In this document: positions 1-64,000 of the stretch, piece after piece
Numbering within the stretch: position 1 is the first letter of the stretch
How the letters are laid out: each line of letters starts with the position of its first letter
Program-made: the position numbers and the translations under genes
Assembly (NCBI GenBank): GCA_019915015.1
Contig: JAHBBC010000014.1
Coordinates: 62,001 to 126,000 of the forward strand
DNA from: Auriscalpium vulgare
Lineage: Eukaryota > Basidiomycota > Agaricomycetes > Russulales > Auriscalpiaceae
Length of the DNA stretch: 64,000 bases
Direction of reading: 5' to 3'
Notes under the pieces: generated by a model
What the model saw: the letters and a program-made list of their open reading frames with translations, nothing else
Database searches by the model: none
Told to the model about the DNA's origin: nothing

Positions 1-1578
1 GCACCACTGGAGCATGCTGCTCGCCGGAACGCCGCGCACGACGCTGCGGTCGTCGTTGTTCCACCGCACAGCACGGAGCGCACCGGTCGCCTCTGCGTGC
101 TCGAGCACCGGCCGCGTCGCGCGGTACAGGATATCGTCCTCGCCCGCGGCATGTGCCGTCACAGGCACGCGCGCGAGCAGCGCATACACGTCCGGGTGCA
201 GCTCCTTGAGGATCGAAGCAACGTAGAAGCCGTCGACGAGCAGTGTCGCGCCGCCCGCACCGTCGGTGTGCGAGAGCAGGTGGAACAGCTGGATGCCGCA
301 TGGGTCGGTCTGTTCGCCCGGGAGAATGTCAGATGGATGGTGATGTATGGGCGGCTGGACGTGCAGCTTACAAAGTACGTGTTATCTGTGTGCGCGGGAA
401 GCGCGAGGTTCGTGTATGCGGTGTCGCCGCGCGCCAGATCCGCGGTGAAGTCCCAGAACTTGCCGTCTACGCGCCATGCGACGAAGCTCCGTTAGACGTG
501 TGACCGAGACGAACACAGAGACTGCGCACAGTGGGTTTCACGGATGAAGCCTATCCGATTCGAAAGCTCCTCTGTGGCTTCCGCAGTGGAAGGCACCCCG
601 GACACAAAACAGAAGCCAAACTTGTCCTGAGCGGGGGAGGTGTCGACGAAGTCCTGTAGGCAGTGTAGATGGGGGAGCGACTAACGGTTCTGGAGAGCCA
701 TTTGTAGAGCCCGTGATTATCTGGTGCCATCACCTCGTCGTAAGGCACTGTTGGTGGGTCCTGGACTATTTTGGATCCCCAGAGAACCTTCCTGAAAACG
801 AAGAGTATGCGTTTAGAGTGTGGAGTATGTGATAGAGCGCATGAGGCCGCACTCGGATGTCGCCACTGCTGCCGGCGGGTCGTAGCTGCTCTGTCGGAGC
901 CACGACCACGGGTACATAGATACGTGGTGCTGCTTTGGTGCGGGCCCTGAGCAGATGAGTACATGTCGGGGATAAGCATGGTTGGGGCGGGCTCACATGT
1001 GACCTGCAGACCCTCGGGTTTGGACTCGACAGCGACAGGTTCGATGTCTGGAGGGATCTAGCGAACACGCTCGGCGGGTTGGAGTAAGGAGGACGGTGTG
1101 ACCCCGTACCTCAAATGTGTTGACAAGCCTTTGTTTAGTTACGGAGTGGAAGCATTCGGAGCAGCGGCAGTGGTCACGCAGCCAAATATTATGGCTGCTC
1201 TCTGTGTGAGCCACATGCGATGGGCAATGCACCGATGGCCACAAGTACGCACAACTTTGACCAATCCCCGCCATCCCAATGGATAAAGACCTCTTTCTCG
1301 TTGGCGTTACTCGTCGGCAGATGATGGCTCGGAACAGCATCGATCTCGATGGGCTCTGCAGCCTTCAACGCAGCAGAAGACGACGCAAATCGTGTCGATG
1401 CCTGAAGGCGACTTGTCCGCGTTGTCCTTGCTGTGGTGCGCTGAACAGATGTGAGCAGACTGCCCAGCATCGGCGAATAAATGCTGACCCAGGCTGACAT
1501 GCCCATCACCGTGGGCATCGCTGCTGTTTGCTTCGCCGCGCCAAGCACGGCTCTGCGCGCAAGCTGATACGAGGTCAT
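1..1578 (-). CDS. Trimethyllysine dioxygenase (carnitine biosynthesis), 5' part of gene, truncated by window edge
   Basis: Fe(II)/2-oxoglutarate dioxygenase of the TMLD/gamma-butyrobetaine hydroxylase family; the TMLD reaction hydroxylates N6-trimethyllysine, the first step of carnitine synthesis, usually in mitochondria. Seen on the minus strand in order: a basic, Ser/Thr-rich N-terminus from the ATG at 1578 that could be a mitochondrial targeting peptide; the N-terminal domain signature WLRDHCRCSECF (about 1130-1180); KVLWGSKI...YDEVMAPD (about 700-790); GFCFVSGVPSTAEATEEL followed by GFIRETH (about 530-620); and, near 370-420, AYTNLALPAHTDNTYF with the HxD iron-binding pair (HTD). After an intron the chain continues TDPCGIQLFHLL...LVDGFYVA to the window edge. 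At least four introns are needed to join these blocks. The distal iron-binding His and the stop lie beyond position 1. The family is certain; TMLD versus butyrobetaine dioxygenase is an inference from the block sequences. Confidence 0.88.
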
Positions 1579-1956
1579 TCTCGTCGTTGGCGTCGCAGTG
1601 TGTTTGCTGTTGGGATTGAGAGACGCCGGACACGGTCGAGAGGCGGCGAGGGGAAGTCTCGCCCATTTACCGTTTCTGGATATGCAGCACGCGAGATCTC
1701 CCAGATCTGCCCGGAAAACATAGAATGAAGATTCGTACATACGTGCCAGAGACGAAGAGGCGTCAAGGCAGCAGCACTGGCCAAGTCCTGTGCCACGCGT
1801 TGGTGAACACGCGGCGGAGGCAAGTGCCCTACATAGTGCAACTGACGACGAACATTGAATTGGCCGGACAAATTCGGCCGTCGGCCGATCGCCGTTGACT
1901 CCGACGCGCATAAAAAACTTGGCCGCCAACGGGTCAACGTCAACATCCCTTCCGCC
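1579..1956. promoter_or_regulatory. Divergent promoter between the dioxygenase gene and ILV5 copy 1
   Basis: 378 bp between two divergent starts. A CATAAAAA box at about 1909-1916, roughly 45 bp before the ILV5 ATG, matches the CATAAAAG box at about 4696 upstream of ILV5 copy 2. The surrounding 60-70 bp are also similar, so the duplicated segment includes the ILV5 core promoter. Confidence 0.5.
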
Positions 1957-3440
1957 ATGTCCTTCGCCGCCCGCGCCTCCCAAACCCTCCGCGCTGCCTC
2001 GCGTCGTGCCCCGCGCGCTGCCCAGCTCGCCGCCAAGAAGCCCGCGCAAGCAGCCGCCTACTCGCTGCTCGCCCGCGCAGGCGCTGCCTCTGCGCGCGCT
2101 CCCGCCGTCCAGGTGCGCTGGCAGCGCTGTGCCGCTCGTATCTTCGCTGACGACAATTCAGGGTGCGCGCGGCATCAAGACGCTTGACTTTGCGGGCTCG
2201 CAGGAGGTCGTGTACGAGCGCAGCGACTGGCCGCTCGCGAAGCTGCATGAGTACTTCAAGGACGACACGCTCGCGCTCATCGGGTACGGCTCGCAGGGGC
2301 ACGGCCAAGGCCTCAACGCGCGCGACAACGGGCTGAACGTCGTCGTTGGCGTGCGCGAGGGCGGCGAGAGCTGGAAGCAGGCGCAGGAGGACGGCTGGGT
2401 GCGTGCACGTTTGCCAGCGCTCATTGTTCCCTCGCTGACGGGCGCAGGTGCCCGGCGAGACGCTCTTCTCCATTGAGGAGGCGATCAACCGCGGAACGAT
2501 CATCATGAACCTGCTCTCGGACGCCGCGCAGTCGCAGACGTGGCCCGCACTCAAGCCGCTCATCACGCCCGGCAAGACGCTGTACTTCTCGCACGGCTTC
2601 TCCGTCGTGTACAAGGACGACACGCATGTCGTGCCGCCGCCGGACGTCGATGTCATCCTTGTCGCGCCGAAGGGATCTGGCCGCACCGTGCGCACGCTCT
2701 TCAAGGAGGGCCGCGGCATCAACTCGTCGATTGCCGTGTGGCAGGACGTCACGGGAAAGGCGAAGGAGAAGGCAACGGCGCTCGGTGTCGCGATCGGCTC
2801 CGGGTATATGTACGAGACGACATTCGAGAAGGAGGTATACTCTGACTTGTACGGCGAGCGTGGTGTAGTGAGTCGGCAACCAGTTTTTTCAGCGTGTTTG
2901 GATGCTAATATCTGGCTGTAGTTGATGGGCGGTATCCGTACGTTGTTCGCCAGATGACGATCAGAGCTTTTGTTCATCTTGTTCCACAGAGGGCATGTTC
3001 CTTGCCCAGTACAAGGTCCTGCGTGCCAATGGCCACTCTCCCTCGGAGGCCTTCAACGAGACCGTCGAGGAAGCTACGCAATCTCTCTTCCCCCTCATCG
3101 GCGCCAAGGGGTATGTGTGCTTTTCCCATTTCACATCACTCTTTTCTCATTTCCGCCTTTCTCGCTTACTAGCATGGACTACATGTATGCCGCATGCTCG
3201 ACGACCGCACGCCGCGGTGCGCTTGACTGGGCGCCGATTTTCGAGGCTGCGAACCGGCCCGTGTTCGAGAAGCTCTACGAAAGCGTGCGCGACGGCACGG
3301 AGACGCGCAAGTCCCTCGAGTTCAACGGCCGCTCGACGTACCGCGACGACCTCGCTCGCGAGCTCAAGGAGATTGACGACCAGGAGATCTGGCGGGCAGG
3401 CAAGACGGTACGCTCGCTGCGTCCCGACTACAAGCCTTGA
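1957..3440 (+). CDS. ILV5: Ketol-acid reductoisomerase, mitochondrial (tandem copy 1)
   Basis: Acetohydroxyacid isomeroreductase: Mg- and NADPH-dependent second step of valine/isoleucine synthesis. ATG at 1957 opens an Ala/Arg-rich mitochondrial presequence. Intron 1 (2113-2161) is followed by [19 protein letters not shown], then the NADPH-binding [15 protein letters not shown]. Next come [46 protein letters not shown], and [12 protein letters not shown] with the metal-binding acidic residues. A 16-nt exon (2922-2937, LMGGI) joins to [11 protein letters not shown], then [23 protein letters not shown] and the C-terminus ending DYKP. All joins keep frame, with five introns. Full length for the fungal family. 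Copy 2 at 4746-6237 is nearly the same protein; intron 1 is identical in the two copies. Confidence 0.95.
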
Positions 3441-3739
3441 AAAGGAAGGATATAGGTGGAGGAAGGAGGCAAAAGCACCATGCGTGTGCATCTTAGCTGT
3501 GTACCATATGACCGTGAACTTGCTTGTTTTTTTGGGTGGTCACGTCTCGTTTCGAGTGTGTTTGGGCAGTGGATAATGCGTAGGCTGCGTGAAAGAGCAC
3601 AGTGATAAGCTACAAAGGGCCCTTCTCCGCATCTTTCGGCATCTCTGTTGTTGCTCTGTTGTCTCCTTTTCTGCATGACACGTCAGCGTAGCCTGCTAGA
3701 CTGGTGACCAGCTTTATATCAACAGTGACGACGGGGTGG

Positions 3740-3895
3740 GTACTGTGAGATGGGGACGTACTACGCGTCTGGACCACATCCTCCTCGTTCACCGCGTATC
3801 TCGTTGATACCGAGCTCGCACCTGCCAAGCGAGATGCCAATTGTGCGGAACAGATCTGGTCTGACGCCTATCCTGTGTTCGTCAGCGAGGAGGCA
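3740..3895 (-). pseudogene. Decayed 3' fragment of the CIA30 gene
   Basis: Minus-strand remnant whose best reading gives RTIGISLG...ELGINEIRG and, in another frame, AVNEEDVVQT. The intact gene at 6465-7399 reads RTIGISLLGG...ELGIDEIRAVNEEDVVQT. Several indels relative to the intact copy break the frame, and the rest of the gene is missing. It follows ILV5 copy 1 exactly as the intact CIA30 gene follows ILV5 copy 2, which identifies it as debris of the segmental duplication. Confidence 0.75.
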
Positions 3896-4233
3896 GTTCT
3901 GACTCGAACTGAGACGCTCCTTTTTGGGACTGACAAGTTCCGAGTCGTGTCTGCTCCGTACCTCGATGGCTTTGCCCTCGGACAGCAGCTGTTTGCCATC
4001 TGGCAGCAAGAGAAAGCTCTCAAAGTGTATCAGGGTAGATCAGGGTCTTGGAAGACCTGCAAAGACCTGGAAGAGCCAGTACAGAGGTTAGTCACATCTC
4101 CAGCTCGGTGACAACTTCAGCTCGACACAACCTCCCCGGACTCATGTACCTCGCCGAGCTCGTCATCTTTTGCGGGAGAAGCTGCTGGGATTTGACTCTC
4201 CGATGTCCTCGAACTCGAGCTTCTGGTCTGGTT
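3896..4233. other. Unassigned spacer between the two decayed fragments
   Basis: In the duplicated copy this interval corresponds to the body of CIA30 and its divergent promoter, but no alignment is visible here by eye. No coding family recognised. Confidence 0.4.
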
Positions 4234-4325
4234 TAGCTTCTGCGACCGTCTCTGGGCCTTTCTGCCCACCATATACACCGCATATTGGGCTACTCCCATG
4301 GCCTCATTTACGCGAAACCCGGCTG
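4234..4325 (+). pseudogene. Decayed exon fragment of the DUF1295 gene
   Basis: About 90 bp nearly identical to exon 1 of the intact gene (7645-7735): it encodes DRLWAFLPTIYTAYW, as against DRLWTFLPTIYTAYW in the intact copy. It then loses frame just before the PLWPH segment. No start codon, no downstream exons. It lies in the position expected from the duplicated ILV5-CIA30-DUF1295 block. Confidence 0.8.
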
Positions 4326-4745
4326 GCTGCCGATCTCAAGTCCACTGAAACTCACCACGCTGGTGAGTAAGACTGCCTACGCTCGCTATGGGACGACCCT
4401 GCACCTTTAAGACAACCACTTTATCTTCTGTGCCACGGGTCAGCTGGCACGGTGAGTACTCCCACGGCGAGTACTACCCTGTGCCGACGTCTCTGAGTCG
4501 CGATAGCGAAACTTTGCACTTTCTATATATGTTCTCTCTTGATCTCTCTCGCTAAAGCGAGACATCGGTGCAGGGGCTTGCAGGGGGTGCTGGGACATCC
4601 CTTAGCGAGGTTCAGAAGCTGGTGTTGACTTGGAATTGAGCAGCGCCATTGACAGGACAATTTTGGTCGTCGCGATCGTCGTTGACTCTGACACGCATAA
4701 AAGACATGGCCGCGGTCAACGTTCAACGTCCACATCTCTTCCGCC
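4326..4745. other. Intergenic, ILV5 copy 2 promoter region
   Basis: No gene seen. The last 100 bp resemble the region before ILV5 copy 1 and hold a CATAAAAG box about 45 bp before the ATG. The part before about 4640 has no recognised content. Confidence 0.4.
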
Positions 4746-6237
4746 ATGTCCTTTGCCGCCCGCGTCTCTCAATCTCTACGCGCTGCCCCGCGTCGTGCCC
4801 CGCGCACCGTCCAGCTCGACGCCAAGAAGCCCGCGCAGGCCGCCCCCTACTCGTTGCTCACGCGCGCGGGCGCCGCCTCTGCGCGCGCTCCCGCCGTCCA
4901 GGTGCGCTGGCAGCGCTGTGCCGCTCGTATCTTCGCTGACGACAATTCAGGGTGCGCGCGGCATCAAGACGTTTGACTTTTCGGGCTCGCAGGAGGTCGT
5001 GTACGAGCGCAGCGACTGGCCGCTCGCGAAGCTGCATGAGTACTTCAAGGACGACACGCTCGCGCTCATCGGGTACGGCTCGCAGGGGCACGGCCAAGGC
5101 CTCAACGCGCGCGACAACGGGTTGAACGTCATCGTTGGCGTGCGCGAGGGCGGCGAGAGCTGGAAGCAGGCGCAGGAGGACGGATGGGTGCGTGCGCTTG
5201 CCACAGCGCACTTTGTTTCCTTGCTGACGGGGCGCAGGTGTCCGGCGAGACACTCTTCTCCATCGAGGAGGCGATCAACCGCGGAACGATCATCATGAAC
5301 CTGCTCTCGGACGCCGCGCAGTCGCAGACGTGGCCCGCGCTCAAGCCGCTCATCACGCCTGGCAAGACGCTGTACTTCTCTCACGGCTTCTCCGTCGTGT
5401 ACAAGGACGACACGCATGTCGTGCCGCCGCCGGACGTCGATGTCATCCTCGTCGCGCCGAAGGGATCTGGCCGCACCGTGCGCACGCACTTCAAGGAGGG
5501 CCGCGGCATCAACTCGTCGATTGCCGTGTGGCAGGACGTCACGGGCAAGGCGAAGGAGAAGGCAACGGCGCTCGGTGTCGCGATCGGCTCCGGGTATATG
5601 TACGAGACGACATTCGAGAAGGAGGTCTACTCTGACTTGTACGGCGAGCGTGGTGTGGTGAGTCGCCAAACAGTTTCTTCCGTGTGTTTGGATGCTAATA
5701 TATATCTGGTTGTAGTTGATGGGCGGTCTCCGTACGTTGTTCGCCAGATGACGATCGGAGCCTTTGTTCACATCTTGTTTTCACAGAGGGCATTTTCCTT
5801 GCCCAGTACAAGGTCCTGCGTACCCATGGCCACTCTCCCTCGGAGGCATTCAACGAAACCGTCGAGGAAGCTACGCAATCCCTCATCCCCCTCATCGGCG
5901 CAAAAGGGTATGTGTGCTTTTCCCATCTCCTATCATTATTCTCACATTTCCACCTTTCTCGCTTGCTAGCATGGACTACACGATGGCCACATGCTCGACG
6001 ACCGCACGCCGCGGTGCGCTCGACTGGGCGCCAATTTTCGAGGCTGCGACACGGCCCGTATTCGAGAAGCTCTACGAGAGCGTGCGAGATGGCACGGAGA
6101 CGCGCAAGTCCCTCGAGTTTAACGGCCGCTCCACGTACCGCGACGACCTCGCTCGCGAGCTCAAGGAGATTGACAACCAGGAGATCTGGCGCGCAGGCAA
6201 GACAGTGCGCGCGCTGCGTCCCGAATACAATCCTTGA
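4746..6237 (+). CDS. ILV5: Ketol-acid reductoisomerase, mitochondrial (tandem copy 2)
   Basis: Second complete ILV5 gene with the same exon plan as copy 1. It has an Ala/Arg-rich presequence, [15 protein letters not shown] for NADPH binding, [28 protein letters not shown], a 16-nt exon LMGGL near 5717, [37 protein letters not shown], and the C-terminus EYNP. Replacements against copy 1 are few and conservative (for example LFKEGRG to HFKEGRG, YMYAACS to YTMATCS). Both copies keep the NADPH motif and the acidic metal ligands, so both should be enzymes. Intron 1 is base-for-base identical to that of copy 1 although exon 1 differs at several sites. That pattern suggests gene conversion after duplication. 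Confidence 0.95.
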
Positions 6238-6464
6238 AGGGGAAGGATATATGCGAAGGAAGGAGGCAAAGCACTGAGCGTGCATCTCAGCTGTGTGTCA
6301 TATGACCGTGAATTTGCTTGTTTTTTGGTGGTCACGTCTTCACCGTTGGGCAGTGTATTGTGATAACGCATAGGCTGCGTGAGTAATGAAGCATTGGAGC
6401 ACAGTGAGCTACAGAGGACCCTTCTCTGCATCCTTCGGCACCTCTGTTGTCTCTGCATGACACG

Positions 6465-7399
6465 TCAGCGCAGCCGTAAGGAGTCGACGGAGGGGGACGT
6501 ACGCGTCTGCACCACATCCTCCTCGTTCACCGCGCGTATCTCGTCGATACCGAGCTCGTACGGGCCCTCCACGCCTGAATTGCCGCCGAGCAGCGAGATG
6601 CCAATCGTGCGGATGCGCGACGTGAGCATCGAGATCTGGTCCGACGCAATCTCGCCTGTGTTCGTCAGCACAAAGTCGTCGAACGGTATCTGCCGCGCCG
6701 CGTCAACATCTGAGCGGACGAGAGGCAGACGGCGAGCGCACAAAGACGTCCTCCCAGGCCCCGTCCGACCGCGCGAAGTACAGCCGATGCTGCCACAGGT
6801 CCGAGGTGATGGGCCCGTCCGTCTGTATGTTGACAAAGTAGGAGCTCCGCGTGCGCGGGTGGCCTGCGGCTCGCAGGCGCAGCGCGAGGTACTTGTGGTG
6901 GCTCACGTCCTCCGTGAGTTCGCCGAACAACGTCGGCCGATGCTACACCACCACCCACCCAAAACATCAGCATTACAGTACAACTGCACATCCCTCGACG
7001 ACGCGCCTTATTGCGAAAGCCCGCGTACCCGCCGCGGATCTTGCCCTCGAGCCCGGTGCGCACCCCGAGGCGCATCTCGCCCCAGAAGCGGCCGCTCGCG
7101 GGCTTGCCGAGCGGTGCGTTGCGCGCGGGGTCGGTGTCGAGGTCGAGGTGCACGGTGGACGTGCCGCCAACGTCCGCGTCGCAGCCCGTCGCGTACTGCG
7201 CGAGGTCATGCGGTGAGTTGAGCTTGAAGAGCGAGACGGGCGCGCGAGAGGGCGCGTCGGCGCCCTGCATGCGAAGGACTGTGCGGTGGGTGGTTAGTGG
7301 TTGAGGATGGGTGAGGAGGGAGGGAGAGGGCGGACTTTTCGCGGTGTTGTCGCGCACGATGCGGCTTGAGCGGTTGAGGTAGAGCGAGAGCCGTGACAT
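6465..7399 (-). CDS. Complex I intermediate-associated protein 30 (NDUFAF1 family)
   Basis: CIA30-domain protein. The family assists assembly of mitochondrial NADH:ubiquinone oxidoreductase. From ATG at 7399: an Arg/Ser-rich N-terminus, an intron, then SLFKLNSPHDLAQYATGCDADVGG, STVHLDLD, GRFWGEMRLGVR and GGYAGFRNK. After another intron come RPTLFGELTEDVSHHKYLAL, RSSYFVNIQTDGPI and DLWQHRLYFARSDGAWEDVFV. A final intron leads to RQIPFDDFVLTNTGEI, RIRTIGISLLGG and AVNEEDVVQT near the stop at 6465. These are the standard CIA30 blocks in order. It diverges from the DUF1295 gene over a 151-bp spacer. A broken second copy lies at 3740-3895. Confidence 0.88.
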
Positions 7400-7550
7400 G
7401 GTTGCAGAGAGAGGTGTGTTCGGCGCGCGGTGACGGAGGCAGACAGGACGTATCAGATAAGATGCAGCGCGCCCATGACGTTGCCCGGCGTGCGATCGCG
7501 TTGCTTGACATCGTCCCACCCGGCAGTATGCCTCCTGCCCACAGACCACG
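7400..7550. promoter_or_regulatory. Short bidirectional promoter (CIA30 / DUF1295)
   Basis: Only 151 bp separate the divergent ATGs at 7399(-) and 7551(+), so the two genes must share regulatory sequence. No TATA box seen. Confidence 0.5.
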
Positions 7551-8842
7551 ATGAGCCTGCCCCCTCTGCTCGAGCTGCCGCTCGCATTTTGCGCGTTTAC
7601 CTCTCTCGCCACTTACGTTCTCTCCATAATCACGGGCAATGCAAGCCAGGTAGACCGTCTCTGGACCTTTCTGCCGACCATATACACCGCATATTGGGCG
7701 GGCTACCCCCTATGGCCTCATGCACACGAAAAGTATCCTTTCAAGTTCCTCTTGGCGCCGTATGTTGCAGGCAATGTTCCGCGCGGCGTTGGCGAAGACT
7801 TCAACCAGCGTGCACTGTTGATGCTCGCGCTTCAGGTGCGTACTTGCCCGTCATATATCAAAGGATACTCCTTGACGACTTCTCAGTTGATATGGACATA
7901 CAGACTGTCTTATAACACATGGAGACGCGGTCTATTCAGACTGTAAGTCCTGCGTTTCATCTGTGACGCGTTGCTCATCCCGCTGCAGGGACGACGAGGA
8001 CTACCGCTGGGCCATCCTGCGGCAGAAAATTCCCGCATGGTTTTTCCACGTCGTCAACATCACTTTCATCTGTACGTCTCCTCTATTAGCCCCCTCACCT
8101 ATCTATTCACCTTTTCCTAGCGATCATCCAAAACCTACTCCTTCTCGGACTTGCCATCCCCACCTACTTTGCCCTGATAGAACCCTCCCCGCTGGGCTTC
8201 TCCGACGGCGCCCTTGCATTTACCGCGCTTGCACTCCTCGCGTTCGAATTCACCGCGGACAACCAGCAATTCGCCTTCCACGCGTGGAAGGCGTCCGTGC
8301 TCAGCCCACGGGCGCCGCGCTATTCTGCCAGCGAACACTGGCCTGGCGCGCGGGTTGCGTTCACCGAGGCGGACGCGAAGCGTGGGTTCCTGACAAGGGG
8401 CCTGTGGGCGTGGTCTCGGCACCCGAACTTTTTCGCGGAGCAGTCGTTCTGGGTGCGTTGCCTCTTTCCCCCCATCCCTAAATTGAACCTCAATCTGAGG
8501 TGTTGGTGTGCGCAGGGCGTCATTAACCTCATTCCGCTCCTTGCCAGCTCCGCGCCACTGCCATCTGGCGCGTCGTTCGCGGCCGCGCTGCAGCGCACGG
8601 TGCCCCTGCTCCCCGCGCTTGCGCTGAACGTGCTGTTCCTCTCGTCGACACTGTTCACGGAGGGCATCTCGCTGGAGAAGTACCCCGTGGGCTATAGGGC
8701 ATACAGGCGGCAAGTGGGCATGTTCGTGCCGTGGGGGCGCGTCGGCATGCGCGTGCTAGGTGTTGGGAGGGAAGATGATGCAGATTTGGTGTGGGGGCGG
8801 GGGCGGGGGCGGGAGGAGGCGGTGAAGGTGAAGGTGGAGTAG
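7551..8842 (+). CDS. DUF1295 / steroid 5-alpha-reductase-like membrane protein
   Basis: Multi-pass membrane protein of the DUF1295 family (isoprenylcysteine methyltransferase/steroid reductase fold); the exact substrate is not known. ATG at 7551 begins a hydrophobic N-terminus, then QVDRLWTFLPTIYTAYW. Four introns separate LIWTYRLSYNTWRRGLFRL, DDEDYRWAILRQKIPAWFFH, the hydrophobic stretch NLLLLGLAIPTYFAL, and RGFLTRGLWAWSRHPNFFAEQSFW. The last holds the family signature (G.L.WSRHPNF..E). The final exon carries another hydrophobic stretch, then TEGISLEKYPVGYRAYRRQVGMFVPW and a Gly/Arg-rich charged tail. Length about 340 aa, usual for the family. Confidence 0.88.
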
Positions 8843-9147
8843 GGGCTTGTCTGGGCTTGTGGGAGAGACGCATCGCACCTTCAGCGTTTGCCGGAAGCAT
8901 GTTCGAGTCGACTACTACCTATCGTGCCTCACTAGAAGCCTTTCGGATTTGCGATCGATGTCTTCGCCGAATGCCCAACATTTCTACATTTGCGCAGGCA
9001 TCAGTATCCTTGCTACCACACAATCATGGCAACACACCTCAAACACAAACAGCAGGTCACCAATCTGCTGGCCTCGAATGTCATCTTGTGATCAGATTCA
9101 TAGCCACTGGAGACAAGACTCTTGATACGAGGCGGCGGCGGTCGACG

Positions 9148-9362
9148 TCACCGGCGGTGTCGACGTGAAGCGTTAGGCCCTGTACACAATCCACTCATCA
9201 GCAGGCGCATACGTAGGAGGGAGAGAGTACGTACGAGGGTCACAGTGGTAGCGGCGGCGTTGTAGAGGTCCTTGTCGGAGGAGGCGGCCTTGATGCACTG
9301 CGCCGTGCTCGTAATGAACTTCGCGTCCGCGTCTTGATACCCACACTTTGACATGGACTGCA
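9148..9362 (-). pseudogene. Possible remnant of a small secreted (CFEM-like?) protein gene
   Basis: A splice-like CTGCAG at about 9360 precedes a minus-strand reading MSKCGYQDADAKFITSTAQC followed by IKAASSDKDLYNAAATTV, then a GTACGT donor. Spacing of the two Cys and the DLYNAAA segment recall the C-terminal half of fungal CFEM domains, but the diagnostic N-terminal cysteines and a signal peptide are absent nearby. It could be a true exon of an unrecognised gene. Function not assigned. Confidence 0.25.
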
Positions 9363-9628
9363 GGGCGTGGAGGAGGATACAATGTGCACGTTAAACGTCT
9401 GCATCTAGCGTGCTAAGCCCCGGACAGCGATATTCGACGGTGGTGGCACGTATGAAGTGTTGTGGAGGGATGGCCGCGCCTTTTGGGTCCCGAATATGAC
9501 GACGTTCACCATCTCCTTGGGTAGTATGCAGATGGCTATCGTGGGTCCGACGAATACGGCGGGTGGATACGGGGGCAGAACGATGCACCTGTAACGATTT
9601 AGATGGCGTGCTGGCAAAGAGTTCGAGC

Positions 9629-9672
9629 AAAGTTGGGCTCGGGTGCAATACAAGTTGGGCTCGGGTGCAATC
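9629..9672. repeat. 22-bp direct tandem repeat, two copies
   Basis: AAGTTGGGCTCGGGTGCAAT plus two bases occurs twice head to tail. It lies about 170 bp upstream of the NLR-like gene start. Confidence 0.7.
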
Positions 9673-9841
9673 CAAGTCGGTAGTCCACGTGTTCGCCCTT
9701 GCTTGCGCTCACTCATCTCGTCGCTCAAGCACCCTCCACGCTGCTCTCTGATCTTTGATCAACACCTCTCGAACGTCAGGACCTGTCTTCAGCTTACCGT
9801 CTTCAATTCTCCTCCGTCTTAGATCTTCACCGATTGGGCTG

Positions 9842-12800
9842 ATGGCTGACGATCCCCGCGATTTTCGGTGCGTTTTGGTGTCCTAGCATTGCGTCACTAC
9901 ACTACTAACGGCGCCTTCAAACAGAGGAACTGCTCCGCCTACAGAGTCTCGAGTCGCCTCAACGGGCAGACTCGCGTTGAAACGTGAGTTTGAGACCCAA
10001 TCATGTTCGCCTCTCGCCGACACTGCTGTAGTGGAAAAGTGCACTGGGATGCCTGAAGTCAGTCATCTCAAAGGTTATCGCGCTTTGGTCAACGTCGATG
10101 GCACCACAGAGAAAACGAGACTGTCTACTACTAGCAAAACTGGTGCTGTGTGGAATGAAACATTCCTTTTGTAAGTTCTCTTGCCATCTCAAGGGCCAAG
10201 GCTCTCCAGATTAGTGTATTGATGATTTTTAATAGTGACAACTTGAAGACATATGTTGCAAAGTTTGAGATATGGGCAAAACGGACTTGTCTTCACAGGA
10301 AAATGTGTGTTGGGACCTTCATTATCCCAGTTGCCTCTTTGTTGGAGTCTGGCAAGGGTGAGTTGCCCCTCACCTTAGGATCTTTTATTAATCATCTGAT
10401 CTCACAATTGTGGATTGAAATGCTGCAGCCTCTTACCCTCTCATCATCCAAGATCCATTTGAGAGTGCTAGCTCTTCATGCCAACTCTACATCTCGGCCA
10501 CTCAGATGGACCAGCACACTGAGCTTCAGCATGCGGTATCTGAGCTGCATGTTAACTCAGAGGCATTGGTGGCTCCCACCAAAATCCTAGCTGTTCTTGA
10601 TGCTGCAAAATCCATTCATGATCACACTACATCCATAGCTGATGACTGGGGCTCGCTTATGGACAAAATCAATGCTATAGCATCTGTGATGGATAAAATC
10701 TCTCAGGTCTGCTGAGAGGTCTGCTTGGTATTGGACTGGTTACTGAACAGATTGCAGGCTCATCCTTATCTAACTCTGGCTTGGACCATACTAGATGCAG
10801 GACGCAAGGTATTTTTGGTCCTTTCCATTAACCTGAACATGTTCTTATTTTTGTGGACTAGGTTGTAGATACACAAAAGAAACGTGATGACAAGATCCAG
10901 TCACTTATTCATGTTATCTATGAAGTATATGAGATTGTCAACCTTGACAGTCTCATGACAAGTTCAACCCAGCAGCATGTTATTAATTATATGGCAAAGC
11001 AAACTGTTACATGCAGCCATTTTATTCTCAAATATCTTCAAATTAAGATTTTTTGTATGTTCTTATTTGGTATGAGTTACTTATGACTTACCACTCTCAA
11101 CAGGGAAGCGTACAGTGGAACATCTCTTCTCTAATGTGGATGAGACAATCAGCAAATATGAAGTAGTATTCCAAGGACTAAAAGATGCCTTCTCAATGAA
11201 TACTAGTATTCATATTCAACTTGTTACTCAAGATATCTTTGCAGACCTTAAAACCCTTAGTAAGTCTTGATTTCCAAAGTCACAAGTATACTAAGCCTTG
11301 TATAGGTGTAAAAACAGACATAGATAAAATCCCATATGCTAAGGGTGCTCGATATCAGCTTGACAAGCAATGTCTCCCTGGCACACGTGTAAAGTTTTTG
11401 CAAAGCATTAAAGACTGGATTTTTGAGCCAAACGTGACTGAGTGTGCTAAAGTCATGCTTTTGACCGGTCTATCTGGCACTGGAAAATCATCTGTGGCAC
11501 ATTCTATTGCAAATTATGTTGATTTGGAGCTTGGATGTTTGGGATCATCTTTTTTCTTTGATATCAATGAAATCAAAGAACGAAATCCAAAAACTCTCTT
11601 TGGTACTATTGCTCATGATCTAGCAGATTTTGATCCATTATTCAGACATACTTTGAATGAGCATGTTGGTGGAAGAAGGGCAATTATCAATGACACCAGT
11701 CTTGATTCACAATTTGACAATTTCCTTTTGATGCCTCTCAAGAAGCTTGATTTGTTACCTGGACCCATAGTGATTGTCATTGATGGGCTAGATGAAAGTG
11801 CAGCATTCGGGAATACTGATCGTGGGAGACTGATCAAACTTCTGTCTAGTAGACTTACAGAATTGCCATCAAGCTTTCACATTCTTTTGACTTCTCGACT
11901 AGAGGAAGATATCAATGATTACATGATATCCAGTATTGGGGATATTACACACAACAATATGGACCATGTTTCCTCTGTTTCAACAGAACATGATATTGAG
12001 CTTTATATTTCTAGTCAGTTGGTAGACAGAAAGGGCAAAAGGATATCATGTTTTGGAGGGCTTCAGTATAATATGCTGGCACAAAAGTCCGAAAGGCTTT
12101 TTCAATGGGCACACATTGCTTGTGACCTTATAATTGATAAAGGGTCTGAAGGAGGCATGCCATTGGAGGAGGAAATGAAAGACACATTCAATAGCTTAAT
12201 GAATATGTCCAAAGCTCCACAGTCAAAGATGACTCTGTTGGACAGGTTATATAAAGATTTATTGACTAAGCGATTTTCAACTGCAAAGAGATTGCCTATG
12301 TTGAGGCTTTTTCTAGGACAACTTATTGCAGCTGGTGAACCTTTGTCTATCAAGTCACTTCAGCACCTATATACACACTCTAAGTACCAAAATGATGATA
12401 TAGAGTTTGAGTGGATAATATCCAAACTTGGCTCTGTGTTGACTGGTGCCTCTAGTCCTTTAGAGCCAATACAGTTCATCCACTCTTCCTTTAGAGACTT
12501 CTTGATGAACAGAGTGAAGAGCGAAGAGTTCTGCATTGAAGACACATCTCAGGATCATAAGTCTTTGGCATGGAGTGTACTTACCATCCTAAATACACAA
12601 CTGAAGTTCAATATGTCTAATTTTCCATCTTCATATGTAGCAAACAGTGATATCGCATCTCTAGATATGAGTTGGTTCTGTGACAACTTAAGTTTAAGCT
12701 ATGCTTCACATTACTGGGGCTGGCATTTGTCTAAGTGTCCTTTTGATGCAGAATTAGAGAACCTCCTTGGCCAATTTGTCCATAAGAAAATACTTTACTG

Positions 12801-15451
12801 GCTAGAGGCTCTCAGTCTGTTAAAATTGATGAATACTGCAAGGCAAACAGTATCAAGTGCGATATCATTCTGTAAGGTAAGCACCCTTTCAAGGTAATAC
12901 AGACATAATAGTGATGTTCTTGGTCTAGGAAGATGCATTGAAAATAGCCATTCAAGATGTTGAAAGTTTTGTCCAGGTTTTTGGGCAGCCTATCACCAAA
13001 TCTATGCCGCACCTATACTTTGCAGCAGCAACATTTGCTCCAGAAAGCTCCAAAGTTTTGCAGCAGAATGTGCAGGCATTGAGGCATATGCCTGTATTGA
13101 AGAAAGGAAGAATGACAATGTGGCCTACAACTATAGCAACAATGTATATCACCCAAGCTGTGAATTCAGTTGCATACTCTCCAGATGGTAACCAAATTGT
13201 CTGTGGCTGCCAGAATGGGACTATCTCGATGTGGGAGGTAGAAACAGGCCAGCCAGTGGGCACACCTCTACAGGGGCACACAAATGAGGTCACATCAGTT
13301 GCATGTTCCCCAGATGGGAGGCACATTGTCTCTGGCGCTTATGACAACACTGTTCGCATCTGGGCAGCAGAAACAGGGCAGCCAGTGGGCACACCTCTGG
13401 AGGGGCACACAAGAGTGGTCACATCAGTTGCATATTCCCCAGATGGGAGGCACATTGTCTCTGGCGCTTATGACAAGACTGTTCGCATCTGGGCAGCAGA
13501 AACAGGGCAGCCAGTGGGCACACCTCTTCAGGGGCACACAGGTGTGGTCAGATCAGTTGCATATTCCCCAGATGGGAGGCACATTGTCTCTGGCGCTTAT
13601 GACAAGACTGTTCGCATCTGGGCAGCAGAAACAGGGCAGCCAGTGGGCACACCTCTGGAGGGGCACACAGGAGAGGTCACATCAGTTGCATATTCCCCAG
13701 ATGGGAGGCACATTGTCTCTGGCGCTCATGACAACACTGTTCGCATCTGGGCAGCAGAAACAGGGCAGCCAGTGGGCACACCTCTGGAGGGGCACACAGG
13801 TGTGGTCAGATCAGTTGCATATTCCCCAGATGGGAGGCACATTGTCTCTTGCGCTTATGACAACACTGTTCGCATCTGGGCAGCAGAAACAGGGCAGCCA
13901 GTGGGCACACCTCTGGAGGGGCACACAGGTTGGGTCACATCAGTTGCATATTCCCCAGATGGGAGGCACATTGTCTCTGGCGCTCATGACAACACTGTTT
14001 GCATCTGGGCAACAGAAACAGGGCAGCCAGTGGGCACACCTCTGGAGGGGCACACAGGTTGGGTCACATCAGTTGCATATTCCCCAGATAGGAGGCACAT
14101 TGTCTCTGGCGCTTATGACAACACTGTTCGCATCTGGGCAACAGAAACAGGGCAGCCAGTGGGCACACCTCTGGAGGGGCACACAAGAGTGGTCACATCA
14201 GTTGCATATTCCCCAGATGGGAGGCACATTGTCTCTGGCGCTCATGACAAGACTGTTCGCATCTGGGCAGCAGAAACAGGGCAGCCAGTGGGCACACCTC
14301 TGGAGGGGCACACAGGTGTAGTTACATCAGTTGCATATTCCCCAGATGGGAGGCACATTGTCTCTGGCGCTTATGACAAGACTGTTCGCATCTGGGCAGC
14401 AGAAACAGGGCAGCCAGTGGGCACACCTCTGGAGGGGCACACAAGAGTGGTCACATCAGTTGCATATTCCCCAGATGGGAGGCACATTGTCTCTGGCACT
14501 TATGACAAGACTGTTCGCATCTGGGCAGCAGAAACAGGGCAGCCAGTGGGCACACCTCTGGAGGGGCACACAGGTGTGGTCTCATCAGTTGCATATTCCC
14601 CAGATGGGAGGCACATTGTCTCTGGCGCTTATGACAAGACTGTTCGCATCTGGGCAGCAGAAACAGGGCAGCCAGTGGGCACACCTCTGGAGGGGCACAC
14701 AGGAGTGGTCACATCAGTTGCATATTCCCCAGATGGGAGGCACATTGTCTCTGGCGCTTATGACAACACTGTTCGCATCTGGGCAGCAGAAACAGGGCAG
14801 CCAGTGGGCACACCTCTGGAGGGGCACACAGGTTGGGTCACATCAGTTGCATATTCCCCAGATGGGAGGCACATTGTCTCTGGCGCTTATGACAAGACTG
14901 TTCACATCTGGGCAGCAGAAACAGGGCAGCCAGTGGGCACACCTCTGGAGGGGCACACAAATGGGGTCACATCAGTTGCATATTCCCCAGATGGGAGGCA
15001 CATTGTCTCTGGCTCTGATGACAAGACTGTTCAAATCTGGGCAGCAGAAACAGGACAGCCAGTTACTGCACCATTGGGCAGTCCTGGCCATATGTCAAGC
15101 CCTGCTAATTGGCATGCTGGTTACAAGCTGCAGCCACATGCTTCCCTTAAATTTTCTCCTTATGATGCTCATGCCTTGAGTCAATGGGAGACTCTATATG
15201 CACTCCATCCTGATACAGCTGTTCACTTAACTGTAACACAAGATGGCTGGATAGTTGACTCTGCAGCATCCCCACCTGCTCTCTTGCTCTGGCTTCCCTA
15301 TGACACTCATCAATCAGGATTATATATGCCATACACTCACTGTATTATTGGTGCACCACCCACTATAATTGATCTTAGCAATTTTGCACATGGTCCCAAC
15401 TGGCGTACAATATATAACAATGCAGATGATTTGACTTCAAGTGCATCATAG
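9842..15451 (+). CDS. C2-NACHT-WD40 STAND (NLR-like) protein
   Basis: Fungal NLR-type signalling ATPase; such proteins act in non-self recognition and regulated cell death, with WD40 repeats as the sensor. Start MADDPRDFR at 9842 joins after a short intron to GTAPPTESRVASTGR. A C2-like domain follows: GYRALVNVDGTTEKTRLSTT, WNETFLL, KFEIWAKRTCLHRKM. The linker blocks typical of Agaricomycete members come next (HPYLTLAWTILDAGRK, QKKRDDKIQSL). NACHT: Walker A GLSGTGKSS near 11465-11491, Walker B IVIVIDGLDES near 11768-11800, then LLTSRLEEDI and FIHSSFRDFL. A region with FVQVFGQPITKSMPH leads to 15 WD40 repeats (13160-15094). The C-terminal block is DGWIVDSAASPPALLLWLP ... IIDLSNFAHGPNW, a usual end for these proteins. 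At least six introns lie before the WD40 exon (12938-15451). The gene is clearly AT-richer than its neighbours. Exon joins in 10700-11320 are uncertain. Confidence 0.88.
13160..15094 (+). repeat. 15 WD40 repeats of exactly 129 bp (43 aa), 13 near-identical
   Basis: Period 129 bp throughout: unit 2 starts at 13289 and unit 15 at 14966, a distance of 13 x 129. Consensus core: VTSVAYSPDGRHIVSGAYDN then TVRIWAAETGQPVGTPLEGH. Units 2-14 differ at few amino-acid positions, chiefly T/R/S before SVA, Y/H before D, N/K before TV, R/C/H before IW, and the two residues after GHT (GV, GW, GE, RV, NG). The first and last units are more diverged, as in arrays that homogenise from the middle. Because 129 is divisible by three, a second frame also stays open (13284-14321, 14331-15179); this is a by-product. 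Confidence 0.95.
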
Positions 15452-15828
15452 GCTGCCAATGATTAGTGGATTGGTGGATTGGTGGATAAGAATTGTACAC
15501 ACCTGTGAGTTTGTATTTCCCCCCTTCCAATGATCATGAAACTTGCTAAATTTCACTCCCCTGACAGTACTCTACCTTCACTCAATCTCAATCTCTTTTG
15601 AGTGCTCATACTGTATATATAGCCCTTCTTTTTCAACTTTTTGTATCCACATGGACTAGTGTTAGCTTCCGTACTTGTTAGTCATTTTTTTTGGTGAGCA
15701 TGGCTGTGCAGGCACACATAGAGAATCTGATTGTGCTAGTCCACTTGACCTATATGAGTCTCACTGAGTAGAAACAACCTGTACCAAGGTTTGATCAATG
15801 GGTGGGCAAATCTACAGAACAAGCCACA
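15452..15828. other. AT-rich 3' flank of the NLR-like gene
   Basis: No coding content seen. Includes a TGGATTGGTGGAT tandem just after the stop and CTGTATATATAGCC near 15611. Ends at CCACA (15824-15828), the left copy of the element A target-site duplication. Confidence 0.5.
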
Positions 15829-16085
15829 TGTAACGGGGCGAGTGTTTCGAGCGAAGGGGACGCGAGAATGAACAGAGGAAGTCACTGGCGTTGACTCAAC
15901 GAGGGAAAGGTACAGGAGCGGCGAGCGACGGAGTAATACGGGCGCACGGACCAACGGAGGCAAATGTACATAGCTAAGTCGGGATGAGCACGTGTACCGT
16001 AATGATGCGAGTCTGTCGTACGAAACCAGAGTCCGTGAGCTAAGTAGAGTGTCCGTTTGTATCTAGAATGGCCGTGCCCATCACA
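15829..16085 (-). repeat. Element A 3' LTR
   Basis: 257 bp, TGTAAC...CATCACA on the plus strand. Identical to 47739-47995 except A at 15899 against G at 47809. Preceded by target duplication CCACA. Confidence 0.95.
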
Positions 16086-16103
16086 TCATCTCCCTTTCTA
16101 GGG
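16086..16103 (-). promoter_or_regulatory. Element A 3' polypurine tract
   Basis: On the minus strand CCCTAGAAAGGGAGATGA abuts the 3' LTR. Plus-strand cDNA synthesis in LTR elements starts from such a tract. An identical 18-nt copy lies inside pol at 17957-17974. Confidence 0.75.
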
Positions 16104-16122
16104 TCACGGACGATGGGGCTGC

Positions 16123-19100
16123 TCAGAGGTTCAGCCTTTCAGCCGGCTTGGACACACGACGTGAGCGCGTCGTAGTCTGCGGAGCAGGTTCGTACACAGA
16201 TCTCAATCTCTGTCGTACGACCGGCGGGGACGGTGGGCGAGGAGCGGCAGTGGGTACGACAGGACGAGCGGACGGCAACGGAGCGGCGGGTGGTGCGGAG
16301 GACGACGGCGGCGACGCGGAGGGCAGCGGGACCTGTGGAGCAGAAAAAGACGAGTCAACGGGTTTGGAATCATGTACAGTAAAGTGTTTATCGAGGACGG
16401 TGGAATGGGGACGAGGAGCGCGGGGATTTCGACGATGGAAGCGGTCGATTAACTCGTTCTGGGTAGTGGGAATGTCGGAGAGGGGAATCCACGAGTTCTC
16501 TGACTCGGGAAGCGACTTCCAGCGGACGAGGTATTCGTAGCGATGACCAACTTTGCGCGAGTCGTGGATGGACTGGACTTGTAGCGCAGGATCTTCGTCG
16601 AGTTTGAAAGGAGCGGGCGAGGAATGAGGATGGAAAATGGAAGGATCTTGGTAGGGTTCAAGGAGCGAGACATGGAAGACAGGATGAAGGCGAGAGAGGT
16701 AGGATGGGAGGCGGAGGTGATAGGAAGAGGAACCGATTCTGCGGATGACGGGATACGGGCCGAGACGACGATGGTCGAGTTTGAGAGAGGGACGCGTCGT
16801 CTTGATATTGCGGCGCAGGAGCCAGACGAGCTGGTCGGGCTGGAACTGCGGAGCAGCGAGCGCCTTCTGGTTGTAGTACTTCGACTGCTTGTCTTGCGCG
16901 AACTGCAGTTCGGCGCGTAATTCGTCGTGGATGACAGCGAGTCGGGTCGTGAGTTCGTCCGCAGCGGGGACGCTGGAACGCTCGGTGAGTTGGGGCTCGA
17001 AGGTGGGATGGTAGGCGAAGTTGGCGAAGTAGGGAGTCTGGTGTGTCGAGCTGTTCTCCAGATTGTTGAAGGCGAATTCTCCCAGAGGGAGATAATCGAC
17101 CCAATCGTCCTGTTGGTAAGAACAGTATGCACGTAAGTACGTCTCGAGCGTCTGATTCGTGCGTTCCGTCAGACCGTCAGTCTGCGGGTGATACGCCGTC
17201 GACGTGCTCGACTCAATCTTCAAAAGCGAGAGAAGTTCAGTCCAAAACCGTGAAACAAATATCGCACCACGGTCAGAAACAATGGAATCAGGAAGACCGT
17301 GGTACCGAAATATTCTGTCGAGGAACAACCAAGCCAAACCGGGTGCGTCGATCGTCTCGTTGCAAGGAATGAAATGCGCGTAGCGCGTGAGACGATCGCA
17401 AACAACCCAGATGGAATCATAACCATGAGAAATAGGAAGCTTAACGATGAAATCCATAGTGATTGCTCGCCAGGGGCGCGACGGGATGTCGAGCGGCTGG
17501 AGAAGGCCGTAAGGCTTGTGACGCGGCGTCTTGATACGTGCGCACGTGTCGCATGCCTCGACGTAGCGACGCACGAAGGTGTGGATACCGGGCCACGAGT
17601 AATCTCGTGAGACGAGCCCGAGCGTGCGTGTGCGTCCAGGATGACCTGCGAATGGCGAGTCGTGCCGAGCACGAAGAATATCAGCGCGTAATGGTCGAGG
17701 AACGAAGAGTTTTCCTTTGTGGAACACGAGTCCACCCTCGGCGGTGAAGTCCGAGTTGCCTTGAACGAGCGCTTCGCGCCATTCGACGTCGTCGCGGAAC
17801 GCAATCTTGAATCGTTCGAGAAGCGCCGAGCTGTCGATAGCGAGCGTGGTGAGCGCGCTGGTCGTCGCAGCGGGAGGTGTGGATGGAATCTGTGAAGGAA
17901 AAAGAAGCTCTGTATGTTTAGCTGTGAGTATTGTCCGATTCTGCACCAGGAGGGTGTCATCTCCCTTTCTAGGGACGAAGTCAGCACGTCGCGACGGGGG
18001 GTCCGCAACGTTCGACTTCCCGGGACCCCAGGTCAACCGAAAGTCAAAGTCAGCCAAAAACATAGCCCAACGCGCCTGTCGGCGGTTGAGAACCTTCGAG
18101 GTCATGAAATACTCGAGGTTTTTGTGATCAGAGATGACGGAAATAGGGAAAGGCGAACCGAGCAGCCACGCGCGCATGTCGCGGAACGAGTCGACAACTG
18201 CGAGGAGTTCCTTGTCGTGAATCTCGTAGTTGATCTCCGCGGGCGTGAATTTGCGCAAGTAGTAAGCGATGGGATGAAGTTCACCATCGTCACCCGGTTG
18301 TTGACAAACGCCGGAGATGGCGAAGTCGGATGCGTCGGTGCTGAGCGTGCACGGCGCGAGCGGGTTGTAATGACGCAAGACGGGGTAGGATGTGAACGCA
18401 CGCTTGAGGCGTTCGAACGCGGCGCGCGCAGCATCTGAAAAACTGAACGTGATGTCCTTCTTGGTCAGCGCAACAAGCGGGGCAGAAATACGAGCGTAGC
18501 CGTCGATGAAACGACGATAGAAGTTAGCAAACCCAAGGAATGATTGGAGTTCCTTCACTGTGGACGGTTCAGGCCACTCCGTAATGGTCGCAATCTTCTT
18601 TGGGTTCATCTTGACGCCTTCAGCGCCGACGATGTACCCGAGATACTCGACCTCCGATTTGTCCCACTCGCATTTAGCGGGATTGACGCAGAGGTGAGCG
18701 TCGCGTAGACGGTCGAGGACGAGTCGAACGTGCTTGTCGTGTTCTTCTGGTGTCCTCGAAAAGATGAGTATATCGTCGAGATAGACGACACACGCGACGT
18801 CGAGTAGGTCGCGCAGGACGTCCTGAATAAATGCCTGAAACGCAGCGGGTGCATTAGTAAGTCCATAGGGCACGACGAGGTGCTCGAAGAGTCCGAGGGG
18901 CGTGCGGAATGCGGTCTTCCACTCGTCGCCCTCCTTAATGCGAAGATGCGAGTAAGCAGAGACGAGATCAATGAGAGTAAAAACCTTGCAGCCCTGTACA
19001 CGATCGAGGAGGTCGTGAACGAGTGGTACAGGGTAGCGATTTTTCTTGGTAATCGCATTGAGACCCCTATAGTCGACGCAGAGGCGGAGGTTGCCCGTCT

Positions 19101-20372
19101 TCTTGCGTATGAACAGAACGGGTGCGCCGGCCGACGATGTCGAGCTGCGGATGTGACCGCGAGCAAGGTTGGTGTTGACGTATTCGGCGAGCGCGTTGCG
19201 TTCGTCTGGGGTGAGTCGATAGAGTGGGCCGAAGGGTGGTTCCTTCCCTTCTTCGAGCTCGATGTCGACGTCGAACGATCGGTGCGGAGGCAGCTTGTCG
19301 AACTCGGAGGGTGAGAAGACGGTGGATGCGTACTCTGAGTACTTGGGTGGTACGTGCTGCGAAAGATCGTCGAGAGGAGTGGACGATGTGTCGGGAGTGT
19401 CGGCATCGAGGTCGTCGAGTAGCGAGTCGGGCGCCGAGGTGGCCGCAATGAACGCGGGCGAATCAGTCGGCAGGAAGCGAAAGAGACATACGTCGTCCGG
19501 GTGCGAACGCGCAGCCTTGGCGAATTTACGAGGGGAAATGGTGCGAATATTTGGCATAGGGGTGAGCGAAGGAGTAGAGCGACCGAAGCCATTCAACTGG
19601 ACGAGTGACGAAAGGTACGAGGGCCGAGGAGGCGAGGACGCGCGGACCACGCTGGGTGTCGAATGTGCCGGCGAAGACGTGGTGGTGTTGCGAATTGTCG
19701 AGGAGGCGAACGAGGTCGCGCCGGTAAGACCAAAGCCTATGCCAACGGACGTAGTCGAGTTGAGCGAGGGATGGACGAGTCGAGGGGCGAGACCGGAGCC
19801 TCGTGCTGATATCGTGACGGGATGTGAGCGAGTGAGTCCGCAACAGTCGAGGGTGAGATTGGAGTCAACCCAGTCGATGTTGGGATTGTGGCGGCGAAGC
19901 CAATCGAGACCTAAAATAATGGGATAACCAACCGCAACAACGGCCAAATCAATGAACTCGGAATGAGCTCCCACCGAAAGGTTAGCAACTACATCCTGGG
20001 TGATCAGGCCAGAAGCAATTGGGCGGTCATCAACCGCCGTGATGGGAACCGGAACGTCCTTGAGACGTCGTGAAAGAGAGTGACGCGCCGCAAAGCGTTC
20101 CGAAATACACGACGTCGTCGCGCCGCTGTCCACAAGCGCGTACGTGTGAAGAGGAGAACGGTTAGGGAAAGAAAGCGTGACCGAAATAAAGAAGTGGTCT
20201 GGAGAATTAAGCGTGGGTGCGGACGAGGAGAAAAGGAATGTGGGCGCATTACGATGCGCAAGCATATACGCGCCGTCCGTAGCGCGCACATGTGTGGGCT
20301 CCGATGCGGCAATCGAGGCCGCAGGACGTGTCCCGTCGTCTGCCGGATGCCCAGGGACAAAGGAGCAGCCGG
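16123..20372 (-). CDS. pol: Element A Pol polyprotein (PR-RT-RNase H-IN-chromodomain)
   Basis: Open from the end of gag to a stop at 16123, about 1,390 aa, probably made by -1 frameshift from gag at 20379-20385. Counting from residue 1 at 20289: retropepsin ALVDSGATTS (DSG about 54-56); RT with VVPYGLTNAPAAFQ and YLDDILIFS (about 500); RNase H with STDASDFAISG and DKELLAVVD; integrase zinc region FAGHPGRTR...CDTCARIK; catalytic core ITMDFIVKLP, VSDRGAIFVSRFW, AYHPQTDGLTERTNQ. The C-terminal chromodomain is HRYEYLVRWKSLPESENSWIP. The chromodomain and domain order place it among Tf1/sushi-type chromoviruses. No internal stops, and all catalytic acids are present. A Pro/Ser-rich tail ends the protein. 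Confidence 0.95.
17957..17974 (-). promoter_or_regulatory. Candidate central polypurine tract in element A
   Basis: Exact 18-nt copy of the 3' PPT (16086-16103), embedded in pol between RNase H and integrase and coding PRKGD. Identity over 18 nt at two sites 1.87 kb apart is unlikely by chance. A second plus-strand start (cPPT) is the natural reading. Confidence 0.55.
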
Positions 20373-21476
20373 CTAGGCTTTTCCCGACGACGAGGATGCA
20401 GGAGCGCGCGCTGCGTAATTCTTCTTCGCGCGCTCGGACATGTTAGGACAATTGGAAATGAGGTGCTTACCCAGGCCGCAGTAAAGGCAGAGGCCTTCGC
20501 GGCGGCGGCGGTCCTTCTCTTCTTGAGTGAGAGGCGCACGAGGCGTCTTGGTAGCGTCAATCTCCATGGGGACCGGAGCGTTCGACGAAGACGCGGGTGA
20601 AGCGTTCGAAGACGAGGCAGACTGCGACGGGCGTGCGGTTGCTATGGGTGTTTGCTTGCCCTTGCCTTTGCCCGAGTCTTGCTTCTTCTCCAGGGCGCGG
20701 CGATGGACGCGGTTGTCGGCCATGATCGAGAGTGCGACGTACTCATTGAATACAATCGGCTCGTGGAGACCGACGAGAAGGTCCTTGACCTCGTCCTTGA
20801 GACCTCTGTAGAACATTTGAATCTTCGTAGCTTCTGAAAGGTCAAGATGGATCAGTAGTTCACGGAAACGAGACGCATACGCAGCAGCGGCGCCCGTCTG
20901 ACGCAGCGCTTCAATCTTGCGCAGCGCCGTGCCGACAATGTCGCTGTCACCAAAGTGACTGCGGAAGTTGTCTATGAGGCCGTCGAAATCGCGCAGAAGG
21001 TCGGGCGAGACCTCCTCGACGGAGTTGTACCAGCTCTTGGCCGAGCCGTCCGCGAGGTAGGTCTGCATGTACAGAGCCCTGTCGAAGTCAGTGGGCAACG
21101 ACGCGCGAGAGAGTTGAACGGCCGCTCCAATTTCCTTGATGAAAGGCTCGACATCTACGGCTTTGCCCAAAAAGACGCGGGGTTCCTTGAAACGAGCGAC
21201 ACCGTGGGGAGCGCCGCTAGTGTCGCGGGCGTCGCGACCGGAGTTGGCGGGCGCCGGGTCGCTAATTCGAGTGGTGAGCGCTTCGAGGACTTGTCTCATA
21301 CGCTCCTGGTTTGCTTCGGCATTCTGGACTTGACGGCCGAGTCCTATGAGGAGCTGAGCAAGTGCGTTGACGTCTTGAGCAGATGCAGGGTTCTGGGAAG
21401 CATCCTGAGTCGGTTGCTGACCCTGCGGGACGCTACCAGCATCTGCGGGCCACGGGTTCTCGTCGAGGCCTGACAT
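20373..21476 (-). CDS. gag: Element A Gag with CCHC zinc knuckle
   Basis: 367 aa from ATG at 21476 (MSGLDENPWP). Central retrotransposon-gag domain: VARFKEPRVFLGKAVDVEPF, KSWYNSVEEVSPDLLRDFDG, ATKIQMFYRGLKDEVKDLL. C-terminal zinc knuckle CLYCGLGKHLISNC (CX2CX4HX4C), then a Ser-rich end with the frameshift site. Element B is inserted only 15 nt upstream of the start codon, so the coding region is intact but cut off from its own leader and 5' LTR. Confidence 0.93.
   Translation of the reverse strand: MSGLDENPWPADAGSVPQGQQPTQDASQNPASAQDVNALAQLLIGLGRQVQNAEANQERMRQVLEALTTRISDPAPANSGRDARDTSGAPHGVARFKEPRVFLGKAVDVEPFIKEIGAAVQLSRASLPTDFDRALYMQTYLADGSAKSWYNSVEEVSPDLLRDFDGLIDNFRSHFGDSDIVGTALRKIEALRQTGAAAAYASRFRELLIHLDLSEATKIQMFYRGLKDEVKDLLVGLHEPIVFNEYVALSIMADNRVHRRALEKKQDSGKGKGKQTPIATARPSQSASSSNASPASSSNAPVPMEIDATKTPRAPLTQEEKDRRRREGLCLYCGLGKHLISNCPNMSERAKKNYAARAPASSSSGKA
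20379..20385 (-). promoter_or_regulatory. -1 ribosomal frameshift site, gag to pol, element A (G GGA AAA)
   Basis: In the gag frame the minus strand reads TCG GGA AAA GCC TAG. The heptamer G-GGA-AAA is a canonical X-XXY-YYZ slippery site two codons before the gag stop. Slipping -1 gives GGG AAA AGC CTA GCC, which is open and runs into pol. AGCCGGCT just after the stop is self-complementary. Confidence 0.75.
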
Positions 21477-21491
21477 GTTAGCAAGTAGACG

Positions 21492-21790
21492 TGTAGTGTA
21501 CTCGGACCGGTCGTCCTACTTGGACGACCAGCATGTGCGGAACCGCGGGTTCCAGACAACGCTCGGAGCTGGGCTGAGGTGAAGGGGCTGTTCCTGGGGA
21601 ACAGCCTCGGATCATTGATGGGATGGGATTACATAAGGGTAGCATATATATATCCGTCCTCTCCTTGGGAGAGGACATCTTTTGTACTTTCACTACTCGC
21701 GCCCCATCGAATCATACTCAGCCCACGTCGATATACGTGGGTACGATTCTACAGGCGTGATCACCTAAGTACAAGGGCATCGACGTTACA
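21492..21790 (+). repeat. Element B 5' LTR, with five perfect stem-loops
   Basis: 299 bp, TGTAGTG...GACGTTACA, same as 47306-47604. Contains a TATATATAT box at about 21645. Five perfect hairpins: 21509-21529 (8-bp stem), 21539-21553 (6), 21586-21606 (9), 21656-21676 (9), 21722-21741 (7). Confidence 0.95.
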
Positions 21791-21840
21791 CTTTTTTGAA
21801 TCCCACCGGATTTAAAAGCGAATATATCGACCCTTCGAAC

Positions 21841-22883
21841 ATGGGACCCAAGAAACCCACACCCACTGGAGAACCTCGCCGCTCGTCTCGAGTGGCAAGG
21901 GTCTCTGGTACCTCTACCTCGCATACCGAGGGAAGGGGAAGTCGGTCTGGAGGCCCCGCTACGAGCAGCTCTGCGCCTGTGGCGACGAGCAACTCGGTGC
22001 CAATGGCGACGAGTGGCTCTGCCCCCGCGGTACTGCCCGAGGCGATACCTCCGGATGCACTCCCTGATCCCGCGGATCACCGTGATCCCCGGGAGGAATC
22101 CGAGACATCGCCACGTCCGCCTGATAAAGGCAAAGGACGTGCGATTACCCCCGAAAATGAATCTGAGGATTCAGGGCAGGCTGAGGAGGAGGAATTTGAC
22201 GTCGCCCCATTCGACGACGATATCCTCCGGGCCACCCGCAATTCGCTGAATGACTTCAGCAACCCATACGCGCGGTTGGGCAGTCCCTCGCGAGCGAGAG
22301 GACCGGCCGGGCCAACACCATCAGGCGGATCAGTGACCCGTTCCGAGCGGGAAGTTGAGGACACGATCCGCCCGGTCCGCGCGGACATCCCGTATACATT
22401 CGAGATGGACAGGCTCATGGGCAACGTACGCGACCAGCTGCAGGGCAGTGAGATGTTCGTGAAGCAGATGGAGGAACTCTGGCAAGCGACCCGTGGGGTC
22501 ATGCAGGAGACATCCACCAGCATCAGTAACGCATACAGGTCGCTCGCCGCTATCGAGTCAAAAATGCAGGGCACTACTCCTGAGGAGAAGCCCCCCGCTG
22601 CCAATCGAGGCGCGGGATTGAAGTACAACACTACGGCGGACGACGCGGAAATGCCATCCAGTGGATGGACCAGGCCGGTCCGTGAGGACGGCGAGACGGC
22701 GGTCGATTTCGACATGCGCACTCGCGCGGCCGCCCGCCTTAATCGACACTGCCAGAGAGTGCACGAGCACTTCCTACCGCAATTGCGGAAAGACACCCCT
22801 CGTCGGCGTATACAATTCGCAGACCGCCATTCTCCTGAGGAGGATGACAGCGATGACCATGATTCTCACTACGGAGACGGTCC
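21841..22883 (+). CDS. gag: Element B Gag, N-terminal part (reading frame interrupted)
   Basis: Starts MGPKKPTPTG at 21841 (an upstream in-frame ATG at 21796 sits almost on the LTR). The chain is disordered and charged, with an acidic stretch (GQAEEEEFDVAPFDDD) and helical segments (MDRLMGNVRDQLQGSEMFVK). At HSHYGDGP (22862-22883) the family-like sequence ends and an unrelated segment follows, with the same frame running on to a stop at 23325. The matching continuation is at 24138 in another frame. Confidence 0.65.
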
Positions 22884-24159
22884 ATCATACGCGCTGATAC
22901 GCCTGGTTCTGCGGTGTGCGGAGATCTCACTTCAATTTTCGAACTTTCGTCAAGTCGAGAGTTTCGCTTCAGAGTCACCTGACTTCGGAATTTGGCCAGC
23001 AGTTTCCGAGGTTTCAACCCAGTCACTTCGGAACTTTCCGAAGTCACGTGACTTCGGATTCCGAACTCGCACCGGTCTCGGCCCGCTAGCACAGCCTCCA
23101 CGGATCTTTCCGAAGCGCCCGCACGTGATTCGGTCCAGACTTCACAAGCCCATCATCATCAGACACGCCCCAAACGTGATCCAGAGTCGAAACACTCACA
23201 GATTGTTGGGCTATGTCGCATCTAGGCCATATCCACTCCAGAACATTGCCCCCTCGTTCCCAGTATTGTCCCCTCCATTCCGACCCTACCTCGAGCCCTC
23301 CAGATGTGGTTCGCTGCGTTTCTAGCTGCGTCGAACCGCTATGCAACGCAATACTTCGGAACTTCGGACGATAGCCGCAGCGACTTCGGAACACGTTCCG
23401 AAGTTAGGCGCACAATCCCACTGTGGAGTCCCTTATGTTTCATTGTCTTAGGTTTCATGACTACTCTTCTCAGGCTTCCTAACAATGGCGTTCGACTTAC
23501 CGTTTGCTTGCGACTTACTCATTTCTTGTGATCTTGACCCACTTGCTTCGTGTTTCGTTCTACTTATGCCCTTGTTTGTTCGCACGGTTGTATATTACTT
23601 CGGACTCACTCGTAGTATATATAGGACTTGTCAGTACAATATTCTGGATCATATCATATGCCCCCTTCTTCCCCCTCATAGTGAGACTCACGCTAGAGAC
23701 TCTCCTCGACCTCTCGCATTGTCAAAGCGTTTCTGACTTTGCAACTTTCGACTTCGACTTCGACTTCGCCTTCGCCGCACGCCGCACGTATAGTATTTGA
23801 CTTCGACTTCGGATCTCGACTCCGACTTCGACTTCGCCTTTGACGCACGTATCGTATTCGCCTTTCGTACCCTCCTTTGTCATTCAACTTCGACTTCGAC
23901 TCCATCCTCGACCCAATCACTTCGGCACTTCGGCTCCATCACTTCGGCACTTCGGCTCCATCACTTCGGCACTTCGACTCCATCACCTCGGCACTTCGGA
24001 ACCACGGCATTCAACTTCGACTTTGCCTACGTTGCACGACCACTCGACACCCCGCAGATCGTAACATCCCCACACTTCCTCATCCTTCCTAGTTTGGATC
24101 ACTCCCGAACTCACTGCTATCACGCTACGACCACCCCATTCCCACTTCGGAGACGCTCC
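22884..24159. mobile_element. 1.28-kb repeat-rich insertion inside element B gag
   Basis: Bounded by an imperfect 22-bp direct repeat (22862-22883 and 24138-24159, 18 of 22 identical). Removing 1,276 bp (insert plus one repeat copy) restores the gag frame. The insert is rich in CTTCGG/CCGAAG and CTTCGA motifs and carries a perfect 22-nt palindrome centred on CACGTG (23037-23058), a TATATATAGG box near 23615, and a minisatellite (23928-23998). It has no long ORF of known type and no clear terminal inverted repeats. It could be a non-autonomous element or a solo LTR; class not determined. Confidence 0.5.
23928..23998. repeat. 22-bp minisatellite, about 3.3 copies
   Basis: Unit TCACTTCGGCACTTCGGCTC plus CA, two exact copies, then a third with one change and a partial fourth. 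Preceded at 23745-23860 by irregular CTTCGA repeats. Confidence 0.8.
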
Positions 24160-25174
24160 CGGAGACTTTGGGACCACTGACGACTCGCCCCTCACACAAC
24201 GGTACCGTGCACTGTGCTCTAGGGATAGGTATACAAGACATTACCGCCCTACTACCGGCTGGTACCCATCAGCGCGCGACGAACCAATCAGCGCAATGAC
24301 TGCACAATCCACGCGCTACGTGAGCTTAGAGCCGCAGAGTGTTCGCAGCGACCACATTGCGCAACGCGTAGGACACCACAGTCACGGCGCCGCGGATCTG
24401 CGTCCTAAGGACACTGCCACTAGCCGTGTCGAAGCCCCACGGCTCCGTAATGCCACTGTGTATACACTAGAGCGTTTGGCTGCACTCATACGTGAACAAG
24501 TGGGCGAGCCGACTTCCGCTCTACTAGCACAAGTGGCCAAAGCTTACAAACTACCCATGCCCGGTTCGTACAACGGCGTCGATGACATTGACACGTTGGA
24601 GCTCTGGCTTGGGAAAGTATTGCGGTGGATGAGACTGTACCACGTCACAGGGCCAGACCGTGATGCAGAACGCGTAGCTCTGCTCGGGTCCTTCCTTGAC
24701 GGGGAAGCGGCCCGATGGTACACCCAAGAGGTGGAAGCCCCCACCCGAGCACACCGTGCCTGGACATTCGAGGACATCATCGCTGCGATGTACTCCCGAT
24801 TCATCCACCGTGCCTCAGCACAGACGGCCGCGTCCCGGTTCATGGTGTCGCGCTTTTCCCGAAGCAAAGGAATTGCGGGATTCTTCAGTGAACTGAAGGA
24901 GCGAGCCTCACGCATGGTGGAACAGCCGGATGAATATACGTTCAAACGACTGTTCCTCAGCGGGCTCCCGGAGGAGTACAACGATGTACTGCTGCGAGTA
25001 CGCGGTCTGTCGGCCGAATACTCTGATATGAACGCGCTCCTTGAAGCCTCACTCGAAATCGAGGAAGGCAGCAAGATTATGAGCAAGTTCCGCGACTCGC
25101 GACAGAGCACGGCGCCCGCGCGCACCACTCCCGGAAGTCGACCGCGACCTCGAGTGCGACTGCGCGGCGGGTAA
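24138..25174 (+). CDS. gag: Element B Gag, main domain
   Basis: Frame open from before 24138. First ATG in the frame is 24296. Retrotransposon gag domain: GSYNGVDDIDTLELWLGKVL, DGEAARWYTQEV, FEDIIAAMYSRFIHRASAQT, GFFSELKERASRM, YTFKRLFLSGLPEEYNDVLL. It ends RVRLRGG at TAA 25172-25174. The next ORF (zinc knuckle) is in the -1 frame and is open across this point from upstream, so the two overlap by tens of bases. A -1 shift would join them, but no canonical slippery heptamer is visible. GTAAGA at the stop could alternatively be a splice donor. Confidence 0.75.
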
Positions 25175-25245
25175 GACCGTCCCGAGGACAGACTCAGACC
25201 GCCCGAGTCAACCAAACCTCGCCTCAGACACGCACGGGAAGTGGC

Positions 25246-27411
25246 ATGGATAGACCACGCCCCGATAGTACTCCTCGCCCGCAGAAGCTACAGGGCCGTC
25301 CTGGTGGACAGCCCCGTACCGCGGTAGGAAAAGATGGTAAATCCATCACGTGCTTCGGATGCGGACAGACGGGGCACTATTCGAGTGACCCTACTTGCCC
25401 GCAATTCGGCAAGCCCCGCATGTTTGCCTCTCGAGTAGTCAATGACAACTCGGAGGACGACCAAGCGGGAGAGCCTGAAGCGCAGAACGATGAGTCATCC
25501 CCTGGGGACGACGAGCGCGCTGACGACGACAAAGAAGCCCCTGAGGAGCGCTGGGCGTCGTCAGATGATTACGTCGAGGATATGGAATACCTAGACACCC
25601 CATCCGACGATGATGAGGGGCCCCCACTCCGACTCGCCAGCATGCGCATGTTCTCCATGAGAATTACGCCCGCTAGCGACGAAGAAGACAATGTGTCGTT
25701 AGGCTCCGAATCTGACGACATGCCTGGGCTAGTCGAACTGGGCCCAGCCCCCTCGCAGCAAGCTGTCGATCTGGGACGGCTACTAGGGGAGGATGCGGTC
25801 CAATACTTGCAGCAGAGAATCCCGATGGGATTACCTGGCCCCGCATACCCTGGACCGAGCTTTTCACGCCCAGTGCCAGGGCCTTCTCGCGTGAGCAGAG
25901 TTGCGCCCCCAGGGCCATACTCCCCGCCTGACTCCCCGGGAACTGGGATCGAGAACATGATTCGCGCCGCGCTCTCGCTTGGTCGCGCCTCGAGCCCAAC
26001 CTCCCGTGGTATGGCGCCAGGGGCTGTTGGTAGCGACGAGTTCGCCCAATACCCTCGGGAGTACGGATTCACGTACGCACAGCACCAAGCGGACGGTTTA
26101 CGAAGGTGGCGAGGCACCGGACACGCGCTGCGTCCTGGGATACCTCACCCCATCACAAATGATGGGCACTTCCCCGCTCGCCTCATGTTTGACGAGGAAT
26201 TCGCAGACAGCGTCCCTACGGACACTTATCTGCTGCGCGACTTCGAGCTCGGCTCCATCGAGACCGTGAACGTGCACGCCGTCGTGTGGCGACGCTACGT
26301 GGAGGACCGCGTGAGCGCGGCCCTTTTTCTCGGGGTACCGATTGAGCTCGAGCACACATGGATGTTTGACCCCGTGTACGGCCCCATACACGCAGCTGAA
26401 TGCTTCATCTGCCTCGTATTCGTGAATCACCGGCGAAACGCGCGACACGGTGATGGATCACTCGACGCAGCGGAGGAACTCGGTCAATCCATGCGGAATG
26501 ACCGATACGACGCCGGCTACAACGCTGGGTTGGCCACCGCCGCACGAGCCATCATGCACTTCTCGCGATCCGAGCAGGCAGAGGCTCGTCAGGAAGTAGC
26601 GTACAATGCGGGCATGCGCAACGCATTCAACATCGTCGCCGCCCTTGAGCGCCGTCGGCCCCGTGGACCAACGTTCCCCGCCGGCGACGACGCAGACAAT
26701 GCATGGCCACGTCATGCAGGGGGAGGGGACGCAAATGCGGATGTAGCACCACCGGCGCCGTCATACGTAGCACCCCCAGCGTACATAGACGAATTATCAC
26801 GACGCACTACGGGCATGATGCTATTCGCCATGCGCGCAATGCGCTCGCACCTGCCAGCAGTGACACCTGAAGTACCCCGCTGGGTATACAGTGCCAACTT
26901 GCGTCGTAACGTTCCAAATGAGGAACAGCCCGATCGCAACGCGACACGACATATAGTCCTCGCCGCCGATGTTAACATCAACGGCGAGACACTATTTGCG
27001 CTGTTCGACAGCGGAAGCACCACCAATGGCATAAGCCCGGAGGCAGCCACGGTATCCCGGGTAGGGATATTTGAACTTGTAGACCCAATGACGCTCCAAC
27101 TGGGCGTCGTAGGATCCAAGTCAAAGATCAACTACGGGACCAGGTGCCGGATCAAAGTGAGCGGGCAAGAAGTCCCATGCTATCTCGACGTGGCCAATAT
27201 AGACCACTACAACATCATACTGGGCACCCCGTTCCTCCATGGCAACAAAGTCGCTCTCGACTTTGGCGACCTGTCAATCACGATCAACGGCCAACGCATC
27301 GTTGCACTGACTCCTCAGGAGGAAGCCCAACGATCGCGACGGCACTGGAAACGTGACCGTGCTCCGATGGCGACTGCGCGTGTAAACGCGGCGCGCCCGA
27401 TGCTGGAATGA
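25246..27411 (+). CDS. Element B zinc-knuckle and protease ORF
   Basis: 721 aa. N-terminal zinc knuckle CFGCGQTGHYSSDPTC has CX2CX4HX6C spacing, two residues longer than the usual X4 before the last Cys. An acidic disordered region (about 60-220) follows, then a roughly 250-aa segment of unknown function (TYLLRDFELGSIETVNVHAV, YDAGYNAGLATAARAIMHFS). A retropepsin-like domain has LFALFDSGSTTNGIS (DSG about residue 587) and NIILGTPFLHGNKVALDFGD. It ends LE then TGA, after which the same frame stays open into reverse transcriptase. Confidence 0.85.
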   Translation: MDRPRPDSTPRPQKLQGRPGGQPRTAVGKDGKSITCFGCGQTGHYSSDPTCPQFGKPRMFASRVVNDNSEDDQAGEPEAQNDESSPGDDERADDDKEAPEERWASSDDYVEDMEYLDTPSDDDEGPPLRLASMRMFSMRITPASDEEDNVSLGSESDDMPGLVELGPAPSQQAVDLGRLLGEDAVQYLQQRIPMGLPGPAYPGPSFSRPVPGPSRVSRVAPPGPYSPPDSPGTGIENMIRAALSLGRASSPTSRGMAPGAVGSDEFAQYPREYGFTYAQHQADGLRRWRGTGHALRPGIPHPITNDGHFPARLMFDEEFADSVPTDTYLLRDFELGSIETVNVHAVVWRRYVEDRVSAALFLGVPIELEHTWMFDPVYGPIHAAECFICLVFVNHRRNARHGDGSLDAAEELGQSMRNDRYDAGYNAGLATAARAIMHFSRSEQAEARQEVAYNAGMRNAFNIVAALERRRPRGPTFPAGDDADNAWPRHAGGGDANADVAPPAPSYVAPPAYIDELSRRTTGMMLFAMRAMRSHLPAVTPEVPRWVYSANLRRNVPNEEQPDRNATRHIVLAADVNINGETLFALFDSGSTTNGISPEAATVSRVGIFELVDPMTLQLGVVGSKSKINYGTRCRIKVSGQEVPCYLDVANIDHYNIILGTPFLHGNKVALDFGDLSITINGQRIVALTPQEEAQRSRRHWKRDRAPMATARVNAARPMLE
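27409..27411 (+). other. In-frame TGA between protease and reverse transcriptase of element B
   Basis: The frame is open on both sides: 25246-27408 before the TGA and 27412-28079 after it. A perfect GCCAC-CTCG-GTGGC hairpin lies about 35 nt downstream. Either a readthrough stop or an inactivating mutation. Confidence 0.6.
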
Positions 27412-28079
27412 GGGTACGCGGCGGGATCTACGAAAGTAGAGCCTGCCACCTCGGTGGCCCCTCCCATGCGGGAGAACCACACCAAGCACCGCGCACGGAT
27501 GAAGATAGGAGAAGCGGAGGAAGCCCAAAAGGGACTCCCAGTGCCCGAGGATCCTGAGGATCCCCTGGCGCCACTCCGGAAACGATGGATGGAATCGGAG
27601 GCGGACCTGATGTGCCCAGTGCCCCCAGAGCTTCCCCCGTTCCGAGAAGTTAATCATCGCATTAATTTAATCGATGAGAAATTACGCAGCTTGTACCACC
27701 TCCCCCGATGCCCTGACTCGCTTAAACCACAACTCATGTTGAAGATAAAGCGATACGTTGAGGCGGGATGGTGGGAAATGCGCACAGCCCCACAAGCCGC
27801 CCCGTTACTTTGTATACCAAAGAAATCGGGGAAACTGAGGACTGTGGTGGATGCGCGCAAGCGTAACGACAACACCCATAAGGATGTTACGCCTTTCCCT
27901 GACCAGGATCAGATCCGAATGGACGTCGCACGCGCGAAGTTCCGGTCCAAGATTGACATGAGCGACGCGTACGAACAAATACGCATCGAACCCGATGATA
28001 TTTGGAAGACAGCGTTCGCGACAATCTACGGCACGTTCGTGAGCCATGTTATGCAGCAGGGAGACTGTAATGCGCCCGC
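27412..28079 (+). CDS. pol: Element B Pol, N-terminal part of reverse transcriptase (interrupted by element C)
   Basis: Continues the protease frame. RT blocks: PRCPDSLKPQLMLKIKRYVE, APQAAPLLCIPKKSGKLRTV, VDARKRNDNTHKDVTPFPDQ, KIDMSDAYEQIRIEPDD (first catalytic Asp), WKTAFATIYGTFVSHVMQQG. Broken in the codons NAPA at 28079 by element C. The chain resumes at 41630 as TFQRLM, and the insert plus its 4-bp duplication (13,554 bp) is a multiple of three, so the frame is kept. Confidence 0.92.
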
Positions 28080-28736
28080 TGATACGCTATCACCCGGGAC
28101 GGACCCTAGCGGGGCGTGCGGCGAGTGCCTCACAGGACAACAACCACCAACACTGCCTCCTATACGTCGCGATCCAGTCCGGGTGACTAGTCTTGCTGAG
28201 GGGGGAAGGTGTTCGTGTCGCTGTTGCGCTTCGTGCCCTCCCCGCGGTCGTGCGGGGCCACCTCCTACCGCCTAAACACCAAACTAAACACTCACCTGCC
28301 TGGGGATGCCCTCTACGGGATCCTCCTCCGAGTGCTTCGCACCCGTGTGCGAAGCGTCCGCCTATGGGCCGTCGCACCCCCTCTTGCCTGTCCGCCTGCC
28401 TACCTGTTCCCACATCGGTGGGGTCCTTCCTTCCTAAGTCTGGTAGCGCCTCAGGCTACAGTTTCTGTGAGGTAAAGGGTGTGGGTGGCTTGCGCCGCCC
28501 ACAGGTTGATTGGGTTGCTACGTCTCGCGCAGCTCCCTAAGTAGTGGCTCTACCTACGTCGCTAAGCCCCCCCGATCTAGCCCGTTCCGGTGATCCGTTC
28601 CGTCGCCAGTCCCGGTTGCTCCTGGGTCGCCGGACCACGTTCCCATCACCCCCGCTCCCGCGACCCTGCGCCTCGCATGCTGCTTCCCCGTCTCGCGACG
28701 TCTCGCTACACGCTTGCCCGCGGCCTGAACCTATCA
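28080..28736 (-). repeat. Element C 3' LTR
   Basis: 657 bp, TGATACGC...CCTATCA; matches 40973-41629 with two differences. Contains a 9-bp perfect hairpin at 28334-28355 and one TCGCGA-CGTC-TCGCTA motif at 28693-28708. Confidence 0.95.
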
Positions 28737-28864
28737 TTTCTCCCCCCAACTGAAACTGCAACTGTCCCCAGTTGCCAGGAACCGTGCGGAAGCGGCATAT
28801 AAGGGCTCGCGACCTTTCGCGATAACGTCGCTTGTAGCATCCCTTTGCCGATTTCTGTCCCGCG
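28737..28864 (+). promoter_or_regulatory. Element C 3' PPT and promoter of antisense gene 1
   Basis: On the minus strand the G-rich tract TTTCAGTTGGGGGGAG (28755-28740) next to the 3' LTR is the polypurine tract. On the plus strand a TATAAG box (28798-28803) is followed four bases later by TCGCGA-CCTT-TCGCGA (28807-28822), 43 bp before the ATG of gene 1. Confidence 0.6.
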
Positions 28865-30113
28865 ATGTCCCTCCCCGCAGCGTCTGCCACCGCCGACAAC
28901 CTCGACCTCCTCCGCCTGTTGACGCAGGCCCCCTTCGCTGGTTTTGACCTTGGGGATGCCGAACGGGAGGTTGCGCTACGTCTAGAGTGGGCCGACAAAG
29001 TCAACCAGCTCGTGGTGCGTGCTGGTCCCCGACCGCGTCTTTTCCCGGCTTGGCTGATGATGAACTCAATTCCAGACCCTTTCTTCAATCCGCGCGTCCC
29101 GCAGCCTGCGCGATCTTGCCTTCCACTTCACCTCGCCGATCCTCGAGTTCATGGTGAAGCTCGTTCCAGCGTCCGCCCCTCTCGCCCAGCGCTTCGAGGG
29201 CACCCTCATGCGTACCCTCCCCGACTCAGCGCGCGCCAGCCCGCGGTGGCCCCAGATGTTCTCCCCTTTCCCTGCCGACGCTACCGACGCGGAACTCCAC
29301 GTCTTGATCACCATCGTGGAGGCTGGGCTCTGGACCGTGTACTACTTCGGAGACGGTTCTGTCGAATCCTACCTCCATGAAATCACGGAGTTGCATGGCG
29401 CCTTCCCCACCCTGCGTCCTCAGGGGATGCAGAGCTGGCTCCTACGTGATTTCGACGCCCGGGCCGTCCATGGGATGTTTGTTATTACCCGCGAAGACGC
29501 CGTGTGCCGCGCCCTGGCCTACCACGTCCGTGGTGCCTCCAGCTCCCCCCACTCTCGTGCCTACGCGGGCCGCCTCACCACGGGCGTGGTGTACTACCTA
29601 TTGGGGGGCCTCGCGGAGGACTCGGTGGATATGTTACGGGACTTTACCACCATTTCCGAGGCCTTCGACACGTTTCGCGATATTTGGGCGGACTGGCCAC
29701 TGGTGTTGGATCGCCTCGACATGCGCTGGGCCGCGATGGCAACCTGTATGGGCGGGATGCTGGACGCATGGGGATTAGGGTCCCGCCTCCTGGCCAACCT
29801 CCAGCCCGCAGACTTCCTGGTCCAGGATATCAGCGTGGCCTCGATTCGCGCCATCGAGCAGATCAGTTCTGCGCGCCTCTCGCACATCTCCTCCTCCCAA
29901 GCCATAGCTGAGATACCCCTAGGCTTCGATGCCATAGTCCATCCCTCGGACCAGCCGGGCCCTCTTCCCTTCCCCGCGCACCCCACGGTACCAGCGCCGA
30001 CGGCCCCCTCCGCGTCTCCTACCTACGCCGGGGAGACACCGCCGCCCATCGCCAGCTCGGAAGAAGTCGAGGAGGGGGAGGTGATCGAGCTTCTGATGGA
30101 GCGCGAGGAATAG
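28865..30113 (+). CDS. Element C antisense gene 1, unknown function
   Basis: Two exons, 28865-29014 (50 codons) and 29076-30113, around a 61-bp GT-AG intron (29015-29075); 395 aa. I do not recognise the family. Exon 1 is a short helical segment (NLDLLRLLTQAPF ... WADKVNQL). Exon 2 opens RDLAFHFTSPILEFMV, then LAQRFEGTLMRTLP, EAGLWTVYYFGDG, FRDIWADWPLVLD, and ends in a Pro/Ser-rich and acidic tail (SSEEVEEGEVIELLME). No signal peptide or membrane segment seen. Gene 2 next to it shares the intron position and the motif HFT-P-L--M ... LA-RF--T---T-P, so the two are probably tandem paralogues. It lies opposite to gag-pol, so its intron is not removed from the retrotransposon's own genomic RNA. 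Confidence 0.75.
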
Positions 30114-30451
30114 GTATATTCCCGGGCCAATGTCTGTAGAATGTTCCATAGCTATTGAAATGGAACCAGGAGCCATGTGCGGCTTCCCCCTGTCCCTGTG
30201 CCACGTTTCGCGATGCCTTGCGATAAGCTCCTGGGCCCATGCCGGTGGCCCCGTCTGGGTCGCGATCTGTCGCGATAACCCACGTTGGCCGGAACTCCGG
30301 CGAGACCCTCGTGTTTTGGTCTTCGCGCTGTATCGCGACGCCGCGATGGTGTGCCTCTTTCCCTACTCGCGCCGCCTATATGAGGGGGCTGCGACGATGG
30401 CCTTTTCAAAAAAACCCTCAACGCCCCAGTCCGTCCGACTACCTCCTCCAC
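30114..30451 (+). promoter_or_regulatory. Promoter of antisense gene 2 with three bipartite CGCG motifs
   Basis: 338 bp holding TCGCGA-TGCC-TTGCGA (30208-30223), TCGCGA-TCTG-TCGCGA (30260-30275) and TCGCGC-TGTA-TCGCGA (30323-30338), start-to-start distances 52 and 63 bp (about 5 and 6 helical turns). A TATATGA box follows at 30377-30383, 69 bp before the ATG. Confidence 0.6.
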
Positions 30452-31633
30452 ATGCAGGCCGTCCTACTCCGCGCGTTTTCGCGTTTCCGGCTGTACCAGC
30501 TGTTGATACATCCGGTTGAGGTGCCCTTGCCTGGTGCCGACGCTTCCTCATTTCCCGCGGCCGCCGTTGCCTGGCTTCAGGAGATCTCCGACCTATTGGT
30601 GCGTCGTCCCGCGGCCCTCTTTTCCCTCATCCCGGCCTCGTACTGACGTTGTCTTCGCTTCTTCCCCCCTTTTCAGCAGGACCATCGCGAGACGTCGCAT
30701 TTTACCCTACCGGCCCTCGCGTCCATGACCGTCGTCTCGACGCTCTCCTACCTAGCGGAGCGCTTTCCCGAAACGTTCGAACAAACCGCCCCCATTCGCG
30801 CGAATATCGTAGGAAATATTCCGTTCGGAGGGGACAACGCCCCGGGACAGCCACCCAGCGTCGCTCTGCTTCCTCACGTGGTCCATGTGGACTCCTTGGC
30901 CCACCTGGTGGAGCGCTCCGTTTGGTTGCTGTACCGTCACCAACTTCACGGCCGGGCAACTTTCGAGGTCAACTTGGCAGCGCTGTTCGGCCCCGAGTTT
31001 GCCCCCCGTCCCGACGGCCTTGCCACCCGTGTTGCCGAGTTATTCCTTCGCGACCTCGATCGTTTGAGTGACGACCTCGACCACGCCGACGGGCTGGTCG
31101 GGGCCCTCATGCTCCCCTTGAACCGCGCCGTGATCGGAATGACCCACCCCCGCGACATTGGCGTCCTCGACTTCCTTGCGGCCGCGAGTCCCTCGTTGCA
31201 GGCTGCCCATCGTGCGAACGTCCGTGAAGCCGCCGACTATCTCGTTCCCGGCCTCAAGTTGGTCGCGGAGCTTCGCGACTTCGTTTGGGCGGACCAATTG
31301 AACGCCAGCCACCTGCGCCACGCCGTCACTCGCCTCGAAGGCACCGCGGGAAAGCTGCTGTACGATGCCTGCGAAGTTGCCGCGGTCCTCGACCACCTCG
31401 CCGGTGCCGGTCCTATGCGCCGTATGCTTACCGCCCTTCCCTTCCCGCCGCTTACTCACCGAGTCATCCGCCGCGGCTCTATCGCGTTCTCGTGGGGGGT
31501 CCCCAACCTTGTTGAGGTCGTGGGCCCGAGGCCTCCTGATGCCCTGAGTCGACGGGCTGGTCGTAGGAATGGGGGTAACCGCGCCCGGACTCCCGCGCCC
31601 AATGGTGCGTCTGGGTCCGGTGCGCCCGCGTAG
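30452..31633 (+). CDS. Element C antisense gene 2, paralogue of gene 1, unknown function
   Basis: Exons 30452-30598 (49 codons) and 30677-31633 around a GT-AG intron; 367 aa. Exon 1: FRLYQLLIHPVEVPLPGAD ... WLQEISDLL. Exon 2 opens QDHRETSHFTLPALASM, then LAERFPETFEQTAP, SLAHLVERSVWLLYR, LRDFVWADQLN and VAAVLDHLAGAGPMRRML. It ends with a basic Arg/Asn-rich tail. Alignment by eye with gene 1 conserves the exon-1 length, the intron position just before the HFT-P block, the Arg-Phe-Thr spacing after it, and a later RD-WAD block. No known domain recognised. Mostly helical and probably soluble. Confidence 0.72.
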
Positions 31634-31912
31634 CGAGCGATTCCTGTAATTTGCCCAAGGCGCCCTTAGGGCCCAGTAATGCCATTCCGTTCCCTATCCC
31701 TTCTTCTTGACTCGCGCGCGAACGCTCGCTAAGCCGTGTGAAGGTAAGCGCCGCACCTGTCGCGGCCCGGCGGGCCCGCTCTGCTTCCACGTCGGAAGCA
31801 AAAACCCACACGCTGGCGCGGCGCCCCGTCTTAACGCGACGCGTTGCGCCTCGACCTCTCCGTCTCTCTCTTTCCTCCCCTCACCTCTCCCTATCTCCCC
31901 CCTTCCCTGGCC
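31634..31912 (+). promoter_or_regulatory. Spacer and promoter of antisense gene 3
   Basis: No ORF of its own. Contains ACGCGA-CGCG-TTGCGC (31834-31849), a degenerate copy of the bipartite motif, and a pyrimidine-rich tract (about 31857-31909) directly before the ATG, common in basidiomycete promoters. Confidence 0.45.
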
Positions 31913-33613
31913 ATGTCTGCGTTCTCCCGCCCTATCAACCTCAGGAAACGGCTGTCCGCCGTAGAAGCGCTCGTCGCCTCCCTCCCCACAGTCGACTCCG
32001 CCCACTACGGCGAGTTCGCCGCGAACTGGGAGTCGGCCACGGTGAGTGCCCACGGCCTCTCGCTCCCGACGCTCTGCTGACCCTCCCTTGTGTCCAGTCC
32101 GCCTATGCTGAGGTGTTGGGGGAGGACCCCCCGCCGTCCGAGGTGCTGGACAGGATCGGGGCCGTGTCCGCCGTTGTCGACGCCTGGCCGTCCTCCGGCC
32201 CCTCCCCCACGCCGTCCTCACCCGCCTTCCCCTACTCCACTCCCGTCGCCGCTCCCCTCTCCCGTCAGGCTGGCAAGCGGGCCCGCGCCGACAGTGCCCT
32301 CCCCGCGCCTTCTGTCCGCCCCCCGGTCTCCTCCACGCCTCGCCGCGCCGCCGCCCGCGCTTCCCCGCCGCCCACCAAGCGCAACCGCGAGTCCGCCCCC
32401 TCCGAGGCTGACGCCGAGGCCGAGGTCGACGAGCTAGATGAGGCGGGGGACCCGCAGGAGCCCGTCGCGCAGCGCACCCGCGGCGCCACCAAACTCCCCG
32501 CCCCCCGATCAGTCCCCGCCGCCGCCAAGTCGAAGGGCAAGGGCAAAGCCGTCCGCAGTTCCAAGCGCCCTGCCAACGTCCCCTCCGGCTCCCTCGTGCC
32601 TCCGCCCGCCGCCACTGTCCCCTCTTCCGAGGCCGGCTCCCCCGCGCCCGCCGCCGACCCTTCCACCTCCGTCAAGGGCGCCAAGATCCCCGTCGCTGAC
32701 ACCTTCCCGGGCCGCCGCCTTCAGGTACGTCGCCCTTTTCTTGTCCGTCGTGTTGCGCCGCTCACACTCCGACCCTCAGGCTTCCGCCCCCTGCTACCGC
32801 TGCGCCACGATGGACTCCCACCCCACGTGCTTCTTCACGGACGTCAGCGGCCGCCAGTGCCATCGCTGCTTCGTGGGCCACCACAAGTGCGACGACGGTG
32901 TCCGCGGGACTCACTTCTACGTGGTGGGCAGCGACGGAGTCTCGCAGGATGTCGACCCTGCCGGCATCCATGTCCGTCCCCGGTCCTCCGCCTTCGACTG
33001 GGCCGACCACCCCGACCCTGCCGGCGCCGTCCCCATCCTCCGCTACGACTCCCCGCCGCAGCTTTTCCGGACCTACAACGCGCTCACGGAGGAGCTCAAC
33101 ACCATCAGCGTCAACTACGCGACGCTCGACGCCCGGGCCCGCGGCATCGTCGCTGAGCGGAACTGGGTCTGGCGGACCCTGCAGCAGCTCGGCGACCCCG
33201 CGTTCCCCGCGCCTGCCGGGGGCCTCATCTCGCCGCAGGTTGGCCCCTTCGATCCGCCGCGCCGCCTCCCATTCCCTGCTCCCTCCGCGTCGCGTGCCGC
33301 TTCTCCCGCGCCGGCCAGGCCTGCCTCGCGCCTCCCCCTCGCGCCGCCCTCGTCGGCTCTCATCGCCTCTTCCCTCCCGCTGCTTAGCGCCGCCGTCGTG
33401 GCTCCCCTCGGTCGCGCTTCTCGCCTTCCTTCCCCCGTGCCTCCGGTTGCTCCCGCTGCGCCCTTCTCGCCGCTCGCCTCTGCCGCTCCTCCCGCGTCGG
33501 ACCCTGCCCCCGGCCCTACCATGCCTACCGCCGCCGCTCCCTCCTTCGAGGATGTCGGCACGCCGCCCTCCGCCGCGGCTGATGGTCCCGCTGACCCCGC
33601 GCCCGCCGCTTAG
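31913..33613 (+). CDS. Element C antisense gene 3, zinc-cluster-like protein
   Basis: Three exons (31913-32041, 32098-32724, 32780-33613) joined across GT-AG introns of 56 and 55 bp with frame kept; 529 aa. Exon 1: LRKRLSAVEALVASLPTVDS. Exon 2 is disordered with basic patches (RRAAARA, KSKGKGKAVRSSKR) that could act as nuclear localisation signals. Exon 3 begins with a six-cysteine array, CYRCATMDSHPTC ... CHRCFVGHHKC, spacing C-X2-C-X8-C-X9-C-X2-C-X6-C (about residues 257-290). It resembles, but is not identical to, a Zn2Cys6 cluster. A helical segment (YNALTEELNTISVNYATLDA) and a long Pro/Ala/Ser-rich tail follow. A DNA- or RNA-binding role is inferred only. Confidence 0.72.
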
Positions 33614-34085
33614 CCGCTTGCGAGCCTTCTTCAAAAGGAGTCGCCCCTGCTTCAACAGCAGAGGGCCTTGGTGCTTCGATGCGGGGGGCGTTCCTCGTGT
33701 CCTAGGTGGGGGTTTCGGCGTCTCGCTGTCGTGTTGTCCGCTCGTTATCGGTCTGTTCATAGTTGTTCGCTATCCGTCGCTACCTCTTTGCTGTGTACAT
33801 AGAATTCGCTATCCTGCTATGTTGTGAATAGAGTCCATTGCTTGTGTCACAGTGTGAGCGTGTCCTATCGCGTTTCCGGCGCGACCTCAGCCTTGTTCCA
33901 GACCCTTGAAGCCTTAGTCGGTGCCTGCCCAGTCCGAGCTTCGCTAGCGCTCGCGACCTCGACTTATCGTCCTGACTCGTCTCCATCCGTACTTCCAGCT
34001 GTTCAGTCCTAAATACCACCGTCTAATCCTCCCCCCAACTGAAATATCGACTGTCCTCAGTCGCCGTAGTGCTGGGCGGTACTTT
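33614..34085. other. Spacer between antisense gene 3 and pol, with second polypurine tract
   Basis: No gene seen. Holds TCGCTA-GCGC-TCGCGA (33941-33956). At 34029-34066 it holds a diverged copy of the sequence next to the 3' LTR (28740-28777; first 16 nt identical). On the minus strand this is a G-rich purine tract directly after the pol stop. Confidence 0.6.
34029..34044 (-). promoter_or_regulatory. Second polypurine tract of element C, just after pol
   Basis: Minus strand TTTCAGTTGGGGGGAG, identical for 16 nt to the tract beside the 3' LTR (28740-28755). It lies about 7.6 kb from the 5' end of a 13.55-kb element, so it could serve as a central plus-strand start. Confidence 0.5.
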
Positions 34086-37000
34086 TTAGACGGTGATCTC
34101 GTCGTCCTTGTCATCGTCTTCCCTGGTGGGGTCGTCTACTTCCTCTTCATGAATGGCATCGTGATCCTGCCTATCTTCATGAAGTAGCTCGTCCACCCTG
34201 GACTGTGGGACGTCCAGAAATTCGGGCAACTCTGGCAGCGCAATGTTCGTTCGCGCGAAGTAAGGCAGGACGCGAAACTCCGCGACCGGTCGGTCGAAGA
34301 GCGCACCGTGGAGGTCCGCAAGCACGTAAGGTCCTCCTTTCCGTCGGCCAATTACCACGAACGGTCCATCGTAGCGCGGAAGCATTTTTCGATCTAATGA
34401 CTTCTCGTACCGCGTGAACCGTAGGAGGACCAAGTCGCCTCTCTTGAAATTGTAGTCGCGAATCGTCGCTTCGTGGTCACGTTCAAATTTTACCGCCGCG
34501 ATACGTCGCGCTTCAAAGACTTTGTCGTGGATGGTCCTTAACTGGGCTTTTCTCTTTTGTAGGGCCATTGCCCTGCGCGCTATGAGGTCTGTGGAAGACA
34601 GTAGAGAGTCGGGCGGAGGCATCAAGTATGAAGCCTCGATGATATCCAGCGGCATTAGCGGCTGCGTTCCTGTTACCGCGAAGTATGGCGAGCAGCCCAT
34701 CCTCCGCCTGATCGTTATCCTGTCTGACCAGAATACCGAGTACGCGACCGATGACCATTTTGCAGCATTTCCATCGGCTGCCTTGTAGAGCGCTTGACGT
34801 ACGTCGAAGTGAGACCGCTCGACTATTCCGTTGGCTCGCGAATTATATCCCGATATTCGAATGTGCCGGACTCCATACTTATGCGACAGGGATTCCAAGG
34901 CCGACACGAACGGTGCGCCGTTGTCCGTGACCACTTCTCGCAGGGCGCCCCACCGGCACAAGACGTCTTCGAAAATCCATTTCGCGATGGCGTCCGCCGT
35001 CTCCGCCCTTAGCATTCTCCACTCTGGATAGTGGGTTACGGAGCAGCGTCCTTGCACGATGTATTTGAATCCGCCGCTTGCTGGCATATGCATGGTGTCT
35101 GCATACATCTTTGCGAAAAGGTTCGCCGGCGTTGCCACCGTTGGCGGTATCAGGCTGTGGCGAACTAGTCGGGTTTCGCAAATATGGCACGTTCTCACCC
35201 ACCAGGCCACGTCTGCGTCCACGTATGGCCACCAGAAACGCTCCAACAGCATCATCCGCGTCGCGTAGACGCCTTTGTGTCCGACATCGTCATGAGCTGC
35301 TTTGAGGACCGCGATACGTCGGTCTCCTCCCAGCACGAGTTGGTGCCTGCCTTGGTGGTGCCTTTTGAAAAGGCGGTCCCCATCCCTGAAGAACTGGAGC
35401 GCGTATCGAGCGAAACGAGCGAACTGTTCGTCGGTCAAGTCCGCCGGCCGCGCCAGGGTCCCTAACCAGTCCCTGACTAGTTCCAGCCGCTTGTCAGCTT
35501 CATGAGCCTTGTCTGATCTGGGAACATCGCGATACGTCGCGTCCTGTACTGGTGCGGGTTGCATTTGGACCGTAGTTGCCCAGACGTCGGCCGGTTCATC
35601 GTGGGAGCGCCGGGCCTCCTCGCGACGTATCGCGTCCTGGCTTGAACCAGCCCCATGTTCGTCTGGTATGCTTCCAGGCCTCGTCCATCCATCTTGCCGT
35701 CGCGAGGCTCTCTCTTGCGCTGTCTTCGGGACTACCATGTTTACGATATGTGCGAAACCATACACCGCATCAACCCAGTCGTCGAAGTCGTCTTCCTGTT
35801 CCAGAGCGTCTCCTGGTTGCCTACGCCTCCTGGATAGGCCGTCGGGCCCGTGGAAGAGTCCCGGCACGTGCACTAGCTCAAAATGGAACATCAGGATGCC
35901 TATAATCCACCTGTTCATACTGGCCGATGGCTCGAGGTCAGGATTTTCCAGCATGCCTTTGATATACCTGGCGTCGACCTCAATGGTCAGGTTCCTCACC
36001 CCTATCAGGTAGACTTTAAGGGCCCGCAGGGCTCGAAAAAGACCATAGAGCTCCAGCTTGGGCTGCGAGAACCGCGCTTCGCGATCGTTTAGCGCGATGC
36101 TACCAAATCGAGAATATCGGCGTCTCTTCCTGTCTTGGGGAACGTTGGGGTCCGCCTGACTCAATAGGAAACCCACCGCGATGTACGAGGTGTCTACCGC
36201 TAGGATCACGGGGGCCTCCGACGTGTAATCAATCGGTAGGAGCGCTGGTGATGCGAGGACTGCCTCCTTGAGGTCCTCCATAGCTCGCGACTGTTCGGGT
36301 CCCCATTCGAACGGGACGTCCTTCCTCGTCAGGTGTGTCAAGGCATGGGCTCGGTGCGCAAAGTTACGGATAAAGATGCGCAGGACTCCGACTGTCCCCA
36401 AGAAAGCCCGTACGTCTGAGAGGTCCGTGCACGGCCCCCAATTGCGAATCTTCGCGACCTTTTCTTCGTCTGCCATCCTTCCTTGCGGTGTGCAGCGATG
36501 CCCTACCACGTAGAATTCTGGTACGCACAGCTGTGATTTCCATCCTGAGAACGTGCCATGACAGTAGCGCATTCGTTGGACTACCCTGTTAACGTTGTTA
36601 AAGTGTTCCCATACGAACCGCCTTATGCCGTTGTTGCCGGGGATCGTTTCGTATCCTCCGCCTTCCGTCCTGTAGTCCGAGTCCGGCCCCTTCAGGGGGA
36701 CGTCGTCTATAAAAGGCACCGTAATATGCGGGATTTCCGGTTGGAGAATAAAAGTCACGTCGTCGTGGAAGATCGGGACGGAATTCGTCCACCCCATAGG
36801 CAGGGTCACCAGCCGTTTTGCGCCGTACGGCGTCTGGAAAGTCGTGAGGTCCCTTGAGGCTTCATCTAGTCTCCTTTCGTCATAGCCCACGTAGAGGTCC
36901 AGAATTCCCCCGCACGGCCGCCCCGCAAACTGCTCCGCCAAATGATCTGGGAAGGGGGGTACTCCTGAGTGCGCGATGGTCACCGCATTCAGGGGTTCCA

Positions 37001-37871
37001 GACTATGGACTATACGGAGGCTGGTCCCGTCCTTCTTAACCACACAGAACCACCTAGAGCGGTACGACGAGTTTGAGTCCTCGTAGACTCCCGCGGCGAT
37101 CTTGGTCTTGATGAGCGCCATGACCTTGTCGTATATCCCTGGCGGAATCGGAATATTTCGCTGAACCCACGGCCGATGCGGAACTACTGGTATTGTGACG
37201 GGGGGGAAGAAGTCTTCTCGGAAGCGCCCCCGCTCCGAGTCGTCCCAGGCAAATGCCTCGTTTTGTGCGCACATAAACGCATGCATGAGCTTCCTTTCTT
37301 CCGGCCATAGGAAATCTCCGTCGTGGACTCGGTCAAATTGTTCGCGACGTTCCGCGGTGTACCTTCCCGTGGGTACGAAGTCCGGTGGCTTCTCTGGGAG
37401 CGGCGGCATATCCGCCAGGGGGTCCCCTCTGATCTCTCTGAGGATCCGGAAGTGCTCCGGCAGGTCCGTACGAATGGGCTTTACCTTGAGGTGTGCTGGC
37501 TTGTAACGCTTCTTCGTGGCCGCAAAGACTTCGCGCTGCATCGCGGTCGGCTGTAGCTCACCTCTGTCCGTTTCCTCCTCTCTTTCTCTCCCACTCTCGC
37601 CGTCTCCCCAGTCTGCCGCCGTCCAAATAAACGTCCCTGCTCTTGCTCGTTCCCCCTCTTCCTCTCCTTCTTCCGCTCGCTTCGCGAACACTCCCGCGTA
37701 TTCCTCCGGTAGGTCGCACACTGACAAATAAGCTGACTGCACATCTTCGATTGTAGGCGAGGATTCGAGGTACACCAGGGATTCCATTCTAAGAGTATCA
37801 GGCTTATCGGGCTCGAACCCCACGACCAGCCCTACCTCCTCCTGGTCCTCCAACAAATCCTCTAGTCGCGA
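34086..37871 (-). CDS. pol: Element C Pol (RT-RNase H-integrase)
   Basis: About 1,260 aa, open from the frameshift site at 37871-37877 to a stop at 34086. Reverse transcriptase: YRSRWFCVVKKDGTSLRIVH, GGILDLYVGYDERRLDEASR (first catalytic Asp), FQTPYGAKRLVTLPMGWTNS, and VPFIDDVPLKGP, where the YxDD box is FIDD. RNase H: VILAVDTSYIAVG, KLELYGLFRAL, IEVDARYIKGM. Integrase: HDDVGHKGVYATRMM...CHICETRL zinc region, MYADTMHMP, VVTDNGAPFVSALE, ANGIVERSHFDVR (D, D, E). The C-terminus (RRKGGPYVLADLHG, FRVLPYF) is a GPY/F-like module followed by an acidic tail. No chromodomain seen, unlike elements A and B. Confidence 0.93.
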   Translation of the reverse strand, partial: SRLEDLLEDQEEVGLVVGFEPDKPDTLRMESLVYLESSPTIEDVQSAYLSVCDLPEEYAGVFAKRAEEGEEEGERARAGTFIWTAADWGDGESGREREEETDRGELQPTAMQREVFAATKKRYKPAHLKVKPIRTDLPEHFRILREIRGDPLADMPPLPEKPPDFVPTGRYTAERREQFDRVHDGDFLWPEERKLMHAFMCAQNEAFAWDDSERGRFREDFFPPVTIPVVPHRPWVQRNIPIPPGIYDKVMALIKTKIAAGVYEDSNSSYRSRWFCVVKKDGTSLRIVHSLEPLNAVTIAHSGVPPFPDHLAEQFAGRPCGGILDLYVGYDERRLDEASRDLTTFQTPYGAKRLVTLPMGWTNSVPIFHDDVTFILQPEIPHITVPFIDDVPLKGPDSDYRTEGGGYETIPGNNGIRRFVWEHFNNVNRVVQRMRYCHGTFSGWKSQLCVPEFYVVGHRCTPQGRMADEEKVAKIRNWGPCTDLSDVRAFLGTVGVLRIFIRNFAHRAHALTHLTRKDVPFEWGPEQSRAMEDLKEAVLASPALLPIDYTSEAPVILAVDTSYIAVGFLLSQADPNVPQDRKRRRYSRFGSIALNDREARFSQPKLELYGLFRALRALKVYLIGVRNLTIEVDARYIKGMLENPDLEPSASMNRWIIGILMFHFELVHVPGLFHGPDGLSRRRRQPGDALEQEDDFDDWVDAVYGFAHIVNMVVPKTAQERASRRQDGWTRPGSIPDEHGAGSSQDAIRREEARRSHDEPADVWATTVQMQPAPVQDATYRDVPRSDKAHEADKRLELVRDWLGTLARPADLTDEQFARFARYALQFFRDGDRLFKRHHQGRHQLVLGGDRRIAVLKAAHDDVGHKGVYATRMMLLERFWWPYVDADVAWWVRTCHICETRLVRHSLIPPTVATPANLFAKMYADTMHMPASGGFKYIVQGRCSVTHYPEWRMLRAETADAIAKWIFEDVLCRWGALREVVTDNGAPFVSALESLSHKYGVRHIRISGYNSRANGIVERSHFDVRQALYKAADGNAAKWSSVAYSVFWSDRITIRRRMGCSPYFAVTGTQPLMPLDIIEASYLMPPPDSLLSSTDLIARRAMALQKRKAQLRTIHDKVFEARRIAAVKFERDHEATIRDYNFKRGDLVLLRFTRYEKSLDRKMLPRYDGPFVVIGRRKGGPYVLADLHGALFDRPVAEFRVLPYFARTNIALPELPEFLDVPQSRVDELLHEDRQDHDAIHEEEVDDPTREDDDKDDEITV

Positions 37872-40800
37872 AAACCCTCCACCCCCTGCTTCTGGGTTCG
37901 CGAGATGCGCTTGCGGCCGCGTGGAATAGTGGGGATTGACGCCATGACTCCCGTGTTTGGGTCCGTGATCGTGATTGTCTGCCTCTCGTCTGCAAAGTTT
38001 TGCACGGTACTTCCCGTGAGAACGTCAAAGGGCCTCCCCAGGAGCATGTCGTACGCCGGGTTGCGGATGATATGCACCTGTACGTATAGCGTTATACCCC
38101 CAATCTTCATCGGGACGTTTCTAGCCAGGCCTAGCGACCTATCGCGACTTTTGTTGGCCGATATCATATCCAGGCGAACGTTCGGATCGTAATGCAGCCC
38201 GAGGTAATGGCATACGTCCTCGGACATGGAAATAATCTGCGACCCGGGATCCACGACTGCCTCGATGTGCGCTTGGTTGTCGACTAGTGGCAAGATCGAA
38301 CGGAGGGCCAGCGATTCCTTGGCGACCTCCAACGGCTCAGGGTCTGGTTCCCCTTCTCCTGCTTCTCCTAGATCTCCCATCAGAACCTCCACAATGACTT
38401 CTCCTACACGCGTCCCCTCGGGCAACTCCGTCGGCTGGTGTCCCAGGGCTTGCAGAAAGGTTTCGGGCATATGGTCCGCGAATCCCCTCACCACCTTCTC
38501 GTCCTCTCCTTCCCCTTCGTCCTGGTCAAAGTCGAACGGAAAGAGCTCTGGTTCGCTTTCCACCATCGCCTGGACTACTGGTACTCTTGCCTCGTTTGGG
38601 ACCCGCTTAGGGGTCACCACGTTGCGAACTTGAGCGCGTACTTCCGGGGCAATGGACATGAGCTCCCTCTGTGTCAAGGTGACCTCTGCATTCATGGCCC
38701 TCTCATAAACCTTACTTGCTATTACGGGGTCGCGGACCGGGGCGACCTTATTGTATGCTGGGTCCGCCTTGCGCTGCCCCGCGCTTCGTTGGTAACTTGC
38801 CGGCCCTATGTACGTCGCGTCGGGCACCTTCGCGAAAGGGTGGATCGGAGGTGTTAACGGCTCCTCACCCGCTGTGGTGTCTTCGTCGGCCTGCCTTTGT
38901 TTGTCTGCGCTATCCCCAGTCCCCCCTGGTCGGTCGACGGCCTCCGGCTCGAAGGAAACCTGCTTCTTGGCTTGCGTAAACGGCTTCCTCTTCGGAATGA
39001 CCACCTCTGGAACTCGTCGCGATCTTTCGCGCTCGCCAGGCAGCAGCCCTATTGCCTGGGGAAACTCGCCCGCGTCCAGTGCGGCCTGCCGGCGTTCCTT
39101 CTGAGCTTGCCTTTCCGCTCGGGCCGTCAGGAGCACTGCCATCTCCTGCTGGAGCTCCGTCATTCTGTCTTCGTCGGTCAATTGCGGCGTCAGTTGGATT
39201 AGGCCGGCGACCGTCTGCACTTTGGCCGGCACTGGCTCGTAGTCCATCGTCGTCAGCATCATGGCTTCTGACTGTCCGTGTTGATTCCCGGCGTAGTACG
39301 CATCCACACGCTGCTTCAGCGGGCCTTCTCCTAGCGGGATAAGTCCTCCACCCTTCAGAACGACCCGGTTGTTGTGGTCCCTAGATACGCGACCCGTCGC
39401 GATGTAGTCCTGGACCACCATACACTCCCTGACGAAGTGCCCCGTTTGGCCGCAGAAAAGGCATCCTGACGGCCCTCCCTGTCCGCCTTGATTTCCTTGC
39501 GTGGCGCGCGGCTGTTGAGTTCCCGAGGTACCCCCATAACCCCTCTGACCTCCGCCGTTCCCCTGGTTGACGAGCATCCGCGCGAACTGTTCGGCAACCG
39601 CGGCTTTGATTGCTTCTTGAAACTGTTCTATTTTGATTACAGGCTCCGTCGTTGCAACCGCCACTGCCGGTCCTGCGCTGACCGCTGGTACGATTGAGGG
39701 AGTGCCCCTCAGCTCGTACTCTCCTGCCTCTAGCACGTCGGCCATGGGGTACGGTGTTTCTTTATCGTGGTCCGGCAATTTGATCTGCAGTCTCGTCGCC
39801 ACCCTGTTCATGAGGCTGTCCTGGAAAGCGCGAAGGAACGCGATATCGCGCTCACGGGTCGAGATCCTGCTTTTCTTAACCAGGAAGTCGGTGATCGCGA
39901 AGAACTGCCGATAGAATTCGCTGAGCTCGCCGCCGGACGCAATGCCCAGACGGTACCGACTGCCTACGAGCGCGTCCATGTCCGCGATGGTATACTTGCG
40001 GTCCTCATCGGCTCCCGGGTACAGTTTAACAATGGCGTCCTGAAAGTCTTGGTAGGTCTTGGTGGGATCCTTAAACTCCGGCCTCGCTTCCCACTCCTCA
40101 GCCGTCGCGACGTCTAGGTAACGCACTGCATGGCCCTTCTTCGCCGTATCATCCGCTAGTTGAGCCCGGGCAAAGAGATGGTTCAGCTCGTCGAAGTAAC
40201 GCGGTAACTCGCGGGCCTTCTGATTGAAAGACGGTGCGTTGCGGTCCCCCCGGGTAGGCATTGCGACTGGCGCGACGTTGGGCTGAGGCGGTATTGCCTG
40301 TTGTCCGCCGCCTCCCCCTCCTCCACCGCCTCCGCCTCCGCCGCCTCCTCCACCCGTTCCTGTTCCTTGTTGCTGTGTACTCATTCCTGACTGTGTTGGC
40401 GACTTTGGGTTGCTGGGGTTCGAACGGCTTGATGGAGCTTCTTGGGGATTGTTGCTAGCTTCCGCGACGTTTCGCGAAGTCCTATCTTGTAAGGAAACGG
40501 CCCGTCCCCATCCCGGACTGACCCGTTCGTTCCTCGAGCATTCCCCTTCCGGATCATGCCGTGTGTGATGGTCGCTATCGCCACCATCAGAATTCAGAAG
40601 CAAACCTTCTAGTCCCTCGATCGTGACGCGATCCCCTCCTGTGATCAGGGACCTAGGGTCCTCTCCGGCGCGTCGGATCTCCCTACTGAGGGTCGGTCCA
40701 TGCGGATCCTCTTCTTCTGATGGCAGACTTGATAGCGATGAGACTTCCCCCTGTTCGTCTTGTGGTTCCTCGATTTCTGCCTCTATGGCCGCCTGTCGCG

Positions 40801-40882
40801 ACGTATTGCGAGCGTCCGCCCTCGTGGTCCTCTGCGGCTGTGTTCGCGTTGGGAGGTGGGCTATCTTGGGTTTCGGCGCCAT
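37862..40882 (-). CDS. gag: Element C Gag-protease
   Basis: 1,006 aa from ATG at 40882 (MAPKPKIAHLPTRTQ). The N-terminal region is disordered and acidic and ends in a poly-Gly tract (about 178-195). Gag domain: FNQKARELPRYFDELNHLF, VRYLDVATAEEWEARPEF, IASGGELSEFYRQFFAITDF. Zinc knuckle CLFCGQTGHFVREC (CX2CX4HX4C). Disordered middle. The aspartic-protease fold near the C-terminus has AVVDPGSQIISMS (about residue 877), DPG in place of the usual DSG/DTG, followed by AYDMLLGRPFDVL. Protease is thus made with Gag and pol follows by frameshift. Confidence 0.9.
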   Translation of the reverse strand: MAPKPKIAHLPTRTQPQRTTRADARNTSRQAAIEAEIEEPQDEQGEVSSLSSLPSEEEDPHGPTLSREIRRAGEDPRSLITGGDRVTIEGLEGLLLNSDGGDSDHHTRHDPEGECSRNERVSPGWGRAVSLQDRTSRNVAEASNNPQEAPSSRSNPSNPKSPTQSGMSTQQQGTGTGGGGGGGGGGGGGGGGGQQAIPPQPNVAPVAMPTRGDRNAPSFNQKARELPRYFDELNHLFARAQLADDTAKKGHAVRYLDVATAEEWEARPEFKDPTKTYQDFQDAIVKLYPGADEDRKYTIADMDALVGSRYRLGIASGGELSEFYRQFFAITDFLVKKSRISTRERDIAFLRAFQDSLMNRVATRLQIKLPDHDKETPYPMADVLEAGEYELRGTPSIVPAVSAGPAVAVATTEPVIKIEQFQEAIKAAVAEQFARMLVNQGNGGGQRGYGGTSGTQQPRATQGNQGGQGGPSGCLFCGQTGHFVRECMVVQDYIATGRVSRDHNNRVVLKGGGLIPLGEGPLKQRVDAYYAGNQHGQSEAMMLTTMDYEPVPAKVQTVAGLIQLTPQLTDEDRMTELQQEMAVLLTARAERQAQKERRQAALDAGEFPQAIGLLPGERERSRRVPEVVIPKRKPFTQAKKQVSFEPEAVDRPGGTGDSADKQRQADEDTTAGEEPLTPPIHPFAKVPDATYIGPASYQRSAGQRKADPAYNKVAPVRDPVIASKVYERAMNAEVTLTQRELMSIAPEVRAQVRNVVTPKRVPNEARVPVVQAMVESEPELFPFDFDQDEGEGEDEKVVRGFADHMPETFLQALGHQPTELPEGTRVGEVIVEVLMGDLGEAGEGEPDPEPLEVAKESLALRSILPLVDNQAHIEAVVDPGSQIISMSEDVCHYLGLHYDPNVRLDMISANKSRDRSLGLARNVPMKIGGITLYVQVHIIRNPAYDMLLGRPFDVLTGSTVQNFADERQTITITDPNTGVMASIPTIPRGRKRISRTQKQGVEGFRD
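37871..37877 (-). promoter_or_regulatory. -1 ribosomal frameshift site, gag to pol, element C (G GGT TTT)
   Basis: Gag frame on the minus strand: GAG GGT TTT CGC GAC TAG. The heptamer G-GGT-TTT is a canonical slippery site; slipping -1 reads GGG TTT TCG CGA CTA GAG GAT, open into pol. The gag stop follows two codons later. Confidence 0.75.
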
Positions 40883-40952
40883 GTTGATCAGCGACCGGGT
40901 GCCGTCTACGAGGCTGATTTTAAAGCTCGAACACGATCGTCATCACCATACC

Positions 40953-40969
40953 CCTCGCGGTGGGCTCCA
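40953..40969 (-). other. Primer-binding site of element C
   Basis: Three bases inside the 5' LTR the minus strand reads TGGAGCCCACCGCGAGG. The leading TGG pairs with a tRNA CCA end, so tRNA priming is likely. The tRNA was not identified. Confidence 0.6.
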
Positions 40970-40972
40970 AAA

Positions 40973-41629
40973 TGATACGCTATCACCCGGGACGGACCCT
41001 AGCGGGGCGTGCGTCGAGTGCCTCACAGGACAACAACCACCAACACTGCCTCCTATATGTCGCGATCCAGTCCGGGTGACTAGTCTTGCTGAGGGGGGAA
41101 GGTGTTCGTGTCGCTGTTGCGCTTCGTGCCCTCCCCGCGGTCGTGCGGGGCCACCTCCTACCGCCTAAACACCAAACTAAACACTCACCTGCCTGGGGAT
41201 GCCCTCTACGGGATCCTCCTCCGAGTGCTTCGCACCCGTGTGCGAAGCGTCCGCCTATGGGCCGTCGCACCCCCTCTTGCCTGTCCGCCTGCCTACCTGT
41301 TCCCACATCGGTGGGGTCCTTCCTTCCTAAGTCTGGTAGCGCCTCAGGCTACAGTTTCTGTGAGGTAAAGGGTGTGGGTGGCTTGCGCCGCCCACAGGTT
41401 GATTGGGTTGCTACGTCTCGCGCAGCTCCCTAAGTAGTGGCTCTACCTACGTCGCTAAGCCCCCCCGATCTAGCCCGTTCCGGTGATCCGTTCCGTCGCC
41501 AGTCCCGGTTGCTCCTGGGTCGCCGGACCACGTTCCCATCACCCCCGCTCCCGCGACCCTGCGCCTCGCATGCTGCTTCCCCGTCTCGCGACGTCTCGCT
41601 ACACGCTTGCCCGCGGCCTGAACCTATCA
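40973..41629 (-). repeat. Element C 5' LTR
   Basis: 657 bp, direct copy of 28080-28736 with two base differences. Followed by CCGC (41630-41633), the right copy of the target duplication. Confidence 0.95.
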
Positions 41630-44439
41630 CCGCCACATTCCAACGGCTTATGACAGTGATCTTCCGAGATCACATCGGCATTTGCGTGCACGTATATCTC
41701 GACGATATATTCATATTCTCAGACTCGATCGAGGATCATGAAGAGCACTTGCGCGCCGTGTTCCATATCCTAAGAAAAAACCACCTATTCCTCAGCAAGG
41801 AGAAATGTGATTTATATTCGAAGGACATGGAATGCCTTGGACATCGCATCAATGACCAAGGGCTGCACGCCGACATGGACAAGATGTCCAAGGTACGCAA
41901 CTGGCCCAGGCCAACGAACACCAATGAGGTGCTTCAATTCCTTGGGCTAGTGCAGTACCTAGCGCAATTCATGCCTGATGTGTCCGCATACACCTTGGTG
42001 CTATCGAGCATGACGAAGAATGGACGCGCTTTCCAGTGGAGAGCGATCCATACATCCTGCTTCGAGACCATCAAGGCAATTGCCTGCAAGGTGCCCATAT
42101 TGAAACCCATCGATCCTCGCACGGGAGAAATGATATGGGTCATATGTGACGCCTCCACTTGGGGAGTCGGCGCTATGTACGGGCAGGGCAAAGTCTGGGA
42201 GACGTGCCGTCCGGCAGGACTGATGTCTAAGCGGTTTACGGATGCTCAACGCAACTACCGTACGTTCGAGCACGAGACGATTGCGATCCTTGAGGCCCTC
42301 GCCAAATGGTCGGACAAGTTAATCGGTCGCCGATTTACTGTCGTCACCGATCATAAGGCGCTGGAATTCTTCCACCAGCAGAAAAACCTGTCGCCGCGAC
42401 AGTCTCGCTGGGCAGAATTCCTGGCCAAGTACGACATGCAAATCAAGTACATTGAAGGCAGAGTGAACAAAGTAGCGGACGCCATGTCGCGCTACTATGC
42501 CTCCGTCCCGCCGGACATGCCTGGTACCGAGCTAGTCACCATCGACGTCCAATTGGACCCCGACATGGATGATCTATCTCCTGAGCGTGTACTAGAGCTG
42601 CGTGCAATGACTATGCGAAACCGAGACTCGGAAAGGGATCGCGCGGCCAGGGAGTTGAGGCAGTACGCTGCCCCGATCACCAAACCGCCAGCGAAGCCCT
42701 CTAAGACTCGCGCACCGCCACCGCGTCGCGTCGACCAGACAGCGAGCACGCTACCGACGTCGCCAATCACAGTGGAAACGCCACGCGAATCGGCCACGTT
42801 GGTGAGCAGCGGCGCAGAAAAGTTGCCTGTAACACTTGCACCTGAGGTGCAGGTGAAGGACGCGCTCACGGATGGACCCTCGCTGCCGAGACAACTGGAG
42901 GCGTCTCCAGGCTGGGAATCCGTCATGCAGGAAGCATACCACACCGATCCGTTCTTCGCGAAGATAGTAAAGTCCCCCGGGGAATTCACTACGTTCACGA
43001 TGAAGGACGACAAGTGGTACTCCACGTCGCGGATGGGCCACGTAGTGCTATGCGTGCCCGACGCACTATTGCGACAACGTAAAATCCGTGAACTGATCAC
43101 GGATACCGCGCACCGCACCCTCGGCCACTTAGGAGCCCATAAGACTGCCGAGTATATCAGGCGCTGGTTCTGGTGGCCCCGCATGGGTATTGAGATCGAG
43201 CAGTTCTGCAAGTCCTGCGGGACTTGTCAGATGTCGAAGCCGGGTAATCAGGCGCCCGCTGGGCTGCTGCATACCCTCCCCATTCCTGCACAACCTTGGG
43301 AATCGATTGGAATGGACTTTACTGGCCCATTCCCCGAGCAGGACGGCTATGACTACCTATGGGTAGTCATCTGTTGCCTCACGTCGATGGTGCACCTAGT
43401 CCCTATGCGCACCACTACGACAGCCGCCCAGCTCGCCGACTTATATCTCAAGGAGATAGTGCGGCTGCATGGGGTCCCCGCGTCCATCGTGTCGGATCGA
43501 GATGTGAAGTTCACATCGGCGTTCTCAGGCTGGCGCGAACTGCACCGACTACTGGGTACCAAGCTACTGATGTCCACTGCATTCCATCCCCAGACGGATG
43601 GAGTGACAGAGCGGGCCATCCGTATGGTCGGCCAGATGCTCAGGAGCATGGTCGCGCCCGACCAACGCGACTGGCGGGAAAAATTGCCCTTGGTTGAGTT
43701 CGCGCTGAACTCGAGCGCGAGCGCCACCACTGGGTGCGCACCGTTCGAGCTCAACTACGGCTACATGCCCCGTATATTTGGGCCCACGATACCGCAGACC
43801 ACGTTCTCAGGTGTCCGGGACTTCGCTGCGAAGGCCCAGTCACACCTGGAACAGGCACACGACGCGATCATCGAGCGCAGGGTCTTGCAGACCGCGCAGG
43901 CAAATAAGCATCGACGTGTGGACGAAGAGGTGAAGGTTGGAGACTTGGTGTATCTCAGCACCAAGAACCTCAACCTCCCCAAAGGCCGGGCTCACAAACT
44001 GCTCCCGAAGTATGTGGGACCATACAAGGTCATAGCCGCGAACCCGGACAAGTCGGTGTACACGATCGAGCTGCCCACGGAGTTGCGTGTGCGTCGTATC
44101 CACCCGACGTTCCACGCATCATTGCTGCGACGACACCACCCGAGCGATGATCGGCTGTTCCCAAACCGAGAATCGAGGCGATTCTACGACTTCGGACAGC
44201 CCGACGACGACGAGTGGTTCGTAGACGAGATCACCAGCCATCGATGGGTCGGTGATAGGCTCGAGCTCCAAGTCAAGTGGTCTCTTGGAGAGCACACTTG
44301 GGAGGCACTCGCAACCTGCGACGAGCTGGAGGCACTAGATGAGTACCTCCGGCTACGCGGGGTCAGCGACCCTGGGTCGCTGCCACGCAGGCAGAGTGGC
44401 GGGAAGCAAAGAGGTGATCCTCGGGATCGCCAGGAATAG
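41630..44439 (+). CDS. pol: Element B Pol, rest of RT, RNase H, integrase, chromodomain-like end
   Basis: Resumes the RT broken at 28079: TFQRLMTVIFRDHIG, then VYLDDIFIFSDS (YLDD). RNase H: MIWVICDASTWGVGAMYGQG, HETIAILEAL, TVVTDHKALEFF, NKVADAMSRY. A roughly 150-aa disordered spacer follows. Integrase: HRTLGHLGAHKTAEYIRR...CGTCQMSK, ESIGMDFTGPFP, SIVSDRDVKFTSAFSGW, AFHPQTDGVTERAI. GPY/F region: LPKYVGPYKVIA. The C-terminal chromodomain-like module is EITSHRWVGDRLELQVKWS and HTWEALATCDELEAL. Stop at 44437-44439. An apparent start at 41437 lies inside the element C LTR and is not real. Confidence 0.92.
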
Positions 44440-44583
44440 GATAGAGTAGCAAGGTACCATCAGGGATCATAGATCGCGATCCCGATGGACTGCCATATCA
44501 GATGAGATAAGCAGGGCGAGAAAAGCTTAAAGACGCCTACGGGCGCTTTCGACTTCTCCGTCCCTCGCCCATCTCAATCCAAT

Positions 44584-47190
44584 ATGACACGCACACCGCG
44601 CCGCAACAGCGATCCCCCCGCCTACCACCACCACACTCCTTCCCCCCCTCTGCCTCTGGATCGCGGGCCGTCACCTATGGTGACAGACCCGCCGCCCACC
44701 GCCGCCGCGACGCAGCCCGCCGCAGCAACGGAGGGCCAACCCCCTGCCACTCCATCCGCGAGAGGCTTCTTTTCTGGTGCCAGCTGGGCATACGACCCGG
44801 TTACGCGTATGGTGCGTCACCGTCCTTGCGACTGTGATACACTGTACGGCCAGCACTACGACGCCGCATTCGCGGCCGACCAGGAGGACCTGATGCGCGC
44901 CTTAGACGCGGCCAGGGCATATGAGGAGGTTCGGCTGCGCGAGGCCGAGCTCGCTATCGAGCGCTGGCAGACCGAGTCTGACCGACTTCGTCGCGAGCGC
45001 AACGAGTCGCGCAACGAGGCTCGGGAGCTCCGCCGTCAACTCGACGAGCGCCCCGCCGCGCCGCAAGAACCCCGTCCCCCGGTAGCGCCCGCCGCCCGTA
45101 CATCCCCCGCGTCGCATCCGACGCCGGCAATAGTACCGGTCAGCGTGCCGCCTCCCGCACCACCCGTCGCACAGTCGCAGCCGACTACCGCTCCGTCAAC
45201 GAGTGCGCCTGTCGGACAGAAGCGTGCTCGCAGCGTGCACGCGTACGACGACGACGACTACTCGGATGACGAGGACGAGGAAGACATCCGCGAGCGCGAG
45301 AAGAAGGCTGCGGACAGGGAGTACACCCTGAAGCTCCGCAAGGAGAAGAAGGCCCGCGAGCGCGAGAAGAAGACCAATACGCGCGCGCCGCCCTCCTCGT
45401 CTCCGTCCTCTTCCTCGCAGCCCGCCTCGACGACGGGAAGCTGGGGACAACCTGGACCGTCCCAATGGACCCGGTCTGCTGTGTCCCAGCCCACCACGCC
45501 GTCGAACAATTGGGGACCGGGAACCGTGGCAACCCAACCCGCCGCGACGTCGGAGAGCTGGGGACCGCCCCAGGCATGGGGTAGCTCCTGGTCCGCTGCG
45601 GGAGCGGGTGTAGGGCTGACACTCCCAGTACCGCCAGCCGAGCGCCCATACGACCCGTTCACGGGTATACTGGTCTCGCAAGGACAGGAGCAAGCCCGCG
45701 CACAGGTCGACAAGCAGTTCAACCGCGGCATCGCAGACGATGACGCGGCGGAGACGATACGCGACTGGCTGCGCGTCATCAACGATGCCAACCCCGCCAA
45801 CCGCACGCCGCTCGCGCGGTACGTGCTGCAGCAGTACTCGCAACGCCACTACTTCCTCCGCCCGCCGCGCACGTTCACCGCCACGCAACACAACTTGGCG
45901 CGGTTCGGACCCCAACCCGCGCCAAGGGGGAGGGGTGCACCAAACAGGCCTACCGTTGTCCCGAGGACAACACACGCAGGCCCACCGACGAGAGGCACGG
46001 CCATGGGATGGTCGAGCGCGAACACCACGGTCCCGAGGACCGCGAGCACGAACGCGCCACCCAGCAACAATGCACAGTGGCCAGCCAGAACGATGGCCCC
46101 GAACGCTACAGTCCCGGGGACTGGACGCACGGGACAACCACTAGCACGCGGAGGCGCAGCGACCGGCACGGGACAGCGTAGTGGCGCCCCCGCACCGACG
46201 ACTCAACTCGACGCAGACGTCGAGATGAGCGAGAAGAAGAAGAAGCGCAAGAAGAAAAAGGCGCGCCGCGCTGACAACGCGGAAGAATCCGTCCCATTGG
46301 ACGGATTCGCTAGCGTGCACGATCTGGTCCCCGACGACCTGAGCGCCTCCATATACCCGCCGCCGATTCCACAACGTGTCGGTCCGCCTCAACTTGAGGA
46401 ACCCGCCGCGCGATGGATGGTGTTCTGGAGGGCCCACCCCACTCAGACTCCTTCTGGAGTCGAACCACACGAGCAGCCCGCACTGTTTTACGTGCAGGCG
46501 TACCTGGACTTCAGGCGGCTTGCTCCCTTAGGGAACTCGGAGGACCAGCGCGTCGCACGGCTGCGATTCATGCACGCCGCAACGCAGATGCTGTCGATCC
46601 CGCACCTCACCGAGCACCTCATCCATGACCTGGGGTCTACGGTTGAATTCTCGGGACCTGGCGGCACTGGGGTCGCCTTCACGGGCGATACCCACAACCT
46701 GACGTTCGAGGACATCGCGGCCCACATTGCCAACGCTGGATACTCTGTCCAGCAGATCCGCGCAATGGAGCGCTTCGCTCGTGCGAAGCGCAACCGTGCC
46801 AGCGAGCGCGATCCGTCGGATGAGTCCGAGTGGGCCGACTATCCCACCGTAGGTGAGATGGTCGCCCGCCACGGCACGCTATACCGATTCCCGTCCCCTG
46901 CTCGGGCGACTCCATCCAGTCAGGTGAATCTGGACATTGCACCTCTGCCGGCGGGAGGTACTGCGCCGGTGGACGTCGCCACCACCCCATCCTCCGCCGT
47001 CCCATCCACGAACAACCCCGCTCCCATGGACGTCGTCAACGACATACCAGAGGGTGCGGAATCGGCCCCCGCCAGTGTTGAACACACTGCGGGGATGATG
47101 CCAGCGTCCACCAGCAATGTAGACGACATTGCGGTTGATGCTGTGCAGCCCGATTCCCCCTCACCCATGGGCGAACCCAAGGGGGAGTGA
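44584..47190 (+). CDS. Element B extra ORF downstream of pol, unknown function
   Basis: 868 aa, sense strand, between pol and the polypurine tract. ATG at 44584. N-terminal Pro-rich region, then YDPVTRMVRHRPCDCDTLYG and a charged coiled coil (RLREAELAIERWQTESDRLR, about 115-160). Next an acidic run (DDDDYSDDEDEEDIRE) followed by a Lys/Arg-rich coiled coil, Ser/Pro/Trp repeats, and a basic patch KKKKRKKKKARR that could be a nuclear signal. A folded-looking C-terminal domain follows (MVFWRAHPTQTPSGVEPHEQ, ALFYVQAYLDFRRLAP, RLRFMHAATQMLSIPHLTEH). No signal peptide or membrane helix, so not an envelope-type protein. Family not recognised. Confidence 0.7.
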   Translation: MTRTPRRNSDPPAYHHHTPSPPLPLDRGPSPMVTDPPPTAAATQPAAATEGQPPATPSARGFFSGASWAYDPVTRMVRHRPCDCDTLYGQHYDAAFAADQEDLMRALDAARAYEEVRLREAELAIERWQTESDRLRRERNESRNEARELRRQLDERPAAPQEPRPPVAPAARTSPASHPTPAIVPVSVPPPAPPVAQSQPTTAPSTSAPVGQKRARSVHAYDDDDYSDDEDEEDIREREKKAADREYTLKLRKEKKAREREKKTNTRAPPSSSPSSSSQPASTTGSWGQPGPSQWTRSAVSQPTTPSNNWGPGTVATQPAATSESWGPPQAWGSSWSAAGAGVGLTLPVPPAERPYDPFTGILVSQGQEQARAQVDKQFNRGIADDDAAETIRDWLRVINDANPANRTPLARYVLQQYSQRHYFLRPPRTFTATQHNLARFGPQPAPRGRGAPNRPTVVPRTTHAGPPTRGTAMGWSSANTTVPRTASTNAPPSNNAQWPARTMAPNATVPGTGRTGQPLARGGAATGTGQRSGAPAPTTQLDADVEMSEKKKKRKKKKARRADNAEESVPLDGFASVHDLVPDDLSASIYPPPIPQRVGPPQLEEPAARWMVFWRAHPTQTPSGVEPHEQPALFYVQAYLDFRRLAPLGNSEDQRVARLRFMHAATQMLSIPHLTEHLIHDLGSTVEFSGPGGTGVAFTGDTHNLTFEDIAAHIANAGYSVQQIRAMERFARAKRNRASERDPSDESEWADYPTVGEMVARHGTLYRFPSPARATPSSQVNLDIAPLPAGGTAPVDVATTPSSAVPSTNNPAPMDVVNDIPEGAESAPASVEHTAGMMPASTSNVDDIAVDAVQPDSPSPMGEPKGE

Positions 47191-47287
47191 GTGTGGGATC
47201 GGGACAGGGGGAGGGACACGGCGGTCGTCTACAAAAAATATCATCACCACGCAGTGTCGGGATCATCACCAGCTGGAGGATCGCCAT

Positions 47288-47305
47288 CGATCCCCAGGGG
47301 GAGGG
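47288..47305 (+). promoter_or_regulatory. Element B polypurine tract
   Basis: ATCGATCCCCAGGGGGAGGG ends directly at the 3' LTR (47306). The last ten bases are all purines. Confidence 0.6.
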
Positions 47306-47604
47306 TGTAGTGTACTCGGACCGGTCGTCCTACTTGGACGACCAGCATGTGCGGAACCGCGGGTTCCAGACAACGCTCGGAGCTGGGCTGAGGTGAAGGG
47401 GCTGTTCCTGGGGAACAGCCTCGGATCATTGATGGGATGGGATTACATAAGGGTAGCATATATATATCCGTCCTCTCCTTGGGAGAGGACATCTTTTGTA
47501 CTTTCACTACTCGCGCCCCATCGAATCATACTCAGCCCACGTCGATATACGTGGGTACGATTCTACAGGCGTGATCACCTAAGTACAAGGGCATCGACGT
47601 TACA
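47306..47604 (+). repeat. Element B 3' LTR
   Basis: 299 bp, read as identical to 21492-21790; followed by AGACG, the right target duplication. Confidence 0.95.
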
Positions 47605-47738
47605 AGACGCCTGGAAATAGAAGGTGAGTTCGAGAAGTTGATGAGGGAGTTTACCGAGGCTTCGAGAAGCGAGAGATAAGGGTTTATCGAGCGAGTAAGG
47701 TCGAGAGGGAGGGATTCGAGTTGATGGTCGAGTCAAAC
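47605..47738 (-). other. Element A leader with self-complementary primer-binding site
   Basis: 134 bp of element A between insert B and its 5' LTR. On the minus strand, two bases after the LTR, TTGACTCGAC (47736-47727) is perfectly complementary to GTCGAGTCAA inside the same LTR (47810-47801). This is the arrangement of self-priming Tf1/sushi elements. The site does not begin with TGG as tRNA-primed sites do. Confidence 0.55.
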
Positions 47739-47995
47739 TGTAACGGGGCGAGTGTTTCGAGCGAAGGGGACGCGAGAATGAACAGAGGAAGTCACTGGCG
47801 TTGACTCGACGAGGGAAAGGTACAGGAGCGGCGAGCGACGGAGTAATACGGGCGCACGGACCAACGGAGGCAAATGTACATAGCTAAGTCGGGATGAGCA
47901 CGTGTACCGTAATGATGCGAGTCTGTCGTACGAAACCAGAGTCCGTGAGCTAAGTAGAGTGTCCGTTTGTATCTAGAATGGCCGTGCCCATCACA
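47739..47995 (-). repeat. Element A 5' LTR
   Basis: 257 bp, one difference from 15829-16085. Followed by CCACA (47996-48000). Confidence 0.95.
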
Positions 47996-48000
47996 CCACA

Positions 48001-48629
48001 GTGATGTGCAAGTCAACATAACAGCCCTTGCAGGCTGCAGCGCATGTACAAACTGAATAGCAGCAGATCTGCAATGTGGGGCACGCTGGATGATTGTTTA
48101 CTGGCAAATAAGGCCAAGTCACGGTGATCGATGATCACTGGTATGAATACAGGTACATACACATCCCCCACCTCCGCTTGCCACTCCCTACATGCATGTC
48201 ATGGGGCAGCTCTGCAGCCCGACCATCAAGATGGTATCTGCCACCAGGCAGCTTCTGTTCTGCTGCGATAGGCCAAGTGAGACACCCGGTTTCCCAAGTG
48301 ACAGTTCCTCGTGGGAGCCTTACATTGCCCTGAGAGAATGAGGATCTTGCGCGCGATTAAGTCATCGCCATCCCCGGTCGCCAGGCAACGGGTTGCATCT
48401 TGCGGGACGGGAGGCCGTTCGGGTAGGACGGAGTGCACCAAGATATTTGAGCACGCAAACAGGACATAAGATAATGCGATCCAAGAAAGACAAGACATGG
48501 TTGAACGGGACATCCGGTACAGAGCAAACGAGAGACGCGGACAATGGGTAGTCGACAAACAAAACAGGAAGGATATGAGGATGTGACAGGAAACACAGAT
48601 GGGATGGCGGAGATGATGACGGTACGGGC
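48001..48629. other. Intergenic, 3' flank of the RAS gene
   Basis: About 630 bp without a recognisable coding region. Probably includes the RAS 3' UTR. Confidence 0.4.
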
Positions 48630-49694
48630 TCAGACAACAACGCAGCCCCCGCAGCAGCCGCCCGAGTTCTGGTCGAGCCCGTCGGGATGGCTGTACACGC
48701 CAGGCGCACCGGGCCCGCTCGGCTGCACGGGGCGGCCGGTCTGCTGCTCCTGCAGCCGACGAAAAAAGCGTGAGCGGCGAGCTCGCGGGTTGAGCCAGCA
48801 GGGCGGCGCACCTTGTTGTACTTGCGGATCTCGCGGACGAGGTTCGAGAAGGCCTCGTCGACGTTGATGCGCTGCTTCGCGGACGTCTCGATGAAGCGGC
48901 AGCCAAAGTGCTTTGCGAGGTCGCGGCCCTCTGTGCGGCGGGCGGCACGGCACGGCAGGGCAAGGCACGCGCGGGGGCGACGCAGATGCAGATAGGGACG
49001 CACACGAGGCAGGCAAATAGGCGGGGCTGTCAGCGTGGCGCGCTGGATAAGGCAGGAGCAGGACACGCACCATTCATGCCGACCTGGCGTTCGTACTCGA
49101 GGTCGCACTTGTTCGCCACCACAATCACAGGGAAGGAGTCCTTGTCCTTGACGCGCAGGATCTGCTGGTGGAACGTGCTGATTTCCTCGAACGAGTTGCG
49201 CGAAGTAATGGAGTAGACGAGGAGGAAGCCCTCGCCTGTGCGCATGTACTGCTCGCGCATGGCCCTGCACGCGATTACGTCGACTTGACATTAACAAAAG
49301 ACAAGGCGTGGGAGGACGATGCGCACCCGTATTCCTCCTGGCCAGCCGTGTCGAGGACGTCGAGAAGGGCAACCTCATCGTCGATAACACACTGCTTGCG
49401 GTATGAGTCTAGGGGGGTGTTAGATGGCGGACAGGCAGGGGATTGATTGATGGGGGCGCACCTTCGATGGTCGGGTCGTACTCGTCCACGAAATGGCTTT
49501 GAATGAACTGAATCGTCAAAGCAGACTTGCCGACGCCTAGGTGATGGTGCAGAGTGAGCAGAGGAAGAGCGTGTGGGGAAGAAGAGACGGACCACCACCG
49601 CCGACGACCACCAGCTTGTACTCGCGCAAGAACTGAGCCTGTGGACTGGTGAGCGAGACGCGGGCAGCACGGGGGGTGGACGCACCCTAGACAT
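48630..49694 (-). CDS. RAS1: Ras GTPase (RAS1-like)
   Basis: Small GTPase that switches cAMP/MAPK signalling in fungal growth and mating. First exon is only MSR plus one boundary (ATG at 49694). The join reads [20 protein letters not shown] (G1, P-loop), then [20 protein letters not shown] (switch I), [28 protein letters not shown] (G3), [36 protein letters not shown] (NKCD, G4), and [16 protein letters not shown] (SAK, G5). The last exon gives a short hypervariable tail ending CCGGCVVV: CaaX box CVVV with neighbouring Cys for palmitoylation, so the protein is plasma-membrane anchored. About six introns. No activating change at the P-loop glycines or the switch II Gln. Confidence 0.95.
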
Positions 49695-50897
49695 ATGTGC
49701 AGAGAGCGGGGGATGGGAGAGGGAATAGGATGGGCGGGGTGCGGGGGACTAAAAGCGCGGTGGTGGTCCAAGGAAGCAGCGCGCTGATGAATTCGGCACA
49801 TGCCGCAGGCACATCTCCCGGCCCGCCACAGCTTTGATATTTCCTTCCGTCTCACCGCTGCGTCCGCGAGTCATATCCTAGTGTCATATCCGAGTCTCGG
49901 ACACTTTCGACGCTTTCGTCTCTTTGGGTTCAATACTCCGTGCCTCGTTCCGTAAACAGGGCAAGGCTGTATGATGAAATCAAGTACTACGAGATCTCTC
50001 GCGCTTTCCAAAGGGCCTATCCTCCGAATAGCTTGTGCTTTACGAGTCGTCGAACTCGCACTCGTCGGTGGGAATCAAGACCCGGCTGCAACCTGTTCCA
50101 TGATGATACACTATACCGTTCTCCTGATGCTGATATGCGCAAGACCCGTACGCGCCCATGTCCCGCCCACGTCTTGAATGACGATCATTGCTTGTAATTG
50201 CCTCGAGGCCACACCAGGGCAGCCTTCCCGGTATAGCAGCACGGGCGCATTGGCCATTACAAGAGGCGTTCTGACGTCGAAGCTATGCCGCTTCGCAACG
50301 TGGCGCTAATCCACAGGCTGTGCTCTTGGTGAGTCGCCCGGACGACACCCTCGGATAGTTTCCGTTGCTGACATTGCGCGGAAGACATTTGTGCCGCCGG
50401 AAAACCCTCAGAATAGTCCAATGCAGACCACTGAGTACGCGGGGGCGGCGGCGGCGTGCTTATTCCCTGTACTTGGGGCGCGTTGGATAAGGCATTTTTG
50501 ACGTCGAACCCCCAAACCTTCGCTACCTCTCGAGAGCGTGCAAGTTTCATACTGCTTCAGCTTGCGCACCGCGCCTCGAGGTCCGAGGTCAAAGACATTC
50601 GTGGGGCGTGGGGTACAGGGCAGCGCATGCGCTATCCAGTATTGACATGTGTCACGAATGCGTACATGCAAAGCATAATAATGATACGGGAAGTCTAGCA
50701 AAAGAGTGTGTAAGAAAATGCGAAACGGATGGCGTAGCACCGAGGATCATCAACGGCAGTAAATGTACAGCGATATCGTCAGTGTCGTCAAGTATTTCTA
50801 CAACAAATGCCATGCATGATACAAACGGACACCCCCCCAAGTGTCCCCCAAAGTCCAACAGTAACGCAATCACAACCTCAAGCCGGAAACCATCCAC
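49695..50897. other. Intergenic, 1.2 kb
   Basis: Between the RAS start and the receptor stop. Short ORFs only, none with family features. No tRNA-like fold noticed. Confidence 0.4.
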
Positions 50898-53404
50898 CTA
50901 CAGATACCCACCGTACGCCTGGCTCATGCTCGCGTTGCTGCGCACGGACGCGTTGCGCCCGACGGTGTTCAAGCTCGCCATGCTCGCCTTGCGGATGTGC
51001 AGGCCGGGCACGCTCGGACGGCCGCCGGTCTCGTCAAGAGAGCGACGGGGAACCGAGTGCATCGTCGGCGGGGTGGGCAGCGCGCGCGAGCTGCGCACTG
51101 AGTCGATGGACGTGCGCAGTGGGGTGTGGCGCGGGAACGTCGGGAGCGGGGGCAGCGGCGGCGGGCTGAGCGCGATGTCCGAGTCGCTCGCGTACTCCGT
51201 GCCGCCGTAGTGGCTCGGCGACGAGAGCGCGGGCGAGGTGGCGGCGGGCGGCGTGGGCAGCGGCGGCGCGACGGGCGGGCGCCCACCGACCGCGGTGACC
51301 GACGCCGACGCCTGCAGCCCACGCGCCCCGCGGTGCGACTCGCGCACGTTCACGGGGAATGTCGGGAGCTGGGCGTTTGTCGAGGAGGTCCGGGAGAGGT
51401 ACATGCTGATGAGCGAGCTGTGCCCGTCGCCGGAGGACGTGCGGTCGGGCGAGTACTCGGAGCCGGACGAGTCCGCGCGCGGCCTGAATGCCTCGTGGAA
51501 GAGATCCCGCGCCTGGTCGTCCTGAGGAGACTCGGGCAGCTGTGGAGGACTGACGATCTCACGAGACACGGGGGAGCGCATTTTGCGGGGCGCGGCAGGC
51601 AGGCCCCCTGGACCGGAGTGCTCGGTCACAGAAAGCCGGTGCAGCTGCGGCACCACGGGGATCTCCCTCTGTGCAGCGGCCGGCGGGGGAGCGAGGATCG
51701 TGTCGGCGAGAGGTGAGATTTTGCGCTGCAGAGAGCTGGCAGACACCATGCTTGCTGCACTCGCGGAGCGCGCGTGCTCTTGGACCGGCGTCAGCAGGCG
51801 GGAGGTGGAGTCGACGCTGGAGTTTGCCCGGTGATGCGAGACGAAGGGAGAGCTGCGCCAGTCTAAGGAGCCTTGGCGCTCCGGCTTGGGTGGGGGGACG
51901 CGGCTGGATTTCCGAGGAATGCTGCGAGGTGCGAAGGCGGCGTGGACAGCCGGCGCCGCGCTCCCGTTCTTCTCGATGTCCCCTGAGCGGGCCGTAAAGG
52001 AAGAACTGTTGGCGCGTACAGCGGGGCCGAGTACCCTCAGGACGTTGATGAGGATCAGGACATTGAGGACACCTGACGCTGCCGTCAAATATAGGCCTTT
52101 GTGAGATGCAACGAAAAGACGTACCGTTAATATGGACCAAGATCAAGGCAAATGACATAGCACCGACGGAGGCAGGCGAGCCAGAAATGTCCATGAGCTG
52201 TACCACTGACGACGGTAGCATGCAGAAAGAGTAAACTACACCAGCGCAGTCAGTACAGGCGACCAAACGTCGTCAGGGAGATGTACCTGTGGGGAACCTA
52301 CAAGGACTATGTCAGCCGTAAGCGCATGAGGCAGCTACGGGACCACGCACCATAGCAATGAGCGAGCAATGGAGCTCACGAATCGCTGGTACTCCTCAAA
52401 GTCACCGGACTGCGAACGCCAACGGTACTGCGGGTTGAGCTTGAACTTGAGACCACCGTTGATCGTAAGGGTGCCACGAAGGACCAAGAAAATAAGAGAA
52501 TAAAAGATAGTGGAAAGGAACGCGGCCAGATAGATCTGCGTGGAATGTCAGTCATTGTCAGGAGAAGATATTGTGCGGCGACGAACAGGCAAAAAGTAGA
52601 GGAGCATGTGGGCAACGGGATAGTTCCTAGAGACGCCGCAGTCAAGGCCAACGACGGCGTATAGTGGGCCAGAAACAGAGTCGGAGACGGCGGCTGGCAT
52701 GGCGCCTATTGATCAGGGCGCAAAGTCAGCCACTCCTCAGTTGCAAGATACGCATAAAACGTCATACCAATCGCCAAGGCCCCAAAAACACCAAGTGCAA
52801 TGATGGTGATGCCCACCCAATGAGGTTGCCGGTTACGGAGGACGAGCGAGTTGAACGTATGGATGCCCATCGCGACGATGAAGTACGAGGAACCGAATTG
52901 GCCCATTTGCGTCAGGACACCTAGTAAATGGTCATCAAAATAGACCTCTTGGCAATATCTCGAAGACACTCACCCTGCGCAGTGCACGACGATCCTGTGA
53001 GAGCGGCTCTGTCGTAAGACACACTTCAGAGAAGCCACAGGGCATTCAGACGCACCTGTCACGACTGCTCCCGTCGTTATCCAGTCAATCTCAATCATGC
53101 CCCCAATGCTGCTGAGCCAGTTGCTGATGAGCAGGCACAAGGCATATTGACCGAGTTGCGACCGGAAGAAGAAAGCTTCCCGCGACGTCTCGTTGGCGTC
53201 CCGCCTCCAAAGCATCGAATGGAGTGCAACATAGGCCGCCCTGATGAGCACCAGGGAGACTGCTAATGTTGAAAGGAGCGCGAAAACAAAGACGGCCTGT
53301 GTCGTTGTCAGCGCGTGGACTACGTGTGCAAGTGATGTGCGACTCACCGTAGCCCCCGACTTGTCTGAGCCGGCGTACACCATTGTGCGTGGTGGAACGG
53401 CCAT
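50898..53404 (-). CDS. 7-transmembrane receptor with long cytoplasmic tail (GPCR, Git3/glucose-receptor-like)
   Basis: From ATG at 53404 (MAVPPRTMVY): TM1 FVFALLSTLAVSLVLIRAAY, TM2 GQYALCLLISNWLSSIGG, then FGSSYFIVAMGIHTFNSLVL (TM3) and WVGITIIALGVFGALAIG (TM4). The highly typical block GLDCGVSRNYPVAHMLLYF follows, then YLAAFLSTIFYSLIFLVLRG (TM5), RWRSQSGDFEEYQRFVSSIA and further TM segments (VGAMSFALILVHINGT, LNVLILINVLRVLGP). The C-terminal ~360 aa are Ser/Pro/Thr-rich and probably cytoplasmic and phosphorylated. This matches Agaricomycete receptors annotated as family A/Git3-like GPCRs. Ligand unknown; the glucose link is from the yeast family only. At least six introns. Confidence 0.78.
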
Positions 53405-53868
53405 GAGGATCAATGAATGGAGGAGATGGGACGAAAGACGGAGGGATGGACGACTCGTAAAGAAACTGCTGGTCTACAGCGACGACTGTTCCAGACAGAC
53501 TTGGTAAGAGCAACGAGGGAAGAGGCCGTCCTGCGCCTTAGTCGTCAATAATGGCCTCAAGGAAAGAGAGGACCAAAAGGAAACCAGTCCCGAGAGAGCA
53601 GGTGAACGAAAGGAAAAGTCGTGAAGGAGGTCAACAGACAACCTGGGGAAGTACGTCTGCGCGGTCGAGCAACCGTCATACGTCTGTCCAGCCACATCAC
53701 TCGATTAGGCACATCGTTGATGGACAAATCATTGCGCCCCGGAGCCCATGCGCTCGGCCTCGGGTGACGCGGTGCGATCTCTGCAGCATCACCAAGGCAT
53801 CACATCACAAATGGCCGGAGGCTGTGCTTTCGCGACCTCCTCACGGGAGCGCGCCCTCGCGCGCCCTC
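53405..53868. other. Intergenic between receptor start and polymerase eta stop
   Basis: About 460 bp, no coding feature recognised; contains the receptor promoter. Confidence 0.4.
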
Positions 53869-56433
53869 CTACGTACGCGTGAAGAACTTTGCAATACCCT
53901 CTTCGCCCTTCTTTGGGCGCCCCGCCTTCTTGCGCTTAGCGGGTCGTGAGCGCGGACTAGTCGGCCGCAGCCCGCCGCCACCATCGTCCTTGGCCAAGTC
54001 TTCGGCAAAGTGGAAATCTTCGTGTTCCAAGCGCGCCCGCGCCAGGGCCTCCGAACTTGGATCGCCGACGCCTGCCGGTTCCGTGTCGATGCGTCTGTGA
54101 CACCGAGGACACACATAAGCGCCATTATCTTTGTCACTTGATGCCGCCGCGTCTCGCATAGCCACTGGCGCCGTTGCGACAGACGTGGTGTCTTCGGTTT
54201 CAGTTTCAGGTTCATGTGCGGATCCCCCTGGTGTGGGCTCGCGTTTTCGCTTGGGGTACACAGACGGGCCCCAGGAGGGCGGCTTCGACGAGGATCGGAA
54301 GAACCCCTCGATGCTCTTCTGCCCGTTCTCCCCTCCCTCGAGCCCAGTGAAGCCCAGCCCGATATGCGTCACTTTGATGGGCGGCGCGCCATCTCGGCCC
54401 GCGCCAACAAATTCTTTCCACAGCTTGTCGGCGAAGCCAGCGATGACATCTACCGTGACGTTCCGCGTGAAGGGGAACGGCACCTGCTTCGACCGCGAGG
54501 TGTCGTAGCCTGCGAGCACAATTTCATTTCAGATGTCGACTGCGTGCGGAGCAGGTGTGCATACCATGCTTGACATGCAGCACGATCGTTTTCGGCCAAA
54601 CGGCGGGCGAGGCTGACCGGGCATCATTGAGGCGCAGGGCTAGTTCGGCGGCGAGTATACGTAACCTAGGTGGGCCTTCAGATGCCTTGGTGATGGCTTG
54701 GGGTAAATTCTTCGATGCCATCATGCTCTTCGTCAATGTGGGCTTCTCCTTCACTGCCATAAGGGAATAGGCATGGGAGTGACAAGATGATCAAGCGTCG
54801 TGTACGTACCGTCAGAACGATCTATGCCTCTGTAGAAATCTTTGGCGTGAGTGAAGGGCGTCGTGAATGAACAGCGCACTCACCTAAGGACTTCGTAAAC
54901 CCATATCGAACTCTCCCCGAACTTGCTCTGCAGTTCCTCTGGGAAAATGATGAGCCGTCGACAGAGTTATGGAACTCGACGCCGCATACCTAACGAGATC
55001 GTACTACCATCTCACACGAAGTGTGGATCAGCTGCGCCCTTCAATGCCGTTGACAACCGAATATACACGCACAGCAAGTCGCCCACGGTGGACACGTCGT
55101 ACTGATCAGCGAGCGCCTGGCCCAGTTTGCCTCCGAGGAACCTGATCTGCAAGGGATTAGCGTGCCTCGTACTAGATAGGCGTCGCTGTAAAACAGAGGC
55201 ACCTTCTGAAACGGCATAGGGCGCAAGTAGTTTGGAATTGCTGCATTTCTCAAGATATTCTAGGTCATCGCCAGGTGAGCTTCGGGTTAGCAAATGAACT
55301 GCGGGCTCACTTGGCTGTCGTACTTCTTGTAAGATGCGCTGAGCTGTCGCATTCCGGAATGAGTCCGGAAAGCTGCAATGTATGCTCGAATGAGAGTACG
55401 CACCTTCGCGAGGAACTTGTTTCTCGCAATCCCCTGTATGTATTCAAGTCAGCACACTGGCCAGCAGCTAAGAAACAGATTGGGCATACCGCGGACGTCG
55501 TATAACCTAACCTCGTGCGCACGTCCGCTCTGATCTTGTCCATCCGCTCAGCTGCAATGGACAGCGCCACATCGTGCCATGTAGGTCCCGCGTCGTCGCC
55601 ATCCACGTCCCCCACCTCGGCCGCCTGCTCCCCACCATCCGCGGGAGGAGGAGGATGGATCGGCACAACATTGCCTAGATTTTGCCATGAGATAGGCGGG
55701 GGCGGTGGGAGGACGGTGTCGAGGCCGTGCGAGGCGTCAGGGGGCAACTGCTTGAGGTGGGGAAAGCGCGCAAGGATCTCGGTGTGCACGAGATTCGTAA
55801 AATCGATGAAGGCCTCGTCGATGGACGCCTTTTCTGCGGTTCGGTAAGACCTGGCTCCTATCCGCGGGTGGAGTACTGACCGATTTCACCCTCCGGGAGA
55901 CCCTCTTTGAATATCGCAATAATCTTGGCACTCTCGCGCCTGTAGTAATCCAAGGACACCTACGAAGAGTCAACACAACGTCTTGTCAACCTCCGATGCT
56001 ACCGATGCACCTTGTGCGTCGACGTATCCGGATTATCCCAATACTGAGGCTCCGCATCGCCCTCCTTGTACGTCGCGACGTGCACGACAAGAAGCTCGGG
56101 GCACTTCTTGACCGCATCGCGCCACTTGCTCATGCGCGAGATGCCGTACGTGCGCGCGGGGTAGTTGACGGCGATGAGCGCGTCCCACTGGCGCACGACG
56201 AGCGGACGTGCGGGGTCGGCAGCGAGGCGGCGCTGCTCGCACGCGGCGTAGAAGGCGTCGCTGTCGCACAGGGCGACGACGCGCAGGGGGTCGCGCGCGC
56301 CAGGCGGGGGCGAGAGGAGGTGGCGGTAGGTGATGGGCAGGTGGAGGTCGGCGAAGTCGTCGGGGGGCACGGCGGCGGCTTTGGACTTGCCCTTCCATAG
56401 CGAAGGGCGGGTGGACGACTCTGCGTTGGCCAT
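53869..56433 (-). CDS. RAD30: DNA polymerase eta (Y-family translesion polymerase)
   Basis: Copies past UV photoproducts in the nucleus. ATG at 56433 (MANAESSTRPSLWKGKSKAA). Catalytic start: RVVALCDSDAFYAACEQRRL (first metal-binding Asp), PLVVRQWDALIAVNYPARTY, GISRMSKWRDAVKKCPELLV. After introns: VSLDYYRRESAKIIAIF, EKASIDEAF (second acidic pair, SIDEAF), FTNLVHTEILARFPHLKQ, then an acidic insert with DGDDAGPTWHDVALS, GYTTSAG, and the little-finger part (MLAGYDTSRSKQVPFPFTRN, DKLWKEFVGA). The C-terminal exon carries QKSIEGFF, a UBZ-like zinc site (YVCPRCHRRID ... HEDFHFAEDL), a basic patch PAKRKKAGRPKKG, and a terminal PIP box GIAKFF for PCNA. About ten introns. The symbol follows yeast. Confidence 0.92.
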
Positions 56434-56580
56434 AAGTAGTAGTGCTTGGGCTTGCGCACATACGTTCAGAGGGACGATGATAACCAACGTCGTCTTTATT
56501 AGGCACGTGACTGCCGCTGGACGCGACGCGTTCTCTTCAAATTCAGAGAAAACTGCTATTCGTACACATTCTATAACCAA

Positions 56581-58924
56581 CTACTTGCTCTGGATGTTCG
56601 CCGACGTCGTTTCAATGTCTACCTCCAGCAAGTTCTGCGAGCCAGTCAGTGAGCTTGCCCAACAAATGCAGCGAAACAAGCACCGTGACTCACCTTGCCT
56701 GCCTTTATCTCCTCCGCCGACGGCATCAGCCCCAGACGCAACAGCTCGGACGCCTTCGATACGACTGGGTCATTTTGCATGCTAAACATGCCGAGAGTTA
56801 GGTGGGCAGCGGCCACTGACGAAGTGATGTACCACACACCTTGCGACAGCGACGACTTTGCCGTGCTTGATATAGTAGGCAATGAACTTCATCTCTCCAG
56901 GATCACCGCTGATGTAAATGTCGTCGTAGCCACTGCCGATACCACAATAGCGCAGCTGCTGCCCCTCTGGAAAGAAGAAATCAACACAACATCTTTGACG
57001 GCCGCGAGAGACAGACGTACGCGCACTCCAAAACACGGGTACCTTGACGAACGGTTGTGCGTCGCCTGCAATAGTCTTGCCGACTGCCCGACCATGGTTT
57101 CCAGCAACCTAAAAGACGAAGCCGTGAATTCCTGCACACTTCCTGCAAGCAAAATGGCCATACATTCCAATGCTCGACTCTGCGAAAATCGTTCGTGCCA
57201 ATCTGTGGGTACGTCGCGATGTCACCGATGGCGTAGACGTTCTGCTTGCCGGGGACACGCAGGTACTCGTCGACCTTCACGCTGCCGTCCTTCTCTAAAG
57301 CCCACCCGCTGGCCTTGACGTAGTCGGTCGCCGGCCGCACGCCAGTGCCCATCACGATCACGTCCGCGGGCAAGACCTCCCCGGTGGCAAGCTCAACTTC
57401 CGTAGGCGCGTCGGAAGAGGGGCGGATTGCCTTGACAGAGGTTGACGCGTGGAAGATCACGCCTTGTGATTCGTGGAACTGAGATTGTCGGTGTGAGCGT
57501 CGTTCTAGATCTTGAAGAAAACCATGACAGACCTTCTTCAGACCCTTGCCGACCTCCTTGCCAAGCACGGCCTCAAACGGATACTCCTCCATTCCGATGA
57601 CATGGATAGACTCGAGTTTGCGTTTGGAAACCGCCGCCACGAGCTCCATGCTGATGAAGGAGCTGCCGATCACCACCAGCTTTTTACCCTCCTGGCAAGC
57701 TACATGCGCACATGCATTGGACATGCCACAAAGGACAAGATGGACGAGACTAACCTGCGTCGATCTTCTGGGCGTCTTGTACATATCGTAAGGTGAAGAC
57801 ATTTTCCGCATCCGCACCGTCGATGGGGAGGCGGCGCGGCAATCCTCCGCTCGCCAAAATCAAGGTGTCGTAATTGATGACCTCCTTCCCTTCGTCTAGA
57901 GTGACTTCCTTTGTATCGGCATCAACCGAGGTGACCGTCTGGAAGCCACCGTCATTAAAAACCGCATCTCAATAAAATTAAGGTACCGACAACGCCTGTC
58001 CGCAATGCGGTACCATACTTGATCTTCAGGTCGGCCGCGGTACGCCACTCCAGTTTCGAAGCATCGGTGATCAATGCCTTGCTCAACTTTGTCCTGAAAG
58101 TAAAAGGTGAGATCATGCGGGTAGCCTGGTGATTCGTGTCGAGCATCACCTATCGATAGGCGAGTAGGTCTCTTTCGACAAAACCGTGATGTGTCCTCCG
58201 AAGCCATGCTAGAAGATAGCCGATCAGCCAGAGCGCACATCTATACAAACACACCAACCTCTCTCAAGCTCTCAATTGCATGGAACGCACCGGAGCCTCC
58301 GCCAACAATGACCACGCCGGCACCTCCGACCTCGGCCCCAGAGGCAAGCAGTCGCGGCGCGCGAGACATCTTTTCCTTCGTTGTATTTACTGGATCGGCG
58401 GTGACATGGATCTTGCCGTCCGCGACATGTGTCTTGAAGCAGTGCAGCGCTGACGGCGCAGGCGCATCCTCTGCCAACATAAATGAGCACATTGCTTCCG
58501 GAATAACGTACTGGGAGCCTCGTACCGATGTCGCCAGTGGCAACGCGGAAGCAAGCTATGGTGGTGTGAGCACGCAGCAGCACGTGTGCAAATTGCGCGT
58601 ACCTCCATGCCACGGGCTGCGCGAAAACCGTCTGAGTGCCAATTGTTGACAGAGGTGGAAACAGCCACACACCAGACCACCCGTCCATCGGCGGTCAAGA
58701 CGCCCTTCGACAGCGGGGCACCGTAGTGCGTGCAGAAAGCGCTCGTCGCGTGGACCTTGTCACCGAGCCGCGACAGCAGCACCTTGCCCGACGCAAACTC
58801 GACCTCTTTCCTGCGTACCAACATGTCAGTCTGCCGGTACTATTAGCCTCCGCAACGCGCTGACGCACATCTGGCCATCTTTGAGCTCGCTCTCGTCGAG
58901 CACGGCGATTGTGGTGGTGGACAT
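56581..58924 (-). CDS. Rieske-containing AIF-type pyridine nucleotide-disulfide oxidoreductase
   Basis: FAD/NAD(P)H oxidoreductase with an N-terminal Rieske [2Fe-2S] domain, as in AIFM3/AIF-like proteins. ATG at 58924 (MSTTTIAVLDESELKDGQM). Rieske ligands: SAFCTHYGAPLSKG (CxH) and CPWHGACF (CxxH). The second pair spans a 14-nt exon at 58603-58616. FAD site: VVIVGGGSGAFHAIESLRE. Then a domain with LASGGLPRRLPIDGAD, the NAD site KLVVIGSSFISMELVAAVSK, VIVMGTGVRPATDYV, and the FAD site QNVYAIGDIATYPQIG. The C-terminal domain has YCGIGSGYDDIYISGDPGEM and ends NLLEVDIETTSANIQSK. About ten introns. No mitochondrial presequence is obvious at this start. Confidence 0.9.
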
Positions 58925-59801
58925 GGTGCGGGTTGGGGCTGGTGTGAGGCGGCGAAAGCAAGGACTAGTGCGTAAGGGTCGGAGGAGTGTGGGGAGGCGC
59001 ATACACGGGTGGGGGAGTGCATCCGATCTCTAAATACGAGCCGTCCAATCGCGGAGTGTCCGTTACGCTGTGATGTCATTGAGGCTGTTGGACCTCAGGA
59101 TTGGGTTAGGGCTCCCGATAGAATCTGTATATGCCTGCCGGTCGCTACGTTCAAACGGTGCGTTGAGCAGTTGGCAAAGGGCTTACGGTGATCATTACTG
59201 TAGTAAAAGAAACTCAAAGACCTCATGCAACAACGGAATAAAATAGCTGCTGCCAGCTCACAACACATGGAGGTACTAATCCCTCTTATTGGCAAGGGGT
59301 ACCGATTGAAGAAATACGTAGCGGGCGTTGTTATAAGCACACATATCACAATCTATCAAGCATCCTGATACGTGCGGTTGTTCTCCGCGGCCGCCAAAGT
59401 ACCAATGCGGAGAGCAGTCCGGACATGCCGAGTGGCAGGGCGTCGGAGGAAGAGCCTGAGAGATACCAAATTCAAGGCAAATGGGTCGAGGATGCACACA
59501 CGTCGCTACATCAGGCTGCATGCTTCTTACCGGAGTTGGTCCTCGTCCTGACCAATAGGCTCCGAATAAATGATGACCAGCAACAAGCTTGAGGCATGAG
59601 ACGTGAATTGCGCCGACGGATCTGTCCAAGAAATCTCTCAAGTCCCGCAATCCAACGGCAGGAGGGCCTTTCGCCGGCGGGTGACACCATATACGATGCG
59701 GAGTCCAAGATATATATCGACCATGCGAGTAACTAGCCGAGGTGCGTCCAAAGATTCCTTGTGTGATGAGATAGAGCGTGTGGTAGGGTAAGATGGTCCA
59801 T
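58925..59801. other. Intergenic, about 880 bp
   Basis: Short ORFs on both strands without family features or splice-joined blocks. Includes the promoter of the Rieske/AIF gene. Nothing else recognised. Confidence 0.4.
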
Positions 59802-61202
59802 TCAGATCCATAGTGATGTCAATGTCATGAGTGCCGCCAGGAGACTCGCACCGATGCCTGCTGCAGCAACGATTGAATGAGACGCCTCCGAGGGCGCGCT
59901 ACTGTGATGCCCTCCACTTAATCTGACGTTGATTTTCAGGCAGGAAACGCGACTCACGTTGTGCTGGGTGCCGATGTTGAGCCTGCGGACCCCGACGGCG
60001 ACTGTGAGCTTGAAGATGTGCCAGAGCTGCCAACCTGTGCCGAGGCGTTGAAAGCCCTGGTCGTGTTAGACTGCAGCACCCAGGAGATGCCGCCAGAAAC
60101 ATGACCGAGAAAGAGATTGTCCTTGCCTGGCGTCAGCCAAGCGGGACACACCAAACGAATAGGCACGATGCCTCACCTGCCACGTCTCGTTGAGATGCCC
60201 GAGGCTGGTGTAGAAACTGCGGCCGGCAGTTCCCCCGGCGTCTACACCGGCGCCGTGCTCCTGATACCATGCTAGGCGGACGAAGGCGGTGAGCGGAGCA
60301 CATTGGGACACGCAAGCGGTGCAACACACCTGTAGGGTGGGGCGTGCCCTGGTCGAAGTTACGTGGGCCGGGATCTCCATGAGACGCGTGACCTCTTGTG
60401 TTAACCGCCGCGGAGGGTTTCGTACCTGTATAAGAGGATTCGTTTGCTGACAAGACGACAATGGCCCCCACAGAGCGCGGATCCGACTTGAAGTTGTACC
60501 TGCAAGAGTGGAGCTTCAGAAAAGGCAAAAGCTGGTCCTATCGAAACATACATTTCATCTCGAACGCTCCACTGTGCGGGTAACATACTTGTGCTCGGAT
60601 GGGTAGCGTCGATCACGTCTACGATCTTAAGTTGTGTCAAATCAGGGAACTGACACCCGAGAAGCGAAAGCAAGTACCGCGTTCTGTATCTGAGGGTGGT
60701 AGTCGAAGAACGCGCCTAGCAAAGGACATTGGCGCCGCACAAAACACTCGCAGGCACGCGGTGCTCACCGACCTCGCGGCCATAGAACGTCGTATTCCTC
60801 AAGCAGTCCGACGCTGAGTGGATGGCCACAAAGTTCCCGCCCAGGTCGAGGTACTTCTGCAGCGCGTTCTTCCCGTTCGCATCCAGGACTCGAAGCGCAG
60901 CGTAAGCGGCGGACGCCTCGGGCCACCAGGCCATGCATGTGCTCACCTTCGCCGGTGTTCATCAGGAACACGACCACGTCATACTGCGCAAGGGCGGCGT
61001 CGGTGAAGCGGGTGGCGTCTTCGGTCGCGTCGAACTGGACGTTCAGCGACGTTCCGCGCGAGATGAGAGCGTCGCGGGCGGTGGGGATGGAGTCGTGTCT
61101 GAAGTCGGCGGTGGCGGAGTAGATGAGGCCGCGCGCGGAGTGCTGGGCGAGTCCCACCGTGGCCAGGATCGATACAGCAAGGGCGTGCCTACAAAGGCGC
61201 AT
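59802..61202 (-). CDS. Secreted ThuA-domain protein with probable GPI anchor
   Basis: ATG at 61202 opens a signal peptide (MRLCRHALAVSILATVGLAQ). The ThuA-like (trehalose utilisation, glutamine-amidotransferase-like fold) domain follows: GLIYSATADFRHDSIPTARD, YDVVVFLMNTGEG, LQKYLDLGGNFVAIHSASDC. After short introns come FFDYHPQIQNA, DVIDATHPSTSMLPAQW, VLSANESSYT, AWYQEHGAGVDAGGTAGRSF, YTSLGHLNETW and FLGHVSGGISWVLQSNT. The tail is Ser/Gly-rich; a final intron near 59912-59948 joins to SGGHHSSAPSEASHS and a hydrophobic end GIGASLLAALMTLTSL. That arrangement is typical of a GPI-attachment signal, so the protein is probably at the cell surface or wall. The catalytic role of fungal ThuA proteins is unknown. 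Confidence 0.82.
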
Positions 61203-61544
61203 CGTTGAAGAGAGAGTAGTGCCGTTGCCGAATCCGGCATAGGCGCGCATCACCGAATCCTGGTGCCGTCGGCCGCGACGTCCGACGGATATATAGGCAT
61301 GTATAACAGAACGACTATCTTCTGTGCCAAGGTCAGCCACGGAGACTAATAGGCATGGGCAGTATTTGGCGATCATTACTTTTTATCTGCGATGCAAGGT
61401 ATACTAACTATGGTCTATGTAGATGAGTGGTGTAGATGTGAAGTGGGGAAGCTAGCCAGCCTGCACATCCCTGATGCGCCGCACAAAGTCGTCAAGGTCG
61501 TAAGATGACATCCCTCCAATGGGTCAGAGGTATGACACCGCCGC
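61203..61544. other. Intergenic, promoter of the ThuA gene and 3' flank of the DnaJ gene
   Basis: About 340 bp. A TATATAGG box at 61290-61297 lies about 90 bp before the ThuA start. No coding feature. Confidence 0.45.
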
Positions 61545-63413
61545 TCACTGCGTACGGCACTCTGTCTCCCCGCCTTCCTCGTCGTCCGCATCCTCCCACG
61601 CATCGTCGTCTGCGCCCTCACCGAACTGATGTCCGAATCCCTGGTCAAAGAAATCCGACCCCGCAGGGAATGACCGAGCACGCACTTCGACCATGTCGCT
61701 CTCCTCGTACTTCGCTTCATCCACTATAGAGGGCTTCGGCTCGACGTCGGCTTTTTTCGGAGGAAGCAAAGTCTCCAAAGTCTGCAGGTATAGCGCGGTC
61801 AGTATCTGCACATCGGCGAAGGCAAAGAACGGACCTTGACGTCGACATTTTGCAGCCATTGCTCCTCTGGCATTTCAATCTCGAGTACGACGTACATATC
61901 CCCCCGTTCGTCCGTTCTTTTGTGGGTTGGCATACCCTCACCCCGCAGGACGATGGTTTGGCCTGACTTTATGATTTTCCGCGGTGGTGACGCCACATGC
62001 AGTCCGCGCCCGTCCAAGTGGTTTAGAAGTATGCGATCAAAACCGAGGAGGGCTTCTGAAAGGGTGACTTTGACGGTAGTGAGCAAGTCGTTCCCGGACC
62101 GCTCGAATGACGGATGTGGTTGCGCTTTGAGGACAAATATTACATCCCCAGGAGGCAGACCAGGCTTCAACAAGACGTTAGACATGGTCTGGTTTCATAT
62201 GGACGCAGAAAGAAACTCACTTCTTGGTCCCCAGCACCTGCAAGCACTATACGTTGGCCGTCAGACATCCCCTTCTCGACGTATATTTCCTGTCGATTTT
62301 TCTCCTTCACAGTCTTTTCCCCCTTGCACTTCTTGCATCTGTAAGGCGTGTTACAGCGGCAGGAGGGGAGTTACCACGGATAACGAACCTGTCTTTCTCC
62401 CGCAACTTCTCCCCTACACCGTCGCATTCATTGCACGGAGCGCGTGCAGTCCCTAACCGTCCGGGCGCGATCTGTATCCCAAATTTACTAAGTACGCAGG
62501 GTATGTGTTAGGATATATGCATACCTGTGTCTGAACGTGCGTCCATCCCTTGCCTTCGCAAGAAACGCACTTTTTGGGCTTTGCGTTCCCCCGCGCTCCA
62601 GTGCTAAGGCCGAGATAAGCGAGACGAACAGCGAAAGCGAAGCACAACGCACCCTTTACATGTCCCACATTCAATTTCCCTCTCCATCATCATCTTCACG
62701 CTCTTGCCGTTGTACAGGTCCTCTAGGGATACCTCGTACGGGATGACCGAGTCCTCGCCCTTAGTCCGCCTCCGCGATCCGCGGCCACCGCCGCCACCGA
62801 AATCGAACCCAAAGGGCATACCACCTCCGCCGCCTCCCATGCTACCCATGAAGAACTCTGCGAACATGTCGTCCATGTTCCTAGGGGCGCCGCCGCCTCC
62901 CGGTCCTGCGAGCCCCTCCATGCCGTACGAATCGTACGCTTCTCGCGAGTTGGGATCGTTGAGGATTTCATATCTGGGAGGTGATCAACGACGGGCTGGG
63001 GTGATCCAAGCGGGTGTAGTACGGACGCAGCGGCCATCTCTTGGAAATTTTGAATAGCTTCCGGGTCATTGGGATTCTGCCGACGTCTGTAAGCGCGAGC
63101 GGAATTGTGACAAGTGTGCAACGTACCTTGTCCTGGATAAAAACAGTATAACGCGTTTAGATTGAGGAATCCGCTCATAGCGAGCGCGCCTATGTCCTAC
63201 GCACCGGGTGCAAGTCCTTGGCCTGAGAATGGTTATGACGAGAGAATTCGGCACTAGAGAAACGGTGCGCACCTTCTTACGGTATGCTTTCTTGATGTCA
63301 CCTATACGCATAATTCTTCAGCATTTACTGGGATAAAGGACTCGGTGGATGGTACCTTCACTTGCATTGGGCGGAACGCCGAGCAGGTCATAGAGCTCTG
63401 TTTCGATGGGCAC
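61545..63413 (-). CDS. Type I DnaJ/Hsp40 co-chaperone (zinc-finger type, Ydj1/Xdj1-like)
   Basis: Stimulates Hsp70 ATPase. J-domain pieces: [34 protein letters not shown] (18-nt exon 63205-63222), DK (6-nt exon 63127-63132), [31 protein letters not shown]. The joins give the HPD motif across a splice site. A Gly-rich region with [17 protein letters not shown] follows, then [23 protein letters not shown] and further CxxCxGxG zinc pairs ([22 protein letters not shown]). The C-terminal domain has [57 protein letters not shown]. The tail is acidic ([20 protein letters not shown]). The family start would be M-PIETELYD, but here the codon is GTG (63413). The true start may be an exon-split ATG (AG|TGCCC) or an upstream ATG at 63686 in the same frame. 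Confidence 0.88.
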
Positions 63414-64000
63414 TGTGCCGCGCAGAGCGTCAGCTTCAATCGCGGACAGTAAAGGAAGACCGTCACTCTTGCGCTGAATCCTGACTACCGTGCCGTGTTC
63501 AAGAGTGGCTCGCCAGTGGCCGCGATGAGTTGTCGAAGGAAATGAAGACGCGCCTCCGAGGTCGTGCCGAACACGCGTTGGGTCGGAGTCCGAAACGCCC
63601 TTTGCCTTCCAACTCTTCCACTGCTCACTTGCTCTGAGCCAGCATCCGGCTTTCCGCTCTGCGGTTCTCTTCTTCGTGAGTTCCACTCTCTACCAGTTTG
63701 GAGATACATGATGCTCTTTCAAATACTTATCTACATTGTCTGATCGGGCTTGCTCGCTTGAAGACAATTTTCAATTTGCCTGACTTTCGTGTCCAATGCG
63801 CCAGTTCTCTCTCGTTCTGACCTCCTGCTTTTTAGGTTCTGTCCTTCTGTCCCGTCCACGCGATTGCTGCAACCTGGACGGCCTGTGATCATGACCTGAC
63901 CTCCCTCGTCTGACCTCTTGCTCAATGCATGTCATCACACACTTGTCGTCCACCCGGACCTAATATCTTTCCCTCGCATAGTCATATACAATGAACTTCT
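63414..64000. other. Upstream of the DnaJ gene; possible N-terminal extension, otherwise no gene seen
   Basis: The DnaJ frame stays open upstream to an ATG at 63686, but the extra 91 codons have no J-protein character. 63690-64000 shows only short ORFs without family features. Confidence 0.35.

Follow-up and report, generated by a model that had tools for sequence, protein, structure and literature searches.

An antisense, intron-containing three-gene cassette and family-specific dispersed palindromes in a Ty3/Gypsy retrotransposon of Auriscalpium vulgare

We analyzed a 64-kb stretch of Auriscalpium vulgare DNA (the window), within which all coordinates are given. Positions 28080 to 41629 are occupied by element C, a young Ty3/Gypsy LTR retrotransposon of 13.55 kb with gag and pol on the minus strand and, between pol and the 3' LTR, three plus-strand genes (g1, g2, and g3). 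Its features are as follows.

28076..28079, no strand: 4-bp target-site duplication CCGC (partner at 41630-41633)
28080..28736, minus: 3' LTR, 657 bp, starting with TGATA and ending with TATCA
28693..40811, no strand: dispersed, operator-like TCGCGA-N4-TCGCGA sites (e.g., 28807, 30260, 35527, 35620, 39017, and 40462)
28737..28776, minus: PPT and outer 37-bp repeat (28740-28776), adjoining the 3' LTR, with a hairpin-capable stem
28865..30113, plus: g1, 395 aa (exons 28865-29014 and 29076-30113; intron 29015-29075)
30452..31633, plus: g2, 367 aa (exons 30452-30598 and 30677-31633; intron 30599-30676)
31913..33613, plus: g3, 529 aa (exons 31913-32041, 32098-32724, and 32780-33613)
32042-32097 and 32725-32779, plus: the two g3 introns
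34029..34065, minus: inner 37-bp PPT-like repeat at the pol end, 84% identical to the outer copy
34086..38024, minus: pol ORF (RT, RNase H, integrase)
37862..40939, minus: gag-protease ORF (zinc knuckle, aspartyl protease)
40952..40969, minus: PBS, 18 nt complementary to the 3' end of tRNA-Lys
40973..41629, minus: 5' LTR, 657 bp

The LTRs differ at 2 of 657 positions (99.7% identity), and the gag-protease and pol ORFs overlap by 163 nt in different frames. A Pfam profile scan recovered the Ty3/Gypsy domain order PR-RT-RH-INT, with RVT_1 and rve matches scoring under their curated cutoffs, and Ty3 Gag-Pol was the best solved-structure match. The tRNA-end pattern of the PBS has five matches in the genome, four of which are tRNA-Lys genes when introns are permitted and none when they are disallowed. 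The insertion target is CpG centered, the left flank reading NCG[C/G] in 27 of 27 distinct copies.

An antisense cassette of three intron-containing genes had been proposed in the initial annotation, and our analysis confirmed this anatomy; to it we add the dispersed palindromes, the 37-bp repeats on either side of the cassette, the sister families, and the CpG-centered target site. The four introns (61, 78, 56, and 55 bp) all have GT-AG ends and keep the reading frames, and the genes have their own TATA-like sequences; we infer that they are transcribed from the plus strand and spliced. As judged from its sequence, g2 is probably a paralogue of g1 that arose by an ancient duplication, its intron lying at the equivalent place, and g3 contains a six-cysteine cluster with basic, proline/alanine-rich arms. 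No Pfam family, TRP28 (PF04195) included, matched g1, g2, or g3 at E values up to 1, and the predicted structures of g1 and g2 exon 2 were of low confidence (pLDDT of 33.1 and 31.5). Database searches, which scored only the candidates sharing most words with the query, returned a single match for g1 (an Auriscalpium vulgare protein, 87% identity over 43%) and none for g2 or the zinc region of g3.

The cassette recurs at many loci, so we rejected the idea of a one-copy accident. We found g2 at 47 genome loci, all 59 first-look candidates having been scored, and no locus fell below 92% identity, short exon pieces aside. Forty-two of these loci have a listed 37-bp repeat no more than 5.5 kb away; the remaining five are on contigs beyond the listed repeats, and each has a g1 match nearby. 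At least two copies, among the best 100 of 122 37-bp repeats, lack the cassette. Their crossover points lie within the flanking 37-bp repeats, and because each copy joins these repeats at a different point, they look like deletions. A cassette-less ancestor is accordingly disfavored, since the crossover points differ and two sister families also carry the trio. Copies L011-L013 are truncated in other ways. Since copies without the cassette, or with a truncated one, are present in the genome, it is dispensable in cis.

All four introns, with their GT-AG ends, are present in 21 of 21 aligned copies, and none has lost one. This, like the same arrangement in the sister families described below, fits the earlier proposal that the introns are retained because the genes are antisense to the genomic RNA. 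We regard this orientation as the likely cause, since that RNA carries the introns as their reverse complement, so that the spliceosome would not recognize them. We estimated selection in 19 of the 21 aligned copies, with a mutation spectrum taken from noncoding sites. The g1 variants common to at least two copies comprised 8 synonymous and 0 nonsynonymous changes (p=7.5e-5); with all variants counted, the synonymous/nonsynonymous numbers were 18/14 for g1 (p=0.002), 10/9 for g2 (p=0.065), and 34/40 for g3 (p=0.017). Purifying selection is thus clear on g1 and weaker on g2 and g3. The initial annotation had held that a cassette unique to this copy, or a dN/dS near 1, would speak against its proposal; the element C copy is not unique, and pN/pS is below 1 across copies.

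Two sister families in the same genome, D and E, carry the g1-g2-g3 trio antisense, in the same order and with introns at matching places. The pol of D is 72% identical to that of C over residues 202-1297 and 42% identical over residues 1-214, and its gag is 47% identical; for E, the values are 67% for pol and 48% for gag over the part compared. An apparent sense orientation of the E cassette relative to pol was rejected: the supposed partner is a neighboring ORF, and E's own pol is antisense to the cassette. Across families, g1 is only about 26 to 34% identical, with its reading frames kept. Denoting sister-family versions by primes and alignment scores against shuffles by z, we obtained z values of 29.5 for g1-g1', 14.2 for g1-g2', and 5.8 for g3-g3'. 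The g2-g2' similarity is weak (z of 3.9, with 1 of 200 shuffles equally good), barely above the unrelated pair g2-g3' (3.4). In the g1/g2-type genes, exon 1 ends after codon 50 in g1 and after codon 49 in the other five.

The outer 37-bp repeat varies at only 1 of its 37 sites among 21 copies, and it differs from the inner repeat by a compensatory change at one stem pair. RNA folding was clearly better than that of shuffled sequences for the inner repeat (z of -3.9), with a z of -1.5 for the outer one. PPT-like repeats stand at the pol end in families C and D and also upstream of g2 in D and E. The internal PPT may prime synthesis centrally, as in lentiviruses; because such repeats also precede g2 in D and E, they might equally well act as promoters or boundaries.

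Each family has its own palindrome, built from TCG/CGA half-sites and scattered even within gag and pol: TCGCGA in C, often as two copies 10 bp apart; TCG-N11-CGA, weaker, in D; and TCG-S-CGA (S being C or G) in E. Element C contains 34 TCGCGA sites versus 7.7 expected (p=2.7e-12). Paired sites at a spacer of 4 in 28080-40972 number 15 with at most one mismatch, compared with 0 or 1 at every other spacer from 0 to 10 and 0 at a spacer of 4 in the remaining 50.5 kb of the window; with at most two mismatches they number 29. Genome-wide, the C motif (at most one mismatch) occurs 1371 times versus 217 for a reversed control. The D and E motifs were sought once that of C was known: E has 35 TCGSCGA sites versus 3.8 expected (p=4e-22), and D has 37 GTCG-N10-SCGA sites versus 7.7. 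Plain TCG-N11-CGA occurs 36 times in D versus 14.6 expected, an excess equaled by TCG-N4-CGA in two nested elements pooled (35 versus 14.4). Against the expectation from protein and codon usage, each of the three motifs is enriched in the gag and pol of its own family alone, and the excess spans several codon phases; the reverse-complement form of the D dyad in D gag and pol was nonsignificant per ORF (5 versus 1.6). Among 21 young copies, motif CpGs did not differ significantly from other CpGs in variability, either in noncoding sequence (5/36 versus 34/358 variable) or in coding sequence (0/16 versus 90/930), and the motif site at 28807 carries one or two mismatches in 7 of the 21.

A general dyad scan examined 493,440 word pairs in each sequence. 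The middle nested element is without the trio, yet it has a dispersed GTCC-N4-GGAC of its own (10 versus 0.38 expected); therefore, a palindrome does not require the cassette. The same element has an additional ORF of 894 aa containing basic stretches, which could, from its sequence, encode its own palindrome reader. No such dyad was found in the smaller outermost element, which has a chromodomain. In the control stretch 1-13000, TCAA-N5-TTGA reached 6 versus 0.41 expected (p=4.6e-6), and some TCG-CGA peaks also appeared in control sequences.

We propose, at what we judge to be even chances, that the trio proteins are trans-acting nuclear factors that bind their own family's palindromes and prevent silencing. 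In this mechanism g3, perhaps with g1 and g2, would read the family palindrome, and binding would lead to antisilencing or activation of the family's own copies. Zn2Cys6 (Gal4-type) proteins have the spacing CX2CX6C...CX2CX6-8C, with a first loop of 6 residues, and related members share a half-site but differ in the spacing that they recognize. The six cysteines of g3, as CX2C...CX2CX6C, and the TCG/CGA spacings of 0, 1, and 11 bp are reminiscent of this class, and the second half of the cluster fits it; unlike in Zn2Cys6, however, the first loop of g3 is about 8 to 10 residues long, and Pfam Zn_clus gave no match in the zinc regions of g3, g3', and g3'' at E values up to 5. The family-specific spacing of the half-sites would let each family recognize only itself. 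More tentatively, and with somewhat less confidence than doubt, we extend the proposal to a self/nonself system, in which the zinc-cluster protein of an antisense, spliced trio reads a family-private palindrome (about 30 per element) and, as half-site spacing diverges (0, 1, and 11 bp), each family derepresses only itself. Such self-recognition would parallel that of the plant VANC antisilencing proteins.

We weighed several other explanations. Host DNA-binding proteins might read the palindromes as an enhancer or insulator array, with the antisense genes serving particle assembly, nuclear import, or integration. The dispersed palindrome of the trio-free middle element agrees with this, as does the lack of a Pfam DNA-binding domain in g1 to g3, and the CpG-centered target site shows an independent preference on the part of the integrase or a partner. 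However, the middle element's 894-aa ORF could be its own reader, and the motif changes among C, D, and E while most of pol stays 67 to 72% identical, which makes a reader carried by the family simpler than three host factors; we consider a host reader unlikely. The motifs might instead act in RNA, GCGA-N4-TCGC forming tetraloop hairpins with a possible 4-bp stem along the genomic RNA, as a packaging signal for Gag might do, and this sequence occurs 14 times in C versus 1.1 expected. Across these 14 sites the loops vary freely, the arms being identical by the search definition, and there is also an excess of direct repeats at 10 bp (24 versus 2.2). In addition, E's TCGSCGA is too tight for folding and D's arms are 11 apart, so an RNA role has a low probability. 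As for the excess being a by-product of composition or codon use, gaps of 3k+1 are raised in control stretches, one of which yielded the unrelated dyad noted above at p=4.6e-6. Nevertheless, the excess survives the expectation from protein and codon usage and spans codon phases, C, D, and E show sharp single-spacer peaks, and the smaller outermost element is without such a dyad, all of which makes this origin highly improbable.

Two further explanations concern the genes rather than the motifs. The antisense RNA itself might dampen the element by forming double-stranded RNA with the 3' end of the genomic RNA, the ORFs mattering little; passages of one paper discuss such a role for plant antisense ORFs (PMC7264820). 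The protein-level selection on g1, the matching intron places, and the frames kept across families at about 26 to 34% g1 identity argue against it and leave it very little probability. The genes might also be captured host genes carried as passengers, since, as cellular genes do, they contain introns and their own TATA-like sequences. Yet nothing resembling a separate host gene was found for g1 (among the best 105 of 181 candidates), g2, or the g3 zinc region, the only database match at all being that of g1, and the trio is common to three families. Capture is therefore extremely unlikely, and of the two origins offered by the initial annotation, element-encoded regulators are favored.

Element C can be compared with several described systems. 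Passages of two papers report that Tat/Retand Gypsy elements (Grande, RIRE2, and Retand) have long regions between pol and the 3' LTR with conserved antisense ORFs, for which a regulatory, DNA-binding role is suspected and which carry a TRP28 domain in 97% of Retand clusters (PMC11963269, PMC7264820). Element C is likewise Ty3/Gypsy with antisense ORFs in this position, but it is fungal, its three genes contain introns and match neither TRP28 nor any other Pfam family, and its palindromes are dispersed and family specific. The initial annotation knew of no fungal three-gene case, and we found none in our literature searches; a fungal case with one gene is described, however, the antisense extra gene brtn of the Boty-like elements of Botrytis (parts of PMC7264820 and PMC8365987). 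Compared with element C by description, brtn differs in being a single gene in an ascomycete host.

The Arabidopsis VANDALs are DNA transposons. As described in part of one report, they encode VANA, VANB, and VANC, a family-specific short motif is scattered in their own family, and from one family to the next the motif changes along with the protein; the VANC motifs lie in noncoding regions, where they spread as tandem repeats, and motif binding and demethylation have been shown (PMC5735166). By description, element C resembles this system in its three genes and in a short motif, peculiar to the family, that is scattered through the element itself, the motif of D being weaker, and no VANC-type protein was among the database matches of g1, g2, and the g3 zinc region. 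Unlike VANC motifs, the palindromes are spread through gag and pol as well, where they fall in several codon phases, and binding and demethylation, shown for VANC, are predicted for the trio. If the prediction is true, sequence-specific countersilencing by transposons would exist in fungi and in retrotransposons, and the coexistence of related families would be explained by separate self-control. The trio also shows a route to long-term intron retention in a retroelement, through genes antisense to its genome. Passages of two papers describe the antisense genes of plant LTR retrotransposons without a known function (PMC7264820, PMC11963269); the trio of element C, kept over deep divergence, has in the palindrome of its own family a definite candidate target.

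The initial annotation had placed a three-gene, antisense cassette at 28865..33613, and these coordinates are correct. The cassette lies in element C, a Ty3/Gypsy retrotransposon that is the innermost member of a nest.

28080-41629, gag-pol on the minus strand: element C, LTRs of 657 bp with 2 mismatched sites between them
21491-28079 and 41630-47604, plus strand: middle nested element
15829-47995, minus strand: outermost Gypsy element with a chromodomain, host of the triple nest

Element C is enclosed by a 4-bp target duplication, CCGC (28076-28079 / 41630-41633), and its minus strand carries, in order, a PBS (18 nt to tRNA-Lys), gag-protease, pol (RT, RNase H, integrase), and a PPT. TATA-like words are located upstream of the cassette genes g1 and g2 (67 and 75 bp before the start, respectively). 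Three of the four cassette introns contain a branch-like CTGAY word, and the remaining one contains CTCAC. On both sides of the cassette stands a PPT-like repeat of 37 bp, whose stem could form a hairpin (28740-28776 and 34029-34065); this repeat is found again at gene boundaries of two diverged sister families of the same genome, D and E. The integration target of the element C family is a 4-bp NCG[C/G]: in the flanks of 34 further loci (L001-L034) and element C, the central CG was present in 27/27 distinct left flanks and 8/8 right flanks, CG representing 9% of the dinucleotides in the window. CCGG precedes the family D copy as well.

A search of the genome (51.6 Mb, 96 contigs) showed the cassette to be a stable part of the element, with g2 at 47 loci and at least 29 pairs of the 37-bp repeat spaced as in a full cassette (5.27 to 5.30 kb; 100 of the 122 matching places listed). 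The same 100 places gave at least 5 pairs about 1.8 to 1.9 kb apart, at least 8 at other distances, and at least 1 cassette-less junction. A g1-g2 probe had at least 41 matches with 96 to 100% identity (40/67 candidates scored), and main-exon matches to the g2 protein were all ≥92% (59/59 scored). Among the matches listed, 42/47 g2 loci were ≤5.5 kb from a 37-bp repeat; the remaining 5 are on contigs beyond the repeat matches listed, each with a g1 match close by. Every g1 match was ≥70% identical (105/181 scored), and matches to the g3 zinc region were ≥85%, except for one fragment at 61% (51/51 scored). In 21 aligned copies (the window copy and L015-L034, picked as full-length repeat pairs), all four introns were present throughout, and frames were intact in 18 copies for g1, 20 for g2, 14 for g3, and 12 for all three genes.

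Selection was evaluated on 19 of the 21 copies (diverged L019 and L033 left out), with a mutation spectrum drawn from non-coding variants. Synonymous/nonsynonymous variants numbered 18/14 for g1 (P = 0.002), 10/9 for g2 (P = 0.065), and 34/40 for g3 (P = 0.017), and those present in at least two copies numbered 8/0 (P = 7.5e-5), 4/1 (P = 0.045), and 12/18 (P = 0.28), respectively. Constraint is strongest on g1 and weakest on g3. The dN/dS of g1 was 0.08 to 0.31 between the window copy and nine others and 0.44 to 0.77 among three deletion derivatives, where constraint therefore seems relaxed.

Two copies, L009 and L010, are devoid of the cassette while having matching target duplications, long gag and pol ORFs, and LTRs with 1 and 0 differences, respectively. 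Since the junction between the outer and inner 37-bp repeats falls at differing points in the two, the simplest reading is that template switching or recombination deleted the cassette independently, on two occasions or more. A g3 tail 77 to 79% identical to that of element C occurs at 12 places, adjoining a g1 match at 11 of them, with g2 absent in those read; this suggests a further cassette lineage and recombination. Loci L035-L043 form a deletion-derivative lineage with g1, without g2, and with a g3 tail of that same 77 to 79% identity. Given such cassette-less and truncated copies, the cassette is not required in cis, and other copies presumably supply its function in trans.

An exact palindrome recurring beyond the copies of element C led to locus L049, which together with its neighbours constitutes a second element, family D. 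Compared with C, its pol has 72% identity at residues 202-1297 and 42% at residues 1-214, its gag is 47% identical, its PBS is the same, and it carries antisense genes g1', g2', and g3'. Adjoining it is family E (pol 67% identical, gag 48% over the part fetched), which carries g1'', g2'', and the zinc region of a g3'' in antisense orientation. Compared with shuffles, C-D similarity reached z 29.5 for g1-g1', 14.2 for g1-g2', 6.7 for g2-g1', and 5.8 for g3-g3', to which low-complexity arms contribute part. The g2-g2' score (z 3.9) is near the range of unrelated pairs (-0.6 to 3.4), so that this pairing leans more on place and intron than on score. Identities were 26% for g1-g1', 34% over 143 columns for g1-g1'', 32% for g1'-g1'', 31% for g2'-g2'', and 41% for the zinc region of g3'-g3''. 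An intron follows codon 50 in g1 and codon 49 in g2, g1', g2', g1'', and g2'', and the second g3 intron directly precedes a six-cysteine cluster in both C and D. Within C, g1 and g2 resemble each other (z 5.4, 0/500 shuffles; exon 2 compared by BLASTP, E 0.004). With 119/174 candidates scored, g1' had at least 33 full-length matches, 32 of them without internal stop, and at least 10 E-type matches at 35%, plus one short fragment. The simplest interpretation is that C, D, and E inherited the trio as a unit from before their split, and that g1 and g2 stem from an old duplication.

The most over-represented hexamer in C is TCGCGA (34 versus 7.7 expected from trinucleotides, P = 2.7e-12), and its pairing is spaced by one helical turn: TCGCGA-N4-TCGCGA (≤1 mismatch) occurs 15 times, against 0 or 1 at any other spacer length between 0 and 10; it is absent from the other 50.5 kb of the window. 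With ≤2 mismatches, the window holds 32 (5.95 expected), 30 of which are inside C. TCGCGA lies in the LTR, upstream of g1 and g2 as well as inside them, and within gag and pol, where each of the three codon phases is represented; it is absent from g3 and the g2-g3 gap. Family D has no TCGCGA excess (14 versus 14.8) and has instead the dyad GTCG-N10-SCGA (37 versus 7.7; 2 to 12 at other gaps), and family E has TCGSCGA (35 versus 3.8, P = 4e-22).

Motifs in gag+pol, observed versus expected from protein and codon usage (C gag and pol overlap by 163 nt; E gag is partial)
TCGCGA: C 23 vs 5.2; D 5 vs 4.8; E 1 vs 2.9
TCGSCGA: C 0 vs 1.8; D 2 vs 2.4; E 17 vs 2.3
GTCG-N10-SCGA: C 0 vs 0.6; D 10 vs 1.4; E 0 vs 0.6
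GTCG-N10-SCGA, reverse complement: C 0 vs 0.2; D 5 vs 1.6; E 2 vs 0.4

The plain TCG-CGA count peaks in D at 36 versus 14.6 (P = 1.7e-6), a signal that does not surpass the one for TCG-N4-CGA in the two nested elements taken together (35 versus 14.4, P = 3e-6), and motif CpGs were no more conserved than other CpGs in the 21 copies. The middle nested element, in which no trio match was found, contains dispersed GTCC-N4-GGAC (10 versus 0.38 expected); dispersed palindromes therefore occur outside trio-bearing elements too. It also has an extra 894-aa ORF (44506-47190), which includes runs of lysine/arginine and matches no Pfam family. In the outermost element (6 kb), no 4-base palindromic dyad reached 5 occurrences, and stretch 1-13000 gave TCAA-N5-TTGA at 6 versus 0.41 (uncorrected P = 4.6e-6; 4352 tests). 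Elsewhere in the window, an ORF for a NACHT-type NTPase precedes a 129-bp tandem array of WD40 repeats (11200-15451), with most copies ∼94% alike; this is a fungal NLR-like architecture with homogenised repeats. In addition, 1859-3651 and 4648-6450 form a direct duplication of ∼1.8 kb (90.6% identical).

We propose that the cassette is a self-recognition system of its element family. The analysis shows the three genes, how they are conserved, and the dispersed palindromes; expression, binding, and effect are postulated. Transcription would start within the 3' internal end of the element, opposite to the genomic RNA, and the spliced antisense transcripts would yield nuclear proteins. The likeliest reader of the palindromes is predicted to be g3, which matched no Pfam family and has a six-cysteine cluster and basic arms, with g1 and g2 as putative partners. 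Bound at many sites along each family copy, the proteins would act in trans, either by opposing silencing or by activating transcription.

The sole g1 relative found in the protein database is from Auriscalpium vulgare (Russulales). Among titles and abstract openings of the top open-access results, none described a fungal LTR retrotransposon with a three-gene antisense cassette or with a system that reads motifs. Plant Grande, RIRE2, and Retand are described as carrying antisense ORFs in the region from pol to the 3' LTR, as element C does (PMC11963269, PMC7264820), and so is Botrytis Boty, with its gene brtn (PMC7264820, PMC8365987). The VANC proteins of Arabidopsis VANDAL elements are reported to bind short motifs that are specific to the family and to remove methylation (PMC5735166); the motif system of C, D, and E appears VANC-like but resides in retrotransposons, with binding predicted. 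What would be new here is the combination, in retrotransposons, of the known antisense ORFs with such a VANC-like motif system.
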